From Ochrobactrum sp. BTU1 (GTDB lineage Bacteria; Pseudomonadota; Alphaproteobacteria; Rhizobiales; Rhizobiaceae), in NCBI GenBank assembly GCA_018798825.1, contig CP076356.1, positions 930,001-994,000 of the forward strand: 64,000 nucleotides of DNA, written 5' to 3'. The notes below the pieces were generated by a model that saw only the letters and a list, made by a program, of their open reading frames with translations, had not been told where the DNA came from and did not search any database. The position numbers and the translations under genes are program-made. This document shows, in pieces, positions 1 to 64,000 of this stretch (positions are counted from its first letter, which is position 1; each line of letters opens with the position of its first letter).

Positions 1-356
1 GGTGGAGTGCCCCGAAGCGAAGCGGAGGGCCGCTAATGGAGCCGCTGTGGAGTACTACACACAGATATATCCTGCCATAAAAGCCGTTTTGAAAACCATT
101 GGGAAAACTGGCACCCAGTGCGTGATGCAAGCGGAGCAGATTGGTTGGCGGCCCTCTGTTTTAAAATAAAAATCAGTCAGAATCGTCAATTTTGCCGCAA
201 CATTCGAACAACCGATCGTTTATTACGGGTGAGGCAAAGCGGAAGCGCGACTTTTTCGGTGGACATGGCAAGCTGAATAGCCACGACGAAAGTGCGTGAC
301 TTTGAATCGCTCAGCCGTTGAAATTAACCCATCGAAAATGCAAAGGCGTCGCTTCC
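1..356. other. Gene-poor flank upstream of the IS3 element
   Basis: No open reading frame here has a plausible start, ribosome binding site and recognisable product. The stretch lies outside the presumed left end of the IS3-family element and may be an eroded gene that continues beyond the window edge. Confidence 0.4.
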
Positions 357-429
357 TGAACTGCACCCCATTTCGACCGGACAGTCGGCATAAGCAGAAA
401 GGCTCAAGCACAGGCTTGAGGACAGGCTT

Positions 430-814
430 ATGTCTAACGAGTATCGAAACGTTGAACTGCTGATGGGAGATGTGCGCCGCAGGCGGTGGACAACCGAGCA
501 GAAGCTGACAATTATTGAGCAGAGTTTTGGACCAGTCGAGACGGTATCGTCCACCGCTCGCCGCCGTGGCGTTGCGCCCAATTTGCTTTATCGATGGCGT
601 AGGCTTTTGAGCGAGGGAGGGGCTGCAGACGTCGGTTCTAACGAGCCGGTGGTCGTCAATTCGAAAGTGAAGAAACTGGAAGATCGCATCCGCGAGCTGG
701 AGCGCATGTTCGGCCGTAAGACAATGGAGGTCGAAATCCTGCGCGAAGCCCTTTCCAAAGCGGACTCAAAAAACGGATGTCGCGGCCGATCTTATTGCCC
801 AAGGACGGTTCCCA
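430..814 (+). pseudogene. IS3-family transposase OrfA (DNA-binding subunit)
   Basis: OrfA carries a helix-turn-helix (WTTEQKLTIIEQSF ... GVAPNLLYRWRR, residues about 20-57) that recognises the element ends. A leucine-zipper-like segment follows (VKKLEDRIRELERM, residues about 78-91). The reading frame runs past the usual end into OrfB DNA as far as 1020, but residues after about 115 (GCRGRSYCPRT...) are out-of-frame readthrough. An A6 run at 768-773 is where a programmed shift into OrfB would be expected. As read here, OrfB lies in the +1 frame relative to OrfA rather than the -1 frame normal for this group, so a one-base indel is possible. The protein belongs to a truncated element and is probably not functional. 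Confidence 0.7.
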
Positions 815-1306
815 ATGAAGACCGTCGCAGACACTCCGGGTATCTCCCGCTCGAACCTTGTCGAGCGGTTAAAAGGCAGGTCAAAGCGACGCGGAGCCTA
901 CCACAAGGCCGAGGATGCGGAGCTTCTGCCCGCCATTCGCAAGCTGGTGGATCAAAGGCCAACCTATGGCTATCGGCGGATCGCTGCGCTCTTCAATCGC
1001 GAAAGGCGAGCCGCCGATAAGCCTGTCGTCAACGCCAAACGGGTCCATCGCATCATGGGCAACCACGCCATGCTGCTGGAGAAACATACGGCCGTTCGCA
1101 AAGGCCGCGTCCACGATGGCAAGGTAATGGCCATGCGCTCCAATCTGCGCTGGTGCTCCCACGGTCTGGAGTTCACCTGCTGGAATCGCGAGGTCATTCG
1201 TCTCGCCTTCACTATCGACGCCTTCGACCGCGAGATCATCGCTTGGATTGCGATTGCCAATGCAGGCATTTCCGGCTCAGACGTGCGCGACATCATCGAA
1301 AGCAAA
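815..1306 (+). pseudogene. IS3-family transposase OrfB, 3'-truncated
   Basis: OrfB would be the catalytic DDE subunit. What remains is the N-terminal helical region (GVSRSNLVERL-type start, then AIRKLVDQRPTYGYRRIAALF, typical of HTH_21) and the beginning of the integrase core (NLRWCSHGLEFTCWN ... FDREIIAWIA). The first catalytic aspartate expected in the RWCSDG motif reads His here. The family match ends at GSDVRDIIES. The open frame continues to 1462, but the last 50 or so residues are unrelated. Truncation and the Asp-to-His change both argue that it is dead. Confidence 0.75.
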
Positions 1307-1511
1307 AAAGAATCCCTGCAGAATAGCCGTTTTTGCAAGGTGAATTTTAAGTTCATGGATCAATACACGTTGAAGCTGGAAGAAGTTTCTGGTTGCTCTT
1401 ACTACCATGGCGCCAGCTGCGATTTTAATGGCACCGTCGTGCATGAAGCGAGCGGAATTTAGCCGAGGCCTACAAATCGACCACAAACCAGAACTTTAGA
1501 GGTTAAAAAGG

Positions 1512-1547
1512 AAAATGGCGGCTGTCGCATGGACAGTCGTCATTTTT
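1512..1547 (+). terminator. Rho-independent terminator-like hairpin
   Basis: An inverted repeat (AAAATGGCGGCTGTC / GACAGTCGTCATTTT, two mismatches) with a 5-base loop is followed by a T run on the plus strand. The gene it served is no longer recognisable upstream, which fits the broken character of this region. Confidence 0.6.
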
Positions 1548-1577
1548 GCTTAGGTACCAGTCTTACAAAAAATCCGA

Positions 1578-1805
1578 TTACGGGCCGACCGCCCTGGCCG
1601 ACATGGTGATCGCGAAGTACTGATCGCGCTTGCTTTTCTCAACGGTTGACAATTGGGCTATACCGTAATCGGCGAACGGCCCCCGCTCAAAGTTCGGATA
1701 ATACCCTTTCCAGAAATAGCGCTGCTGCATATCATCGGCACGCATCTTTTGCCCAGACAAGCCCGCGACAAAGCGGGTGTCGTCTTCGCGGTCGCGTGCC
1801 TTCGT
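1578..1805 (-). pseudogene. C-terminal remnant of an unrecognised gene
   Basis: On the minus strand, about 75 residues read like genuine protein (for example DDTRFVAGLSGQKMRADD and RYFWKGYYPNFERGPFADYG) and end at a stop at 1578. The N-terminal part is absent. Protein-like character fades at about 1805, exactly where plus-strand homology to an HlyD-family adaptor begins, so two convergent gene fragments abut at a recombination junction. I do not recognise the family. Confidence 0.4.
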
Positions 1806-2279
1806 ACAACGATCGTAGCGCCAGCGGAGGGAGTTGTCACGAACCTTCAACTCTCGGTGGGCGGAGTGGTCAGTGTCGGCCAACGTGCTATGACATTTAT
1901 CGACGTTGGCACGGTCTGGATAACAGCAGCTTTTAAGGAAAACAGTCTGGAGAATATTACCGCGGGAGACCGTGCGGATGTACTTTTCGACGTCCTGCCA
2001 GGAAGAATTTTCGCTGCCAAAGTGGAAAGCGTTGGTATGGGTGTGTCCCAAGGAAATGTCGATCCGAACACGGGACTCCCAAAAATTTCTGCCGATAACA
2101 GTTGGACAAGGTCACCCCAGAGCTTTCCTGTTCGCCTAATCCTCGATGAGGGTCGACCTAAGGGTGTCGGCTATGGATCGCAGGCGAATGTGGTCATCTA
2201 TACCGGCGACAACTCGGTCACCAATTCACTCGGTTTCGCCTGGTTGCGCATTTTGTCAGTCCTCACGTATGTCCGATAA
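1800..2279 (+). pseudogene. HlyD/EmrA-family membrane fusion protein, N-terminally truncated
   Basis: The recognisable part covers the end of the lipoyl/barrel-sandwich hybrid domain and the beta-barrel domain: IVAPAEGVVTNLQLSVGGVV, then TFIDVGTVWITAAFKENSLENI and GDRADVLFDVLPGRIFAAKV. Such adaptors link inner-membrane pumps to an outer-membrane channel. The family usually exceeds 300 residues and begins with a membrane anchor and helical hairpin; both are missing here. The open frame reaches back to 1653, but residues before about 1800 have no family match. The stop overlaps the start of the DUF2955 gene (ATGTCCGATAA), so the pair was once translationally coupled. A secretion signal is no longer present, so the product is probably inactive. 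Confidence 0.7.
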
Positions 2280-3303
2280 CGAGCATCCCATGAAGGAAAA
2301 TCAAGTTAACGCAAAGCGAAAGGGGTTGCGGATTGCGCTAGCCATTGCCGTTGGTTTTACAGGGGCGACTCTTTCAGGGGCAATCGTACCGTTCCTTGGT
2401 CCAATGTTTGCCGCGCAGTTTCTAATCGGCAGTGCGCGGCCTTTAACCCTTTCAACGTCGTTGGGTATCGGGGTGCTCGTTCTAACCACCGGCGTCGTCA
2501 TGCAGTTCATAACCATGTCAATCGGCGATCGACCGCCAGCGCTCCTAATGATACTCGGGTTCTTCTACTTCATATGCTTCTTTTTGCGGGCTAAAGGTAA
2601 AGGCGGTGGGGCAGTTTTCCTGATATTGATTGTTGCGGTAGTAGTGCCGTTGATGACAATTCTCAACCCTGTAGTCGGAAACGCCATTGTGGCGATCCTT
2701 GTACACGCCGTGGTAACCGGAACTCTACTCATGTGGCTCGCTCATGCCTTGATCCCGGATCGCAGCCGTATTGATGCTCAAGCAGCGGCCGTTGCGGCAC
2801 ATCCCCTTGCGGTACGGTTCGCCGTAGCCAATACCGTTATTCTACTGGTCGCTCTCCTCGCCTGTTTAACAGTGGATGGTCTTGAAACGGCAGCGGTAAT
2901 TCCAATAACAGTCGCGTCACTGCTTTCACAATTTGAAGTGGCCGGAACCACACGAGCAGCCATAGGCCTTGTCATGGTCAACCTCTTAGGAGGACTGGTC
3001 GCGTCAGCGGCTTTCGTACTGCTGCAAGTGCACCCAACACCTACTTTTCTGTTCTTAATCGTATTTTTGGCAGGGCTAATCTTTGGTGGCAGCGCTGCAC
3101 TTGAAGACCGCAACGCAAAAGTTTACGCGGGGGCTCTGATGACTTTCCTTATCGTATTCGGGCTAGGTGTATCACCCCTACCCGGAACGGCAGCTGAAAC
3201 CTTCTCTACGCGGGTGAATTATATACTCGTGGCTGTTGGCTACACCATCTTTATGGCTGCTTTACTTTGGCCTCAATTGACGCGTGAAAATGCCGTCAGA
3301 TAG
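2269..3303 (+). CDS. DUF2955 (FUSC-like) inner-membrane protein
   Basis: This 344-residue polytopic membrane protein has about ten hydrophobic segments arranged in two clusters separated by a hydrophilic stretch (HALIPDRSRIDAQAAA). It has the architecture of DUF2955/aromatic-acid-exporter-like proteins that pair with HlyD-type adaptors. I chose the ATG at 2269 because it overlaps the upstream stop by 11 bases; an ATG at 2290 is the alternative. The longer frame back to 2146 lies inside the HlyD gene. The gene appears intact, but its adaptor partner is truncated, so a working efflux system would need an adaptor from elsewhere. The transported substrate cannot be told from the sequence. Confidence 0.7.
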   Translation: MSDNEHPMKENQVNAKRKGLRIALAIAVGFTGATLSGAIVPFLGPMFAAQFLIGSARPLTLSTSLGIGVLVLTTGVVMQFITMSIGDRPPALLMILGFFYFICFFLRAKGKGGGAVFLILIVAVVVPLMTILNPVVGNAIVAILVHAVVTGTLLMWLAHALIPDRSRIDAQAAAVAAHPLAVRFAVANTVILLVALLACLTVDGLETAAVIPITVASLLSQFEVAGTTRAAIGLVMVNLLGGLVASAAFVLLQVHPTPTFLFLIVFLAGLIFGGSAALEDRNAKVYAGALMTFLIVFGLGVSPLPGTAAETFSTRVNYILVAVGYTIFMAALLWPQLTRENAVR

Positions 3304-3818
3304 GATACGTTTGGTAGCTATCACATTGATTATTCGTCACTGTGATAGCAGTATTTGATGCTCATGAATGAGCAACGTAGATTTACAGCGCGAAATGAAC
3401 CAGTTTTTCGTTCGCCGGTCACACAGTTTGCCTAATTCAAGTCAGTGCTTGAGCACTGTTTTCGCCACTTTCGGTGGTCAAGGCAAAACAAAGAATTGGT
3501 TGAGATACGAGCGTAAATCTACACAACAGCCAAGACGAGCGTCATAGCCACCCCGGAAATGATGTGCTGATATAATTACCCTTTCTCAATTAAAGCAGAA
3601 GCATAAAGAGGTGAATCAGGCCCTCACGTCTTTTGTCTGATCCACTCCCTGTAAATAAAGGGCCAAAACAGGGTGGTGTAAATATTTCAGACATCACAAG
3701 GAGAAGGCGCACACGCCACTTGTCACTGCACGCTCGCGTCTCCATTGGTTCAGAAAGGTGACGTTTATCTTATTGTGCGCTACACTTATTGCGAGAATAT
3801 ACAAAAAGGGGAAAATCC
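3304..3818. other. Intergenic region, no gene seen
   Basis: About 500 bases without a supported coding region. It separates the efflux remnant from a small gene, and no mobile-element end or clear hairpin was recognised. Confidence 0.4.
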
Positions 3819-4046
3819 ATGATTGTCAAAGTAGGCGCGGCAAGGCGTGAATGGGCAGATACTGCTGTGATTTACGACGAAACGATCGATGAATCTCATG
3901 CAGAAACCACAGCTGATGGTAGTCTTCAAATCAGTTTCGTTGCTTCTGCCATTCACGGCCGTGACCGTGATTCATCTAAGTATCGATATACAATGATATT
4001 TTCAGCTCACGAGCTATCCATTCTAAATGGTTTTGGTTCCGATTAA
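3819..4046 (+). CDS. Small hypothetical protein (75 aa)
   Basis: I chose the ATG at 3819 because a purine-rich site (AAAGGGGAAAA) sits just upstream; a TTG at 3789 would add ten residues. The product is acidic and soluble (VIYDETIDESHAETTADGSLQISF ... YRYTMIFSAHELSIL), with alternating polar and hydrophobic residues suggesting a small beta-rich domain. There is no signal peptide or membrane segment. I do not recognise the family. It stands alone, with gaps on both sides. Confidence 0.5.
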   Translation: MIVKVGAARREWADTAVIYDETIDESHAETTADGSLQISFVASAIHGRDRDSSKYRYTMIFSAHELSILNGFGSD

Positions 4047-4728
4047 GTACTGGATCGCCAATAGAATCTAATTTGTAACATCATAAACTAACCAAACCTG
4101 TTGCATCCCAACAGAACGCGCAGTCGTATTTACAGCACCGCACAATTTGAAATGTTTCTTGGTCCTGTGGTTTGAGGCGCAGACTGCTCGCAAGCTGCTG
4201 ATTGCACCCCGCGACGAGAACAAAGCTATTACCGCGGGTTCGATCCACGGCTGCCATATAGATGTTGAGTTTCGCCTAAATTTGAGCCCGATTTCCATTT
4301 CGAGTCAAGCCACACGAATACGGAAGTAGAAAGGAGATTCAACAGGAAACAGGTGCTAGGTTTGATCAAAATCAAACACAAAACTTGGTCAAATTCCGGC
4401 TGAATTCAACACTCCATTTGGATCAGCGGTTGTTGACTGTGAGTCAAGAACACGTGTGCCAACATCCCTTACAGATACTGCTAGGCGTTGCTGCAGCGAA
4501 CGTAAAAGCTGTTAACTCAACCGATTGATGATTTCCAATTTCTCTTCTCCGCCAACTAAAGTGGATGCTTCGAGCATCAAACAGCCAGACCGTTTGATCT
4601 GTTCACTCGAACTTGACAACCGTGTCACGACGCAACTAATTAATAGTTGAGTAAACGAGTCGGGTTTATGGCGGAGTCGAAGTTCGGCCCGGACACGTCG
4701 CTCTTGGGGAAATTTCGGACTGGGGTTG
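4047..4728. other. Long leader region upstream of the ABC exporter gene
   Basis: About 680 bases with no supported gene. Short open frames on both strands (for example 4147-4329 plus) lack good initiation signals and family character. The region holds a perfect FNR/FixK-type box, annotated separately. Confidence 0.4.
4362..4375. promoter_or_regulatory. FNR/FixK-type operator (TTGAT-N4-ATCAA)
   Basis: The bases TTGATCAAAATCAA match the consensus TTGAT-N4-ATCAA of FNR/FnrN/FixK regulators exactly. The site lies about 350 bases upstream of the ABC exporter start. If it acts in the usual position near -41.5, transcription would begin around 4410 and leave a leader of over 300 bases. It suggests low-oxygen control of the exporter/CxxCH-peptide pair. 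The match is seen; the regulation is inferred. Confidence 0.55.
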
Positions 4729-6471
4729 ATGAATAGCAGTAGATTCACATGGGGCATCGTAATCAGCTCGGTCCTGATAAGGACTAGACTGCTGATTTAC
4801 ATAACTTTTCTAAGCATTTTTTGTATAGCGTTACCGCTTCTTTTACCGCTCATAACTCAGCATTTTATTGACAGGGTCACAAACGGTCACGCCCTCGCAA
4901 GCACATACAATTGTCTTTTGGTTTTCTCAGCTGTCGTTATTGCAGTGTCGACACCAATGGTGAATCTTTTCAATACGGCTTTGCTCTCTCGGCTGTCTTC
5001 CTTCATTGAAAAGCGATTTCAAGTTAAAATACTTCTTAGTTTGTTTTTGTCATTTCGATCGTCTCCTTTCACCTACCAGAGCGATTTGCAGGGATTGTTC
5101 ATCAAATCTCGCAGTATCGCTTCTTTTATCAGCGGTGCTCTTCCTTCGCTGTGCATCAGCGTTCTTGTATCGATATCTTGCTTTGCTCTGATGTTTTCAT
5201 ACGATCAAGCAATTGCGGTTATCACACTTTTCATATCCTCGGCCAGCAGCTTTGCTATCTACGCCACTCAATCCAAAATTGTTGGTGCGGTTAACGCAGG
5301 TTACTTATCTCAGTCCGAACGTCAGGGGTTTTTGAGCGAAACATTGCGAGGACTGCGCGTAATTGCAAACCAAACCATGGAATTTTACGTTCTGAGAAAG
5401 TGGGCGGCAATAGTTCGCCGAAGCACGGAAAGCTCCATCGCGCTCGCTTACTATGGGACCTATGCGCCGACGATCTCATCGATCTCTTCAGGATTAGTGA
5501 CGATAGTGATCGTTGTTCTCGGGTCCTATCGTATAACCGAGGGGACCATATCCCTTGGCGATCTATTGGCGATCAACATCTTGGCAATGAACATTAGTGT
5601 GCCTTTCAGCGCCGCCGCAGCACTTAATCGACAATTCCAAGAAGCCAAGGTTGCAATGCATGATTTGCATCGGTTCTTCGCAGAAAAAGGTAACGTGTTA
5701 ACGCGGGGGATTAATCCCATTGCGGCACCGGTATCTGTCACGATGGAGGGAGTCTCTCTCACTTATCCGGGTCAAGATCGCCCTTCCCTAATCGATATAT
5801 CTCTCGAGTTGCCGCAAACTGGTCTCGTGGCATTCGTCGGCAAAAACGGCGCTGGGAAAAGCTCGCTGATAAAAACCATCATTGGGGAAAATACGCCAAC
5901 AGTTGGGACGGTCCTCTATAACGGTTTCCCTGCCAGTTATTACAGTAAGATCAGTTTCAGGCGTTCCTTTGGCATTGTCGAGCAGGACAGCGCACTGTTT
6001 CAGGGAACTCTATATGATAATCTCACGGTTGGATTGCGAGATTCTCCCGATGAACCCACGATCATGTCTGCCTTAGCCTTCGCTGGATGCAGTCGTATAT
6101 TGGACCGCTTTCAGCACGGCCTAGACACAGTGCTGGAACCTGAGGCCAGAAATCTGTCTGGAGGGGAACGGCAAAGGTTTATGATTGCACGCGCCGTTCT
6201 GCGCAATCCCAGCATTGCGATTTTCGATGAGCCCACTTCTTCGCTGGATGTGGAGACAGCAATGGTGATTGAGAGAAAACTTGAACAATGGTCAAAAGAC
6301 CGGCTCGTGATTTTGGTTACGCACCACCTCCACGCTGTAAAGTGCGCTCAACTCATTGTAGTCCTGGACCAAGGCAAACTCGTTGCTCAAGGCAACCACG
6401 CGGAACTTATAGACTCGAGTGAATTATATCGAGACATGTGGGCTGACTATACGAGGGAAACACCCCTTTGA
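4729..6471 (+). CDS. ABC exporter, fused permease and ATPase
   Basis: This 580-residue half-transporter has an N-terminal type I exporter membrane domain (about residues 20-300, six hydrophobic helices) and a C-terminal ATPase. Walker A (GKNGAGKSS) lies near residue 370, the signature LSGGERQR near 476, Walker B with its glutamate (IAIFDEPTSSLD) near 495-506, and the H-loop VTHH near 530. No N-terminal peptidase domain is present. The start is ATG 4729; TTG 4726 immediately precedes it. Architecture and size match lipid, peptide or CydCD-like exporters. A small exported peptide ending in CxxCH follows after 70 bases, so a link to a peptide, thiol or heme cargo is possible but unproven. It should work as a dimer in the inner membrane. 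Confidence 0.85.
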   Translation: MNSSRFTWGIVISSVLIRTRLLIYITFLSIFCIALPLLLPLITQHFIDRVTNGHALASTYNCLLVFSAVVIAVSTPMVNLFNTALLSRLSSFIEKRFQVKILLSLFLSFRSSPFTYQSDLQGLFIKSRSIASFISGALPSLCISVLVSISCFALMFSYDQAIAVITLFISSASSFAIYATQSKIVGAVNAGYLSQSERQGFLSETLRGLRVIANQTMEFYVLRKWAAIVRRSTESSIALAYYGTYAPTISSISSGLVTIVIVVLGSYRITEGTISLGDLLAINILAMNISVPFSAAAALNRQFQEAKVAMHDLHRFFAEKGNVLTRGINPIAAPVSVTMEGVSLTYPGQDRPSLIDISLELPQTGLVAFVGKNGAGKSSLIKTIIGENTPTVGTVLYNGFPASYYSKISFRRSFGIVEQDSALFQGTLYDNLTVGLRDSPDEPTIMSALAFAGCSRILDRFQHGLDTVLEPEARNLSGGERQRFMIARAVLRNPSIAIFDEPTSSLDVETAMVIERKLEQWSKDRLVILVTHHLHAVKCAQLIVVLDQGKLVAQGNHAELIDSSELYRDMWADYTRETPL

Positions 6472-6541
6472 TTTACCACAGCCCCGCGCATTTTGGATGT
6501 TAGCAAAAATCTGCCCAAAAATAGTAACTACGGAGCAAAAA

Positions 6542-6814
6542 ATGAGAGTATTTGCCTTACTATCGGTCGGCTCGCTATTCGGTCTCAGCCTAGTAGCACC
6601 GATGATTCCAGTTGCATTCTCAAAGACGCCTGATGCATCCTTAAGGGTGGAGTTGGAAGCTGACGCAAAAATCAGTGACTTGAAAAAGTATTTGTCTGAA
6701 CTGGAAGGGCGCAGTTCGCAAAACAATAATACGAAAGGCGACGTTGAAGTCGCTTGGGGTTATCTAGCTGGAACGCAAGCAAACTGCATACTCTGCCATC
6801 CGGCAGGTTTCTAA
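6542..6814 (+). CDS. Small exported protein with C-terminal CxxCH motif
   Basis: This 90-residue product begins with a clear signal sequence (MRVFALLSVGSLFGLSL ... PVAFS, residues 1-27). A charged helical stretch follows (LRVELEADAKISDLKKYLSEL), then an Asn-rich linker, and the chain ends in NCILCHPAGF. CILCH fits the CxxCH signature for covalent heme c attachment, but the chain is too short for a normal cytochrome c fold and stops four residues later. The ATG at 6542 has an upstream GGAG. A longer frame from 6419 lies inside the exporter gene. It follows the ABC exporter closely and probably shares its transcript. Alternatives are a redox-active dithiol peptide or a secreted, modified peptide. 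I do not recognise a family. Confidence 0.6.
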   Translation: MRVFALLSVGSLFGLSLVAPMIPVAFSKTPDASLRVELEADAKISDLKKYLSELEGRSSQNNNTKGDVEVAWGYLAGTQANCILCHPAGF

Positions 6815-6828
6815 ACTAGTAATAGTGG

Positions 6829-6860
6829 CGGCGACACAAAGGTCGGGCAGCATGTCGCCG
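6829..6860. terminator. Hairpin between convergent genes
   Basis: Perfect 8-bp arms (CGGCGACA at 6829-6836 and TGTCGCCG at 6853-6860) flank a 16-base loop between the stop codons of the plus-strand peptide gene and the minus-strand split-barrel gene. There is no strong T run, so it is a plausible but weak bidirectional terminator. Confidence 0.4.
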
Positions 6861-7595
6861 TTACCCAAACCACCCTACAAAATCCAGCACTTTGTCAACA
6901 GAATCTAACGCTTCGTCAGAACTTAGAAAGAGATGCTTTCCTCCAAACCGGAGCAGCATTCCGTCTTTGCGAACAGCAACTAACTCAACATTATCGTTAT
7001 TGGATATGTTTCGACTGGCAACCATAGCGTTTAGTAGAAGCGAGCTTCGGGAACCCAATTTTTCAGTTATGATCGAAGCTTCAAGAGATTCGCATTCAAT
7101 CCGGTCTGAATTAATTAAATCTGATACATTTATATCGGTTGGTCCTCCTGCACCATCTATGAGATGAACCGCTTCAATTGTCATTACAAAGAAATGAAAC
7201 CCTGGAACTGTCGGGTACGATGCCATCTGCGGATTATACTCAATATAGCGCCTTTTGAAGTCACCACCATCATCTTCAACAAGGTCCACCTGCCCCACTA
7301 AACTAATTCGCACTGTACGCGGAAGCTCAGATGAACCTGACGGTGATATTAGCAGCGATACCTTTGGATTCACTAAAATATTTCGGGTGTGCAGGGACAG
7401 ATTACTGAAATAGAATAAGGGCCTACCATCATAATGTGCTGCCATGTTTACCAATGAACAAAGCGGATACCCAGTCTCGCTATCCAAGGTGCAAATGGTC
7501 GCAATGTTTGAGCTTCTAATCAATTCATATGCTAACTTTGGCCCTCTATCGCTCTCTATAACAGGTATCTTATGGTGATGAGGAGTAATCGGCAT
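6861..7595 (-). CDS. HugZ-like FMN/heme-binding split-barrel protein (PNPOx superfamily)
   Basis: This 244-residue protein starts with a pyridoxamine-phosphate-oxidase-like split barrel (ELIRSSNIATICTLDSETGYPLCSLVNM, about residues 23-50, and SLLISPSGSSELPRTVRISLVGQV). A DUF2470-like C-terminal region follows, as in heme-utilisation proteins HugZ/HutZ. In that region the usual MNxDHxDA motif is replaced by a sequence reading KLGSRSSLLLNAM, so residues linked to heme binding in relatives appear lost. There is no signal peptide, so it should be cytoplasmic. It converges on the CxxCH peptide gene; heme may be a shared theme. Function as a heme-degrading enzyme is therefore uncertain. Confidence 0.65.
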   Translation of the reverse strand: MPITPHHHKIPVIESDRGPKLAYELIRSSNIATICTLDSETGYPLCSLVNMAAHYDGRPLFYFSNLSLHTRNILVNPKVSLLISPSGSSELPRTVRISLVGQVDLVEDDGGDFKRRYIEYNPQMASYPTVPGFHFFVMTIEAVHLIDGAGGPTDINVSDLINSDRIECESLEASIITEKLGSRSSLLLNAMVASRNISNNDNVELVAVRKDGMLLRFGGKHLFLSSDEALDSVDKVLDFVGWFG

Positions 7596-8170
7596 TGCTG
7601 ATCATTTCTTTCAAGGACAAATGAGATTCGCAGTTACAAAATAGGTTAGTTTCGTTGCTATCAACCAATCTATATTAACTTCAAGACCAAATGCCAATGG
7701 CAGCTGTGTGTACGTCGTAAAACGGTTCGGCTTAGGTGGAAAGGTTGAACGGATCGTCGGCTTCCAGTGGAATCGCGAACCCTTACTCCACAATGCCTTG
7801 ACGGGATACGGACCTACGACCCTCAGCCTTAGGCATCATTGAAATGATGTATCCATATGAATTTGTTGGATACACTCGGCCTTGCGTCTCTCACGATCGG
7901 ACTTGATGAAACCTGACGAGCAACTAAACTATTTCCGCTTAGGGCGCGCCACTCCATCAACTATTTGCTTGCCTTCAGCAACTCGTTCGCCCGCGTCGGT
8001 TCGGCGAGACAGCTTAAAACGCACCGAGATAAATCTGGAAAAGCTGTGTGAGCTAATGGAACAGTCTCCACCTTTGGACACTAGGTCGTAAACTCATAAA
8101 CTTGGGATTGTGAGCTGACAGTCCGTGGTCACCTCTTTTCAGTTAGAGGCTGTTGAGGTAGCGTTGTCAA
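7596..8170. other. Intergenic region, no gene seen
   Basis: About 570 bases separate the split-barrel gene from the immunity-gene island. Short frames (for example 7882-8091) lack a convincing start and family character. No hairpin or repeat stands out. Confidence 0.4.
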
Positions 8171-8482
8171 ATGGATGTTTTAGACTGGTTTTCGCGCTGG
8201 TACGAAGCGCATTGTGACGGGGACTGGGAGCACGGTTTCGGTCCGGTAATCAGCACGGTTGACAATCCGGGTTGGTCGCTGAAGATCGATCTCGCCGGGA
8301 CAGACTGTGATGGTCGGACACTCGAACGGATCACACACCATTACGGGCACGAAACCGATTGGTGGACATGCTGGACGGAGAATAACGTGTTTCACGGCGT
8401 TGGCGGTCCTCTTCACCTTCGATCGGTTCTTGAGGCATTTCGAGACTGGGCAACGATCGTCTCGCCATCCCTACCGGACTAG
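8171..8482 (+). CDS. Imm53-like immunity protein
   Basis: This 103-residue protein has the pattern of the Immunity protein 53 family: an N-terminal WFSRWYEAHCDGDWEHGFG block (residues 6-24), then DNPGWSLKIDLAGTDCDG, and a C-terminal region with DWWTCW and VGGPLHLRSVLEAF. Imm53 proteins protect cells from polymorphic toxins; the target here is unknown. It stands at the head of a run of candidate immunity genes, and no toxin gene is visible nearby. An IS5-type element was inserted shortly after its stop codon. The gene looks intact. Family assignment rests on recalled motifs only. Confidence 0.7.
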   Translation: MDVLDWFSRWYEAHCDGDWEHGFGPVISTVDNPGWSLKIDLAGTDCDGRTLERITHHYGHETDWWTCWTENNVFHGVGGPLHLRSVLEAFRDWATIVSPSLPD

Positions 8483-8555
8483 CCACACACTCAGAAACGG
8501 GGTTCACATATGGGTACGTCTTTGATTCACTGAAGCCTTGATTTGGAGGCTTCTT

Positions 8556-8927
8556 ATGACCCGTCGCCGGTTTGATCTCACCGATTTCGAGTGGAATTTT
8601 ATTCAACCATTGTTGCCGAATAAGCCGCGCGGCGTGCCCCGCGTTGACGACCGTCGGGTGATCAACGGCATCTTGTGGCGGTTTCGGACAGGCTCGCCCT
8701 GGGCAGATGTTCCGGATCGATATGGTCCGTATTCCACATGCTACAACCGGTTCGTGCGATGGCGAAAGGCCGGTGTCTGGGATCATGTTCTGGGCGAGAT
8801 TTCTAAAGCTTTCGATGGCGATATCGTCATGATCGACAGCTCCTGTATCCGTGTTCATCAACATGCGGCGACGGGAAAAAGGGGGATCAAGACGATGGCT
8901 GCATGGGACGTTCCCGTGGCGGCCTGA
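8556..8927 (+). CDS. IS5-family transposase OrfA
   Basis: OrfA starts with the DUF4096/N-terminal transposase domain (RRRFDLTDFEWNFIQPLLP ... RVINGILWRFRTGSPWADVP) and reaches the first catalytic Asp (IVMIDSSCIRVHQHAA). The ATG at 8556 has GGAGG just upstream; an ATG at 8538 is less likely. The frame reads through AAAAAGGGGG (8877-8886). A -1 slip there gives TGKKGDQDDGCMGRSRGG, the conserved joining sequence of the full-length enzyme, so OrfA is expected to be extended by frameshifting into OrfB. Confidence 0.8.
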   Translation: MTRRRFDLTDFEWNFIQPLLPNKPRGVPRVDDRRVINGILWRFRTGSPWADVPDRYGPYSTCYNRFVRWRKAGVWDHVLGEISKAFDGDIVMIDSSCIRVHQHAATGKRGIKTMAAWDVPVAA

Positions 8928-9331
8928 CCACCAAAATCCATGCAGTTGTCGATGCCGATGATCGACCGATCTGTCTCGCACTCACCGCCGGCCAAGCCCA
9001 TGATGGCCGAATGGCGGAACCATTGTTACAGACACTCTCCGAGGGTTCGATCCTGCTGGTGGACAAAGCCTACGATACCAACGCTATACGAGCATTTGCA
9101 AAGCAACGGCAGGCATGGGCCAATATTACGGCCAAGAGCAATCGGAAGGGAAGCTTCCCTTTCAGTCAATGGGTGTACCGACAGCGCAATCTCGTTGAGC
9201 GATTCTTCAGCAAACTCAAACAGTTCAGAGGCATCGCCACGCGTTACCATAAAGACCCGATGAACTTCCAGCCGCTGTCAAATTGGCAGCAGCAAGAATT
9301 TGGATCAGATCGTTATGAGTCTACTGCCTAG
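8903..9331 (+). CDS. IS5-family transposase OrfB, with an internally shifted segment
   Basis: OrfB begins at MGRSRGGLTTKIHAVVD and carries the second Asp (LLVDKAYDTNAIR) and the glutamate block (YRQRNLVERFFSKLKQFRGIATRY). Near the end, residues QPLSNWQQQEFGSD replace the usual LAAVKLAAARIWLRS-type sequence. The expected sequence is present one frame away (AAVKLAAARIWIRS), and the frame then returns to the normal end YESTA. A one-base deletion near 9264 and an insertion near 9300 would explain this. The catalytic residues are intact, but the altered tail makes activity doubtful. Confidence 0.75.
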   Translation: MGRSRGGLTTKIHAVVDADDRPICLALTAGQAHDGRMAEPLLQTLSEGSILLVDKAYDTNAIRAFAKQRQAWANITAKSNRKGSFPFSQWVYRQRNLVERFFSKLKQFRGIATRYHKDPMNFQPLSNWQQQEFGSDRYESTA

Positions 9332-9491
9332 CGACGATATCGTGTCTCTTGGCCCGTTATTCGGAGGGGAAGCTGCCGATGACTTTGTTAGACGGCTCCA
9401 GGTCGCAGGACTAAAGTACCTAGAGGATTTCTTCGTTTTTAACGGCGACTTTCCAGATTGGTGTCGCTTCAAGGTGTGTTTGAACGGCTGA
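9315..9491 (+). pseudogene. Short reading frame at the right IS boundary
   Basis: From the IS end, a frame reads ... SLGPLFGGEAADDFVRRLQVAGL then YLEDFFVFNGDFPDWCRF and stops at 9491. The composition is protein-like and unlike IS sequence, so it may be the surviving 3' part of an immunity-type gene cut by the element. I cannot assign a family. Confidence 0.3.
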
Positions 9492-9570
9492 CCCAGGCGA
9501 TATGTCTTGGATTTCACCGGGTCAACATTGGCTATGCAATCGGGGCGCACCTCTAAAACCCTCAATTCTC

Positions 9571-9900
9571 TCATAAGTAAAAAGAGACAATCAAAATCGG
9601 CGGTTGGTCGCATTCTAGACGTCGATAATTTACGAACGCCGCAAGTTCTAAGATTGCATTCCAAATTTCTGGCGAGTGGTCTTTCAGTTTTTGTCCCTGA
9701 TCGAGTTGTAAAACAACCATCTTTCCTTTTTCCACCACGAAACTTGAGAAGTCGTCATCCAAACTGGTCATGCAGTCGACCCAAGCGCTGAGATTTCTCC
9801 CATAAAAGTCTGGAAAACCAAAAGCAGAAATGAAAACATCATGGAAAGACGGCCAGTCCAAGATTTCGGAACAATCGATCTTCTTAATTGTGCAATTCAT
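9571..9900 (-). CDS. Barstar-family ribonuclease inhibitor
   Basis: This 109-residue protein matches the barstar fold: IDCSEILDWPSFHDVFISAF then FGFPDFYGRNLSAWVDCMTSL (about residues 27-47), the helix that plugs the barnase active site. In barstar the motif usually reads NLDALWD; here the first Asp is Ser while the second is retained, so the target RNase may differ from barnase. A C-terminal strand (PPILIVSFYL) closes the small domain. It lies on the minus strand just downstream of a DUF6331-like gene and likely shares its transcript. No cognate RNase gene is visible. Confidence 0.8.
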   Translation of the reverse strand: MNCTIKKIDCSEILDWPSFHDVFISAFGFPDFYGRNLSAWVDCMTSLDDDFSSFVVEKGKMVVLQLDQGQKLKDHSPEIWNAILELAAFVNYRRLECDQPPILIVSFYL

Positions 9901-9935
9901 CGATAGCTATCCATAGCAACAATGTTCCGGATGAG

Positions 9936-10307
9936 TTAATCACTCGCCGACTGCGGCAGATTTTCTAAAAGCTTTTCTGCAAACGAAACTATTTTCGGAG
10001 CAAGCAGTAAATTATCAGATAATTCAGAGCAAATTTCAGCGAGTTGTTCTCCGGTAAAAATCTGATTCATTTCGTCTATTGTTATCACCTTCTCGTTTTT
10101 TATTGCGTCTATGCTCTCCCTCTTGAGGCTCGCCAGTTGGGAGTTTATCTGCTCAATCTGATCCACGTCGATCTCGCAATTATATCGTAGCAAGAACGAC
10201 GCCATATGAATTGGGGAAAAGTCAAATGCATCACGACCACAGCAAGTTGCCTCGCAGACCGTTTCGCACTGTTTGATGAGGCCAAGCAGCGGATAATCCA
10301 ATTTCAT
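9936..10307 (-). CDS. DUF6331-like small protein, candidate immunity protein
   Basis: This 123-residue soluble protein has a Cys-rich N-terminal block (LLGLIKQCETVCEATCCGRD then AFDFSPIHMASFLLRY) that resembles the DUF6331 family. Helical segments rich in Glu and Leu follow. Nothing suggests export. It precedes the barstar gene on the same strand with a gap of 35 bases, so the two may be co-expressed. A role in toxin immunity is inferred only from its neighbours. Four Cys within 14 residues could bind a metal. Confidence 0.55.
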   Translation of the reverse strand: MKLDYPLLGLIKQCETVCEATCCGRDAFDFSPIHMASFLLRYNCEIDVDQIEQINSQLASLKRESIDAIKNEKVITIDEMNQIFTGEQLAEICSELSDNLLLAPKIVSFAEKLLENLPQSASD

Positions 10308-10507
10308 AAGCTATATACTCGCTATTTGCTCAGGAGTTTAGCCTGCACTCACGGTTTTTAAAAGCATGAAGCAGTTTTTACGCTAGGAAACCATAGGAGC
10401 ACGCGTTGGATGGCGACTTATCTCCGAGACAGCAGGCGCGAAATTTGATTTATTTCCGAGCATACGGACACCATTTAAAATTGATAGAAAGCCGTGAGGT
10501 TGGCCCA

Positions 10508-10909
10508 ATGAAAAAAAGAGAGAGAGACGTTATCGATTCCTTCTATGAGGAAGGCGAGATCGATTACATTTTCTTTGCACAAATCATTGCAGCGGTTTCC
10601 TATGATGAAAATGACATTGACTTATCGAAGAGTGTTGGCAGAAAATTGAGTGATGTCCGCATATTATTGGATTATATTGTTGGCAATGGAGATTTCAAGC
10701 TAGGCAAGAGCATCACAAATTGTGATGGTTCTGTTGAGTATATTGAACTAGATAGCAATATTGATGACTTTCTAAAAGAATTGAGGGTATCGATAAATGA
10801 ACATGGCATTGACAGCATTGACGTAAATTATGGCTTTTGGATTAGGAAGGTAAAGGGACGTGTTGCTGATTGTCCTATACCCAAAATTATAAAGACTATA
10901 TTCTCTTAG
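10508..10909 (+). CDS. Hypothetical protein in the immunity island
   Basis: This 133-residue acidic protein (MKKRERDVIDSFYEEGEIDY ... FFAQIIAAVSYDENDID) has no signal or membrane segment. I chose the ATG at 10508 with an upstream GAGG; a TTG at 10406 preceded by GGAGC would give 167 residues. Base composition is visibly more AT-rich than in the catabolic operons further along, which points to recent acquisition. It is divergent from the DUF6331-like gene. I do not recognise the family; an immunity role is only suggested by position. Confidence 0.5.
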   Translation: MKKRERDVIDSFYEEGEIDYIFFAQIIAAVSYDENDIDLSKSVGRKLSDVRILLDYIVGNGDFKLGKSITNCDGSVEYIELDSNIDDFLKELRVSINEHGIDSIDVNYGFWIRKVKGRVADCPIPKIIKTIFS

Positions 10910-11287
10910 TAGATGATAGAATTGCATTATTATTATGCGTTTGTTGCGACGCATTGATTACACCCACCTTCCTTGCCACAGGAGGCGGATGACGGCGAAA
11001 AAGGTGCACCGTAGATACCATCCGCAACTTTCAATAACCGGTGCAGCGTTGTTGCATGTCATTGATTTTGTGTATGAGTCAAGAACAGTCGTGCTTCAAC
11101 CCGACAGTTTTAGGCGGTTGTGGTTCCAGGCCACCAGTCAGAAATCTGCACCTCTTATCAGCCATTTTCGAATGACTGTTAGTTCATCGTTGCGACAAAG
11201 CACAATGAATGTATATGAATAGGCAATTCGTGTGTTTGGATTACCAAACCGTCGGTCGTGTGAGGAGCTCTTACAACTTGGCTAAAT
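10910..11287. other. Intergenic region, no gene seen
   Basis: About 380 bases between the immunity island and the siderophore locus with no supported gene or clear structure. Confidence 0.4.
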
Positions 11288-12163
11288 ATGAGTGCTCATA
11301 AATTTTGTCGCGACGTCTGTCTGGAGCGGGGTGAACCTATGCCCGGAGCTGGTGGGACCGCCCCACGTTACGCGCTCCTCCATTGGCCGCGACGCCACTG
11401 GCGTGTTCCAAGAACGAATGCGTTTGACATGCCCGAAGCACTTTCTCAGGCTATGATAACGACTAATCAGGCTGGTATCCATGTGGCACTCGTAGAGGGG
11501 GATGAAATTGCTCTCTCATGCGACAACATTATTCTACGCACAGCAACGACTGACATTCTGACCGAGCAATTGCTGGTTCTGGCCTCGGGAGGGGAACTCT
11601 GCGGAGAGCGCGATGAGCGCATTACCATCCTTTGCTGTACAGATGGAAAGCAGGACCCTTGCTGCGCACGTTATGGTTTTGCTACCTGGAAAGCGCTGCG
11701 TGATCAGGCCGACCCGACGGTTTTCCGGGTTCTACAGTCAACGCATATCGGCGGATGTCGCTTTGCCGCGTCGCTGCTCATTTTGCCACAGCGCGCCAGA
11801 TATGGACGTCTCCAGCCAAAGGACGTTTCCGATTTCCTGTCCTGCCTTAGCAAAGGTGTTCCATTCCTGCCAGCGTACAGAGGCAATCCGGAAATCGACG
11901 CCTTAGAACAGGTCGCCGAGCACGCCGCACTTTCATTCTGGAATGATATTGGGCCACAGGAGAAAGTTGTTCTTGAGCGCAAAGCAGGGAACACGAATGA
12001 AATTGAAGCGGAGATTATTGCCTCCACTCAATCTCAACAGTTGCTCATCCAGTTGAGGCTGGATCAGTTTGACGTCAATACACGCTGCAGCACGCTAGAG
12101 CCAGACGGCGATAGGGATCAGGTTGAACGCTGGATCGCAGTTTCAATTACGCCGCTGACCTGA
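11288..12163 (+). CDS. Sucrase/ferredoxin-like (Apd1-type) [2Fe-2S] protein
   Basis: This 291-residue protein shows the Suc_Fer-like thioredoxin-fold ferredoxin pattern. Cys residues lie at 116/117 and 125/126 (ILCCTDGKQDPCCARYG), and the second ligand pair is in THIGGCRFAASLL (His153, Cys157). In the Apd1 family the last ligand is normally His (HxxGH); here it is Cys, which would give a three-Cys one-His cluster. YGRLQP and a C-terminal domain follow. It converges on a siderophore ABC operon, so electron delivery for ferric-siderophore reduction is a reasonable inference. There is no signal peptide, so it should be cytoplasmic. Confidence 0.75.
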   Translation: MSAHKFCRDVCLERGEPMPGAGGTAPRYALLHWPRRHWRVPRTNAFDMPEALSQAMITTNQAGIHVALVEGDEIALSCDNIILRTATTDILTEQLLVLASGGELCGERDERITILCCTDGKQDPCCARYGFATWKALRDQADPTVFRVLQSTHIGGCRFAASLLILPQRARYGRLQPKDVSDFLSCLSKGVPFLPAYRGNPEIDALEQVAEHAALSFWNDIGPQEKVVLERKAGNTNEIEAEIIASTQSQQLLIQLRLDQFDVNTRCSTLEPDGDRDQVERWIAVSITPLT

Positions 12164-12167
12164 CAAC

Positions 12168-13103
12168 CTATTCAGGCTTCTGCCGGAGGATTTCTCGCTC
12201 GCCGATATGCGATAGAAGCAAAATCGCAGAACCAATTAGGCCTTGCATCGTCTCGCCGTAACGACTGCGATTAAAATACAGAAATTGACGATTGCGAACA
12301 GCAAACAGATTGCGCCACTGGACAGTCGACCGGAAGGCGCGCATTTCCGCCTCCTCGTCCAGCATTTCTTCGTAAGTGTCGATGATGATATCACTGTCAA
12401 AGTCGGAAAGGCGTTCTAAGCTATAGGGTATATCGCTTTCGCTATTCTCATAAGCGGGAACATGACCAAGACCAAAATCCTTTATCACCTGTTCCATGCC
12501 ACCACGCCCGATAATTCTGAAACCATCGCGATAAATCTCCATCGGTGTCACTGTGATTGAAGCTGGTTTCTCTACGCGCTTTCCGAATTCGCTGACTATA
12601 TCCTGATACTCCCGATGCAATTCATCATAGCGATGACGTTTACCAACAAGATCAGCCAATTGCTCTGAATAGGTTAATATGCCTTCTTCACGTAAAGGCA
12701 GCAGCACAACGGGCGCAATTGCTGAAAGCTTATCGCGAAGCGCTGCGTGATAAGACAACCCCACTATCAGGTCTGGCTTCAATGCCGCAATTGTTTCAAT
12801 ATCAGGAGCCTGATGCGTTCCGATATACTGGATTTCTGACGTATCGTATCTCTGCGATGCACCCCTATAAATAGTGTCCGCAAGCAAGCGCTTGCGACCA
12901 GATGAACCACAAGGCACAACCCCTAATTCCAGCAATTGCGTTGTCAGACTGAAATCGTGCAATGACACCACACAGCGTGGGTGAACTGGCACCTCAACCG
13001 AGCCGAAACGATTGGTAAATGTTCTTGTTTCTTCTGCATGAGCACTAACAACAAAGCCGAAACTGCATATAAGAATAAGCAAAGCTGACGCTATTCTGGT
13101 CAT
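12168..13103 (-). CDS. Periplasmic siderophore-binding protein of an ABC importer
   Basis: This 311-residue protein begins with a cleavable signal peptide (ending SAHA-EETRTF, near residue 24) and belongs to the FepB/FecB/BtuF class. RCVVSLHDFSLTTQLLELGV, the helix-linked motif IAALKPDLIVGLSYH and a C-terminal lobe are typical. It would capture ferric siderophore in the periplasm and pass it to the FecCD permeases encoded just upstream; its start overlaps the permease stop by four bases. It is the last gene of the operon. The siderophore type cannot be read from sequence. Confidence 0.85.
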   Translation of the reverse strand: MTRIASALLILICSFGFVVSAHAEETRTFTNRFGSVEVPVHPRCVVSLHDFSLTTQLLELGVVPCGSSGRKRLLADTIYRGASQRYDTSEIQYIGTHQAPDIETIAALKPDLIVGLSYHAALRDKLSAIAPVVLLPLREEGILTYSEQLADLVGKRHRYDELHREYQDIVSEFGKRVEKPASITVTPMEIYRDGFRIIGRGGMEQVIKDFGLGHVPAYENSESDIPYSLERLSDFDSDIIIDTYEEMLDEEAEMRAFRSTVQWRNLFAVRNRQFLYFNRSRYGETMQGLIGSAILLLSHIGEREILRQKPE

Positions 13104-14137
13104 CGGGTCGTTCCTTTTCGCGACAGCAGATAAAGAAGATAGGGCGCGCCGATCACTGCAACCACAAGTCCCGCCGGAATCTGAAGTGAAGCAAAAACGG
13201 TTCGGCCGATTGTGTCACTGACAAGCACAATACTTGCACCAATCAATGCAGACAGAGGCAAAAGCAATCTATGCCTTTCCCCTACCAAAAGCCTTGCAGC
13301 ATGAGGGGCTAAGAGACCAATAAAACTCATTGTACCAACGTTCGCGACGGCAGAAGCGGTAAGCATCACACTCAGCAAAAGTGCGATGATCTGAAAGCGC
13401 GCAACATTCAGGCCGCGACTTGCTGCAACCGCATTACCAAGCTGAAACAGGTCAAACTGGCGGGAAAACAACAATATGGGAACAGCGGCAAGAAGCAGCC
13501 ACCAGAATTGCCCCCGCACATTTTCCCACCCTGCCCTATGCAGACTGCCTGCAAGCCAGAGCAAAGCCGATTCAACATGTTCGATCCGTCCGTAGGTGAT
13601 AAGCAGGTCTGCCAATGCACTGAGTATCGCTGTTACACCAACACCCACCAGAATGAGACGCAAGGGCGAGACCCCTTTGTTCCAGGCAAGAGCGATAACA
13701 AACAATGCAACCAGCAGCCCACCAAGCAAAGCCGCAAGCGGATAAAGCTCAACAGCCAGCTCAGATGGCCAAAGAATGAGCGCAGTCAACACGGTGATAC
13801 CAGCGCCTGCCTCAACACCCACCAATCCGGGTGCAGCCAGTGAATTGCGTGTCACTACCTGCAATATCACTCCGGCAAGAGCCATCGCCATACCAGAAAA
13901 AATGGCAAGCAATATGCGTGGCAGACGCGTGTCAAACACGATGCTACGCAAAATATTATCAGTGCTTTGGGGCGTTATGACCGCCTTAATAATTTCTGTT
14001 AGTGTAACAGGATAGCTGCCGAGCTTTATTGCCAGTATTGCGGCTATAACAAGAAACACAGTAGCAGCAATCAGAATGATCCGACCATGAGAAAACCGAT
14101 TGCGGGTGTGATTGGTGATATGGGTTTGCACTGCCAT
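13100..14137 (-). CDS. FecCD-family siderophore permease (second subunit)
   Basis: This 345-residue polytopic protein has about ten membrane helices and FecCD signatures (TRLPRILLAIFSGMAMALAG, then NSLAAPGLVGVEAGAG and LSFIGLLAPHAARLLVG-type loops). It should pair with the permease encoded at 14137-15129 to form the inner-membrane channel energised by the ATPase of this operon. Its ATG overlaps the neighbouring stop at 14137 by one base, consistent with translational coupling. Confidence 0.9.
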   Translation of the reverse strand: MAVQTHITNHTRNRFSHGRIILIAATVFLVIAAILAIKLGSYPVTLTEIIKAVITPQSTDNILRSIVFDTRLPRILLAIFSGMAMALAGVILQVVTRNSLAAPGLVGVEAGAGITVLTALILWPSELAVELYPLAALLGGLLVALFVIALAWNKGVSPLRLILVGVGVTAILSALADLLITYGRIEHVESALLWLAGSLHRAGWENVRGQFWWLLLAAVPILLFSRQFDLFQLGNAVAASRGLNVARFQIIALLLSVMLTASAVANVGTMSFIGLLAPHAARLLVGERHRLLLPLSALIGASIVLVSDTIGRTVFASLQIPAGLVVAVIGAPYLLYLLSRKGTTR

Positions 14138-15129
14138 TATTTCACTCTCCCCAGAACGAGAGCGATGAAAATGGGGCCGCCGACGATGGCAGTCACAATA
14201 CCCGTATTGATCTCCAGTGGACGTAATGCCGTGCGTGATACGATGTCACCAGTAACAATAAGCAGTGCACCTATCAGAGGCGCTGCGGGGATGAGGAGCC
14301 GATAGTCATTACCGAGAAAAATACGCCCAATATGCGGAGCAATAAGACCGACAAAGCCAATAGGACCAGCTATTGCAACAGATGATCCGGCCAAAAGCAC
14401 GATCGCCAGAAGTGATGAGAGCCGCATCCGCAATACATTCAGCCCCATCAACGCCGCCGACTGCGATCCCAATCGGTGGAGATTAAGTGCGGGAATATTC
14501 GCTACTGCAATGCATCCAGCGAGAAGGATGAATGGAAAGGTCTGCCAGCGGGCTACTGTACTGTCAAAAGCAAGCGAACCAACAAGCCAGCGCCGCAGAG
14601 TTTCAAGCCCCTGCTGGTCAAGCAAAAGAACCATAGAGGTCAGGGCACTGAACAGGGCCGCAACCATCACACCGGATAAAACGAGGCGAACCGGATTGGG
14701 GTCCGATCCGCTGTTCAGAAGAACGATCGCTGCTGCAACAATTGCCCCCGCAAAGGCGAGAAGCGGTATCATGGCAAGCGTGTTACCGGGGAGCACAAGC
14801 AAACCGAAAACGACAAAGAAGGCAGCACCACTGTTCACCCCCATCAGCCCGGGATCTGCAAGCGGGTTTTCACTGACCGCCTGCATTAACGCGCCTGCAA
14901 GACCGAGGGTTGCACCGACGATGACAGCACTGATCAAACGAGGCATTCGCATTTCCATCACGATATTATGCAATGGGTCTGCCGGAACATAGGCGACAAG
15001 TGCTTGCCAGACCACACTCCAGTCAAGCTGACGCGCTCCGAGCTTCAGATGAAGGATTGCAGCCACGATTAGCAGCACAAAAAGGGCGAAAAACTGAAAA
15101 GAACGCAGATAAACTGACAAAGGATGCAC
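14137..15129 (-). CDS. FecCD-family siderophore permease (first subunit)
   Basis: This 330-residue integral membrane protein has the FecCD pattern: MRMPRLISAVIVGATLGLAG, then NPLADPGLMGVNSGAA and GPIGFVGLIAPHIGRIFLG, which contacts the ATPase. About nine to ten membrane segments are visible. It lies three bases downstream of the ATPase gene and overlaps the next permease. The two permeases are homologous but clearly different, as in FepD/FepG systems. Confidence 0.9.
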   Translation of the reverse strand: MHPLSVYLRSFQFFALFVLLIVAAILHLKLGARQLDWSVVWQALVAYVPADPLHNIVMEMRMPRLISAVIVGATLGLAGALMQAVSENPLADPGLMGVNSGAAFFVVFGLLVLPGNTLAMIPLLAFAGAIVAAAIVLLNSGSDPNPVRLVLSGVMVAALFSALTSMVLLLDQQGLETLRRWLVGSLAFDSTVARWQTFPFILLAGCIAVANIPALNLHRLGSQSAALMGLNVLRMRLSSLLAIVLLAGSSVAIAGPIGFVGLIAPHIGRIFLGNDYRLLIPAAPLIGALLIVTGDIVSRTALRPLEINTGIVTAIVGGPIFIALVLGRVK

Positions 15130-15132
15130 CCT

Positions 15133-15906
15133 TCACGCCCAGGAAGAAGCAATGCACATTGCAATTCCCGTTTCCGGATCATCAAGCATTCTTGATCGCA
15201 CCGAAAACACATTATCGATATTAGGCACATTGAAGACCTGCTGTGTCGCGCCTTCGGCAACCACCCGCCCATCTTTCAGCATGACAAGTTGATCTGCATA
15301 ACGCGCCGCCTGATTGAGGTCGTGAAGGATTGCAACCACTGTGCGTCCTGCATCGCGCAAGACCGACAGCAGATCAAGCAGGCTTAACTGGTTTGCAACG
15401 TCCAGAAATGTCGTAGGTTCGTCGAGCAGAATAACTGGTGTATCCTGAACCAAAGTCATTGCAATCCATGCACGCTGCAACTGACCACCTGAAAGGCTCT
15501 GCAATGGTCTGTCGATGAGTTGTTCAATGCCGCAAAGTGCAACGGCACGCGAGACAGCGTCTTCGTCTTCGCTTGACCAGCCACCGAGCCAGCTTCTCCA
15601 CGGAAACCGTCCCTGTGCAAGTAGTTCACGCACACTCATTCCGACCGGCGTATGCACATGTTGCGGCAAGAATGCCATTTGCCGGGCCAGTTCGCGTCTC
15701 GAGTATAAAACAAGCTGCTTTGAACCAAGTTCAACATGACCGCTATATATCGCGACCGAGTTCGCCATGCTGCCCAGAAGCGTTGATTTGCCAGAGCCGT
15801 TCGGCCCGATCAAAGCGGTAAAACGCCCCGGAAGAATTTTCAGATCAATGTCATGGAGAATATGCTGGGTGCCACGATAAACGTTCACTCGCTTCATTTC
15901 GAACAT
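15133..15906 (-). CDS. ATP-binding protein of siderophore ABC importer (FepC/FecE type)
   Basis: This 257-residue ATPase has Walker A GPNGSGKST, signature LSGGQLQRAW, Walker B VILLDEPTTFLD and the switch His in AILHDLNQA. I chose the ATG at 15906 because CGGAG lies nine bases upstream; in-frame TTG 15927 and ATG 15915 are alternatives. It is the first gene of the four-gene import operon and is divergent from the TonB-dependent receptor across a 233-base control region. The trailing segment (VPNIDNVFSVRSRMLDD) is usual for this subfamily. Confidence 0.9.
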   Translation of the reverse strand: MFEMKRVNVYRGTQHILHDIDLKILPGRFTALIGPNGSGKSTLLGSMANSVAIYSGHVELGSKQLVLYSRRELARQMAFLPQHVHTPVGMSVRELLAQGRFPWRSWLGGWSSEDEDAVSRAVALCGIEQLIDRPLQSLSGGQLQRAWIAMTLVQDTPVILLDEPTTFLDVANQLSLLDLLSVLRDAGRTVVAILHDLNQAARYADQLVMLKDGRVVAEGATQQVFNVPNIDNVFSVRSRMLDDPETGIAMCIASSWA

Positions 15907-16026
15907 AGCCAGCATCTCCGTGCACAATTGTAAGAAGCGGCTCTGATAGGCTCTTCCAATCGCGTCATATCATCCGCGCGATAGTGAGCGCGCTGCAATA
16001 AGTGTGTTGTGACACTTTTTTAATTT

Positions 16027-16039
16027 ATTCAAAGTGAAT
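16027..16039. promoter_or_regulatory. Candidate iron-responsive operator in the divergent promoter
   Basis: A perfect interrupted palindrome ATTCA-AAG-TGAAT lies in the AT-rich region between the ATPase and receptor genes. Such a position would suit Fur-, Irr- or RirA-type control of both directions. A possible -35 (TTGACT, 16066-16071) with a weak -10 lies upstream of the receptor. The regulator is not identifiable from this alone. Confidence 0.35.
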
Positions 16040-16139
16040 CACATGATAGCGAGAGCATATCTTTGTTGACTGTACTTGTCATGTTTATACGGTGGCCTGC
16101 CAGCCTCCACTAATTCATGCATCGCTATTGGGGAATTCT

Positions 16140-18326
16140 ATGCCGGTAAACCATCTGAAATCGAATATCGGCAGCCTGCCCTACATGTCTGCATTGCCAT
16201 ATAGCATTCCACTCGCTTGCGCGATGATGGCGCTTGCGGTGAGCAGTGTTTCAGCACAGGAAACGAATGCTGGAATTCAGCTGCAAACGATTGTCGTGCA
16301 GGACAATGCCAGCTCAACAGAACCTGTTAAAGGATATGTAGCTAAGGTCAGCAGTAGTGGCACGAAAACGGATACACCTATCCTGCTTACGCCCCAATCA
16401 GTGTCGGTAGTCTCAGCTACCGAAATCAAAGATCGCGAAGCGCAAACTCTTGCTGACGTGCTTGCTTATACACCAAGTTTCACGGCACAGCCCGGCCCAT
16501 TCTCGCGCGTCGCCGACCGGTTCAGAATTCGTGGATTCGACGTCGAATCAGGTACCGGTGGGATGCTGCGCGACGGGATGAGGCTACAGAACAACTCTTA
16601 TGATGGTACGCAAGAGCCATTTGGTCTTGAACGTGTCGATGTTGTACGCGGTGCGGCTTCGGTTCTTTATGGCCAGCTTTCGCCGGGCGGCTTTGTGAAC
16701 GGCGTCAGCAAACGCCCGACATCCGAGCCTCTGCGTGAAGTCTCGGTTCAGGGCGGGCTTCATAACCGTAAACAGCTTACTGCAGATTTCAGCGAAGCAA
16801 TAACCGACACATTGTCATATCGTTTGACTTTTCTTGGTCGCGACAGCGACACCAACGTTGATTACATGAACAATGACCGCATCTATATCGCCCCGGCTTT
16901 GGAATGGAAGCCTGATGAAGACACATCGCTGACCATGCTTGGCTTTTACCAGAAGACCAACACACGTTTCCCCGCTGCCTTACCCTACGAAATTGTGGAA
17001 GGCATCGGTAATGGCCCATTCATCCTCGGCCGCGACACTTTTATTGGAGAGCCGGACTATGATCGGATGAAAACTAATATGGGTGCGCTGGGTTACGAAT
17101 TTACCCATCGTTTCGACAATGATGTGCGGTTCTCGGCAAAATCACGCTATTACGAATCCGATCTGGACTGGCGTTATATGATGGCCCAGACGAGCGCCGC
17201 TGCCGTTAATCAGGTCGCACAGACAGGCATACTGGCTCGCCAGTACAGCGACCGTCATGATGGCGCGAAGGGCTTCACACATGATATGAATGTTGCATTC
17301 GATGTGGATACAGGTCCACTCTCACATTCATTGCTCGTCGGTTATGACTTTTACGACACATCGTATGATTCAGATAATTTTCGTGCAGTTGCTCCATCAA
17401 TCGACTTGAACAATCCAATCTACGGCGCAAGTTTCACAGTTAATCGTGACCCTGCTCGTAACCGTGGTGCGAAAACAACAACCGTACAGCATGGTATTTA
17501 TCTGCAAGACAAAATCACCTTTGATGAACGCTGGAACGTACTGCTTGGTGTAAGACACGACTGGGCTGATCAGGATTTCAGCTATCATGCGAACAACCAG
17601 TCGATCAGCCGCAACTCTGAAAAGACAACATGGCGCGCGGGGGTGGTTTACGAAGCTGAGAATGGACTGGCTCCCTATGTCAGTTATGCGCAATCCTTCT
17701 TCCCGATCTCGGTATCTGAATATGCCGAAGACATGAATTTCTCACCTATGACGGGAGAACAGATTGAGGCTGGCATTCGTTATCAGCCGCCCGGCACGAA
17801 TATGTTGTTCAGCGCAGCCGCCTATCAGCTTGATCAGAACAATATCGTCACCCGTACACTTGCTGATGAGCTCACACAGATCGGTCAGCGGCGTGCTCGT
17901 GGATTTGAGCTTGAGGCCAAAGCCGAGCTGACTGATTATCTGACCATGGTGGGCTCATATTCGTACACAGATGCCCGGATCACCAAGAGTGAAGAACTTT
18001 TGGAACTTGGCCAGCGCAGTGAAAACACACCCTATCATCAGGCCGCTCTCTGGATGACTTACGATGTAACTCAGTTGGGCATCGACGGACTGACCGTTGG
18101 AGGTGGTGTACGATACACCGGATGGACCAGCGCATCAGGCATAGATAAACCAATACCCGGCTACACGCTTGTCGATGCAATGGTTCGCTATGAAGTGACC
18201 AAAAACATTACCTTGTCATTGAATGCAACAAACCTTTTCAACGACGAATACGCTGTCTGCGAATTTGCAAAGTGTCTTTACGGAGATGGCAGAGAGGTTA
18301 TGGTGTCTTCCAGTTTCAAATGGTGA
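16140..18326 (+). CDS. TonB-dependent siderophore receptor (FhuA-like)
   Basis: This 728-residue outer-membrane receptor has a signal peptide ending VSSVSA-QETNAG (near residue 40). The plug domain follows (LTPQSVSVVSATEIKDREAQ, then RIRGFD, GLERVDVVRGAASVLYGQLSPGG), and a 22-strand-type barrel ends in the aromatic residue Trp (SSSFKW). The ATG at 16140 follows GGGGAATTCT; an upstream ATG at 16092 would spoil the signal peptide. Its class imports hydroxamate-type ferric siderophores using TonB energy. It is divergently paired with the matching ABC importer. Confidence 0.9.
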   Translation: MPVNHLKSNIGSLPYMSALPYSIPLACAMMALAVSSVSAQETNAGIQLQTIVVQDNASSTEPVKGYVAKVSSSGTKTDTPILLTPQSVSVVSATEIKDREAQTLADVLAYTPSFTAQPGPFSRVADRFRIRGFDVESGTGGMLRDGMRLQNNSYDGTQEPFGLERVDVVRGAASVLYGQLSPGGFVNGVSKRPTSEPLREVSVQGGLHNRKQLTADFSEAITDTLSYRLTFLGRDSDTNVDYMNNDRIYIAPALEWKPDEDTSLTMLGFYQKTNTRFPAALPYEIVEGIGNGPFILGRDTFIGEPDYDRMKTNMGALGYEFTHRFDNDVRFSAKSRYYESDLDWRYMMAQTSAAAVNQVAQTGILARQYSDRHDGAKGFTHDMNVAFDVDTGPLSHSLLVGYDFYDTSYDSDNFRAVAPSIDLNNPIYGASFTVNRDPARNRGAKTTTVQHGIYLQDKITFDERWNVLLGVRHDWADQDFSYHANNQSISRNSEKTTWRAGVVYEAENGLAPYVSYAQSFFPISVSEYAEDMNFSPMTGEQIEAGIRYQPPGTNMLFSAAAYQLDQNNIVTRTLADELTQIGQRRARGFELEAKAELTDYLTMVGSYSYTDARITKSEELLELGQRSENTPYHQAALWMTYDVTQLGIDGLTVGGGVRYTGWTSASGIDKPIPGYTLVDAMVRYEVTKNITLSLNATNLFNDEYAVCEFAKCLYGDGREVMVSSSFKW

Positions 18327-18370
18327 CACCGCTTTAACGGCTGTTGGGAATTCATGAGTAACGTCGATTT

Positions 18371-19726
18371 CTAAGAATGATCCCCTATTTTCAACTGCGA
18401 GAGCAATGTTAGACCTGTGGTCAGGTCTTCCATACCAAGCCCACCCAGACACAGCCGGATACCCGTCGCATTATCGTTTCGATCAGCACGAACGGCATCC
18501 GGCTCTGTAACAACAACGCCAAGCGTCGCCGCTGCCTTTTCGAAGGCTTCCGCTTCCGTATGAGGCATTGGCAGCCACGCATGAAAAGCACAATCATCGG
18601 TCATGATTGTTCTGTTATCGAAGAATGACCGGGCCAGTTTTGCCCTTTGCCGCGCCTCGGCACGCAAAGTACCCCTCACCGTTTCCATAACACCACTGGT
18701 AAACCACTCTTCGAGGAGCGCATAGTCTACTGGCGAAGAAGACAGTGGCAGCGCACGCAAGGCTTCCTCGGCATGTTCCTCCCAGCCTGAAGGCAAAACC
18801 AGAACGCCCAGTCGCAATCCTGGACTGAGTGACTTGGAGAGGCTCGTTACATGAAAGACGCGATCCGGTGCCAGGGTGACAAGTGGAGGAAGGTTGGGAG
18901 AGGCACCCAGTGTATAGACACCATCTTCAACAATCGGGACGTTTCGCTTGTTGCAGACGTCCACAATGTCCTTTCGCCGGTTTGCTCCCATAGAAATCGT
19001 CGTAGGATTATGAAGTGTGGGGGTCAGATAAACAAGGCGACGGCGCCCGCTGTTCTCTTCTTCGCATAGCACCCGATCGAGATCATCCGGCACCATACCC
19101 TGGTCATCAATATCAACGCTCCGCATTGGATGGCCGCGATAGCGCGCAAGTGCAATAGCTCCCGAGTAGCTGAGACGTTCTGTGACAATCAAACCATTGC
19201 CGCCGCACAGAATATCGAAAGCAAGCCAAAGTGCCTGCTGCCCGCTTCCAGCTAATATAATCCTCTTTGCGTCCGCCTCAATGCTCAGGCTTTCGAGCCA
19301 GCGCGCCAATAAACGCCGATGCTCATCATGGCCTGCTGGTGGGGGATAAAGATTGACGTGGGCTGAGTTTATTTTTCTGGATATTGCAGAAAGTGTGCCA
19401 GCCAACAATCTGTCACTTAACATAACAGGCAGGCGATTGACCGAGAAATCAATTGCAGGCCCCTTTCGCGATTCAAAGACGGCGACGAATGTACCACAGC
19501 CCTTTACGCTGCGCGCCAATCCGCGCCGCTCAAGCATCGCATAGGCTTTCGTAACTGTGCCTACTCCGAGGTTCAGTTTCCATGCCAAATCCCGATGGGC
19601 AGGAAGTCTGTCGCCGCCATGCAACTGCCCGGAGAGAATGTCCTCTGACAAAGCTTCTACTAGCCTGTTTGCGGGAGTATTGCCATTATCTGAAAGACGA
19701 GGAGTCCATGGAGACTGAAGTCGCAT
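18371..19726 (-). CDS. MocR/PdxR-type GntR regulator with aminotransferase domain
   Basis: This 451-residue protein joins an N-terminal GntR winged helix (ANRLVEALSEDILSGQLHGG ... LGVGTVTKAYAMLERRGLA, residues 19-69) to a class I aminotransferase-like domain. The PLP lysine lies in the segment TSLSKSLSPGLRLG. Such regulators sense PLP or amino acids and usually act on a neighbouring divergent gene. Here the divergent side holds no gene for nearly 300 bases before a minus-strand toxin gene, so the target is unclear. It converges on the receptor gene. Confidence 0.85.
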   Translation of the reverse strand: MRLQSPWTPRLSDNGNTPANRLVEALSEDILSGQLHGGDRLPAHRDLAWKLNLGVGTVTKAYAMLERRGLARSVKGCGTFVAVFESRKGPAIDFSVNRLPVMLSDRLLAGTLSAISRKINSAHVNLYPPPAGHDEHRRLLARWLESLSIEADAKRIILAGSGQQALWLAFDILCGGNGLIVTERLSYSGAIALARYRGHPMRSVDIDDQGMVPDDLDRVLCEEENSGRRRLVYLTPTLHNPTTISMGANRRKDIVDVCNKRNVPIVEDGVYTLGASPNLPPLVTLAPDRVFHVTSLSKSLSPGLRLGVLVLPSGWEEHAEEALRALPLSSSPVDYALLEEWFTSGVMETVRGTLRAEARQRAKLARSFFDNRTIMTDDCAFHAWLPMPHTEAEAFEKAAATLGVVVTEPDAVRADRNDNATGIRLCLGGLGMEDLTTGLTLLSQLKIGDHS

Positions 19727-20002
19727 ATGTGTACCCCCGACAGAGTGCTCGATATAACACCCTTAGTACAGGCACAAGACACCATTGGAAACCGCTTTAG
19801 CCTCGGTCAAGTATGGAAAGCTTCTTATTATGTTAAATTAACTGGTTGAAATCTAGTGCTGGCATACCGCAACGCAGTCCGTCTCCCATTGATAACCAGT
19901 CAAGATTCTTCGCGATTGCCCCTCCTCAACGGCAATATCGCCCTTTTATCTTGAACAGAAGCGAATTGGCGCCCCGTTGATCCCAAACATTAAGTTCGAA
20001 GC

Positions 20003-20296
20003 CTATCTGGTAGGAATAATATCTGGCCATTCCTGCGCTCCGTGAAGTACGCGGAGGATACGAACCGCCGATTGCGTTACAGCATAAGCCGCGACGTATG
20101 GAGTACCATTTACAACAAGTTCCCGCGTCCCGGCAATTCTGCCAACCCGACCACTCGCCGGAAAATCAATTAAGCGACGAGCAGCCGCGACGATCCGTTC
20201 GTCAACCATGATTGCAGATAAGGGATTATCCGCCTCAATAAAAGTGAAAATGGCGTCTCGATCTGATAACGCAAATGCGGACCAAGTGAGCTTCAC
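20003..20296 (-). CDS. ParE/RelE-superfamily toxin
   Basis: This 97-residue protein shows the ParE pattern: KLTWSAFALSDRDAIFTFIE, then ARRLIDFPASGRVGRI, GTRELVVNGTPYVAAYAV and VRILRVLHGAQEWP. ParE toxins poison gyrase and relatives cleave mRNA; the target here is not known. The start overlaps the antitoxin stop by four bases (ATGA), the usual arrangement for tightly coupled pairs. Confidence 0.9.
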   Translation of the reverse strand: MKLTWSAFALSDRDAIFTFIEADNPLSAIMVDERIVAAARRLIDFPASGRVGRIAGTRELVVNGTPYVAAYAVTQSAVRILRVLHGAQEWPDIIPTR

Positions 20297-20601
20297 GACT
20301 TGAGCGTCGTTGCTTTAAGGCGCGCTGCCGCCCGGCGTCTTTCGAAATGAGCCGTGACTTCATCATCCGAGACGTCCGGTCGTGGGTCGTGAAGCGCTTC
20401 AAGAACCTTGCTGCGAAACCAAGCATCGTGCGCTTCGCTGCCTGATATAAGTTCGAGCGGTAATGCCCCCTCGTTCGCCGTCCGGGTGAGCAAGATACGA
20501 ACAACATCCGACACCGTAAGACCCATACCTTCAAGCACAGCAGAGGCACGATCTCGAACTTCGGCATCAATACGAGTTTGAACGAGTGCGTTAGAAGCCA
20601 T
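20293..20601 (-). CDS. RelB/DinJ-family antitoxin
   Basis: This 102-residue protein has an N-terminal ribbon-helix-helix (ALVQTRIDAEVRDRASAVLE ... GLTVSDVVRILLTRTANEG), as in DinJ/RelB, and an Arg/Ala-rich tail that would wrap the toxin. The ATG at 20601 is preceded by a strong GGAGG; a longer frame to 20676 lacks this. It probably represses its own operon. Confidence 0.9.
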   Translation of the reverse strand: MASNALVQTRIDAEVRDRASAVLEGMGLTVSDVVRILLTRTANEGALPLELISGSEAHDAWFRSKVLEALHDPRPDVSDDEVTAHFERRRAAARLKATTLKS

Positions 20602-21169
20602 AAGTTCCTCCAAGTTAAAGCTTGATTGTAATGCATATGAATTACACAGTCTATAGAAGATTTCTGCGCGCGCCAAGCTGCTGCGTTTTTTGCCTTGGAA
20701 GGTTACGAACCACTTTCCCTCGTCTTTGCCAGGTGTGATGATTGCCGGTCAGAAACATCGGTTCCTTTAAAACTGGCATAAACTGGCGGGTTTGAAAACG
20801 GGACAGATTTGGTGGCACGAACTGATCCGTTACATGCGCTTTCCGGAAGATCAGGAATGCGTGACATAGCGTGCAGCAACCGCGGGACTAATCTCCGATC
20901 AGTATACTTTGAACGGCTGATGAGCGCGGCCAATCGTAAATCCTACGCGACTTTAACGACCGCTTCCGACGCCATTGTGGTCGTTCGAGGAATTAGGACC
21001 GTTTTCCAGAAGCTGCGGCTCAAGGGAGCTAGAAGCTGACTGAGTGTTTTGAGATGAAAGACGGGACTAGCAGTCGCCGGCCCGAACAATAAGGGCCTTC
21101 GCTAGACCTGATACGTCGGTTCTTGCTCAAGTGAAATCGACGTCGTAAATGCCCCTGGAGGGAGGAATC
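20602..21169. other. Intergenic region with decayed coding scraps
   Basis: No complete gene. A short frame near 20790-20870 reads like a protein C-terminus (KTGQIWWHELIRYMRF...) without a start, suggesting an eroded gene. Otherwise nothing supported. Confidence 0.35.
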
Positions 21170-21724
21170 ATGCATATTGCAGTGACGGGGACGCATGGTA
21201 GTGGCAAGACGACATTTATCCACGACTTCACAGCCGTTCATCGCGCTTATGAAAGCGTGCCCGAGCCCTATTGGCTTCTTGAGCAGCAAGGCGTCCCATT
21301 TGCCAATGGAGCTACGACAGCTGATCTTGAAAAGCAGCTTGCCGAAAGCTGTAAGCTGATCTTGGGTCATGCTGGTGGCCGGGACGTGATCTTCGACCGC
21401 TGTCCACTCGACTTTCTCGCCTATCTGGAGGTGGTCAGCGCTGGTGAGGGCTTTGAGTGGCTTCCGAGTGGCCGTGAACTGGCCAATGTCAGCAAAGCGC
21501 TCGCCATGCTCGATGCTGTAGTTTTTGTCCCGCTCTCATCTCCTGATGAGATCCCGGTCGAAATCGAACTTCCTCGATTGCGGAGTCGTGTGGACAGGCG
21601 CCTCAAGACCATGCTGCGCGAAGATGATCTGGGGCTATTGCACAACGGGCCACGTATTCTCGAGGTGGTGGGATCCCGGGCCCAACGTGTGGTGATGGCT
21701 GGATCGCTTTTTAGACCGACATAG
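21170..21724 (+). CDS. Small P-loop ATPase/nucleoside-kinase-like protein
   Basis: This 184-residue protein has a Walker A motif at its N-terminus (GTHGSGKTT, residues 7-15) and a downstream DRCPLDFLAYLE block like the DR-x-PLD motif of NadR-type and thymidylate-kinase-like AAA proteins. ATG 21170 has GGAGGAA upstream; an alternative start lies at 21149. No membrane or export signal is visible. Substrate and pathway are unknown; it stands alone between gene-poor stretches. Confidence 0.7.
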   Translation: MHIAVTGTHGSGKTTFIHDFTAVHRAYESVPEPYWLLEQQGVPFANGATTADLEKQLAESCKLILGHAGGRDVIFDRCPLDFLAYLEVVSAGEGFEWLPSGRELANVSKALAMLDAVVFVPLSSPDEIPVEIELPRLRSRVDRRLKTMLREDDLGLLHNGPRILEVVGSRAQRVVMAGSLFRPT

Positions 21725-22242
21725 ACACTCAAACGTCCGGTTCGGAAGCTTTCTCGCCAAAAGCCGCCATTCCGCTTCCCACCGCATGTCAGACAGCCCA
21801 CAAGGAACGCAAGATCTGATCAGACCCTTGGGTGCGCACGAATTTCAAGCCTCGATAGTTAACGGGACAAATTTGTAGGGTTGGTTTTGCTTTTGATTCA
21901 AAGTCGAGGACATGCGTGTCTTGTTTCCAGCAGTATACCGGGCCGAGATTGCAGATTGCTAGTCAATAGCCCTGAATCTCGTCCAAATCTGCAGAAACAG
22001 GACGCCACGCTCAAAGAGCAACCCACCCGTTGATTGTGATCGAAACGCCGAGGATACACTAGCGTCGGAAAAAACGCGCTGAACTCCGATGAAGATGAGC
22101 TTTCAAGTAGAAATTGGTTCCAGCTCTTTGCGGAGCTCGCAGCATAAATGCGCCCAAGAACAAAGCCGCTCTTAACCAGCCAAAATTTTTGCGACAGAAC
22201 CCACTCATTATCTATTGCTTCATGGATAGATTTCACATCAGG
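21725..22242. other. Intergenic region, no gene seen
   Basis: About 520 bases of non-coding sequence at the edge of the sulfonate catabolic island. Base composition shifts from AT-richer to GC-richer near here. No repeat or integrase remnant was recognised. Confidence 0.35.
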
Positions 22243-23238
22243 TCAGGGTCGCAGCACAACCTTCGCACGGCTTATCAAGCCGTTATCGATGTCTGCAAAC
22301 GCGTCCGCTCCTTCGGACAGGGCACGCGTTTCAAACCAGTCGAGGCCGCCAAGGTCGCCTGCGATCATCGCGGCGACAGTGTCTCTGAAATCGTCCGGCG
22401 TGTAGCAATATGCGCCCGTCAACGTAATCTCCTGCAAGGTGATCTTGCGAACGTCCAGTCCGTCACTTCCCGGAAGCAGGCCGATATGAACGATAACTCC
22501 GCCCGGTTCGACCATTTGGCACGCGGCGGCGCGCGTTGACGCGGCTCCGACTGCATCGATGACAAGATCAATGCTGTTCTCTTTCGGAGCCGCACTCTCG
22601 CCCGGCACATAAAGGCGAAAACCACCTTGCGCCGATATCATCGAATGTCGCACCGGGTTTGTCTCTGCGACAGCGATATCGCGAATACCGAAATGTCGCA
22701 GCGCAAGCGCTGCCCCGAGGCCGATTGCTCCGCCGCCAAGCACGACCGCTCTCACCTCGTCCAGAGGCGTCATCAGCAAGGCGCAGCCGCGCTTTGCCGC
22801 GCGCCAGGAAACGGCTAGCGGTTCTGCGAGTGCTGCTGTCCCCACATCGAAGTTTTCGGGAAGCGGAATGACATTGCTTTCCGGTACCACAACATATTGC
22901 GCAAAGGCGCCTTGGCGCGGCTGCATGGAAATGATTTGACGTCGAGAATCCAGGTTGGGCCGGCCAAATCGGGCAAATTTGCCATCGGCAGGTGTCACCA
23001 GCGGATTGATCGTCACTTTCTGGCCTGTCAACAGGCCATTCATCGCTTCCCCGGAAGCTTCGTGCCCGAGGATGACAGGAGGCAAGCGACGAGAATCGTG
23101 GCCATGATAGGCATGCACATCTGAACCGCAGATTCCGACAGCGTCGACCCGGACCAGGACTTCGCCTGCAGACGGGACTGGCTCGACCACATCTGTGAAT
23201 TCAAGCGTATAAGGTGCGGTATATACGAGAGCTTTCAT
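22243..23238 (-). CDS. Zinc-type alcohol dehydrogenase lacking the structural zinc lobe (HpsP-like)
   Basis: This 331-residue MDR enzyme resembles L-idonate/sorbitol dehydrogenases. Catalytic zinc ligands are present (Cys37 in GICGSD, His59-Glu60 in GHEA, Glu139 in AEPLA), and the Rossmann motif is VVLGGGAIGLGAA. The four cysteines of the structural zinc lobe are absent: the region reads NPLVTPADGKFARFGRPNLD. ATG 23238 has AAGGAAG upstream. It is the last gene of the operon that includes an HpsN-type dehydrogenase. With the neighbouring SDR it fits the pair of 2-dehydrogenases proposed to interconvert DHPS enantiomers through 3-hydroxyacetone sulfonate. That role is inferred from context. Confidence 0.75.
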   Translation of the reverse strand: MKALVYTAPYTLEFTDVVEPVPSAGEVLVRVDAVGICGSDVHAYHGHDSRRLPPVILGHEASGEAMNGLLTGQKVTINPLVTPADGKFARFGRPNLDSRRQIISMQPRQGAFAQYVVVPESNVIPLPENFDVGTAALAEPLAVSWRAAKRGCALLMTPLDEVRAVVLGGGAIGLGAALALRHFGIRDIAVAETNPVRHSMISAQGGFRLYVPGESAAPKENSIDLVIDAVGAASTRAAACQMVEPGGVIVHIGLLPGSDGLDVRKITLQEITLTGAYCYTPDDFRDTVAAMIAGDLGGLDWFETRALSEGADAFADIDNGLISRAKVVLRP

Positions 23239-23251
23239 GTTCGGCTTCCTT

Positions 23252-24022
23252 CTACTTCGCCGTAAACCCGCCATCGACGTGGATCGTCTGTCCTGTAACA
23301 TAGGCGGACGCCTCAGACGCCAGGAAGACTGCCGTTCCGTAAAGGTCGTCGAGATTGCCGTTTCTGCCGATCGCCGTCTGCGCGGCATTCGCGGCTGCTC
23401 GTTGCGGATCGGAAAAAACAGGCTCGGTCAGAGGTGTCGGAAAGAACCCCGGGGCGATTGCGTTGCAGGTTATGCCATGGCGGGACCATTCCTCGGCAAC
23501 CGCGCGCGTAAGCTGCACGATTCCCCCTTTAGCGGCTCCGTAAGGCGCCGAATTTGAAAATGCGCGCGTGGACTGCAGAGAGGCGATGTTGATTATCCTG
23601 CCCCAACCGCGTTCCCGCATGAGGGGAGCGAAACCCTGTGTCAACAGAAACGGCGCCCGAAGATGCAACGCCATATGCAGATCGAAGTCGCCGGCCGATA
23701 CCTCGGCGAACGGCTTGCGAAGGTTGACACCCGCGGCATTGACCAGAATATCGACCGCGTCGTTGCTCAAATTCACATCCGCAACGACGCGGTTAACGTC
23801 TTTTGGATCCGCAAGATCTCCGGCAACGGTCTGCACGGGGATGTTCTCGGTCCTCAGAGCTGCCTCCGCTGAGGCCAGATTGGCGATATTGCGCCCGATC
23901 AGCACAACGCACGCACCCTGCAACCCGAGAGCTGTGGCGATTGCCAGCCCAATTCCGGAATTGCCACCAGTCACGACGGCGGTTCGGCCGTCGAGATCAA
24001 AGAGGTTAGACAATCGTCCCAT
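23252..24022 (-). CDS. Short-chain dehydrogenase/reductase (HpsO-like)
   Basis: This 256-residue SDR has the cofactor motif TGGNSGIG (residues 18-25), NAAG, the catalytic Ser in INIASLQS, the Tyr-Lys pair YGAAK, and a typical end TIHVDGGFTAK. The start has GGGAG upstream. It resembles gluconate 5-dehydrogenases. Within this operon it is most likely one of the two DHPS 2-dehydrogenases that, with the zinc enzyme downstream, epimerise DHPS so that HpsN can act on one enantiomer. It should be cytoplasmic and NAD(P)-dependent. Confidence 0.8.
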   Translation of the reverse strand: MGRLSNLFDLDGRTAVVTGGNSGIGLAIATALGLQGACVVLIGRNIANLASAEAALRTENIPVQTVAGDLADPKDVNRVVADVNLSNDAVDILVNAAGVNLRKPFAEVSAGDFDLHMALHLRAPFLLTQGFAPLMRERGWGRIINIASLQSTRAFSNSAPYGAAKGGIVQLTRAVAEEWSRHGITCNAIAPGFFPTPLTEPVFSDPQRAAANAAQTAIGRNGNLDDLYGTAVFLASEASAYVTGQTIHVDGGFTAK

Positions 24023-24051
24023 GCTAGTCTCCCTGCTTCTTGAGGACGTGG

Positions 24052-25374
<1,323 letters not shown>

Positions 25375-25457
25375 TCATACCTTCGATGAGGAGCGTTCCG
25401 TTTCTCCAAAGAAACGGAAGTAGCCCGGTCGCAATAATGGTTCGGTGGCGGTTGGGG

Positions 25458-26501
25458 TTAGTCGATTTTCCCGGCAAAGGCTGCGAGCGCAGGATCGTTG
25501 CGGACCATGTGCACGAACTTCGGTTCGATATAGGTTGCGGTATCCGGATTGCTTGCAATCGTACCAACTTCGGTCATGAAGTCGCCGACGGACGAGAACC
25601 ACGAGTCAAGCTGCGAGTGCCCGTCGTTGCGTTCGAGCAGGTCACTTTGCTCTTGCAGCAAAAAGGTCTGGCGCAGATCAAATTCCGCCTGGGCAGCTTC
25701 GTCGGACACCTCGACGCCGCCCTCGGCGTAAAAGGATCTAAGCATGGCCTTCGCATCTTCGGGATGGGCTTTTGACCAGGCAATACCGCGCAGGAAAACT
25801 GCGAGGAATTTGGCGACGAGTTCAGGCTTTTCTTCAGCAAAGCCCGGTCTGACGACCAATGCTCCCGGTACGGTCGCACCAGCATCCGCGCCGGAGCAGA
25901 GGTAATCCATGCCGGCCCGCTCCTTCAACGTATAGGTGTGCGGCGCCCATACCCCAGCAATGTGGCCGTTATTGCTGATAATCGCCGAGATAACCTGCGC
26001 CTGCGCGAGATTGACGAACTCGACGTCAGCGTTGGCGACACCCCATTTGCGCAGGCACGCCCGAGCCGCGTAGTCGGCAGTGGAATTGGTCGTCAAGAGC
26101 AGTCTCTTGCCCTTTATCGACGTCGGATCAGCCTTCAGGCCATCGATGACGGTGGAGCGCGCCATAATTGCGTTGGCCTTCGACTCGTCATTCGTCAGGC
26201 CAATCGTAAGCAATCCGAACCGGGCAGCGCCCAGGACGGCAGGAACCGAACCGGTGCCTCCAACATCCCAGTCGTTTGCCTGCGCAGCGGCGATCTGCGG
26301 AGCGCCCGCCGGGAACGTGACAAAGCTGGCGTCGAGACCCACTTCGCGCCACCAGTCCTTCTCCTTCGCGATGTAGAAGGGAAGCGCCCAGTAAAGGGAC
26401 GGTTGATAGCTGATCTTGATCGGCTCAAGCTCGGCCGAACGCACTGACGGCGCGGCCATCAGCATCGAGCCCAGCATTACGGCAAGAAGAATTTTCTTCA
26501 T
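25458..26501 (-). CDS. SsuA/TauA-like sulfonate-binding periplasmic protein
   Basis: This 347-residue protein has a signal peptide (MKKILLAVMLGSMLMAAPSV, cleavage near RSA-ELEP) and the NMT1/SsuA fold: KISYQPSLYWALPFYIAKE, then FPAGAPQIAAAQANDWDVGG, and GKRLLLTTNSTADYAARACL. It would bind the imported sulfonate in the periplasm. It sits between the ATPase and HpsN genes in the same operon, which points to DHPS as ligand. Published DHPS operons more often use other transporter types, so the substrate is inferred. Confidence 0.8.
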   Translation of the reverse strand: MKKILLAVMLGSMLMAAPSVRSAELEPIKISYQPSLYWALPFYIAKEKDWWREVGLDASFVTFPAGAPQIAAAQANDWDVGGTGSVPAVLGAARFGLLTIGLTNDESKANAIMARSTVIDGLKADPTSIKGKRLLLTTNSTADYAARACLRKWGVANADVEFVNLAQAQVISAIISNNGHIAGVWAPHTYTLKERAGMDYLCSGADAGATVPGALVVRPGFAEEKPELVAKFLAVFLRGIAWSKAHPEDAKAMLRSFYAEGGVEVSDEAAQAEFDLRQTFLLQEQSDLLERNDGHSQLDSWFSSVGDFMTEVGTIASNPDTATYIEPKFVHMVRNDPALAAFAGKID

Positions 26502-26544
26502 TCACACATCCTCCGTTTGAGTTGCCAGTTCGCAGCCAGTGCGG

Positions 26545-27339
26545 TCAGGCGATCTCCATCGCCTTTTCTTCGCGAAGGCTGCGCCATATCCGCGTGCGCA
26601 GATGGACGAAACTCTCAAGATCCATGACGTCCTCGATCTTCTCGTGCGCATCCCAATTTTCGGCTTGCCTTACGGATCGGATATCGATCATTTCCTTTAC
26701 CCTGCCGGGCTGCCGCGACATGATGGCCACTCGATCGGCAAGGTAGACCGCCTCCTCCACCGCGTGAGTGATGAACATCACGGTACGCGGATTGACGCGC
26801 GCCAGCCGAACCAGTTCCTCCTGCATGACGACACGGGTTTGCGCATCGAGCGCGCCGAACGGTTCGTCCATAAGCAAAACATCGGGGTCGAGCACATAGG
26901 CCCTGGCGATCGACACACGCTGCTGCATCCCGCCGGAAAGCTGGTGGGGAAAGGCGTTTTCGTAGGCCTGGAGGTTCATCAAGGAAAGCGTGCTTGCGAT
27001 GCGCGCGTCACGCTCAAACTTAGGCACTTTCTTATTGCGCAAGCCCAGCTCGATGTTCTGACGAACCGTTTTCCATGGCATGAGCGCGAACTGCTGGAAC
27101 ACCACTGCTCGATCCGGGCCGGGGCGAGTTACAGGCTTTCCGTTTACGGAAACCATCCCCGAGGTGGGGAAGTCGAAACCGGCGACAAATCGCAAGCAGG
27201 TCGTCTTGCCGCAACCGGACGGGCCGACAACCGCGACAAACTCCTTGTCGGCAATTTCCAGATTGACGTCCTTCAGCGCGACGAAGCCATCCTTCTTGCC
27301 GTAGACACGACCGACACCATCAAGGCGGATAATTCCCAT
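26545..27339 (-). CDS. SsuB/TauB-like ABC importer ATPase
   Basis: This 264-residue ATPase has Walker A GPSGCGKTT, Q-loop PGPDRAVVFQQFALMPW, signature LSGGMQQR, Walker B VLLMDEPFGALD and the switch His of FITHAVEEAV. These are the hallmarks of nitrate/sulfonate/taurine importer ATPases. It would energise the heterodimeric permease encoded just upstream. The trailing region (MIDIRSVRQAENWDAHEKI) is normal for the family. Confidence 0.88.
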   Translation of the reverse strand: MGIIRLDGVGRVYGKKDGFVALKDVNLEIADKEFVAVVGPSGCGKTTCLRFVAGFDFPTSGMVSVNGKPVTRPGPDRAVVFQQFALMPWKTVRQNIELGLRNKKVPKFERDARIASTLSLMNLQAYENAFPHQLSGGMQQRVSIARAYVLDPDVLLMDEPFGALDAQTRVVMQEELVRLARVNPRTVMFITHAVEEAVYLADRVAIMSRQPGRVKEMIDIRSVRQAENWDAHEKIEDVMDLESFVHLRTRIWRSLREEKAMEIA

Positions 27340-27410
27340 TTCCTTCTCCTCCAGAACATTCCGTGCGCTGCAGCCAAGTGCACTGGCCGCCTAAGTCGCA
27401 ACGCCGTAAC

Positions 27411-28196
27411 TTAACCAGGCCGTCCCCGGCCTCGCAGAATGCGAGCCTCGATCCCACGGAGCAGGATGTCGATCGCAATGCCGACAAGCCCGATTGCGAT
27501 CATTCCGGACATAACCGTGGTAGTTGAAAGGTTTCCCTGCCCTTGAACCATCATGTACCCCACACCGGTGGATGCCACGATGAGTTCCGCACCTACGAGA
27601 GACTGCCAACCAAGCCCTGCGGATACGCGTAAGCCGGCAATGATCGACGGCACTGACGATGGAAACAGGACTTCCAGGATCGTCCGCGAATCCGGTGTTC
27701 CGAGCATACGGGCGGCTTCAATCAACCGCGGATCCACGAACTTCGCACCGCGATAGGCGTTGATCAGGCAAGGTGGAAAAGCGCCTGCGAAGATGATCAT
27801 GATCGGGCCACCGATACCGGTCCCGAACCAGAGGGCGGCGAATGGCACCCACGCTATCGGCGCAATGAAGCGCACGGCGTCGAAGAGCGGTGTAACGATA
27901 TCGTCCAATAGCCTGAACCAACCCATCATCAGGCCAAGCGGAATGCCGACCAGCGCCGCCAGACCAAAGCCATATGCAAACCGTTCAAAGCTTGCACCGA
28001 GATGCTGCAAGAGGGTTCCGCCCGCAAACCGTGTGTGCAGCAGGAAGCCGAAGCGTTCAGCTACGGCTGCCGGCGATGGCAGAAAGAGTGGCGAAGTCAG
28101 TCCAGAGACCGATAGAAACGTCCAAAGTGCAAAGAAGGCGACGAGGCCTGCGAAGCCAAGAAGAAAGCTTTGCTGAAGAGAAATGCTACGGGCCAT
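27411..28196 (-). CDS. SsuC/TauC-like permease B
   Basis: This 261-residue binding-protein-dependent permease has about six membrane segments and the ATPase-contacting EAA loop (EAARMLGTPDSRTILEVLFP then SSVPSIIAGLRVSAGL). ATG 28196 lies six bases after the stop of permease A; a longer frame to 28247 overlaps that gene. Two different permeases in one sulfonate-type importer imply a heterodimer, which is less common than the usual SsuC/TauC homodimer. Confidence 0.85.
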   Translation of the reverse strand: MARSISLQQSFLLGFAGLVAFFALWTFLSVSGLTSPLFLPSPAAVAERFGFLLHTRFAGGTLLQHLGASFERFAYGFGLAALVGIPLGLMMGWFRLLDDIVTPLFDAVRFIAPIAWVPFAALWFGTGIGGPIMIIFAGAFPPCLINAYRGAKFVDPRLIEAARMLGTPDSRTILEVLFPSSVPSIIAGLRVSAGLGWQSLVGAELIVASTGVGYMMVQGQGNLSTTTVMSGMIAIGLVGIAIDILLRGIEARILRGRGRPG

Positions 28197-28201
28197 GGCT
28201 A

Positions 28202-28984
28202 TCAAACTCCCGCCGCCATTGCGGCCTGATTCCACCGCAGCGACCACTGCTCGAAGCGCGACAGGACGTAGGTTGTCGCCCAGCCGCCGATTGTGACTGC
28301 AACCATCCCGACCAGGATCATCCCTGGATAGAGATCCTGCTGCGCCACATTCAGAACCCTGCCAAGTCCGTAGAGAGCACCGACAAGCTCGGCGGCGACC
28401 AACGTCGTCCAGGAGGCCTGGAGCGAAAGCCTCAATCCGGTGAAGATCATGGGGCTAGCTGCCGGCAACAGCACTTCGAGCGTCAACCTTCTGGGCGGCG
28501 TCCCAAGCATTCTCGCAGCCTCGATCAATGTCTTGTCCAGGCTGCGGATGCCCGAGTAGGCATTGATGACCGACGGAACGAAGGCGGAAAACCAGATCAC
28601 AAGGATCTTTGCAGCGTCACCGAGACCAAGCCACAAAATGGCGAGCGGTATCCAGGCAAGCGGCGGTATCGGGCGGACGATTAGGAAGATTGGGTTGATG
28701 AACGCTTCAGCCTTCCTGCTCCAACCCATCAGCAACCCGAGGGGAACGCCGGTCAGCACTGCGGCAGCGAACCCGGAAAGAACGAGCAGCAGGGAGCGAA
28801 GCACATGCTCCAGCAATGTTCCGTTGGCGTATCCCGGTGACCAGATCTGAACGAGCGCCTGCCAAGCAGCGCCCGGGGACGGGAAGCGCCCGGGCGATAT
28901 GGCGCCGGTCAAAGACGTTAAAACAAACCAAAGTGCCATAACCACGAGAATGGTCGTGGCCCCGACCCTCATCCTCCTCGACAT
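28202..28984 (-). CDS. SsuC/TauC-like permease A
   Basis: This 260-residue permease is the first gene of the operon and is divergent from a LacI-type regulator. The EAA loop is visible (IEAARMLGTPPRRLTLEVLL then PAASPMIFTGLRLSLQA), along with about six hydrophobic helices. It is paralogous to permease B. Operator-like sequences lie just upstream of its start. Confidence 0.85.
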   Translation of the reverse strand: MSRRMRVGATTILVVMALWFVLTSLTGAISPGRFPSPGAAWQALVQIWSPGYANGTLLEHVLRSLLLVLSGFAAAVLTGVPLGLLMGWSRKAEAFINPIFLIVRPIPPLAWIPLAILWLGLGDAAKILVIWFSAFVPSVINAYSGIRSLDKTLIEAARMLGTPPRRLTLEVLLPAASPMIFTGLRLSLQASWTTLVAAELVGALYGLGRVLNVAQQDLYPGMILVGMVAVTIGGWATTYVLSRFEQWSLRWNQAAMAAGV

Positions 28985-29004
28985 CGCGTACCTCCCAGTA
29001 TTTA

Positions 29005-29018
29005 TGCAAACGCTTTCA
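29005..29018. promoter_or_regulatory. LacI-family operator candidate
   Basis: TGCAAACGCTTTCA has the central CG and imperfect symmetry of LacI/GalR-type sites (10 of 14 positions symmetric). It lies 21 bases upstream of the first transporter gene. A second, weaker inverted repeat (ATGAAATTTCTTTCAT, 29112-29127) sits before the regulator gene. Both probably bind the divergent LacI-family protein. Confidence 0.55.
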
Positions 29019-29145
29019 TTTTTGCATCATATTGTCAATGTCTGGCATAGCCTAATCTTCTAATAGTCTCGAATAACACGATTTTATTTGCATGCTTCCG
29101 GCGAAAAGGATATGAAATTTCTTTCATTTCTCGCCGGAGGTTTCC

Positions 29146-30156
29146 GTGAAGAATTCCAAAGCCACCCTCGCGGACGTCGCCAAAGCGGCCGGCGTGTCAC
29201 CCGCCACCGTCTCCCGGGCGATTTCCAATCCTGAATTGGTCAGGCAGGAGACGCTGCGCACCATCCGCGCGGTGGCTAAATCGCTGGGCTATATCCCCGA
29301 TGCGAAAGCCCGGGCGCTCGTTTCCGGGCGCTCCAACAGTGTTGGCGTCGTCGTGCCGACCCTCGATAGCCCGATGTTCTCCAGAGCACTGCATGCGATG
29401 CAAAAGGCGCTTTCGAATGCGGGATTCCAGCTCCTTGTCGCGTCTCACGACTACGATCCATTTCTTGAAGAGCTCGCTGCAAGCAAGTTGATCGGCCAGG
29501 GGGTCGATGGTCTTGTTCTCGTCGGCGCCGATCGTCCGGAAGGTCTTTGGAAACTGGTTGACAGCACCGGAACTCCAACGGTCCTGACCTGGTGCGCGAT
29601 GGAAGGGCGAGACAGCGTTTGCGTCGACAACGTGAAGGCCGGCGAGTTGGTGGCGAACCATCTCCTTGACCTCGGGCACCGCCACTTCGGTGTCCTGACG
29701 GGCGAACGTCGGAACAATGATCGCCAACGCCAACGCCTCGAGGGGGTTCGGAATGCCCTTGAACGACGCGGCGTGCCCCTCGGTGAGACGAACGTTCTCG
29801 AACAGCCAATCTCCATCGCGGGGGGCAGGTCCGGCTGCAATCGCTTGCTGACGCACGCCAATACGCCGACAGCGATAATCGGCCTGATCGATATTCTGGC
29901 GACGGGGGCGATGATCGAGGCGCAAGCACAAGGGATTGCAGTGCCCACAGACATGTCCATTGCGGGAATAGACAATCTCGAGTTTTCCGAGCACGTGGCA
30001 CCTGCTCTGACGACCGTGCACATTCCCGCCGCCAATATGGGTGATCTGGCGGCAATGCGTATCCTTGAAATGCTCAGAGCACCGCAAGCGCCCCGTTCTA
30101 CAATGCTGGATGTTGAACTGATCGCGCGCAAGTCGACCGCGCCTCCTCGCGGTTAG
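29146..30156 (+). CDS. LacI-family transcriptional regulator of the DHPS operon
   Basis: This 336-residue regulator has a LacI helix-turn-helix and hinge (ATLADVAKAAGVSPATVSRA ... GYIPDAKARALVSGRSN) and a periplasmic-binding-protein-like sensor domain (SVGVVVPTLDSPMF, GVDGLVLVGADRP, SIAGIDNLEFSEHVAPALTT). Translation starts at GTG 29146, preceded by CGGAGG at a good distance. It is divergent from the importer/dehydrogenase operon, so it most likely represses that operon until DHPS or an oxidation product is present. The effector is inferred from context. Confidence 0.85.
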   Translation: MKNSKATLADVAKAAGVSPATVSRAISNPELVRQETLRTIRAVAKSLGYIPDAKARALVSGRSNSVGVVVPTLDSPMFSRALHAMQKALSNAGFQLLVASHDYDPFLEELAASKLIGQGVDGLVLVGADRPEGLWKLVDSTGTPTVLTWCAMEGRDSVCVDNVKAGELVANHLLDLGHRHFGVLTGERRNNDRQRQRLEGVRNALERRGVPLGETNVLEQPISIAGGRSGCNRLLTHANTPTAIIGLIDILATGAMIEAQAQGIAVPTDMSIAGIDNLEFSEHVAPALTTVHIPAANMGDLAAMRILEMLRAPQAPRSTMLDVELIARKSTAPPRG

Positions 30157-30267
30157 AGGCAGCAGCGCGCTTGAGCTAATCTCGGGGAGACCTATCAGGC
30201 TGCCTCGCGGTGCAGGCGGGTTGTGTAGCGTATCGGAGGTAAAGCCCTTCATTACGAAGCCTCCCCG

Positions 30268-31701
30268 CTAATTGACCATCGCCAGCAACTCGCCAACCGA
30301 CTTCTTCGCGTCGCCGTAGAGCATGCGGGTGTTGTCCTTGAAGAACAGCGGGTTCTCGATGCCGGAGTATCCGGTGCCCTGCCCGCGCTTCGACACGAAC
30401 ACCTGCTTGGCCTTCCAGACTTCCAGAACCGGCATACCCGATATTGGCGAGTTCGGATCGTCCTGCGCCGCCGGGTTGACGATGTCATTCGAGCCGATGA
30501 CGATGACCACATCGGTCTCGTGGAAGTCCTCGTTGATCTCGTCCATTTCCAGAACGATGTCGTAGGGCACCTTGGCTTCGGCGAGCAGCACGTTCATGTG
30601 CCCCGGCAGACGGCCGGCGACGGGATGGATTGCGAAGCGCACGTACTTGCCGGCGGCGCGCAGCTTGCGCGTCAATTCCGAGACAGATTGCTGAGCCTGC
30701 GCCACCGCCATGCCATAGCCCGGCACGATGATGACGCTGTCGGCGTCGTTGAGGGCGGCGGCAACGCCCTCCGCATCGATGGCGATCTGTTCACCTAAGA
30801 TCTCCATCTGCGGACTGGTCGTTGCGCCGAAGCCGCCGAGAATGACCGAGATGAAGGAGCGGTTCATCGCCTTGCACATGATGTAGGATAGGATCGCTCC
30901 CGAAGAGCCGACCAGCGCGCCGGTGACGATCAGTAGGTCGTTGCCCAGCGTGAAGCCGATGGCCGCGGCCGCCCAGCCGGAATAGCTGTTCAGCATTGAG
31001 ACAACGACCGGCATATCTGCGCCGCCGATGCCCATGATCAGGTGATAGCCGATGAAGAAAGCGGCCAGCGTCATCAGCACCAGCGTCCAGACGCCGGCAC
31101 CATTGACATAGAGCAACAGCAACAGGATCGACAGGGCTGCGGCACCGGCATTCAAGAGATGCCCGCCGGGCAGCTTCTTCGCCTTGCCGTCGACCTTGCC
31201 GGCCAGCTTGCCGAAGGCGATGACCGAGCCGGTGAAGGTAACTGCGCCGATGAACACACCGAGGAAGACCTCAACCTTCATAATCGCCAGTTCAACCGGC
31301 TCCTTGTGGGCCAGCAACTTGGCAAAGCCGGTCAGCGTCGCACGCGCAGCCTCGTCGAGGCCGGCGACATTCGCTGCCTCGAGATGGGCGTTGAAGCCGA
31401 TGAACACGGCGGCCAGACCAACGAAGCTATGCAGTGACGCGACGAGCTGCGGCATTTCGGCCATCTGCACGCGCGAGGCGACGAAATGGCCGAGCACCGC
31501 ACCGCCGGCGATCATTAGGACGACGACGACCCCGTTGCCGACATCCGGCCCGAACACCGTGGCGACGACCGCAAGGCACATGCCGACGATGCCGTACCAG
31601 ACAGCGCGCTTGGCGCTCTCCTGGCCTGAGAGGCCGCCGAGCGAAAGGATGAAGAGAACTGCTGCCGCGATATGGGCGGCCGAAACGATACCGATGGTCA
31701 T
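30268..31701 (-). CDS. pntB: NAD(P) transhydrogenase subunit beta
   Basis: This 477-residue protein has about nine N-terminal membrane helices and a C-terminal NADP(H)-binding domain. Landmarks are [53 protein letters not shown] and [17 protein letters not shown]. With PntA it couples proton flow across the inner membrane to hydride transfer from NADH to NADP. It lies 16 bases downstream of pntA at the end of the suyAB operon. Because DHPS oxidation yields NADH, this placement suggests a role in making NADPH during growth on the sulfonate. Confidence 0.95.
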
Positions 31702-31717
31702 GATGCAAATCCCCCGA

Positions 31718-33292
31718 TCACGACTTCTGGAACATGGCGAGCATGCGCCGGGTGACGAGGAAGCCGCCGACGATGTTGATCGTGGCGATCAGCACGGAGA
31801 GCGCCGCCAATACCATCACAAGCCAGTTGCTTGACCCGATCTGCAGGAGCGCGCCGAGAATGACGATGCCGGAGACAGCATTGGTGACGGCCATCAGCGG
31901 CGTGTGCAGCGAATGCGAGACGTTCCAGATCACCTGGAAGCCGACGAAGCAGGCGAGCACGAAGACGATGAAGTGGCTCATGAAGGCCGCGGGCGCGAAG
32001 GCTCCAACCATCAGGAGCAGCGCCGTGCCGGCGGCGAGCAGCATCAGCTGGTTCTTCGTATCCGCCTTGAAGGCGGCAGCCTCGGCGGCGCGCTTTTCCT
32101 CCGGCGTCGGCTCCCTCACCTTTTCCTTAGGCTTCTGGGCAGCGATCGCCGCGATCTTCGGCGGTGGTGGCGGGTAGGTGATCGCGCTTTTGAAGGCGAC
32201 GGTCGCCCCGCGGATGACATCGTCCTCCATATTGTGCACGATCCGGCCGTCCTTTCCGGGAGTCAAGTCGGTCAGCATGTGGCGGATATTGGTGGCGTAG
32301 AGCGCCGAGGACTGCGCGGCCATGCGGCTCGGGAAGTCCGTATAACCGATGACGGTGACGCCGTTCGGCGAGACGATCTTCTGGTCGGCGACGGTCAGGT
32401 CGCAATTGCCACCGCGCTCGGCGGCAAGGTCGACAACGACGGAGCCGGGCTTCATCGCCGCCACCATGTCGGCAAGCCACAGTTTCGGCGCGTCGCGTCC
32501 GGGGATCAGCGCCGTGGTGATGACGATGTCGATCTGCGGCGCGAGTTCGCGGAACTTGGCCAGTTGCTTCTCTCGGAATTCCGGCGAGGACGGGGCGGCA
32601 TAACCGCCGGTCGCGGCCCCATCCTGCACGCCGCCATCGAAATCGAGAAAGACGAACTCGGCGCCCATGCTCTCGATCTGCTCGGCCACTTCCGCGCGCA
32701 CGTCGAAAGCGTAGGTCTGCGCGCCGAGCGAGACGGCGACGCCGATGGCGGCGAGGCCTGCGACGCCAGCGCCGATGACCAGGACCTTCGCCGGCGGCAC
32801 CTTGCCGGCGGCGGTGATCTGGCCGGTGAAGAAGCGGCCGAAATTGTTGCCCGCCTCGATCACTGCTCGGTAACCGGCGATGTTGGCCATGGAGGACAGC
32901 GCGTCCATCTTTTGCGCTCGGCTGATACGCGGCACCATGTCCATCGCGATGATGTTCGCACCCGTCGAACAGGCCTGCTCCAGGAGTTCGGCGTTCTGGG
33001 CGGGATAGAAGAAGGAGAGCAGCGTATGTCCGGTAACGAGGTGCGCGACCTCGAAGGGCTCCGGCGGACGAACCTTCGTTACGACATCCGAGGCCACAAA
33101 CAGCGCGCCCTCATCGTCGACAACCGTCACGCCGGCCGCGCGATAGGCGTCATCCGAAATGCCCGCCTTCACGCCCGCGCCCGCTTCTACAAAACAATCA
33201 TGGCCCAGCTTCTGCAGCAGCAATGCACTGTCCGGCGTCATCGCGACCCGATTCTCGCCTTCAACTTTTTCCCGAAGTGCGCCGATTTTCAT
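31718..33292 (-). CDS. pntA: NAD(P) transhydrogenase subunit alpha, full-length
   Basis: This 524-residue protein combines the NAD(H)-binding domain ([56 protein letters not shown]) with a C-terminal membrane region of four helices, as in fused PntA. In many Hyphomicrobiales pntAA and pntAB are separate genes, so the fused form is worth noting. ATG 33292 (MKIGALREK) is chosen by family length; the longer frame to 33391 adds an unrelated N-terminus. A Pro/Lys/Glu-rich linker separates the domains. It follows a small membrane-protein gene and suyAB on the same strand. Confidence 0.93.
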
Positions 33293-33387
33293 GGACACTC
33301 TTTCTCTTTGGTTAAAAATTTTGTACGCAGCCTTTACCCTATGCGGACGCCCTGCGCCCGAGCGGCATAACCCTCGAAATAAGCCAA

Positions 33388-33588
33388 TCACACGATGTTC
33401 GCGGCTATCGTCGCTCCGACCAGGATGACCGGTACGGCGCGGAGGCTCACCATCTGCTCGGCCGTGATCCGCGCACCTAAGATGCCGACACCATAGCGGA
33501 TCTGGAGCACGTGATTTTTCACATTCGAGAGTCTTGCCCTTACGGTCATGTGCTTGATTTCAGTCCGCGCCGACAGTTCCGAGTTCAT
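33388..33588 (-). CDS. Small protein between suyB and pntA
   Basis: This 66-residue product has a basic N-terminal part and a hydrophobic C-terminal helix ([16 protein letters not shown]). ATG 33588 has GAGAGG upstream; a longer frame reaches 33648. It fits the operon spacing and could be a small membrane partner of the transhydrogenase. I do not recognise the family, and it could be a chance frame. Confidence 0.4.
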
Positions 33589-33636
33589 CGATTTCTGCCT
33601 CTCTTGAAGATACTTTGGCAGTGTCACCACCCGATC

Positions 33637-33669
33637 GTCGGCCCGCACTTTTTGTGAGAGCGGGCCGAC
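33637..33669. other. Strong hairpin between suyB and pntA
   Basis: Perfect 10-bp arms (GTCGGCCCGC at 33637-33646, GCGGGCCGAC at 33660-33669) enclose a 13-base loop. It starts eight bases after the suyB stop on the minus strand. No T run follows, so partial termination or protection of the suyAB message against 3' decay is more likely than full termination. Confidence 0.6.
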
Positions 33670-33677
33670 ACCGGTGG

Positions 33678-34859
33678 TCAGGCGCTGCGATAGAGCTTGG
33701 TCATCGAAAATTCGCGGTGGCCAAGCGCCTCGGACGCGGTGTTGCGGCCGCTCGCGGTACGCCGGATCATGTCGATGAGAGCATCACCGGCTTCATCGAT
33801 GGTCATTTCCCGGCGAAGAATGCCGGACACATCGACGTCGACGTGCTCGGACATCGTCCGGACGGTGCGTGGATTTGCGGTGATCTTGACCACAGGCAAG
33901 ATTGGGTTGCCGATGACATTGCCCTGCCCTGTCGGGAAGGTGTGAACGACATAACCACCAGCCGCCATCAGCGTGACGCATTCGGCCGCCGCCGAGGAGC
34001 TATCCATGAAGTAAAGTCCGTTGCCCGAGGCCGGAGCCTCGGCCGCGTCGAGGATGTCGATATATTTCGACGTGCGCCCGATCTTTTCAAGGTTGCCGAG
34101 CGCCTTCTCCTCGATCGTGGTCAGGCCCCCTTCGATGTTGCCCTTGGTGGGCTGGCTTTCCGACAGGTCGTCGGTCTGGTGCGCGAAGATCACGTCATCG
34201 GAATAGGCCTTCCACATCTTGTACCAGCGCTCGCCGACTTCGGGATTGATTGCGCGCGCCTTGCAAATGTGTTCGGCGCCGGTGATCTCGGATGTCTCGC
34301 CGAAGCAACCGTAGATCCCTTCGGGAAGCAGCTTGTCGTACATGTTGCCGACCGTCGGGCAGGAGCCGAGACCGGTCGTCGTGTCGCTCTCTCCGCATTT
34401 CGTCGAGATCCAGAGTTCCGAGATCGAGCACTCCTCACGCTGAAGCTCGGAGGCGAAATGCACGAATTCCTTGGCGGAACGCGAAGCATCCATGATCGTC
34501 TTCAGGTCGCCGTTCTGCTCGATCGAGAAGGCAGCGACAGGCTTGCCCGTCTTGGCAATGCCATCGGCAACCCGCTTGGTCCAGCCAGGTTCGATACCGA
34601 TCACGACACAGGCCGCGACGTTGGGGTTCGCGCCAGTGCCGATGATCGTGCGGAAGTGTAGTTCGAGGTCGGCTCCGAACTGCAGGCGCCCGTAGGAATG
34701 GGGAATGGCGAGCGTGCCCTTGATATTGTTCGCCACGGCCTCGCAAGCCGCGTTGGAAATATCGTCGACGGGCAAGATCACGACATGATTGCGGACGCCT
34801 ACGCGGCCATTTTCGCGCCTGTAGCCCATGAAAGTCATGTTGGAATATTTTGTGGTCAT
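33678..34859 (-). CDS. suyB: (R)-sulfolactate sulfo-lyase large (beta) subunit
   Basis: This 393-residue UxaA/altronate-dehydratase-family protein matches Suy[63 protein letters not shown] with a metal-binding Cys, and [20 protein letters not shown]. With SuyA it eliminates sulfite from sulfolactate to give pyruvate, a cytoplasmic iron-dependent reaction. It lies next to suyA on the same strand. Altronate or galactarate dehydratase is the alternative within this fold, but the SuyA-like partner and the adjacent HpsN operon favour sulfolactate. Confidence 0.9.
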
Positions 34860-34871
34860 CGGTCCGCTCTC

Positions 34872-35159
34872 CTACCAGCGCTTCGTCTTGAGGTTGTGGG
34901 TGTGGACATGCCTGCCCTTGGCGACGTCGGCGACGAACTTTCCGATGTCTTCGCCGTACTTCATCGCAGTGTCCCCGATCTTGAGATCGGCCAACGCGAT
35001 CTTGTGACCGATCGGCACATCGTCATGGGCAACCATCTTGAAGCTGGAGTTGTCGTGCGTGACGACGCACAACATGTTCGTGCCGGCTTTCAGGCCTTCG
35101 ACGACGACGACGCCGACGTTGTCTCCAGCCTCATGAATCAACAGTTGGGGAATGGACAC
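34872..35159 (-). CDS. suyA: (R)-sulfolactate sulfo-lyase small (alpha) subunit
   Basis: This 95-residue SAF-domain protein (SIPQLLIHEAGDNVGVVVVE then GLKAGTNMLCVVTHDNSSFK and DVPIGHKIALADLKIGD) is the small partner of SuyB. It starts at GTG 35159 with GGAG eight bases upstream; a longer frame to 35186 starts in the non-coding leader. It is the first gene of the suyAB-orf-pntAB operon, divergent from a GntR regulator, with a 42-bp palindrome directly upstream. Confidence 0.9.
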   Translation of the reverse strand: MSIPQLLIHEAGDNVGVVVVEGLKAGTNMLCVVTHDNSSFKMVAHDDVPIGHKIALADLKIGDTAMKYGEDIGKFVADVAKGRHVHTHNLKTKRW

Positions 35160-35207
35160 GGGTGTGCTCCTCTCAAGCCACGTCACGCAGGGTGATGAAT
35201 TGTTAAA

Positions 35208-35249
35208 CTCTTATGTCTTATATAAGACGTCTTATAGAAGACATAAGAG
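35208..35249. promoter_or_regulatory. 42-bp near-perfect palindromic operator of the suy operon
   Basis: Both 21-base halves read CTCTTATGTCTT-x-TATAAGAC inward; 20 of 21 positions are symmetric, and the centre is TATAAGACGTCTTATA. Overlapping TCTTATA/TATAAGA units suggest two to three adjacent dimer sites for the divergent GntR/HutC-type regulator. It lies 48 bases upstream of suyA and 81 bases upstream of the regulator gene, so it can control both. Confidence 0.75.
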
Positions 35250-35330
35250 GCTTTTCCTGTCAATCGTCTTGCGATAGAATCGCGAACGCGCCCATCTCGG
35301 GGCGAGAAAACGGGGCTTGCAGAGTAAGAA

Positions 35331-36071
35331 ATGAACAAATTAAAACAGGAAAGCGGCGCACCAATCGGTCCCAAACCGTTGTATGCCCAAGTGCGCGACC
35401 AGTTGGTGCGCCGGCTTGTGACGGGTGAATGGACGCCGGGAATGATCCTGCCCAGCGAACAAGAGATCGCCCGCAGTCTCAGCGTAAGCCAAGGAACGGT
35501 CCGAAAGGCTCTGGATGCAATGACGGCGGACAATCTCCTGGTACGGCGGCAAGGACGAGGTACTTTCGTCGCGCAACCGGAAGACTCGAGGATCATGTTC
35601 CAGTTTTTTCGCTTGGTGCTGGATGGAGGGGAAACTGACTTCCCACAATCCCTGACGCTCGCGACGAGAGCAGTTCAAGCGCCTGCCAACGTGTCGCAGT
35701 CCCTCGAATTACCGCCGGGTACCATGATGCTACGAGTAGAACGCGTGCGCACGCTTGCGGGAAATCCTGTGATCAACGAAGTCATATGGCTTCCGAAGGA
35801 CCGGTTTCCGGGGTTCGACGCCTTGGATGCTATCCCGAACAATATCTATCAGTTGATATCTGCGCGCTGGGGTATCACAATCGCCAGGGCCGACGAGCAA
35901 CTAAGGGCGACCGTTGCGGATGAAATAGATGCGCAGAGACTGGCGTGCCCACTTGGCCATCCATTGCTGGCAATTCAACGCGTTGCAGTCGACCTTGAAG
36001 ACAAACCAGTCGAGTTGCGACAGTCGCGATGTTTAACCACCACTACTCATTATGCGGTCAGTCTGCGTTAA
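35331..36071 (+). CDS. GntR/HutC-family regulator of the suy operon
   Basis: This 246-residue regulator has an N-terminal GntR winged helix (PLYAQVRDQLVRRLVTGEW ... LSVSQGTVRKALDAMTADNL) and a C-terminal UTRA effector domain (GTMMLRVERVRTLAGNPVIN then LLAIQRVAVDLEDKPVELRQ). HutC-type proteins bind small ligands and usually repress. Divergence from suyA across a 42-bp palindrome makes the suy operon the likely target, with sulfolactate a natural effector candidate. Confidence 0.85.
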   Translation: MNKLKQESGAPIGPKPLYAQVRDQLVRRLVTGEWTPGMILPSEQEIARSLSVSQGTVRKALDAMTADNLLVRRQGRGTFVAQPEDSRIMFQFFRLVLDGGETDFPQSLTLATRAVQAPANVSQSLELPPGTMMLRVERVRTLAGNPVINEVIWLPKDRFPGFDALDAIPNNIYQLISARWGITIARADEQLRATVADEIDAQRLACPLGHPLLAIQRVAVDLEDKPVELRQSRCLTTTTHYAVSLR

Positions 36072-36479
36072 ATCTGACGCAATTGTAGATCGTCTTACGA
36101 CGTTTGTTTCGGAAACGGGACGAAAATTGAGCTGAAGCCTGTGGTTTCGAAAGCGCTATTCACTCAATTGTTGATAAGATCTCTGCGAATAACTAATCGT
36201 ACACATGTGACGATGTTATAAGCGCACGTATTGGATTTTAAAGTCAGCCCAACACACCAGATATGACGAAAATCCCATTTTGCCACATGTTGAAACTTGG
36301 ATCTGGAGCTGAGGACGTACTACCTTCAAGGTCAATGATGACTAAGCTGCGATGCAGTGATTGAGGCATATATCGCCGCTGTCCAGCAACGACAAAAACC
36401 ACATTAACGTCGATCCTGAGCGCCAATAATGGCGAATAGGGATCGCAACGTTATCAATCTCACAGGCTTTGCACCCCGT
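36072..36479. other. Intergenic region, no gene seen
   Basis: About 400 bases between the sulfonate island and a VapBC module. No supported coding region or clear repeat. Confidence 0.35.
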
Positions 36480-36884
36480 TTAGGGTACGGTTTCCAAATC
36501 TGTTTGCCGAAACTCGTCATGGGTGGCGAGAATGGGAACACGATAATATTTTGCGCAGGCGTAATGCAGACAATCGCCCAGATTAAGCCGCCTCGCGCCC
36601 TTGCCATATTTCTCGATTGCCCCGATGGAAAGGCTCGCTGCACTCTTGCCAACCGGCAAATCCACCAGTTTGATATTGCGCGAATCCAGCAAGTCCATGA
36701 GGAAAGCTTCGGCCTGTGTAGGCGTGCAATCGAACTTATCTGGACGTGATAAAGCAATAACTGTTTCCAGCACTGCGACCGGTGATGTGAGGCGCGTCTT
36801 GGAATTTGTCAGTGCGTTTGAAACGCTTATCGCTTCTGGCTTTTTGGTCGCAAGTGCGATCAGGGCGCAAGCATCGACAAACAT
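36480..36884 (-). CDS. VapC-family PIN-domain toxin
   Basis: This 134-residue PIN nuclease has the acidic residues expected in VapC: Asp4 (MFVDACAL), Glu40 (SPVAVLETVIALS), Asp104 (LNLGDCLHYACAKYY) and Asp122 (ATHDEF). VapC toxins cleave RNA, often tRNA. The start overlaps the antitoxin stop as TAATG. The gene appears intact. Confidence 0.9.
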   Translation of the reverse strand: MFVDACALIALATKKPEAISVSNALTNSKTRLTSPVAVLETVIALSRPDKFDCTPTQAEAFLMDLLDSRNIKLVDLPVGKSAASLSIGAIEKYGKGARRLNLGDCLHYACAKYYRVPILATHDEFRQTDLETVP

Positions 36885-37129
36885 TAATTGTCATCCCACA
36901 TGTCGTTAAAGACCGCTTGAGGGAGAGGGTTTTTCGCCTGATCTGTGAGGCGCATTCCATGCTTCTTTCGCAAACGTTCGGCAGTTTCCAACGGTGTTTC
37001 AGCATTAACACGGCTATCGATAGCCTCGTTGACTGCTAATATAATCGCATCCGTCAGATTGCGTCCGGTGAGCGCTGCAAACTTGCGAATGAGCTTATCC
37101 GCTTCGTCATTGGTAATGTTGATCGCCAT
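36884..37129 (-). CDS. VapB-family antitoxin
   Basis: This 81-residue protein starts with the PSK-type ribbon-helix-helix (AINITNDEADKLIRKFAAL then TGRNLTDAIILAVNEAI) and ends in a toxin-binding tail with PLPQAVFNDMWDDN. It directly precedes VapC and likely autoregulates the pair. Confidence 0.88.
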   Translation of the reverse strand: MAINITNDEADKLIRKFAALTGRNLTDAIILAVNEAIDSRVNAETPLETAERLRKKHGMRLTDQAKNPLPQAVFNDMWDDN

Positions 37130-37547
37130 GGTCGAAAACCTTCAATCATCTACATTTTTTATTGAAGCATGAAGTTTCGCGCGAAATCAGCGTTCTTCTG
37201 CCAAATTGCCAGTACTGTTAGTTAGCGATCTCATCATGGCGAAAATAGCCCCTCGCCTTCACGTGATATGAACTCACAAGCTGAGCCTGCGGCCTTTCTA
37301 GGCTTTTGATTTATCTGCGAAATGAGACAAGATATTAATCAGCTCCAGGCAGTTACCGAGGGATTGCAGTCATGCAGGCAACAGTGTCAGACATTATAAA
37401 ACTTCAATCCACAAAGTTGGCACATTAGTATCGCCTCACGCACTATTTGTGGAATCATGTAGCCAAGCTTTGTCGTGCTTGCTTTCGCCTGAAATTTCTC
37501 GCACGCTATTGTCCGACCACATGGTAGACTACATGGGAGGAAAAGAC
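37130..37547. other. Intergenic region upstream of ggt
   Basis: About 420 bases, AT-richer than the flanks. No supported gene; it presumably carries the promoters for vapBC (minus) and ggt (plus). Confidence 0.35.
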
Positions 37548-39287
37548 ATGCCGCATTACGGACTGAAATCATTTTCCCTTGCCGCTATTATCGCTATTGC
37601 CGGACATCTGCCTTCAGTTCACGCGGCATCACCAGCACCGGCGGAAGGCCAGAATGGCATGGTGGTGACGGCCCAGCACCTTGCCTCGCAGGTCGGTATC
37701 GATGTGCTGAAGAAGGGCGGCAATGCCGTCGATGCGGCTGTCGCGGTTGGCTACGCGCTGGCTGTTGTCTACCCGACTGCCGGTAATCTCGGCGGTGGAG
37801 GTTTCATGACCATCCGCTTCAAGGACGGCAAAAGTACTTTTCTCGATTTTCGCGAGCGCGCACCGCTCGCAGCCACCAAGACTATGTATCTAGACAAGGA
37901 TGGCAAGCCGGTTGAAGGCGCCAGCACTGAAACTTATCTCGCCATCGGCGTTCCAGGCACAGTGGCTGGCCTTGAGGAAGCGCGCGAAAAATATGGCACC
38001 CGCAAGCGCGAGGAGTTGATCGACCCAGCACTGAAGCTTGCCAAGGACGGCTTCACGTTGGAACTGGGCGATATTCTCTCCTTTGCTGATGGCAATGAAA
38101 GACTGGCGAACGATCCGGCAGCGGCGAAAATCTTCTTGAAAGACGGAAAGCCGCTTTCCTTGGGGGAAAAGCTCGTCCAGCCGGACCTGGCGAAATCGCT
38201 CTCATTGATTTCGGAAAAAGGTCCCGACGCCTTCTATCAAGGTAATATTGCCGATCTGATTGTCAGATCGAGCATGGAAAATGGCGGCATTCTCGCCAAG
38301 GCCGATTTCGAGCAATACAAGGTCCGTGAGCTTGAGCCGATCAAGTGCAGCTATCGCGGCTACGACATCGTTTCATCGCCTCCGCCTTCTTCGGGCGGAC
38401 TAATCATCTGCGAAATCCTGAACGTGCTGGAGGGCTATCCGATTTCCTATCTTGGCTACGGCTCAGCAGAAACCACACGTTTGATGGTGGAAGCGATGCG
38501 CCACGCCTATGTTGACCGAAATACGGCATTGGGTGACCCCGACTTCGTCGAAAATCCAATCGAGAAACTCACCAGCAAGTCTTATGCCGAAGAGATCCGT
38601 GGCCGCATCGATCCTTATCGCGCTGGTGTCAGCGAGGCTCTGAAGCCAGCCGAATTCAAGGAATCCAACGAAACCACGCATTATTCCATTGTCGACAAGG
38701 ATGGCAACGCGGTCGCTGTGACCTATACTCTCAACGGATCCTTCGGCACGGCCAAGGTGGCTGAAGGTACCGGCATTCTCCTTAATAACGAGATGGACGA
38801 CTTCACCATCAAGCCAGGTGTGGCCAATCTCTATGGTCTCATACAAGGGGAAGCCAATGCCATTCAACCACGCAAGTCACCGTTGTCCTCGATGAGCCCA
38901 ACCATCGTGTCGAAGGATGGTAAACCGTTCATGGTTATCGGCAGCCCCGGCGGCTCGCGCATCATCACGATCACGCTCGAGGCGATCATGAATGTCATCG
39001 ATCATGGCATGGATATTCAGGAGGCGATTGATGCACCGCGCATTCATCATCAGTGGTTGCCTGACCGGGTCTATATCGAAGCGAATGCGCTTTCTCCGGA
39101 TACGATCCGGCTGCTGACCGGTATGGGCTATACGGTTGGTGAAGACGATGACTGGCCGGTTTGGGGAGAGGCAGCAGGCATCCTTATCGGCGGCAAGGAC
39201 ATGGCAGCTATCGAAAAGGGCGGTGACAACCGCTATTACGGCGCTATAGACAGCCGTGCCGTCGCTGGTGCTGCAGTAGGTTATTAG
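37548..39287 (+). CDS. ggt: Gamma-glutamyltransferase, periplasmic
   Basis: This 579-residue Ntn-hydrolase precursor has a signal peptide (LAAIIAIAGHLPSVHAAS, cleavage near residue 25). VVTAQHLASQVGIDVLKKGGNAVDAAVA and the autocleavage site before the nucleophile Thr376 (ETTHYSIVDKDGNAV) follow. Late motifs are SPLSSMSPTIV and GSPGGSRIITI. The enzyme splits gamma-glutamyl bonds of glutathione in the periplasm. ATG 37548 has GGGAGGAAAAG upstream; the longer frame to 37449 would bury the signal peptide. It is monocistronic. Confidence 0.92.
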   Translation: MPHYGLKSFSLAAIIAIAGHLPSVHAASPAPAEGQNGMVVTAQHLASQVGIDVLKKGGNAVDAAVAVGYALAVVYPTAGNLGGGGFMTIRFKDGKSTFLDFRERAPLAATKTMYLDKDGKPVEGASTETYLAIGVPGTVAGLEEAREKYGTRKREELIDPALKLAKDGFTLELGDILSFADGNERLANDPAAAKIFLKDGKPLSLGEKLVQPDLAKSLSLISEKGPDAFYQGNIADLIVRSSMENGGILAKADFEQYKVRELEPIKCSYRGYDIVSSPPPSSGGLIICEILNVLEGYPISYLGYGSAETTRLMVEAMRHAYVDRNTALGDPDFVENPIEKLTSKSYAEEIRGRIDPYRAGVSEALKPAEFKESNETTHYSIVDKDGNAVAVTYTLNGSFGTAKVAEGTGILLNNEMDDFTIKPGVANLYGLIQGEANAIQPRKSPLSSMSPTIVSKDGKPFMVIGSPGGSRIITITLEAIMNVIDHGMDIQEAIDAPRIHHQWLPDRVYIEANALSPDTIRLLTGMGYTVGEDDDWPVWGEAAGILIGGKDMAAIEKGGDNRYYGAIDSRAVAGAAVGY

Positions 39288-39319
39288 AACCTGCTCGTTC
39301 GAACGGCGATCCGAGCGTA

Positions 39320-39371
39320 ATGCCGGTACTGATTAGACGTGATGATTTCACGTCTCTTCAATATCCGGCAT
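39320..39371. terminator. Nested hairpin downstream of ggt
   Basis: Perfect 8-bp inner arms (AGACGTGA / TCACGTCT, loop TGATT) lie within outer 7-bp arms (ATGCCGG / CCGGCAT). It begins 33 bases after the ggt stop. The T-rich tail is weak, but the position and stability suit a terminator. Confidence 0.5.
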
Positions 39372-39605
39372 ATATTTATTTGTCGCTTTCATAACGCCGA
39401 CGTTCGTTTAGGTGGAAAATACCTCCACTGATTTGAAATTCTGCAATGAGCATTTTGTTTATGTAGAAAATGAAAATAGGCTTGCGTGACCTGAGTAGGC
39501 ATTGTGCCAAGTGATAGGACGCTCACACAAAGCGGCCGACCCATAAGGTTTACAGGGGCCTCCAATTGTAGCCTTCGCTCACTCAGGTTAGTCCGAGACG
39601 CCAGT

Positions 39606-40103
39606 TCAGACCAAATTTCGAGGCTTCCTTGTTGCCTGCCGCGCCAGGAAGAAAAACTGGGTTGCCAGGCCCAAAACGAATATTGTGGCTACTGTTCCCA
39701 GGGCGGCTTTCAGCACGATCGAGTTTGGATCGGATGCAATCGGGTGGCCATCTGGTACACGGCGAAGCGTTTCCGAGACAGAAGGAACCATGAGCAAAAA
39801 CACGCTGAGGCTGAGAAGCAGGGTTTCAAGGTACTTTCGAAGGCGTCCGAGAAATGTGAACCTGTGCATCGTGTAACCAGTGACCAGACAAAGCAAAGTG
39901 ATGACCGCAATGGCTGGGCTGATGGGGGCTTTTGCGACGAGAAAGATCGTCAAACTGCCGATCACCATGCAAACAAAGTAGATCCTCCCTGCTAGGCTGT
40001 CCGGCTTGACGCGCCCATATCGAAAAATCATGTAGATTGCTGCGGGTATTGCAGGAAGGCTTCCCAGTGTATGAAGCCAGCCGAGCGTTGAGATTCCGAA
40101 CAC
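39606..40103 (-). CDS. Hypothetical inner-membrane protein
   Basis: This 165-residue protein has about five hydrophobic segments (GWLHTLGSLPAIPAAIYMIF, IYFVCMVIGSLTIFLVA, AIAVITLLCLVTGYTM, LETLLLSLSVFLLMVP and a C-terminal GTVATIFVLGLATQFFFLA). I do not recognise the family. It lies downstream of a TetR-family regulator on the same strand. A copy of that regulator's apparent operator lies about 100 bases upstream of its start, so the two form a likely regulator-target pair. Confidence 0.65.
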   Translation of the reverse strand: MFGISTLGWLHTLGSLPAIPAAIYMIFRYGRVKPDSLAGRIYFVCMVIGSLTIFLVAKAPISPAIAVITLLCLVTGYTMHRFTFLGRLRKYLETLLLSLSVFLLMVPSVSETLRRVPDGHPIASDPNSIVLKAALGTVATIFVLGLATQFFFLARQATRKPRNLV

Positions 40104-40205
40104 TTTAGTTCCTTTCCAGGTGGTGGCGATTGTTTTGGCTCTTGGTTGAGTGGTCCACGGATTATTCGTGAACCTGAAATTCGCTTTGCGTCAGAATAAC
40201 GCCTT

Positions 40206-40220
40206 CCTTCTAGTTGGTAG
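40206..40220. promoter_or_regulatory. Second copy of the TetR operator, before the membrane-protein gene
   Basis: CCTTCTAGTTGGTAG matches 14 of 15 bases of the site in front of the TetR gene (40889-40903). It lies about 100 bases upstream of the membrane-protein start, supporting direct control by the neighbouring regulator. Confidence 0.5.
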
Positions 40221-40290
40221 TCTGGCATTGCGACGACGATGGCTTTGGGTGTATTTCGCAGCCTATCGGACAGGAACTCCCAATTAGCAG

Positions 40291-40875
40291 TCAGTGCCTA
40301 GGTGCTAGACTGTCCAATGCTGCGTTTGTGATCAACGAAAACTTGCCGGGGTCTGCGAATGCACGCGCAGACAACATGGCTCCGTGAACCATTGCCATAA
40401 AGACTTCCGCCTCCACCTCCGGCGCGCGCGAAATATGGATGCGTCCTAGTTTTGAGGCGGATTCGAATACCCGAGCCAGCCATTTCGAGAGGAGCTGGAA
40501 GTAAGCATTGACTTCGATGGCGATTTCTCGGGGTAGAAGCGGCAGTTCGCTTGCCAAAAGCGCGCAAACACAAAATGGGCGGCTACCGTCTTCGATGCAC
40601 TGGGCCCAATGATCAACAAACGCACGCAGTTGATCGACCGGATCTGTGACGTTTTGCTCGAGCTGCGCAATTCCGGTCTCTGCATTTAGACGATACTGGT
40701 TGACAAGGGTTAGGACCAAGTCGAGCTTGGTTGGAAAATGGTGATGAATACTAGCCTTGCGAATGCCGACGATCTCGGCGATGTCCGCATAACTGAAACC
40801 GTTGTAACCACCACGGACAATTAGCTCACGCGCGCTGACAAGGATATGATCGTAGTTTGACAGAATGTTGCTCAT
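40291..40875 (-). CDS. TetR/AcrR-family transcriptional regulator
   Basis: This 194-residue protein has a TetR helix-turn-helix (ILVSARELIVRGGYNGFSYA then DIAEIVGIRKASIHHHFPTK) and a helical ligand domain with ARAFADPGKF-type C-terminal motifs. The start lies directly beside a palindromic operator, so it should repress itself. The likely regulated partner is the membrane-protein gene downstream. Confidence 0.88.
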   Translation of the reverse strand: MSNILSNYDHILVSARELIVRGGYNGFSYADIAEIVGIRKASIHHHFPTKLDLVLTLVNQYRLNAETGIAQLEQNVTDPVDQLRAFVDHWAQCIEDGSRPFCVCALLASELPLLPREIAIEVNAYFQLLSKWLARVFESASKLGRIHISRAPEVEAEVFMAMVHGAMLSARAFADPGKFSLITNAALDSLAPRH

Positions 40876-40884
40876 AAACTTCTA

Positions 40885-40904
40885 TCTACCTTCTAGTAGG
40901 TAGA
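40885..40904. promoter_or_regulatory. TetR-family operator (palindrome)
   Basis: TCTACCTTCTAGTAGGTAGA is an imperfect palindrome centred on CTAG, ten bases upstream of the regulator start codon. A near-identical core recurs at 40206-40220. Confidence 0.65.
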
Positions 40905-41052
40905 CTGTCAATTGTGTATTCTTGTTCACCTGATACCAGCAGCCGGGCTCATCGCCCTGACAAGGGCGAACAATATAAGGCAGCCTAGCCCCTTTATCGT
41001 AGACCCTATAACTTCTTGGGATATCGTCATCTCTTCATAAGGAGATATCCCG

Positions 41053-41228
41053 ATTGCCCTTTTCACGAAAGATCAAGAGGTCACCAAGATCACTGAGGAG
41101 CCGGTCGACCTGACAAAAACAACGAAACCGATGCGGTCAAAATCGCGCTGCGCCAGGAAATTGCCAGTTGCAAAGCCGATCGGCCTGTCAGCGAGCGGCT
41201 ATCCAAGTCGCTGGAGATGAATTGCTGA
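41053..41228 (+). pseudogene. Decayed VapB-type antitoxin
   Basis: A frame beginning at ATT 41053 reads ALFTKDQEVTKITEEPVDLT and, after a one-base shift near 41125, continues DAVKIALRQEIASCKADRPV and ends at a stop at 41228. This follows the Rv0623-type VapB layout (short N-terminal strand, then EAVRxALRxE). The missing start codon and the frameshift make it a pseudogene. It precedes a VapC remnant. Confidence 0.6.
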
Positions 41229-41489
41229 AAACAGTTCACCAGATGGTCGACCGGTCTGGAGGCAAATGAAGCTACGACCTGCGATGTTGGAACTAAGGTC
41301 CTCGACGCCGGTCATCAGTTCGGCAAAATCATCAATCACCCCGTAAAGCTTAACATCGGCATTTGTTTCACATATGCCTGCGCCCATCCGCTCAAGAGGG
41401 GCTATAAAGCTGGCGATTTCACCAAACTGATCGTGGGCGCTGAGGCCAAGCACCTGAGTGCTACATCAGGCCGCGCATCGACGCGATGA
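41229..41489 (+). pseudogene. Decayed VapC-type toxin
   Basis: Only the C-terminal part is recognisable: FGKIINHPVKLNIGICFTYA then CAHPLKRGYKAGDFTKLIVG. This mirrors the VapC block usually reading FGKGRHPAxLNFGDCFAYACA ... KGDDFxxTDI. The catalytic Asp of GDC reads Ile here and the N-terminal half is scrambled. Together with the upstream VapB remnant it marks a dead module 4 kb from the intact VapBC. Confidence 0.6.
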
Positions 41490-41748
41490 GCTCCGCCTCA
41501 TTCCCTCGCCTCAAGCTCCCCTTCTCCCTCCTCACGATAGGCTCCCCGCAAGTAAGTCGGCTCATTGAGGCAATGCCACCTCCTGCATTGCGGTGGGGGC
41601 TTTGCATCCTGACCTGATATTCTTCATTTTCTTTCTCGCATCCAGTATCTCGCCGGCTGATCCGAGGCTGAGCGGTAGCGGTTGTTTTATTGGACAACCT
41701 CGATTGAAATATCCATCTTATGTAACAGAGTTTGAGAAGGAAGATTTG

Positions 41749-42198
41749 ATGGCTGCATACAAAAAGACCGATGAGGCAATAGCCAAGCTGTCGCCAGAAG
41801 AATATCGGGTAACGCAGGAGAGCGCGACGGAGCGACCGGGTACTGGTGCACTTCTGTATAATAAGGAGCCGGGCATTTACGTTGATATTGTCTCAGGAGA
41901 ACCGCTGTTCGCCTCATCGGACAAATACGAGTCTGGTTGTGGATGGCCAAGCTTCACCAAACCAATCGAGCCCGCAAATGTCAGTGAATTGCGTGACGTC
42001 AGCCACGGCATGATCCGCACAGAAGTGCGTTCAAGCCATGGCGACAGCCATCTTGGCCACGTTTTCACTGATGGACCGATTGATCGGGGCGGCTTGCGTT
42101 ACTGTATCAACTCTGCCTCGCTGCGTTTCGTGCCGCGTGACCAAATGAACGAACAAGGTTATGGAGACTATCTCGATCAGGTGGAGGACATAAAATGA
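41749..42198 (+). CDS. msrB: Peptide-methionine (R)-S-oxide reductase
   Basis: This 149-residue MsrB begins at ATG 41749 with GAAGGAAGA upstream. It carries the SelR fold: [53 protein letters not shown] and the catalytic Cys in [14 protein letters not shown]. The CxxC pairs that bind structural zinc in some MsrB proteins are absent. There is no signal peptide. Its stop overlaps msrA by four bases (ATGA). Confidence 0.93.
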
Positions 42199-42698
42199 CA
42201 ATCGAACGTGCTGTCCTCGCCGGCGGTTGCTTCTGGGGTATGCAGGACCTTATCCGCAGGATGCCGGGTGTTGTTGCGACCAGCGTCGGCTATACCGGCG
42301 GCGACGTACCAAATGCCACTTACCGCAATCACGGCACCCACGCGGAAGCAATTGAGATCAATTTCGATCCAATGAAAATCTCCTACCGCCAGCTACTGGA
42401 GTTTTTCTTTCAAATTCACGATCCGACCACCCAAAATCGTCAGGGAAACGATCTAGGCACCAGCTATCGTTCGGCAATTTATTTCACAAATGATGAGCAA
42501 AAGGCGACGGCGCTGGACACGATTTCAGATGTTGATGCGTCGGGCCTATGGCCAGGCAAGGTCGTCACTGAAGTTGAGCCAGTTGGTGATTTCTGGGAGG
42601 CGGAACCTGAGCATCAGGATTACCTCGAGCGTATTCCAAATGGATACACTTGCCACTTCGCACGCCCGGATTGGGTTTTGCCGAAAAAAAGCGTCTGA
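42195..42698 (+). CDS. msrA: Peptide-methionine (S)-S-oxide reductase
   Basis: This 167-residue MsrA has the active-site Cys in [18 protein letters not shown], the TSVGYTGG motif, [11 protein letters not shown], and [20 protein letters not shown] with SYRSAIYF. It repairs the S epimer of oxidised methionine and complements MsrB. A gene pair with overlapping stop and start is common in proteobacteria. It should be cytoplasmic. Confidence 0.94.
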
Positions 42699-42714
42699 AG
42701 TGAGTTAGCTTCAT

Positions 42715-42739
42715 GGCTCCTGGCGCTCAGCGAGGAGCC
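42715..42739 (+). terminator. Possible terminator after msrA
   Basis: Perfect 7-bp arms (GGCTCCT / AGGAGCC) enclose an 11-base loop, 16 bases past the msrA stop. Only a short T-containing tail (TTATAAG) follows, so support is moderate. Confidence 0.4.
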
Positions 42740-42955
42740 TTATAAGTAACAGGCCTATCCTCCGAAAGGACTTATAAGAGCGTTTGTAGCCAATTTCGTC
42801 CAAAGAGGCTGCAATCTTGAATTTGCTTTAATTAGCACTCTCAACGCATTCTTGAAGGATAAGCGGGGACGAAGCCCTCAGCGAGCGCTCAATTTTAACA
42901 CGACATTAAGTGTCCCAACTTAGCAAATTGCAGCGTAAAAATCACCTCAGAGCGC

Positions 42956-44293
42956 TCAGTTTTTGGGGGTGCTTAAGGGCAAATCGATGGTGGCCATTAG
43001 CCCCTTGGTCCCGTTTTGCAGCTTTAGAGTGCCTTTGGCCCCCTCAATTATTTCCGTCGCGATGGCAATTCCCAGGCCGTCACCAGGAAGTTGCTCGTCG
43101 AGCCTGCAGCCGCGACGCGCGATTTCAGTCAGACGTTCCGGGGGCACACCGCCACCATCGTCACCAATTAATATCTTTATGCGTTGGTCATGTTTTGTGA
43201 CCTCTATAAATATAGCCGAGCGAGCATGGCGAACTGCATTCTCAACCAGCGCTCCGAGCGCTTCCGCAAGATCGGCCGCATCAATGGTTGCAGAAAGATT
43301 TGTCTCAGCGTGAACGTTCCAGATGAGACTGCGGCCATTGGGTGTGCGGCTCAGCACAGCATTAATGCGCTCCACGGTTGAGGCAACATCGCAGCTTGAG
43401 CTCGATGTTGTGGCAGTCCGCGCGCGCGCAAGTTCTCGTTCAACATGTGAGCGCATCGTATCTACGATGTCCTCGATGGACGAGGCGATGCGCGCTTCGC
43501 CATTTTGATGCAGGTACTGTGTTTCGCCAAGTAGTGCTTGTAGTGGAGTTTTCAGTCCATGCGCGAGATCGCCCGCTCGCAAACGGGCGCGCTTGATGTC
43601 GGTTTCTCTGGCTTCAAGCAGCGCGTCGATTTCATTAGCTAGCGGAAGCATCTCCGATGGCCATTCCGCCCCCATACGCGACGCCCGACCCGCGCGCAAT
43701 TGGCCTATACGTTCACGAATGCGGATCAAAGGCCTCAGTCCGTAAACGAGTTGAGCGATCTGCGCTGCTATAAGTGCCAGTGCGAGAGCACCCAGATAAG
43801 GTGCCATATCTGCAACAAAGGCTCGTCTGGCGACTGTGAGTTCGCTTCGGTCCATCGCGACAATCACTTGAGCTGCGGCCCCACCCAACCGTGCCGGAAG
43901 CCGTACAGTCCTATGGAGTGCTAAGAGACTTGCGCCTTCTGGACCGGTAATTTTTTGAATTGGAACCTGGTCATCGCTCGCGAACTCGAGTGTTTGATCC
44001 CAAAGGGAACGCGAGCGGAGCGTCTGCTCATCAGTTTTAACCTGCCAGTACAGCCCCCCATAGGGACGTGAGAAGCGAGGATCCACAGGGGGCATACGAA
44101 TTGAAAGGCCAGTCGGTTCGCGCGCAAGTCCGGCCACGACCTGCTCAAGTTGAAGCTGAAGCTCCGCTGCCGCACGCCGCTCAACATGGTGACCAAACAG
44201 AATGGATAGTGCTGCGGCTGCAGCACCAAGGGAGAGGATGATTGCGGCTCCGCCGATCAATAACAGGCGCAATCGCAGTGAAATGCCATTCAC
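42956..44293 (-). CDS. Sensor histidine kinase (PhoQ/FeuQ-like)
   Basis: This 445-residue kinase has an N-terminal membrane helix, a periplasmic sensor of about 120 residues, and a second helix (YLGALALALIAAQIAQLVYG). The H-box DLAHGLKTPLQALLGE, N-box EALGALVENAVRHA and G-box DDGGGVPPE / GLGIAIATEI follow. Its start overlaps the response-regulator stop by four bases. With a PepSY protein as first gene, it resembles metal- or envelope-stress-responsive systems of alphaproteobacteria. The signal is unknown. Confidence 0.88.
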   Translation of the reverse strand: MNGISLRLRLLLIGGAAIILSLGAAAAALSILFGHHVERRAAAELQLQLEQVVAGLAREPTGLSIRMPPVDPRFSRPYGGLYWQVKTDEQTLRSRSLWDQTLEFASDDQVPIQKITGPEGASLLALHRTVRLPARLGGAAAQVIVAMDRSELTVARRAFVADMAPYLGALALALIAAQIAQLVYGLRPLIRIRERIGQLRAGRASRMGAEWPSEMLPLANEIDALLEARETDIKRARLRAGDLAHGLKTPLQALLGETQYLHQNGEARIASSIEDIVDTMRSHVERELARARTATTSSSSCDVASTVERINAVLSRTPNGRSLIWNVHAETNLSATIDAADLAEALGALVENAVRHARSAIFIEVTKHDQRIKILIGDDGGGVPPERLTEIARRGCRLDEQLPGDGLGIAIATEIIEGAKGTLKLQNGTKGLMATIDLPLSTPKN

Positions 44294-44952
44294 TTGACCG
44301 TCTCCACGAAGAAATACCCAAAACCGCGCCGAGTACCCACCACTCCCTCGCCGAGTTTTCTGCGAAGCCGAGCGATGACCGCTTCGAGCGCATTCGCCTC
44401 GCGACCATCATCTCCATAAAGATGTTCAACGAGCTCGCCAGCCGGTACGATACGTGCACGATTGAGAACGAGGTAGGCAAATGCTCGCCATTCCAGCGAG
44501 GTGAGGTTCACCGGGCAGCCTTTACGTGTGACATTCATACGGTTGAGATCGATCACGAGATCGCCGAACTCTTGTACTGCAGATCCGAGACCTCCTGCCC
44601 GGCGCATCAAAGCACGGACGCGGGCAATAAGTTCTTCCATGCGAAACGGCTTCGGGAGATAGTCATCGGCTCCGGCTTCTATGCCTTCCACACGCTCCTG
44701 CCAGGAGCCACGGGCGGTTAGTATCAACACTGGCATGTGGCGTCCGTTGGCCCGCCAACGCTTGAGCACGGAAAGTCCGTCCATTCCTGGAAGGCCGAGA
44801 TCAAGTATGACGAGATCAAAATCTTCCGTATCGCCAAGAAACCAGGCATTCTCCCCATTGGACGTTTGCTCTACTCGCATGCCAGCGCCCTCGAGTGCTA
44901 GCCTGATGCTTTCGGCAATGCGGGAATCATCTTCGACAGCTAACACTCGCAT
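44290..44952 (-). CDS. OmpR-family response regulator
   Basis: This 220-residue regulator has a receiver domain (VEDDSRIAESIRLALEGAG, phosphorylated Asp in LVILDLGLPGMDG, Lys in YLPKPFRMEEL) and a winged-helix output domain (LTSLEWRAFAYLVLNRARIV, RRKLGEGVVGTRRGFGYFF). It sits between the PepSY and kinase genes and probably acts on the direct repeats in the divergent promoter upstream. Confidence 0.92.
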   Translation of the reverse strand: MRVLAVEDDSRIAESIRLALEGAGMRVEQTSNGENAWFLGDTEDFDLVILDLGLPGMDGLSVLKRWRANGRHMPVLILTARGSWQERVEGIEAGADDYLPKPFRMEELIARVRALMRRAGGLGSAVQEFGDLVIDLNRMNVTRKGCPVNLTSLEWRAFAYLVLNRARIVPAGELVEHLYGDDGREANALEAVIARLRRKLGEGVVGTRRGFGYFFVETVK

Positions 44953-45245
44953 CAGTCGTCCTCGAAATCCCGATCAAGGATCCTACCGGTCGCCGCATCG
45001 ATGGAAAGTTCCAACAACCGGCCATCGGACGTGATAATTTCGACTTCGTAAATAAAGCGTCCATCATCGCGGTCAAGTTCAACGTTAATCACACGTCCAC
45101 CCGCATCCCGCTTAGCGACATCGAGAATTCTCGATAGGGGCAGAATATCACCGCGTTCCAATGCGTCACGGGCACGATCCTGGCTGTCTTCGGCAAGAGA
45201 CGGCGCTGCTAAAAAGAGAAAAGAGATGACTAAGAGTGTACGCAT
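44952..45245 (-). CDS. PepSY-domain periplasmic protein
   Basis: This 97-residue protein has a signal peptide (MRTLLVISFLFLAAPSLAED) and one PepSY domain (DILPLSRILDVAKRDAGGRV then NVELDRDDGRFIYEVEIIT, LELSIDAATGRILDRDFEDD). Its stop overlaps the response-regulator start (TGATG). PepSY proteins linked to two-component systems are thought to modulate sensing or protease activity in the periplasm. It is divergent from a second PepSY gene. Confidence 0.85.
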   Translation of the reverse strand: MRTLLVISFLFLAAPSLAEDSQDRARDALERGDILPLSRILDVAKRDAGGRVINVELDRDDGRFIYEVEIITSDGRLLELSIDAATGRILDRDFEDD

Positions 45246-45267
45246 TTCAGAATTCTACACCCACGAT

Positions 45268-45285
45268 CCTGACAGAACCCTGACA
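45268..45285. promoter_or_regulatory. Direct repeat, candidate response-regulator site
   Basis: CCTGACA occurs at 45268-45274 and again at 45279-45285, 11 bases apart. That is about one helical turn and the usual geometry of OmpR-family sites. It lies between divergent PepSY genes and could control both. Confidence 0.5.
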
Positions 45286-45383
45286 ACGAATGAATGCGGA
45301 GTGTCAGGTGAGGTTTGCGAAAAGAGCCAGCGTCACCTGGCCTTGAGCCAAGTAAACCACGGACACACAATGGAGCGTATATC

Positions 45384-45671
45384 ATGGGTAACATTCTTTC
45401 GACGATTGCCGCCGCAGGCCTCGCGCCAATTATCTTTTCCGGAATTGTAAACGCGCAGACAATACAGGCCGCCGGTTCCGGCACAGCTGATTGGATGAGT
45501 ATCAGCCAGATCATCAAGAAAATTGAAGGAAACGGTTATAAGGTTCGCGAAGTCGAGATGGATGATGGTCTATACGAAATCAGTGCGGTGGACGCCAATG
45601 GCATGCAGGTCCAAGCCGATTTTAATCCAGCAACTGGTGAGCCTGTTCGCGGCTGGCGCTACGACGACTAA
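45384..45671 (+). CDS. PepSY-domain small exported protein
   Basis: This 95-residue protein starts at ATG 45384 with GGAGCG upstream; the longer frame to 45315 lacks a signal. A signal sequence (ILSTIAAAGLAPIIFSGIVN, cleavage near AQT) is followed by one PepSY domain (WMSISQIIKKIEGNGYKVRE then VEMDDGLYEISAVDANGMQ). It is divergent from, and probably co-regulated with, the PepSY two-component operon. Confidence 0.82.
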   Translation: MGNILSTIAAAGLAPIIFSGIVNAQTIQAAGSGTADWMSISQIIKKIEGNGYKVREVEMDDGLYEISAVDANGMQVQADFNPATGEPVRGWRYDD

Positions 45672-46317
45672 AGTAACCCGTGCGGCGGATGATGTCCGTC
45701 GCACTTCATCACCTTCAACTATGTCGCAGGCGGTCGGAGATATTTCTCGCAGTCTTGGCGATAACTAATGGCAAAGATTGCCGGAATTGAGTTATCGCTC
45801 GGGTTCTTCGGTAATGATCGCCCCGCCGCGGGCTGATTTTCTTTGGCGATATCAAACTCGTTCGCTTGTACGTTTCGAAGGATGAGCTGACAATTTCATC
45901 TTTATCCTGATTGTCAACAACGCGCGCTTCTATCCAGTTGAATGAAAGGCGATCGATATGGGAGCCCCTTTCGGCATCTGAGTGCCTCCCCAGTGCTGAT
46001 CTCCACGAACCGAGTTGCGTAAGACGCTCTCTTTAAGGCGTAGCGGCAGCAACGTTCAGGCTCAGTATTTCGCGAAAAAACTCGTCTTACGTGTCGGGGG
46101 CCTGAAAACCCAAGGCGCCCTCCTGAACGTGAATTCTATCGGAGACGGAAAACCAGAGGAATAAGTCCTGTCCTCAAGGAGATGTGGCTCTGCGTTCAGC
46201 AGACGTGCACTTCTATAAATTCGCCACATTCTTAGAGCTGTCGTCATCGTCAATAGAAGAAAGCCTGCTGTCTTCTGATAGTGGCGAATAATTGACTTTA
46301 TCGCACCCGACCAACGA
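45672..46317. other. Intergenic region, no gene seen
   Basis: About 650 bases. Short frames on both strands lack start signals and family character. Nothing structured was recognised. Confidence 0.35.
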
Positions 46318-47109
46318 ATGAACAAGGCAGTGAAAACTGAGTTTGGATCCCCTATGTCTTTCCTAGACACTATTCGACGTAAGTTCTGCGCGATCACGCC
46401 CGAATATAGGCGTTTTGTCCGGCCTTTTCCGACTTTTGATAAATTGACGCCATCATTGCAAACAAACGGCAGAGTTGTCGGGTTTTATACGCGAAATTCG
46501 TTTTATGAAGACGAAGCGAAACGCATGGAAAAGTCGGCCAGGCGCTTGGGGCTTACGGTCGAAACCAGCCCTATTGAAAGCGCAGGCTCGTGGGTAAGAA
46601 ATGCGGCTTTGAAGCCCACATTCCTTTTGAAAGCCCGAGAACAACACCGTGGACCCTTGTTATATGTCGACGTCGACGCTGTCTTCCATAACGATCCCTG
46701 GCCGCATATCAATGCAATTGACGCCGATATAGGGGTTTTTTATTCGCATGAAGGCAAACTAATTTCAGCAACCATTTTCCTTGCGGACACCCCGGAAGTC
46801 GTCGAATTGCTGCGTGAGTGGAAAAAAGCGTGCGACAGTCAGCCGGAAATCTGGGACCAAGTGACTTTGCAAGAAATCTTGGCAACGATTTCGGACGAAC
46901 GCCTCACCGTCGCACGGCTACCGGTTTCATTCTGCTGGGTTTTTGATCGGTTCAAGAACGGCTTTTCTGAAGAGGTTTTTATCGAGCAGCTCCAAGCAAG
47001 CCGCCAAGCCACGTCAAAGAAGAAATTATTCGGTCGACGCAGCAAGAGGCTCATTCGTCGTGATGAACGAATATTGGAAATCGAACGAATTCTGGCCGAG
47101 GATCCATAA
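46318..47109 (+). CDS. Glycosyltransferase-like (nucleotide-diphospho-sugar transferase) protein
   Basis: This 263-residue protein has the DxD metal/nucleotide-sugar motif in LLYVDVDAVFHNDPWPHINA (near residue 116) after an N-terminal block GFYTRNSFYEDEAKRMEKSA. FLADTPEVVELLREWKKAC then WDQVTLQEIL is typical of the GT-A-like nucleotid_trans family. An internal ATG at 46354 could be the true start. There is no signal or membrane helix. The acceptor is unknown; surface glycan assembly is a reasonable guess. Confidence 0.65.
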   Translation: MNKAVKTEFGSPMSFLDTIRRKFCAITPEYRRFVRPFPTFDKLTPSLQTNGRVVGFYTRNSFYEDEAKRMEKSARRLGLTVETSPIESAGSWVRNAALKPTFLLKAREQHRGPLLYVDVDAVFHNDPWPHINAIDADIGVFYSHEGKLISATIFLADTPEVVELLREWKKACDSQPEIWDQVTLQEILATISDERLTVARLPVSFCWVFDRFKNGFSEEVFIEQLQASRQATSKKKLFGRRSKRLIRRDERILEIERILAEDP

Positions 47110-47222
47110 TTTCAATTTCCCATCCGCAGACATTCCGACGCCTTGGGAGGTGTTATGAGTCCTCAGGTGGCGAAGCTTAGGTCAGTAAGAAACAAGAAAA
47201 CGAGGTTTTCAGTAAGTCCGCT

Positions 47223-47729
47223 TCATAGATGTCCGAGTTCGAACTTATCAACCATCGTGAGTTTAACACGATCGCCGTCAGACAGTCGAAGCTGTTCACG
47301 AAGAATAAATGGCGAGATTAGTTCGAGATGATAGCGCATGTGAGAGCCAATACGGCGGAATACCCAGACATTCTGTGTTCCTGCGTTGGCCGATAAGATT
47401 GCTCTCCATGCCTGCCCGGTTCCGCGTCGAGGCTTAAAGAATTTTTTACGGAGGCTCTTATTTCCGATTGCGTGCTGAGGTATACTGAAAGCAGCAGGAA
47501 ACTTTCCCTTGTCCAGCGCTTTGAAGCCTTGACGCCCGGAGACCTCCTGAGGAAGTGTTGGCACAAAAATATTCAGAGAACCCGCAGCAAACTGGATAGG
47601 CCAGTCGTCGGGAGCGGAATCAATTTCTTTGCTACCCGGAATATGCAAGCGAGAATGATAACCAAGGCCTTTTTCGACAATTCCCTCTACAGAAAGTAGC
47701 ATAAGATAAAAATTCCCCTCCAGCTGCAC
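47223..47729 (-). CDS. Hypothetical protein with possible DUF120-like domain
   Basis: This 168-residue soluble protein begins MQLEGNFYLMLLSVEGIVEK and ends with a segment reading MRYHLELISPFILREQLRLS then DGDRVKLTMVDKFELG. That ending resembles the C-terminal strand-helix pattern of CTP-dependent riboflavin kinases (LExIxPxxLRexLxLxDGDxV). The middle also has a plausible GSLNIFVPTLP substrate loop. The similarity is recalled by eye only and is weak. It converges with the glycosyltransferase-like gene upstream of it. Confidence 0.5.
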   Translation of the reverse strand: MQLEGNFYLMLLSVEGIVEKGLGYHSRLHIPGSKEIDSAPDDWPIQFAAGSLNIFVPTLPQEVSGRQGFKALDKGKFPAAFSIPQHAIGNKSLRKKFFKPRRGTGQAWRAILSANAGTQNVWVFRRIGSHMRYHLELISPFILREQLRLSDGDRVKLTMVDKFELGHL

Positions 47730-48618
47730 GACGTTTTTTAGACAGTTTTATGACGATCCCTTAATGCGTTGAGTAGCTTAAGAACCCTAGTCGTTTCAAT
47801 CATTTTTTCTGTGACCCTCTTTCTTCAGCATCTGGCTCTTTTTGACTTACGGCGCGATATCCCCAAGCGCGGCCACGCTTGAACATTGTCAAAGAAATTA
47901 CTCCGTGGTGCTTTCGCCGTCGGCGGTTCTGTTCATAACTTTAGGCCGCGCTATCCGTCATGACGATGCAATCGCCGAAACCATGTCGCCGTTTATGAAC
48001 CAATTGACGCGGCAGACTTCTTCGTTTGTCGATCTTTTTGCATAGCCTTAGCGACAGTTACAGAAAATACGCATCTTGGCGTTCACATCGATCTCAAGCC
48101 CAAAAGTAATCGTTTCGGATATTCCGTTGGTCCCGCCCGTGCATGAAATAGTTTCGCATTATTTGCTGTCGATGCTTAAACTCCAAAACCGATAAGAGCT
48201 CAATTGACACTTGCCTTCCACCAAGTCACTGGGCTTTTGCGAAGGTCTGCCATGTAACGGTCCTTGCCATCAATTCCCTTCAAACAGCATTGGCAATATC
48301 AATAAGTAGTAGCCTCTTATCTTTAGGTGGCAATTACAGGCCGTACGGTCTTAATTTGAATTCAAATAACTAAAAGAATACATAGACTTGGCGACCATAA
48401 TAGCTCAAAAATTCCAAAGTGCCAGTAAGTGTTAGCTAGTGTCTTTTATTGATATTGTATTCGCTGCAGGCAATTTTAAACTCCAAGTGAAGATAACAAG
48501 TTTCAGAGTCTTATTCCGATGGGGAACCGAAGAACTAGATCCTATCACTTATGACCCGGAGAAATCGGGTTGCCTCGCTGAAATTGCGCTGGTTTTTTTA
48601 CAGTTCTTAGGGGACAGC
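47730..48618. other. Long non-coding leader before the autotransporter gene
   Basis: Nearly 900 bases with no supported gene, AT-rich in its last 300 bases. A short frame ending at 48045 may be a gene remnant. The length invites a regulated promoter or leader RNA, but no specific element was recognised. Confidence 0.4.
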
Positions 48619-51600
48619 ATGATCATAAAACCAACCAAGAAGACTTCGAATGCCGGGATTGGGCGCAAAAAGGTTAAACTTGCGCTGCTTGCCAGCACAG
48701 CCGTTTATGGGATCATGACCGGTTCTGCGATGGCTGGGTCGTGTACGGTTGTTTCCGCAGGCGTCTATAGCTGTACAGGTGCCGCGACAGGAAGTGACCT
48801 GTCACAGATCCTGACAGATCCTGGATCACTGTCAGTGACAACTCAGCCGGGTTTCGGGATCAATGCGGCAATCGGTGACGGATTTGATATATCAGTAGGT
48901 GGCGGAGGGGCTGGCGATTTAACATTTGACGATCAGAATGCCTCTTCGATTATCGGGAATGGAAGAGGAATTTCCGCTGAGAATAATGCCAATGGCGCGC
49001 TCTCGATTACGACGACAGGCCAAGTCACCGGCACCACTGCCAACGGGATCAATGCTTCAAACAACGGAACCAATCTGACCATTGACGTCGTCGACGTTTC
49101 AGGTGGTTCGACTGGCATTTTCGCCAATAATGGCGGTACTGGTGCGCTTTCTATCACCGCGACAGGGAATGTTGTGGGTTCGGATCGCGATGGCATAAAT
49201 GCCAACAACGGCGCTTTGAGCACAGACATTGACATCAATGTGGCAGATGTCTCTGGCAACGAACACGGCATTTACGCCTGGAACGAGGGCACGGGCTCGG
49301 TCTCCATCGTCTCCACCGGGCAAGTGACTGGAACCAACGATTACGGTATCTACGCTCGCACGTCGGACATTGGTACGGGTTTGACCATTAATGTCGTTGA
49401 TGTCACTGGCGGTAATGCCGGAATATATGCCGATAATTACGGCTCGGGTTCGCTCTCCATAAAGTCCTCGGGACAAATTACAGGTACCAATAGCGACGGT
49501 ATAACGGCGAAAAATTCTGCCAACGGTGCAGATCTCAACATTGAAGCAAACAATGTTACGGGCGCTTTGAACGGCGTTTACGCAATCAACGAAGGCAATG
49601 GTGCACTCACTATTACTTCGACCGGCACAATCACTGGTAACAATGGCGACGGTATTCACGCCTCCAACGACGCGAGCACTACAAATGTAACCATTAATGT
49701 TGCAAATGTTTCGGGTACTGAGTCCGGAGTTTCCACAACAAACGATGGTTCTGGCTCAACTTCCGTTGTAGCGACGGGGCAAGTCACAGGGATCAATGGT
49801 GACGGCATCTATGCGTATAATGGTGTTACCGCGACTGATCTGAGCGTTGAAGCCGTCGATGTTTCGGGTGACAACGGAATTGCCGCTATAAATTACGGTT
49901 CGGGCTCGACCTCCGTCACCTCCACAGGGCACGTAGTCGGGACAGGAACCGGAGAGGGAAAATACGGCATTTATGCATTCAACTACCAGGGCACCGATGT
50001 CAGAGTTGATGCTGCAAGTGTGACGGGTGGCGAGGATGGCATTGTAGCCATTAATTTCGGGACCGGTCAGACTTCTGTCACAGCCACAGGAAAAGTCATC
50101 GGGACAGCGACTGACGGTATTTACGTCAACCACTACGGGACAGACCTGAGCATCAATGCTGCAGCTGTTACGGGTGGTACCAATGGCATTACCGCTACGA
50201 ATAACGGCACGGGCGCCCTTTCAATCGTTGCGACCGGGCAAGTTACAGGGGCAGAGACTAACGGTATATATGCCCTCCACTCCGGGACGGACCTGAGCAT
50301 CAATGCTGCAGCTGTTACGGGTGGTACCAATGGTATTAGCGTCAGGAACCTGGGAACTGGTGCCCTTTCGATTTCAGCGACTGGGCAAGTCACCGGAGAA
50401 GGTGGCTTTGGCATCTCAGCACAGAACGGGTATTCCGGCACTGATCTCACCATTGATGTGGTCGGTGTTAGTGGGAACGCAGACGGCATCTTCGCGGTTA
50501 ACTTTGGCGCAGGTGCTTTGTCTGTTAATGCGACAGGAACAGTGAACGGGACCAATGGACGGGGTCTCTATGCTCAAAACGACTATTCGAGTACTGACCT
50601 GACTATTCAAGCGGTAGATGTTAGTGGCGGAGACGTAGGCATTTTTGCCCAGAACAATGGTTCCGGAGCTTTTTCACTCACTTCGACCGGGAAAGTCGTT
50701 AGTTCAAACAGTGTGGGTATCATTGCGCAGAACTCTTTCCTCAGCACCGACCTGACGATTGATGTAGCCGATGTTACGGGTGGTTCCTCAGGAATTTATG
50801 CCTGGAATGGTGGCACTGGTTCGCTCTCGCTTGATGCCTCAGGAGCCGTCATTGGAACGACCGAGAACGGTATAGATGTCTATAATTCCAACATCGGTAC
50901 CGCTCTGAGCCTCAATGTCGCCGATGTTTCCGGTGAGACGAACGGCATTTATGTTGAACATGCCGGTAGTGATAATGGCAGCATCGTGGTGAATGGAACG
51001 GTTTCAGGCAATGAGACCGGGATTATGTTTATTGATGGAAGTGAAACTGCCATTGATAACAGCATCACAGTTGCTGCCGGTGCTGTTGTCGAAGGTGGAA
51101 ATGCTGCAATTGCGGCTGGATCGGGGTCAATATGGGATGGTCAGTACGATCAACCCAACACTCTGACTATCAACAACAATGGCGTAATACGCAACCTTTC
51201 AGCTCAGTCATCCGACCTTGCCATCCTCGCAACCGTTGTTCTTGAGGCCGAAATGGAAGGTGGAACAGTAACGAGCGAACTGTCCTCCCCGCTCAAGATT
51301 GTGAATAATAATCTGATCACAGGTACCGTTGATCTCAGCGAACTGGGTAACAATTTCCACAATACGACCTCAGGCGTCTGGGATACCGCAGGCGGAACAA
51401 ATGATTTCGGTTCTGTGGCGGGCAACAGCAACCTGCTTAATGAAGGCCTGGTGCTTGCCGCCAACGATCAGTCAGGTTCTGCTGTTCAAACGACCATTTT
51501 TGGCAATATCGGCACTCTTACCAATGCCGGCATCTTGTCTATGCAGAACAAAAGGGCCGGTGACACAGCGGTCATCGACGGCAACTATGTCGGTAATGGC

Positions 51601-52959
51601 GGTCTTGTAAGCTTTGATACGGTCCTTGGTGATGACGCATCGACAACAGATTTGCTCGTTGTTTCCGGTGACACGGGGGGAACGACATCTGTCGGCGTGA
51701 ACAATGTCGATGGCAAGGGTGCACAGACCAATGAAGGTATCCGGATTATCCAGGTAGACGGTGCTTCTAACGGTTCATTCTCGCTGATTGGTGATTATGC
51801 GATCGGCGGCAAGCAGGCAGTTGTCGCTGGCGCTTACGCCTATCAGCTTTATCAGGGTGGCACTTCAACGCCTACTGATGGCGACTGGTATCTGCGTTCA
51901 CAGCTCACGCCAACCGATCCATCACCGCTTTATCAGGCTGGCGTTCCAGTCTATGAAGCCTATCCGCAGGCGTTGCTTGGCTTGAACGGCGTTCCGACAC
52001 TCCAGCAGCGTGTTGGTAACCGCTTCTGGGCCGGTAACGGCAACAAGGTTATCGCACAGGGTGCTGATCCAATCGGTACACCTTATGCTGCTCCGCAAGA
52101 AGCAGGCGTTGTGATTGAAGGCAATGGTGTGTGGGGCCGTATCGAAGGTGCACATCACAGCATCAATCCACGCTTCTCGACCTCAAGCACCGATTACGAC
52201 CAGAATGTCTTCAAGCTTCAGGCCGGTATTGATGGCCTGTTGACGGAAACAGAAAATGGCAAGCTGATTGGTGGGATCACAGTTCACTACGCCCATGGCA
52301 AAACCGACGTTAACTCGGTTTATGGTGATGGCGAGATCAGCACCAACGGTTATGGCTTTGGTGGCACACTCACCTGGTATGGTGAAAATGGCTTCTACCT
52401 CGACGGTCAGGGTCAGGTGACCTGGTATAAGAGCGATCTGGACTCGAACCTTGCCAACGCCAACCTTGCTGATGGCAACAAGGGCTTTGGCTATACGCTG
52501 TCTCTTGAAGGCGGCAAGCGGATTGCCATTGATCCGGCATGGTCGCTCACACCACAGGCACAGCTGGTTTACTCCAATGTCGATTTTGATGCCTTCACCG
52601 ATCCATTCGGTGCACGTGTCAGTCTGGACCGCGGTGAAAGCCTTCAGGGTCGTCTTGGTCTCACGCTTGATCATGAAGACTCGTGGCAGAATGACAATGG
52701 CATGCTGAACCGCACGCATGTTTACGGCATTGCCAATCTTTACTACGAGTTCCTGGAAGGCACACGGGTTGATGTTGCAGGCACCAGTTTTGCCAGCGAA
52801 AAGGACCGTCTGTGGGGCGGGCTTGGTGTTGGTGGTTCTTATAACTGGAACGACGATAAATACTCGATCTATGGTGAGGGCCTCGTCAACACCAGCCTCA
52901 ACAACTTTGGCGACAGCTATTCGCTCAAGGGAACTGTTGGCTTCCGGATGAGATGGTAA
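48619..52959 (+). CDS. Type Va autotransporter with thirteen passenger repeats
   Basis: This 1446-residue protein has an extended signal region (basic N-terminus, then KLALLASTAVYGIMTGSAMA, cleavage near residue 41). Next comes a passenger with about thirteen repeats of 48-54 residues (about residues 131-789), each built like ATGQVTG...GIYA-N-GTDLSI...VTGG-NGI. A further beta-helical region follows, and a C-terminal 12-strand-type barrel (about residues 1164-1446, starting VWGRIEGAHHSI) ends in FRMRW. ATG 48619 follows AGGGGACAGC; a longer frame to 48439 has no matching signal. Likely a surface adhesin. Confidence 0.9.
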   Translation: MIIKPTKKTSNAGIGRKKVKLALLASTAVYGIMTGSAMAGSCTVVSAGVYSCTGAATGSDLSQILTDPGSLSVTTQPGFGINAAIGDGFDISVGGGGAGDLTFDDQNASSIIGNGRGISAENNANGALSITTTGQVTGTTANGINASNNGTNLTIDVVDVSGGSTGIFANNGGTGALSITATGNVVGSDRDGINANNGALSTDIDINVADVSGNEHGIYAWNEGTGSVSIVSTGQVTGTNDYGIYARTSDIGTGLTINVVDVTGGNAGIYADNYGSGSLSIKSSGQITGTNSDGITAKNSANGADLNIEANNVTGALNGVYAINEGNGALTITSTGTITGNNGDGIHASNDASTTNVTINVANVSGTESGVSTTNDGSGSTSVVATGQVTGINGDGIYAYNGVTATDLSVEAVDVSGDNGIAAINYGSGSTSVTSTGHVVGTGTGEGKYGIYAFNYQGTDVRVDAASVTGGEDGIVAINFGTGQTSVTATGKVIGTATDGIYVNHYGTDLSINAAAVTGGTNGITATNNGTGALSIVATGQVTGAETNGIYALHSGTDLSINAAAVTGGTNGISVRNLGTGALSISATGQVTGEGGFGISAQNGYSGTDLTIDVVGVSGNADGIFAVNFGAGALSVNATGTVNGTNGRGLYAQNDYSSTDLTIQAVDVSGGDVGIFAQNNGSGAFSLTSTGKVVSSNSVGIIAQNSFLSTDLTIDVADVTGGSSGIYAWNGGTGSLSLDASGAVIGTTENGIDVYNSNIGTALSLNVADVSGETNGIYVEHAGSDNGSIVVNGTVSGNETGIMFIDGSETAIDNSITVAAGAVVEGGNAAIAAGSGSIWDGQYDQPNTLTINNNGVIRNLSAQSSDLAILATVVLEAEMEGGTVTSELSSPLKIVNNNLITGTVDLSELGNNFHNTTSGVWDTAGGTNDFGSVAGNSNLLNEGLVLAANDQSGSAVQTTIFGNIGTLTNAGILSMQNKRAGDTAVIDGNYVGNGGLVSFDTVLGDDASTTDLLVVSGDTGGTTSVGVNNVDGKGAQTNEGIRIIQVDGASNGSFSLIGDYAIGGKQAVVAGAYAYQLYQGGTSTPTDGDWYLRSQLTPTDPSPLYQAGVPVYEAYPQALLGLNGVPTLQQRVGNRFWAGNGNKVIAQGADPIGTPYAAPQEAGVVIEGNGVWGRIEGAHHSINPRFSTSSTDYDQNVFKLQAGIDGLLTETENGKLIGGITVHYAHGKTDVNSVYGDGEISTNGYGFGGTLTWYGENGFYLDGQGQVTWYKSDLDSNLANANLADGNKGFGYTLSLEGGKRIAIDPAWSLTPQAQLVYSNVDFDAFTDPFGARVSLDRGESLQGRLGLTLDHEDSWQNDNGMLNRTHVYGIANLYYEFLEGTRVDVAGTSFASEKDRLWGGLGVGGSYNWNDDKYSIYGEGLVNTSLNNFGDSYSLKGTVGFRMRW
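49008..50984 (+). repeat. Tandem repeats of about 150 bp in the autotransporter passenger
   Basis: Thirteen in-frame units of 144-162 bp encode the GIYA/ATGxVTG repeats. Most are diverged, but units 8 and 9 share a 54-bp block (50137-50190 and 50284-50337) that differs at only two positions, which points to recent duplication or gene conversion with a 147-bp period. Confidence 0.85.
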
Positions 52960-53437
52960 CTAAATCACAGAGCGCTGACGTTGAACTACCCCGAACTGAG
53001 ACGACGTCAGCAATCGTGACAGACCGCTGTCAGTAACTACCCCTCGAAAAACTGACAGCGGTCACCCTTTTCCCACAATTTCTCACCGACCAATCGGGGC
53101 TGTGATTAAGGCAATTCCTATGAGCTTAGATCAAGTTACCGACGATTGGTTCCATTTGCGCAAAACTCAAGTAGTGCCAAATGAGAAGTGATAAGAGCAT
53201 GGCGGTACACGCGCTAGGGCGTCCGTAACCAACAATCCGATTTCATTTTCTTTTTCACAACGCCCTGAAAACCTTGGGATTGTGACGTGGGACGCCGCAA
53301 GCAGAGCCGCTTGCGCCATTGATGCCAACTTACTAGATAGACGAAACTTCTTTCAACGCACAAATCGCATGGTGCGAAATGATCTGTACATCTGCCGTTA
53401 GAGCTCCAGAGGCGTGCCTCCACCTTCGGTTAACGCC
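52960..53437. other. Intergenic region holding the autotransporter terminator
   Basis: Apart from the strong terminator annotated separately, no coding region or repeat is supported here. Confidence 0.4.
53022..53070 (+). terminator. Strong intrinsic terminator after the autotransporter
   Basis: Perfect 13-bp arms (GACCGCTGTCAGT at 53022-53034, ACTGACAGCGGTC at 53051-53063) enclose a 16-base loop and are followed by ACCCTTTTCCC on the plus strand. It lies 62 bases after the autotransporter stop. Confidence 0.8.
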
Positions 53438-53731
53438 ATGAATAAAAAACGCCGGTCTGAAACCGGTCAAAAAATTTCCTCAAGCCTCGCTACTGCCTTT
53501 CTTTGCTGGCTTACTTGGACCAGCGCCCATGCACTTGTAGGCGTTTTTCGAGCCGGTACTATCCTCAATCGCCGCGGCCCCGACATCGATATGAGAGACA
53601 GCCCGATCTTATTTTGGGTTTTAGGCGGCTTTTTTACGATTGGCGTAATTCTCGTGACGGGTTTGACGGTGATATGCATATTGCACCTGCTAGCGCTTTT
53701 CCGAGGCTCTAGTTCAAACCCCGATCGTTGA
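53438..53731 (+). CDS. Small two-helix membrane protein
   Basis: This 97-residue protein has two hydrophobic segments (LATAFLCWLTWTSAHALVGV and LFWVLGGFFTIGVILVTGLT continuing into VICILHLLALF). I chose ATG 53438; a start at 53414 is possible, and neither has a strong ribosome site. No family is recognised and no operon partner is close. Moderate chance of being a real gene. Confidence 0.45.
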   Translation: MNKKRRSETGQKISSSLATAFLCWLTWTSAHALVGVFRAGTILNRRGPDIDMRDSPILFWVLGGFFTIGVILVTGLTVICILHLLALFRGSSSNPDR

Positions 53732-54342
53732 GGCCGATTGACCAGACATAAGATATTTTCCCTCCAACAATTAGCGCTTGGTCTGTTTGCTCTTAGTGTA
53801 TTATGCGCAGGGCGGGCCATGGTTCGACGAAGGAATCCGCTAAGCTTTGCATGGTCAAACTGTGCTCAGCCATCGGTGCAGCTGTTCGCGTCTAATCAAA
53901 ATCTATTGTGAGCTGCGACATTGAAGCTGCCCGTATGCGCGCCTTGATCCCTTAAAGGCCAGTCGGATTGCATCTAAAGCAAGGCATGAAGCATCGAGAA
54001 AAATAGCTTCCATGTTTCACCGTCAAACAGCTTTATTGGATACGCGTAAAGACTACAAAGCCACCATCATAATCTTGACTGGTGGTTGCGTTCGAAGTTT
54101 TCATATATGCGCGACCCTCAGAAAGTTTTCTCTTAGAAAATGGCCAGTTTTTTGAGCAGTTCTTCCGAACTGTTACACTTGATAAATATGCTGTCTTCTC
54201 TATCAGCCAATTTTACGTGTGGGCACTTTAGGGATGAACCCATTGCGAGCGACATAACTGGCCCTCAACATCATAGTCAAACTGTCCCCGACGGTTTTCA
54301 CCGCGGGCCAGCTGAAACCAATCAAGTGAATTTGCTCGAAAC
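53732..54342. other. Intergenic region, no gene seen
   Basis: About 600 bases with only short, unsupported frames. A small inverted repeat (CCACCA / TGGTGG) near 54061-54087 is the only structure noticed. Confidence 0.35.
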
Positions 54343-54543
54343 CTAATGACCCCGAAAACCGCCATCATATGGATAGCCTGTAAAGAAGCGCGGAAATTTC
54401 TCGTCGTCGGATTTGCCCCAAGAAGCAGAACTTTGATCACGCCAGCATTGATCGAGGCCCATCGTTTCAAACAGTGGATCATAAAAGGCCACGGAACGGG
54501 TCAGGTCCGCCGTGCCGACCATCGTATAGGCAATTCCGTTCAT
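54343..54543 (-). pseudogene. Truncated VOC (glyoxalase)-family gene
   Basis: The frame starts MNGIAYTMVGTADLTRSVAF then YDPLFETMGLDQCWRDQ, the first beta-alpha unit of a vicinal-oxygen-chelate protein. It stops after 66 residues at GYPYDGGFRGH, where family members continue for another 60 or so. The DNA further along does not resume the family in any frame, so this is a 3'-truncated gene. An alternative start lies at 54573. Confidence 0.6.
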
Positions 54544-54644
54544 CCGGGATTCCGCCAAATTGCAACACACCACGCTCGCACTTTGCCGAAAGATGTGGCC
54601 GATTTCAACAGCACCGTTTTGGCACCGGTATAGCTTGCTGGGTT

Positions 54645-55580
54645 TTAAATGAGCGGCATTCCGACCGACGGCTGAAAGGCGTGACGATTGGCGTTCACCT
54701 GCTCAATAATGAAATCCTTTACTCTTTCGGTACGCAACCGGTATCGCGGGTTCTCGTGAGTAACGATAAAATAGGAGCGCAAGAAGCTGATCTTATCGGG
54801 CAGCAGTCGCACAAGTTGCGGACTGTGTGCTGCAATAAAACATGGCAGCAGCGCAATGCCCACACCATGAGAGGTTGCATCCACTTGCGTAAGAATATTT
54901 GATACTTGAAGATCGGCGTCCCGATGCGGGAGAAAATTTCGCAAATAGTCATGCGCGGGTGTAGGCATCAAATCCGGAATATAGCCGATGATAAAATGAC
55001 GGTCGATGTCAGCAATAGAACCAATTGCCTCATGTGTCCGCAGATAATCATGGCTGCAATAAAGTCCGTATTCGTAATCGCAGAGTTTGCGCGACACCAA
55101 TGGTCCAAGCGTTGGGCGCTCCATCATAATCGCAATGTCAGCCTCTCGTTTGGTGAGACTAACGATGGATGGATCAGCGATAAGCTCGATACGAATGTCG
55201 GACAATTCTTGTGGTAACAGATGTAAACGTCGCACCAGAAAGTTCGACGAAAAACCTTCTGGTATCGTCAGCCGCACCGGCCCTGCCAGGCTGTTCACTT
55301 TGGACGACATCTCGGTCTGAATCCGAATGACAGCACTCTCCATCTGCTGCACCTCAGCCGCCAACTTCTCCCCTGCTTCGGTGATCTTGTATCCACTCGG
55401 TGATCGTTCAAACAATGGCACGCGCAGACTGGTCTCAAGCGCGATAATTCGACGACTAAGTGTCGAGTGATCAAGGCCAATGTGACGCGCAGCAACCGTC
55501 AAACGCCCTAAACGAGCAACGGCCAGGAACGCTTTGAGGTCGTCCCAATTGATATCAGGGGTATGGGAATTTGCGCACAT
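54645..55580 (-). CDS. LysR-family transcriptional regulator
   Basis: This 311-residue regulator has an N-terminal LysR winged helix (WDDLKAFLAVARLGRLTVAA then RHIGLDHSTLSRRIIALE) and a substrate-binding domain (GPVRLTIPEGFSSNFLVRRL, SHGVGIALLPCFIAA). It is divergent from the sugar-acid operon beginning at 55696, across 115 bases, so that operon is its likely target. It would be activated by a pathway intermediate; the ligand is unknown. Confidence 0.88.
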   Translation of the reverse strand: MCANSHTPDINWDDLKAFLAVARLGRLTVAARHIGLDHSTLSRRIIALETSLRVPLFERSPSGYKITEAGEKLAAEVQQMESAVIRIQTEMSSKVNSLAGPVRLTIPEGFSSNFLVRRLHLLPQELSDIRIELIADPSIVSLTKREADIAIMMERPTLGPLVSRKLCDYEYGLYCSHDYLRTHEAIGSIADIDRHFIIGYIPDLMPTPAHDYLRNFLPHRDADLQVSNILTQVDATSHGVGIALLPCFIAAHSPQLVRLLPDKISFLRSYFIVTHENPRYRLRTERVKDFIIEQVNANRHAFQPSVGMPLI

Positions 55581-55695
55581 GCCGTTTGTATGTATGCGAA
55601 TTTACAGCAAAGCAAGCAGTTTGTAACGCTTCAGATCACTTAGCGAGCGCTCAAAAGAGCGCCGTCAGGCCAAGAGAAAATACCGGGAGCAGTCA

Positions 55696-57042
55696 ATGTC
55701 TATGTTCGAAAAACTCCGCGCCATGCAAGCTGCAGGAAAGCCAGTCCGCGTCGGCATTATCGGTGCGGGGAAATTCGGTTCGATGTATCTTTCACAGGTA
55801 AACCGAACACCGGGCGTGCACCTGGTCGGCGTTTCCGACCTCAATCCGGCAAATGCCCGTCAGTCCCTGCGCCGTGTTGGTTGGAACGACGCGCAATTTT
55901 CGGCTGTCTCATTCGAAGACGCGCATAAAAACCGTTCGACCTTCGTAACGGAAAACGCCGCTGATTTGCTGGCAAGCCCATTCATTGATGTGGTCATTGA
56001 TGCAACCGGGCATCCGGCCGCTGGCGTTCGCCATGTTCTTTTGGCATGCGAGCACAAAAAGCACATCGTCATGGTCAATGTGGAAGCCGACGTTCTGGCG
56101 GGCCCCTTATTGGCGAAGAAAGCCGCGGAAGCTGGTATCATCTACTCCATGGCGGCAGGCGACCAGCCCTCATTGATAGCAGAATTGTGCGACTGGGCCC
56201 GTTGCACTGGCTTCGACGTCGTTTGCGCCGGCAAAGGTACAAAATATCTCCCGGTTTATCACAAATCGACACCCGATAGCGTTTGGGGTCATTACGGCTT
56301 CACACCAGAACAGGTGGCGGGCGGTGACTTCAATCCAAAAATGTTCAACTCTTTTCTCGACGGCACCAAATCGGCATTGGAAATGGCAGCTGTTGCCAAC
56401 GGCTGCGATCTCTTACCGCCCGATGATGGCCTTCTGTTCCCAGCTTGCGGCGCGGATGATTTGCAAAGCGTCCTTCGTCCCGAAGAATATGGCGGCATAC
56501 TCAAGCGTCGCGGTACGGTCGAAGTGGTTTCATCCATTGAACGTGATGGTCGACCGGTGTTCCGAGACCTGCGCTGGGGCGTCTATGTCGTTATCGAAGG
56601 AGAAACCCAATATGTCCGTGACTGTTTCAATCAATACGGACTTCTGACAGATTCCACTGGCCGTTTCGCCGCGACCTACAAGCCCTATCACCTTATCGGA
56701 CTTGAGCTGGGCATTTCAATCGCATCGATTGCAACGCGACAAGAGCCAACAGGTCGCACCAAAGGCTGGAGTGCTGACGTTGTGGCAGTTGCCAAGCGCA
56801 AACTCTGTGCTGGCGAGATGCTCGATGGCGAAGGCGGCTATACCGTGTATGGCAAAGTGATCCCGGCCGCCACCTCCTCAAAACTCGATGCAGTTCCAAT
56901 CGGCCTAGCCCACGGCATGAAACTCAAACATGACATTGAGGATGGACGCACCATCAGTTGGTCAGATGTTGAATACAACGCGGACGACGTCACTATCGGC
57001 TTGCGTAAAGAAATGGAGCGGGAATTTTTAACCGCCAGCTGA
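55696..57042 (+). CDS. SAF-domain NAD(P)-dependent oxidoreductase (homoserine-dehydrogenase-like)
   Basis: This 448-residue protein has an N-terminal Rossmann domain (VRVGIIGAGKFGSMYLSQV, residues 17-35, then DATGHPAAGVRHVLLACEHK) and a central catalytic-like region (CAGKGTKYLPVYHKSTPDSV). A C-terminal SAF domain follows (LCAGEMLDGEGGYTVYGKVI ... IGLAHGMKLKHDIEDGRTIS). ATG 55696 has GGGAGC upstream. It opens an operon for a sugar-acid-like compound. The first catalytic step on the imported substrate is a likely role, but the substrate is not known. Confidence 0.75.
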   Translation: MSMFEKLRAMQAAGKPVRVGIIGAGKFGSMYLSQVNRTPGVHLVGVSDLNPANARQSLRRVGWNDAQFSAVSFEDAHKNRSTFVTENAADLLASPFIDVVIDATGHPAAGVRHVLLACEHKKHIVMVNVEADVLAGPLLAKKAAEAGIIYSMAAGDQPSLIAELCDWARCTGFDVVCAGKGTKYLPVYHKSTPDSVWGHYGFTPEQVAGGDFNPKMFNSFLDGTKSALEMAAVANGCDLLPPDDGLLFPACGADDLQSVLRPEEYGGILKRRGTVEVVSSIERDGRPVFRDLRWGVYVVIEGETQYVRDCFNQYGLLTDSTGRFAATYKPYHLIGLELGISIASIATRQEPTGRTKGWSADVVAVAKRKLCAGEMLDGEGGYTVYGKVIPAATSSKLDAVPIGLAHGMKLKHDIEDGRTISWSDVEYNADDVTIGLRKEMEREFLTAS

Positions 57043-57094
57043 CGCCCAGTTGATCCAGCAATCAGCCGTAAAAATCTAATAGAAAGAGGGCGAT

Positions 57095-57739
57095 ATGGCC
57101 AATAAAGATACCGCTACAGCTCATGGGCAAAGCCTCGGTGTGAAACTTGAAAACGGTACGCGTGTAACCCACGGCACTGGCGCGAATGTTAAGGTTCCGC
57201 TGGCGGGTTTCCCGGTCACCATGCACGAGCTTTACACGGGGTATAATGAAGACGCGAAGCTCTCATTTGCGGGTCAGTTCGGTTTTATAGAATTTCATAC
57301 TGACTGCCGTTTGCCGCGTCATGTGCACATGATCCGCAACGTGGAAACGGGCATGCTGGAAATGTTGCCTGAGCGCATTCTGGTGCTCAACGGCGTCGCG
57401 GTAACCGAACTTTGCGGTGAGTATTTCGTCGTTGCTCCCGGAACCCTCGTCGATATTCCCTCCGGCGTCCCTCACACCTGGAATGCATGCCCGGCAGGGA
57501 TAAAACTACCTGATGGTACCGTCTCAGACGGCCACTTTACAATGGTTTATAACTATTCCGACGAGACTAGCTTCTTTCCGACCGAGCAGACCGCGCTCCT
57601 GACGCATGCCGACGAATACAGAGCTTACGAGGGGGAGCTTGAGGATATTCGTTTTCCTGTGATGTCGACTGAGGAGATTGCAAGCAAAGCCCGCTTGGTC
57701 TGGAACACAGAACTACAGCAGGGATTGGAACTGGCCTGA
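57095..57739 (+). CDS. Cupin-family protein
   Basis: This 214-residue protein has a cupin pattern: FIEFHTDCRLPRHVHMIRNV with a metal-binding His pair, then EYFVVAPGTLVDIPSGVPHT with a second His. Cupins in sugar-acid operons act as isomerases, epimerases or ligand binders. It lies 52 bases after the oxidoreductase gene and precedes the KdgT-like permease. Its exact reaction cannot be told. Confidence 0.75.
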   Translation: MANKDTATAHGQSLGVKLENGTRVTHGTGANVKVPLAGFPVTMHELYTGYNEDAKLSFAGQFGFIEFHTDCRLPRHVHMIRNVETGMLEMLPERILVLNGVAVTELCGEYFVVAPGTLVDIPSGVPHTWNACPAGIKLPDGTVSDGHFTMVYNYSDETSFFPTEQTALLTHADEYRAYEGELEDIRFPVMSTEEIASKARLVWNTELQQGLELA

Positions 57740-57781
57740 CCGACATCTGCTGCGGGGTTAAAGAAACCTCAGCAGCATTTG

Positions 57782-57825
57782 CCCAATGGCGCTATGCGTT
57801 CGTATGAACGCGTAGCGCGAATGGG
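57782..57825. other. 44-nt near-perfect hairpin between the cupin and kdgT-like genes
   Basis: 20-base arms (57782-57801 and 57806-57825; 17 of 20 paired) enclose a 4-base loop GTAT. The inner 13-bp part (GCGCTATGCGTTC / GAACGCGTAGCGC) has one mismatch. There is no T run, so it may process or attenuate the operon message before the permease gene. Confidence 0.6.
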
Positions 57826-57877
57826 TATTCGGGGCAGGTTGAGCCATTTGACGATGAATTCACTTTGGGAGGATTGA

Positions 57878-58960
57878 ATGAATTCGATAAAAAAAGAGGA
57901 CCGCGGCATTATTGCTTCGGTCTTCCGCACACTTGGTAAAATTCCTGGTTCAATGATGATTGTGCCGCTGTTCATGGGTGCAACAATCAATACGTTTTGG
58001 CCCGAACTTTTAGACGTTGGCAGCTTTACCACTGCACTCTTCCGGGACGGGACAGGCACTTTACTCGGCTTGTTCTTCTTCTGCATGGGGGCACAAATTG
58101 ATTTTAGGCAAACGTCTGCGACCGTGCAAAAGGGAGTGGCAATCCTTTTAGGCAAGGCCTTCATCGGCGGAAGTATCGGCCTGCTTGTTGCATTCTACAT
58201 GCCAGATGGCACGCTTTGGGGATTGACGCCGCTTGCCATTATTGCCGGCATGACGAACTCCAATTCCGCGCTATACGTGGCGCTCACCAAGCAATTCGGC
58301 AATGCGTCCGACCGCGGCGCGGTGTCGGTGATTTCGCTTAATGATGGGCCCTTTATCACGCTGTTGATCCTCGGGACCGCAGGGCTCGCCGCCTTCCCTC
58401 TTACGATGCTTGTAGGTTGCCTCTTGCCACTCATCATCGGTTTTATCGTTGGTAATAATTCGCCAAAAGCGCGCGAATTCCTTGCTCCAGGCGAAATGTT
58501 GCTGATCCCATTCCTTGGTTTCGTTGTCGGACGCGGCATTGATTTCTCAATGCTGCTGCAGGCAGGCATGCAGGGAATTATTCTTGGTATCGGTACAGTC
58601 ATAGCTTCGGGCTTGTTCGCCATGCTGTTCCTTCATGTCATGCACATCGTGACGCGCCGTCCTAAAGCGACCCGCAACCTGATCTCGGGTGCCGCTGAAT
58701 CGACGGTCGCCGGTAATGCCGTTGCCACGCCTGCAGCAGTCGCGCTGCTTGACCCAAGTTACAAAGCGATTGAGGCGATCTCCACATCACAAGTTGCCGC
58801 CGCAACCATCACCACAGCACTTCTCGTTCCATTTCTTGTTGTGTTTGTGGCTCGTTGGCAGCAATCCCGAGGCATTTCGCCTGCCGCAGAGGAGCGCTGG
58901 ATCGACACTGGCAGCGCTGAAGAAGCACCGCTTTCAAAAAGTCAGCACCAGGCAGCCTAG
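57878..58960 (+). CDS. KdgT-family sugar-acid permease
   Basis: This 360-residue membrane protein belongs to the 2-keto-3-deoxygluconate permease family: GKIPGSMMIVPLFMGATINT, LGLFFFCMGAQIDFRQT, GMTNSNSALYVALTKQFGN and ESTVAGNAVATPAAVALLDP. About ten membrane segments are visible. ATG 57878 has GGGAGGA upstream. It would import the sugar acid consumed by the operon. The specific ligand is uncertain, because family members move several keto and aldonic acids. Confidence 0.88.
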   Translation: MNSIKKEDRGIIASVFRTLGKIPGSMMIVPLFMGATINTFWPELLDVGSFTTALFRDGTGTLLGLFFFCMGAQIDFRQTSATVQKGVAILLGKAFIGGSIGLLVAFYMPDGTLWGLTPLAIIAGMTNSNSALYVALTKQFGNASDRGAVSVISLNDGPFITLLILGTAGLAAFPLTMLVGCLLPLIIGFIVGNNSPKAREFLAPGEMLLIPFLGFVVGRGIDFSMLLQAGMQGIILGIGTVIASGLFAMLFLHVMHIVTRRPKATRNLISGAAESTVAGNAVATPAAVALLDPSYKAIEAISTSQVAAATITTALLVPFLVVFVARWQQSRGISPAAEERWIDTGSAEEAPLSKSQHQAA

Positions 58961-59050
58961 CGGCAATCGCTGCCACTTGGGGTGCAGCGAAGTGATCCGC
59001 CGTCCGTCATCTTATTTGCAAACAAACTATGACCATCTGAGGAGTAGACC

Positions 59051-60511
59051 ATGACCGTTAACCCGTTCATCGGCCTTGATCGCACGTATCGCAACTATAT
59101 CGATGGCGTGTTCGTTGATGCCACGACCGGCCTGATCGACGTCACCAATCCTTCAACCGGTGCGATCATTGCCCGCGTTCCCGATTCCAGTAAGGCAGAT
59201 GTCGACCTTGCGGTGACAGCCGCAAGGAAGGCTCAGGGAGACTGGGAACGGCTAGCAGCTATCGAACGCGCCGGCTATTTGCGCCAGATTTCTGCAAAAG
59301 TTCGCGAGAACCGCGTCGCACTCGCGGACGTCCTTGTAAAGGAACAAGGGAAAGTACAGGGCCTCGCTCAAGTCGAGGTCGATTTCACTGCTGATTATCT
59401 CGATTACATGGCCGAATGGGCGCGGCGCATTGAAGGTGAAGTTTTAACCTCAGACCGACCGAACGAAACCATGCTTTTGCTGCGTAAGCCGGTGGGCGTA
59501 GTTGCTGGTATCCTGCCTTGGAATTTCCCTTTCTTTCTGATTGCGCGCAAACTCGCCCCCGCACTTGTCACAGGCAACACGATCGTCATTAAGCCAAGTG
59601 AAGAAACTCCCATCAACGCATTTATCTTCGCAGAGCTGGTCGCCCAAACAGATCTCCCAAAAGGCGTTTTCAACCTTATTGGCGGCGTAGGCCGCACAAG
59701 CGGCGAAGCGCTCGCCTCACATCCAGGCGTTGACCTCATCACGTTCACCGGCTCGGTAGGGACAGGTTCGCATATTATGCAATTGGCGGGCAAAAATCTG
59801 ACCCGTGTCAATTTGGAGTTGGGTGGCAAAGCACCGGCGATCGTTCTCAAAGATGCTGATCTCGACCTTGCTGCGAAGGCTATCTTTGATTCACGCGTTA
59901 TCAATACAGGCCAGGTCTGCAACTGCGCTGAGCGTGTATATGTCGAGCGAGAGATCCATGACGCACTCGTTGCGAAACTGAAGGTTCTGTTTGAGGGAAC
60001 TCGCTATGGTGACCCTTCCGTGGAAAATGATTTGCACATGGGGCCGTTGATAAATCAATCAGGCTTGGACAAGGTCGCCGATGCGGTAGAACTGGCCAAA
60101 AAGCAAGGTGCCATAGTTGTCACTGGAGGCAAAATTGCCGATCAAGTGAAAGGCTTCCATTACGAGCCGACTTTGATAATCGGCGCTTCCGCCGATATGG
60201 ATATCATGCGCCGCGAGATCTTCGGACCTGTTCTGCCGATCCAGAGCGTGGACAGCCTTGATGAAGCTATCGCGTTGGCCAACGATTCGGATTATGGCCT
60301 CACCTCGTCGATTTACACTCGTGATCTCAACTCGGCCCTTAAAGCTGCACGTGAGCTGAAGTTTGGTGAAACCTACATCAATCGTGAAAACTTTGAAGCC
60401 ATGCAGGGTTTCCACGCAGGACGTCGAAAGTCCGGCATTGGCGGCGCCGACGGAAAACACGGTCTTTATGAATTCACCGAGACGCACGTCGTTTATATCA
60501 AGGGCGAGTGA
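59051..60511 (+). CDS. NAD-dependent aldehyde dehydrogenase (lactaldehyde/glycolaldehyde type)
   Basis: This 486-residue ALDH has the cofactor and catalytic motifs PWNFPFFLIARKLAPALVTG, FTGSVGTG, the general base Glu in VNLELGGKAPAIVLKDAD, the nucleophile Cys in INTGQVCNCAERVYVE, and EIFGPVLP. It resembles AldA. In this operon it would oxidise a short hydroxy-aldehyde such as glycolaldehyde or lactaldehyde to the hydroxyacid used by the following flavoenzyme. The start follows GAGGAG. Confidence 0.85.
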   Translation: MTVNPFIGLDRTYRNYIDGVFVDATTGLIDVTNPSTGAIIARVPDSSKADVDLAVTAARKAQGDWERLAAIERAGYLRQISAKVRENRVALADVLVKEQGKVQGLAQVEVDFTADYLDYMAEWARRIEGEVLTSDRPNETMLLLRKPVGVVAGILPWNFPFFLIARKLAPALVTGNTIVIKPSEETPINAFIFAELVAQTDLPKGVFNLIGGVGRTSGEALASHPGVDLITFTGSVGTGSHIMQLAGKNLTRVNLELGGKAPAIVLKDADLDLAAKAIFDSRVINTGQVCNCAERVYVEREIHDALVAKLKVLFEGTRYGDPSVENDLHMGPLINQSGLDKVADAVELAKKQGAIVVTGGKIADQVKGFHYEPTLIIGASADMDIMRREIFGPVLPIQSVDSLDEAIALANDSDYGLTSSIYTRDLNSALKAARELKFGETYINRENFEAMQGFHAGRRKSGIGGADGKHGLYEFTETHVVYIKGE

Positions 60512-60628
60512 CCATTCATCTTGGCTCATGACCGGGCGCTGAATAAGCGCTCGGAATATCTTCCCATCTGCGTATCTATGCAGTATTCGCTAAGCTCCGG
60601 AGACTTGATGGGGGAAAGGAGAAGCGCC

Positions 60629-61774
60629 ATGCGCCTCAATGATTGTCACAATTTCCATGATTTCCGAACGCTTGCGAAGAAGCGTCTGCCCAGTCCGATC
60701 TTCAATTATATTGATGGCGGCGCAGACGACGAAGTTACGTTGCGTCGTAACACCGGTGCATTCGAGAATTGCGACTTGGTTCCCAATATCCTGCGCGGCG
60801 TCGATGATGTTGACCTCTCGGTGGAAGTCATGGGCATCAAATTGGATCTGCCCGTCTATTTATCGCCCACGGCGTTGCAACGCCTGTTTCACCATCAAGG
60901 AGAGCGGGCGACCGCTGCAGCAGCGGAAAAATTTGGCACGATGTTTGGTTGCTCTTCGCTCGGAACCGTTTCGATGGAGGAACTGGCGCGCAAACACCGC
61001 AACCCACAGGTTTATCAGTTCTACTTCCATAAAGACCGCGGCCTTAACAGAGCCATGATGCAGAAGGCCAAAGAAAGCGGTATCGAAGTGATGATGCTAA
61101 CGGTCGACAGCATCACTGGCGGCAACCGCGAGCGCGATTTGCGTACAGGCTTTTCCATTCCCTTCCGCCTAACACTTGCTGGCATGCTTCAATTCGCAGT
61201 CAAACCGATGTGGGGATTGAACTATGTCGCCCATGAAAAATTCAGCTTGCCGCAACTTGATGCCCATATTGACATGAAGGGCGACACGCTGACAATCGGA
61301 CGCTACTTTACCGAAATGTTGGAGCCCTCCATGAACTGGGACGATGTGGCCAGCATGGTCGAGGAATGGGGTGGAAAATTCTGCCTCAAGGGCGTCATGA
61401 GCGCAACGGACGCTCGAAACGCTGCCTCGATCGGCTGTAATGGCATTGTGCTTTCCAACCATGGTGGACGTCAGCTTGACGGATCACGCACGGGCTTTGA
61501 CCAGCTTAGCGAAATCGTTCAGGCAGTCGGTGATCGTCTAGACGTTATGATAGATGGCGGCATCCAGCGTGGCACCCATGTTCTAAAGGCGCTGTCGCTT
61601 GGCGCAAAGGCCGTGGGACTTGGACGGTTCTATCTTTACGCTCTGGCAGCTGCAGGCCAACCAGGTATCGAACGTGCACTCGGCCAGTTGCAGGCGGAGC
61701 TTCTCCGCGACATGCGTTTGATGGGCGCGCGTAAAGTGTCTGATCTCACCCCTGACAATCTCCGGTTCCGCTGA
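60629..61774 (+). CDS. FMN-dependent alpha-hydroxyacid oxidase/dehydrogenase
   Basis: This 381-residue flavoenzyme has the glycolate-oxidase/LldD layout: FNYIDGGADDEVTLRRNTGA, LPVYLSPTALQRLFH, VYQFYFHKDRG, MMLTVDSITGGNRERDLRTG, the catalytic SNHGGRQLDGS and VMIDGGIQRGTHVLKALSLG. ATG 60629 has GGAG eight bases upstream; a longer frame to 60521 runs into the gap after the ALDH gene. It would convert glycolate or lactate to the 2-oxoacid. It follows the ALDH gene in a logical order. Confidence 0.88.
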   Translation: MRLNDCHNFHDFRTLAKKRLPSPIFNYIDGGADDEVTLRRNTGAFENCDLVPNILRGVDDVDLSVEVMGIKLDLPVYLSPTALQRLFHHQGERATAAAAEKFGTMFGCSSLGTVSMEELARKHRNPQVYQFYFHKDRGLNRAMMQKAKESGIEVMMLTVDSITGGNRERDLRTGFSIPFRLTLAGMLQFAVKPMWGLNYVAHEKFSLPQLDAHIDMKGDTLTIGRYFTEMLEPSMNWDDVASMVEEWGGKFCLKGVMSATDARNAASIGCNGIVLSNHGGRQLDGSRTGFDQLSEIVQAVGDRLDVMIDGGIQRGTHVLKALSLGAKAVGLGRFYLYALAAAGQPGIERALGQLQAELLRDMRLMGARKVSDLTPDNLRFR

Positions 61775-61827
61775 CTGTCTTCGCATTTCCCGGCTAACGT
61801 ATCCATCACCGAACACTTGGAGTACAA

Positions 61828-62589
61828 ATGCAATTTTCCGCCAATCTAGGCTTCTTGTGGAGCGATCTGCCACTTACCGAGGCGATCCGCCGAGCAAAAA
61901 AAGCTGGATTTGATGCCGTGGAATGCCATTGGCCCTACGACACGCCTTCCAGCGAAGTGGCCGCAGCTCTTGTCGAAACAGGCCTTGTGATGCTCGGCCT
62001 CAATACCCGGCGTGGCGGTGAAGGCGAGAACGGGTTACTTGCCGTGCCTGGTCGTGAGCAAGAAGCACGTTTAGCGATTGATGAGGCGATTGACTACGCG
62101 GTTGCGACAGGCACCCAAGCGGTTCATGCCATGGCTGGAATAGCAAGTGGTCGCATTGCTCACACGACCTACCTCGAAAATCTCAGCTACGCCTGTTCCA
62201 AAGCAAAAAAACATAGCATTACGATCTTGATCGAGCCGCTCAATCCTTACGATGCACCGGGCTATTTCTTAAATACAGCGGCCCAGGCGGAGTCGATCAT
62301 ACGTGAACTCGGCCAACCAGAGCTACGCCTAATGTTTGACGTTTATCACCATCAAATCACAGCTGGTGATATCTGTCGAAGCTTCGATGCCTTGTTACCG
62401 ATTATTGGCCATGTCCAGATCGCATCCGTGCCGATGAGAGCCCGTCCTGATTTGGGCGAAGTCGATTATCGTTTTGTATTGTCGCATTTGAAAGCACGTG
62501 GCTGGTCCCGGCCAGTGGGTGCGGAATATCGTGCCAATGGCCCAACGGAAGACTCGCTCGGCTGGCTATCAGATTTCCGGACCCTCTAG
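61828..62589 (+). CDS. Hydroxypyruvate-isomerase/OtnI-family TIM-barrel protein
   Basis: This 253-residue AP-endonuclease-2-like TIM barrel matches the Hyi/OtnI family: FSANLGFLWSDLPLTEAIRR then KKAGFDAVECHWPYDTPS, ILIEPLNPYDAPGYFL, LRLMFDVYHHQITAGDI and GHVQIASVPMRARPDLGEVD. Such enzymes interconvert 2-oxo and aldehyde isomers such as hydroxypyruvate and tartronate semialdehyde, or 2-oxo- and 3-oxo-tetronate. It is the last gene of the operon and supports a C2-C4 acid pathway. Confidence 0.88.
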   Translation: MQFSANLGFLWSDLPLTEAIRRAKKAGFDAVECHWPYDTPSSEVAAALVETGLVMLGLNTRRGGEGENGLLAVPGREQEARLAIDEAIDYAVATGTQAVHAMAGIASGRIAHTTYLENLSYACSKAKKHSITILIEPLNPYDAPGYFLNTAAQAESIIRELGQPELRLMFDVYHHQITAGDICRSFDALLPIIGHVQIASVPMRARPDLGEVDYRFVLSHLKARGWSRPVGAEYRANGPTEDSLGWLSDFRTL

Positions 62590-63002
62590 CTCGACTATGA
62601 ATTTATCCACGCACCGCAGATCTACAATAGCTTGGCAAATGTATCTCAGGAGCGATGATACCACGATTGCTGCAACCCACCCATAGCAACCAGACAGTGA
62701 GAACTTTTCCTATGTGACCAATTGCTTGTTGGAAGGCGCTGACAAAGGCCAACTCTGAGAAGGTACTTCATAAGGAAATTTCTCAGCCGTGCTTCGACCA
62801 GAAAACTGCGCTTCTGCATGGCAAGCGACCACCCAAGAAAGCACATCTGAAAAGACAAATGTGTCACCATTGCCCACTGAAAATGCCACTTCAAAGCAGT
62901 GATAAAAGGGCAATAGGTTCCGGTGCCGCCCGCTATCGAGGTTCAAATGCTTTCAGTCGTGGGAAAGAGAATAGCTTTATACCCACACCTTGGGGACTAA
63001 CT
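62590..63002. other. Intergenic region, no gene seen
   Basis: About 410 bases after the sugar-acid operon with only short, unsupported frames. Confidence 0.35.
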
Positions 63003-63527
63003 TCAATGGCGGCCGAAAGAATTTTGCTTAAAGTCGACTTCCCCATTATACCCGTAGCGTGCCGATATCCGCTGGAAATCTTCTTTTGAGAATCCAGACC
63101 AGGAATAGTTCCGGACATTTTTTCCCGTTTTTCGGTCCTGGACATAAAATGAAAGGCCTGCGGACTTTTCGGGGAAATTGACGACCTTATGAAGGGCGGG
63201 AACCCACTTATAGCGCGTTAAAGGAAAATCCTTGCTTCCGCCCAAAAGTGTACGCACACGAAATCCAGTATCGTAAAACTGATACTGCAGAACGAAGAAA
63301 TAATCTCTACGCACGAGCAAAAAAACGATGAGCCCCAGCACAATTGTCGATAAATAAAACAGCGGTGATGAAACATTCCTATCGATCGTAAATCGGTAGG
63401 CGTAGTTGAAAACGAGTGATAACAATCCGACTGCAATGACAATCTGTCCGAGCTGGGTGGCAATCCACTTGACCGGGTGCGTAACAGAAATCTTCTCAAC
63501 GCCACCTTTGATTGAACCCGGCATCAT
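63003..63527 (-). CDS. Hypothetical membrane protein with PH-like C-terminal part
   Basis: This 174-residue protein has two hydrophobic helices (IVIAVGLLSLVFNYAYRF and PLFYLSTIVLGLIVFLLVRR) followed by a soluble domain (YFFVLQYQFYDTGFRVRTLL, DFPLTRYKWVPALHKVVNF) that looks like a bacterial PH-type barrel. I prefer the ATG at 63527; a longer frame to 63578 exists. I do not recognise the family. It stands alone near the end of the window. Confidence 0.5.
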   Translation of the reverse strand: MMPGSIKGGVEKISVTHPVKWIATQLGQIVIAVGLLSLVFNYAYRFTIDRNVSSPLFYLSTIVLGLIVFLLVRRDYFFVLQYQFYDTGFRVRTLLGGSKDFPLTRYKWVPALHKVVNFPEKSAGLSFYVQDRKTGKNVRNYSWSGFSKEDFQRISARYGYNGEVDFKQNSFGRH

Positions 63528-63578
63528 CAAGCTTCCCTTTGATTTTATTTGGAATATGCCATCCTTCAAGCAGTCCAT

Positions 63579-64000
63579 CGCATAGAATTAACATGCGAGT
63601 TTCTCTTCTCCGGTAACAGAAGCAACTATTCTTCACAATACATATTGTTTGTATCAGTTGGTTTTCATCAGCTTCAGACGTCTCGGATTAAGGTCTCCGA
63701 TTTGCCGTGAGACAAAACGAGAATTAATTTGGGACATTTCCGTCTTGAGCACAGCTCCTTCCCCAGGTTATTAAGAAGGTGCGGGGGCCGGCGATGAAGT
63801 CGGCGTCTGAAAAGATGCCACCGGTCAATAACCGGCTTCATCGCCGCCAATTTATCTAGTCTTTCATGACCGAAATTTACTTTCTTCTATAATCCAAATT
63901 CTATTAGTTTGATATTCGTATTAACAAGCACTTTTTCAACTTCTTTATACCTTGCGTGTCGGGCGGCCACACAGGTAGTGGCTGCCCGAAACGCGCGAAG
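63579..64000. other. Terminal non-coding stretch with a long inverted repeat
   Basis: No gene is supported. The stretch contains a 14-bp inverted repeat with a nested hairpin, annotated separately. Confidence 0.4.
63789..63846. repeat. Compound inverted repeat
   Basis: Arms CGGCGATGAAGTCG (63789-63802) and CGGCTTCATCGCCG (63833-63846) pair at 13 of 14 positions. They enclose a 30-base loop that itself holds a small hairpin (CCGGT...ACCGG). The two-tier fold suggests a structured RNA or a repeated extragenic element; no gene is adjacent. Confidence 0.5.

What the first reader, a model, noticed from the sequence alone, without database searches (positions are those of the whole stretch)
22243..36071. 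Complete DHPS-to-pyruvate sulfonate pathway split into two regulated operons
An HpsN-type HisD homologue, an SDR and a zinc ADH are co-directional with a sulfonate-type ABC importer. The next operon on the same strand encodes SuyAB sulfolactate sulfo-lyase. Known HpsN and SuyAB chemistry joins these into DHPS to sulfolactate to pyruvate plus sulfite. Each operon has its own divergent regulator (LacI, GntR). GC content appears higher than in the flanks, so the block may be a transferred catabolic island.
Basis: partly seen in the sequence, partly recalled or inferred. Interest (0 to 1): 0.85.

Follow-up and report, generated by a model that had tools for sequence, protein, structure and literature searches.

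The report
Acquired sulfonate-eating gene island with transhydrogenase
A bacterium carries an acquired set of genes that very likely lets it take up the algal and plant sulfonate DHPS and break it down to pyruvate and sulfite; the pathway is known, but here it comes with an extra enzyme that moves electrons between two cell cofactors and with a widely conserved DNA switch.

Summary
Window 22243-36071 encodes a two-operon, two-regulator cluster: LacI / ABC importer-HpsN-HpsO-HpsP and GntR / SuyA-SuyB. HpsN is a DHPS dehydrogenase, not HisD (712 bits to solved CpHpsN, 235 to the best HisD; GRYAH motif, all checked active-site residues). SuyB groups with sulfolactate sulfo-lyases (67% or more in the drawn genomes; other family members 38% or less). 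The island is acquired: GC 59.5% against 50.8%, and of 35 genomes held for the genus only one besides the host has it, with the operons swapped. Carbon route DHPS to pyruvate: complete. Sulfur route: no sulfite dehydrogenase found. Its descent differs from that of other suy-linked pntAB genes (second genome, Paracoccus, Halocynthiibacter, Cupriavidus), so the linkage arose more than once, but it is rare. Also new to the finding: TCTTATATAAGA lies, with at most one mismatch, in 46 of 46 gntR-suyA intervals (0.02 expected). HpsO carries an NADP-type and HpsP an NAD-type residue wherever alignable, so PntAB may rebalance these pools or supply NADPH on a C3 diet. Known pathway, new variant; moderate interest.

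The parts
22243..23238 (-). HpsP-type zinc alcohol dehydrogenase (331 aa)
   Evidence: 338 bits to PDB 8wwd over residues 49-381 of the open ORF, next best 94; NAD-type Glu at the end of beta-2 in 70 of 70 HpsP rows counted
23252..24022 (-). HpsO-type SDR
   Evidence: 290 bits to 9pvq, 248 bits to 8wwf '(R)-DHPS dehydrogenase HpsO'; Arg44 in 64 of 65 HpsO rows counted, the other not aligned there
24052..25371 (-). HpsN, DHPS 3-dehydrogenase
   Evidence: 712 bits to 8v35 sulfopropanediol 3-dehydrogenase, 235 bits to the best HisD; GRYAH and Q249 H252 E319 H320 D353 K354 H412
25458..26501 (-). ABC substrate-binding protein, SsuA/NMT1 type
   Evidence: NMT1; SsuA_fam 120 bits, below its cut-off of 163.5
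26545..27339 (-). ABC ATPase
   Evidence: ABC_tran; 85% identical in the P. versutus cluster
27411..28247 (-). ABC permease 1
   Evidence: BPD_transp_1
28202..28984 (-). ABC permease 2
   Evidence: BPD_transp_1
29005..29018 (.). candidate LacI (HpsR) operator TGCAAACGCTTTCA
   Evidence: 1 mismatch to TGCAANCGNTTGCA, met with at most 1 mismatch in 33 of 65 LacI+HpsN loci, 0.02 expected; in the window alone such a site is not beyond chance (4 matches at 2 places, 1.96 expected)
29146..30156 (+). LacI-family regulator divergent from the hps operon (HpsR-like)
   Evidence: LacI and Peripla_BP_3; 73% in G002, 44% in C. pinatubonensis
30268..31701 (-). PntB, accessory NAD(P) transhydrogenase beta
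   Evidence: PF02233 613 bits; the genome's other PntB is only 53% identical
31718..33292 (-). PntA, fused alpha1-alpha2 transhydrogenase subunit
   Evidence: NF006942 792 bits over cut-off 383; 4TM region PF12769
33678..34859 (-). SuyB, sulfolactate sulfo-lyase large subunit
   Evidence: GD_AH_C and GD_AH_second; 66% to the protein in the hpsNOP-suyAB cluster of C. pinatubonensis HN-2
34872..35159 (-). SuyA, small subunit (SAF domain), GTG start
   Evidence: SAF just over its cut-off; start codon checked
35216..35241 (.). two candidate GntR operators, TCTTATATAAGA and TCTTATAGAAGA
   Evidence: the only two sites with at most 1 mismatch in 64 kb, 0.04 expected; conserved in 46 of 46 gntR-suyA intervals
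35331..36071 (+). GntR/UTRA-family regulator divergent from suyAB
   Evidence: GntR and UTRA domains

Best explanation
A horizontally acquired catabolic island for 2,3-dihydroxypropane-1-sulfonate (DHPS). The ABC importer brings DHPS in. HpsN oxidises R-DHPS with two NAD+ to R-sulfolactate. HpsO (NADP-type) and HpsP (NAD-type) handle the enantiomers, by epimerisation or by separate oxidation (the literature disagrees). SuyAB cleaves R-sulfolactate to pyruvate and sulfite. LacI governs the importer/dehydrogenase operon; GntR governs suyAB through TCTTATATAAGA palindromes. A separately recruited proton-translocating transhydrogenase, PntAB, turns the NADH made by HpsN into NADPH, for growth on a C3 product and possibly for HpsO. 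Shown here: gene content, family membership, active-site residues, acquisition, separate descent of pntAB, conserved operators. Inferred: substrate of the importer, regulator-operator pairing, direction of HpsO/HpsP, role of PntAB.
For: HpsN identity and residues; HpsO/HpsP matches to DHPS-dehydrogenase structures; SuyB identity gap and 66% to the C. pinatubonensis cluster protein; same module set in G002 with swapped operons and in another order in P. versutus pTAV3 (P. ferrooxidans pFER3 as far as shown); HpsN, SuyB and accessory PntB in the same 2 of 35 genomes of the genus; GC; PntB tree; operator conservation; cofactor residues.
Against: No sulfite dehydrogenase or exporter gene in the island; the genome's one strong PF00174 protein is MsrP, so sulfite disposal is unexplained (a YeiH-type exporter lies on another contig; SoeABC was not searched). 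PntAB sits 385 bp behind suyB, so it may have its own promoter. Of 152 held SuyB loci (146 distinct) only 5, from four organisms or lineages, have pntB nearby, so PntAB is dispensable for the pathway. Closest PntB relatives on Shinella, Sinorhizobium and Rhizobium plasmids lie in other contexts. In P. versutus the GntR nearest to the window's (69%) stands behind hpsP while the one beside suyA is only 38% identical, so regulator and operator are not firmly paired. The ISME J paper reports activity with NAD(P)+ for HpsO and HpsP in general, which does not single out the cofactor split.
Confidence: 0.88

Rival explanations
1. The island degrades DHPS as stated, but PntAB is an unrelated neighbour that landed beside suyAB by chance and serves general NADPH supply.
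For: PntB is near SuyB in 5 of 152 held SuyB loci, in none of the 44 drawn from phylum and class samples, and in none of 11 other ABC-type hps loci, some on short contigs; the nearest PntB relatives are plasmid genes in other neighbourhoods.
Against: The linkage recurs in this genus, Paracoccus, Halocynthiibacter and Cupriavidus with different pnt lineages, and in this genus accessory PntB occurs only in the two genomes that have suyAB.
Confidence: 0.4
2. The cluster serves mainly sulfolactate or another C3 sulfonate, with HpsNOP acting on a related substrate.
For: GntR-suyAB occurs without an HpsN match in 32 of the 80 named SuyB loci, within the stretch held, so the suy operon is a separable unit; importer specificity is unknown.
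Against: HpsN has every residue tested that marks DHPS dehydrogenases and is in one operon with the importer; CpHpsN is highly selective for R-DHPS (PMC11382572, abstract and passages).
Confidence: 0.08
3. The HisD homologue is a true histidinol dehydrogenase and SuyAB an altronate/galactarate dehydratase.
For: The NCBIfam hisD and Pfam Histidinol_dh models match above cut-off; the SuyAB domains are named after the dehydratases.
Against: The genome's own HisD and its other SuyB-family protein are other genes at 35% and 32%; motif and identity gaps.
Confidence: 0.01

Closest known systems
hpsRNOUP-suyAB of Cupriavidus pinatubonensis (JMP134 in PMC11382572; HN-2 plasmid p2 read here)
   Same: LacI regulator, HpsN 72%, HpsO 58%, HpsP 44%, SuyA 44%, SuyB 66%; in HN-2 pnt genes follow suyAB
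   Different: one co-directional run, MFS importer instead of ABC, no GntR annotated next to suyA, PntA split into two genes
hps/suy cluster of Paracoccus versutus UW1 pTAV3 (L104); P. ferrooxidans pFER3 alike as far as shown
   Same: hpsNOP, LacI, four-gene ABC importer, GntR, suyAB, fused-type pntAB
   Different: different gene order; P. versutus adds a YeiH-type exporter, pyruvate carboxylase and a SorA-like sulfite dehydrogenase (below NCBIfam's cut-off) that the window lacks
ABC-type LacI/importer/HpsN operons of the same order (L223-L233)
   Same: LacI divergent from importer genes and HpsN; HpsN 58-78%
   Different: no pntAB in the stretches held; suyAB on the same stretch in 3 of 11
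LacI-HpsNOP-SuyAB clusters among the 80 named SuyB loci; R. pomeroyi has TRAP genes hpsKLM at hpsNOP (PMC4334477, passages)
   Same: same enzymes; HpsN in 40 of 80
   Different: no match to this binding protein in any of the 80; HpsN only 53-58% identical; GntR match in 3 of the 40

Membership tests
HpsN (DHPS 3-dehydrogenase) | G-R-Y-A/S-H motif with sulfonate-binding His126 (CpHpsN numbering) | tested here: met
   GRYAH at 123-127; own HisD has GTASY; His in 74 of 74 HpsN rows counted
HpsN (DHPS 3-dehydrogenase) | zinc and catalytic residues Q248 H251 E318 H319 D352 K353 H411 | tested here: met
   all present one position later; HisD shares all but the Lys
HpsN (DHPS 3-dehydrogenase) | NAD+-dependent oxidation of R-DHPS to R-sulfolactate | not testable with these tools
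   needs enzyme assay
SuyAB (R-sulfolactate sulfo-lyase) | separate small SAF-domain and large GD_AH subunits, grouping with SuyB rather than dehydratases | tested here: met
   domains; identity gap 67% or more against 38% or less; no tree of the family was built
SuyAB (R-sulfolactate sulfo-lyase) | sulfite release from R-sulfolactate | not testable with these tools
   needs enzyme assay
HpsO/HpsP (DHPS 2- or 3-dehydrogenase pair) | SDR and zinc ADH related to solved HpsO and the solved ADH of the same PDB series | tested here: met
   248 bits to 8wwf HpsO, 338 bits to 8wwd, same operon as HpsN
hpsNOP-suyAB DHPS cluster | HpsNOP, SuyAB, importer and regulator together | tested here: met
   compared
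Proton-translocating transhydrogenase PntAB | PntB and PntA with 4TM region | tested here: met
   PF02233, PF12769, PF01262, PF05222; PntA over its NCBIfam cut-off, PntB at 674.5 bits just under 689
Complete sulfonate mineralisation | sulfite dehydrogenase or exporter with the lyase | tested here: not met
   none in the island; own strong PF00174 protein is MsrP; YeiH-type exporter only on another contig

The most novel reading that the evidence does not exclude
PntAB is a dedicated part of the pathway: HpsP oxidises S-DHPS with NAD+, HpsO reduces the ketone to R-DHPS with NADPH, and the proton-driven transhydrogenase turns the NADH back into NADPH, so that proton-motive force pushes a one-way deracemisation of DHPS into the only enantiomer HpsN accepts. 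Different lineages recruited different pntAB genes for this.
Probability: 0.15. Interest if true: 0.65.

Novelty: new variant of a known kind. Interest (0 to 1): 0.36.

Why it matters
DHPS and sulfolactate are intermediates between photosynthetic sulfolipid and sulfite (PMC11382572). The window shows the pathway moving as a two-operon module onto a 1.0-Mb replicon of a genus where, of 35 genomes held, it occurs in two. The two additions are directly testable: a GntR operator conserved across many Alphaproteobacterial loci gives a sequence handle to predict sulfolactate regulons, and the recurrent transhydrogenase offers a way to decide whether HpsO and HpsP epimerise DHPS (the proposal cited in PMC11382572) or oxidise each enantiomer separately (PMC11131964).

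Tried and rejected
Empty insertion site: the right-hand neighbour GGT is in 19 of 35 genomes of the genus, own included; in 10 fetched of the 18 others only the GGT gene and its immediate edges (at most 2.04 kb) aligned to the window, so no empty site or junction was defined. Phage origin: no near match in 50,697 phage records. tRNA-linked integration: no tRNA found in the window.

A cofactor switch that tracks pntAB (HpsO NADP-type only where pnt is present) was tested and rejected: HpsO has Arg and HpsP has Glu in clusters with and without pntAB alike. The count dropped 8 loci as re-fetches or short copies and used identity floors of 48, 43 and 53% for HpsO, HpsP and HpsN; one HpsO row had no residue aligned.

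General enrichment of pntAB beside suyAB was tested and is weak: 0 of 44 drawn loci, 1 of the 80 nearest named loci, 4 of 151 held SuyB loci and 5 of 152 (146 distinct SuyB) once P. ferrooxidans was added. L104 and L260 were brought in by a DNA query that itself contained pntAB. My rough chance estimate for 151 such stretches is about 0.8 (inference from about one PntB per genome). Co-occurrence of accessory PntB and SuyB in the 100 relatives gives P = 0.021 without the own genome and 0.056 without G002 too, uncorrected for kinship or genome size. Codon composition does not set pntAB (GC3 0.83) clearly apart from suyA (0.82), only from the hps operon (0.60-0.73).

In one search I left G002 out of the suy-linked group; one search repeats the tree with it in and with 5 of the 19 rows labelled hk, to save time. 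Active-site positions were first read one off and corrected.
Full report
What is there. On the minus strand the window carries two gene runs. Run one, 28984 down to 22243: two ABC permeases, ATPase, substrate-binding protein, HisD-family protein, SDR and zinc ADH, with a LacI regulator divergent at 29146-30156. Run two, 35159 down to 30268: SuyA, SuyB, PntA, PntB, with a GntR/UTRA regulator divergent at 35331-36071. The block has 59.5% GC against 50.8% for the rest of the window.

HpsN. The HisD-family protein scores 712 bits against the solved Cupriavidus sulfopropanediol 3-dehydrogenase (8v35), 485 against 8wwe, named (R)-DHPS dehydrogenase, and 235 against the best histidinol dehydrogenase. 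The paper on CpHpsN (PMC11382572; abstract and passages) gives G-R-Y-A/S-H with His126 as the mark of HpsN, and names Gln248, His251, Glu318, His319, Asp352, Lys353 and His411. All are present here one position later. The genome's own HisD (C1:266435-267616, 35%) has GTASY in place of GRYAH and Tyr in place of the Lys; it shares the other six. In the HpsN rows counted, His is kept in 74 of 74.

SuyAB. SuyB and SuyA carry the galactarate/altronate dehydratase domains in two separate chains. In draws of 398 genomes of the phylum and 385 of the class, own included, the matches fall into two groups: 67% identity or more, and 38% or less; one row, G099, is a 164-residue piece at 96%. Among plasmids the series runs 66%, 61% (Rhodococcus), then 39%. 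The window's SuyB is 66% identical to the protein encoded with hpsNOP in C. pinatubonensis HN-2; the own genome's other match is 32%. By sequence the only PDB match of SuyB is galactarate dehydratase at 126 bits. I built no tree of this family.

HpsO and HpsP. The SDR matches 9pvq (290 bits) and 8wwf, named (R)-DHPS dehydrogenase HpsO (248 bits), with gluconate 5-dehydrogenase 6le3 between them (250 bits). The ADH matches 8wwd (338 bits, next best 94). PMC11131964 (abstract and passages) reports that HpsO acts on R-DHPS and HpsP on S-DHPS, at C3; PMC11382572 (passages) keeps the view that the pair interconverts the enantiomers. At the end of beta-strand 2, HpsO has Arg in 64 of 65 rows (the other not aligned) and HpsP has Glu in 70 of 70. 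By general knowledge of Rossmann folds (recalled) this predicts NADP(H) for HpsO and NAD(H) for HpsP. It is the rule in clusters with and without pntAB, so it does not track PntAB.

Acquisition. In the 35 genomes held for the genus, HpsN above 50% identity, SuyB and accessory-type PntB (72% or more) each occur in G000 (own) and G002 only. In G002 the same two units lie in the other order: LacI / importer-HpsNOP, then GntR / SuyAB-PntAB; the DNA aligns at 70-76% in three pieces covering most of 22262-35911. The window lies on a 1,003,303-bp contig. Its flank matches a 1.03-Mb plasmid of Ochrobactrum quorumnocens at 94.7% over 1.8 kb, so I infer an Ochrobactrum-like host; the genome itself is unnamed. 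An IS3-type sequence lies at 352-1296. No junction was found.

The importer variant. The ABC-type operon is not private to this host: in 397 genomes of the order, own included, 11 others have the binding protein, and all 11 fetched loci have importer genes and HpsN together. In 3 of the 11 SuyB is on the same stretch. G036 of the same family has importer and HpsNOP, with its SuyB on another contig. None of the 80 named SuyB loci matches the binding protein at 45% or more; 40 have HpsN, 32 have a GntR match and no HpsN in the stretch held. PMC11382572's main text has no word beginning with ABC.

PntAB. The pair is a fused-type transhydrogenase and differs from the genome's other PntB (53%). In a tree of 23 PntB rows the five suy-linked ones need five changes of label; holding the four fused-type ones together is rejected (p-AU 1.8e-82), and so is holding the window with G002 (p-AU 0.008) (the groups were tested after I had seen an earlier tree). 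The window's PntB nests with Sinorhizobium and Shinella plasmid copies that do not lie near suyAB. The C. pinatubonensis row is a long branch. So pntAB was joined to suyAB more than once, or was replaced, or copies left suyAB again. pntAB has GC3 of 0.83 against 0.60-0.73 for the hps operon, but suyAB is close at 0.78-0.82. The linkage is rare: 5 of 152 held SuyB loci (146 distinct), 0 of 44 drawn loci. C. pinatubonensis HN-2 has pntAA-pntAB-pntB one gene after suyB; P. versutus has exporter, pyruvate carboxylase, pntAB and a sulfite oxidase behind suyB, as if the set were fitted for growth on pyruvate with sulfite as waste (inference). Papers: no paper of the open-licence library held pntAB with suyAB; the three hits for sulfolactate with transhydrogenase and the one for dihydroxypropanesulfonate with transhydrogenase looked unrelated from the listing and were not opened; the main texts of PMC11382572, PMC11131964 and PMC12421959 do not hold the word. 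JMP134's published cluster is given as hpsRNOUPsuyAB, without pnt genes.

Operators. The suyA-gntR interval holds TCTTATATAAGA and TCTTATAGAAGA, the only two such sites in the window (0.04 expected). In 46 of 46 divergent gntR-suyA intervals among held loci (GntR and SuyA at 40% identity or more, gap under 600 bp; own and closely related loci included) the best site has at most one mismatch, against 0.02 expected from base shuffles. P. versutus, left out by the cut-off, has TCTTATACAAGA; its GntR beside suyA is 38% identical to the window's, while a 69% one stands behind hpsP. C. pinatubonensis HN-2, which has no GntR there, has no site. Of 57 perfect sites in 3.72 Mb of held loci, overlaps included, 44 lie within 450 bp upstream of suyA, 2 (one place fetched twice) at the hps promoter of G002, 1 upstream of HpsN, and 10 elsewhere. 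I looked at 6 of these 10: they lie near TRAP transporter genes, PfkB kinases, an HpcH/HpaI aldolase with an ABC sugar-type binding protein, and a TctC protein. The LacI side has TGCAAACGCTTTCA at 29005-29018; TGCAANCGNTTGCA is met with at most one mismatch in 33 of 65 loci (0.02 expected), though in the window alone the looser pattern is not beyond chance and such sites are common to LacI-type regulators (recalled). Searches for sulfolactate with GntR (3 papers) and for suyR (13, of which 10 were listed) showed nothing on this operator in titles and abstracts; in PMC4334477 (passages) the one GntR shown belongs to ectoine uptake.

Gaps. No sulfite dehydrogenase: the one strong PF00174 protein of the genome is MsrP (489 bits over a cut-off of 207); a second, 35.9-bit match on C4 was not identified. 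A YeiH-type exporter gene lies on C1, of the family that stands near SuyB in 40 of 151 loci. SlcC/ComC, GabD and SoeABC were not searched.

Verdict. An ordinary pathway, correctly read, in a new genomic form: an acquired two-operon module with an ABC importer and a separately recruited transhydrogenase, plus a conserved operator.

Noticed in passing
L007:297, 2314, 3667; L028:7003; L015:2651; L026:13268: Perfect TCTTATATAAGA sites also lie near a TRAP transporter, PfkB kinases, an HpcH/HpaI aldolase and a TctC protein, suggesting that the GntR regulon may reach into sulfosugar breakdown in Hoeflea, Nitratireductor and Sinorhizobium.
   Followed up: partly
L105, L106, L107: The closest PntAB relatives sit on Shinella, Sinorhizobium and Rhizobium plasmids near nrd, inositol/protocatechuate and deo genes: a mobile accessory transhydrogenase.
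   Followed up: partly
L104:21466-22167 and 30219-30941: P. versutus has two GntR genes; the one nearest to the window's (69%) is behind hpsP, the one beside suyA is only 38% identical.
   Followed up: no
window 36404-37130 and 20000-20640: Small ORFs at both edges of the island whose translations read like toxin-antitoxin genes (by eye only; the one scanned, 20235-20636, had no Pfam match).
   Followed up: no
window 33293-33677: 385-bp suyB-pntA gap with a GC-rich inverted repeat right after the suyB stop, without a T run (sequence printed; not folded).
   Followed up: no
window 48439-52959: 1506-aa autotransporter with autochaperone domain.
   Followed up: no
window 12168-18326: FecCD-type importer genes beside a TonB siderophore receptor.
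   Followed up: no
L115:1569: In G002 a GntR-type site also lies in the hps promoter, so there the two operons may be cross-regulated; the window has no such site there.
   Followed up: partly
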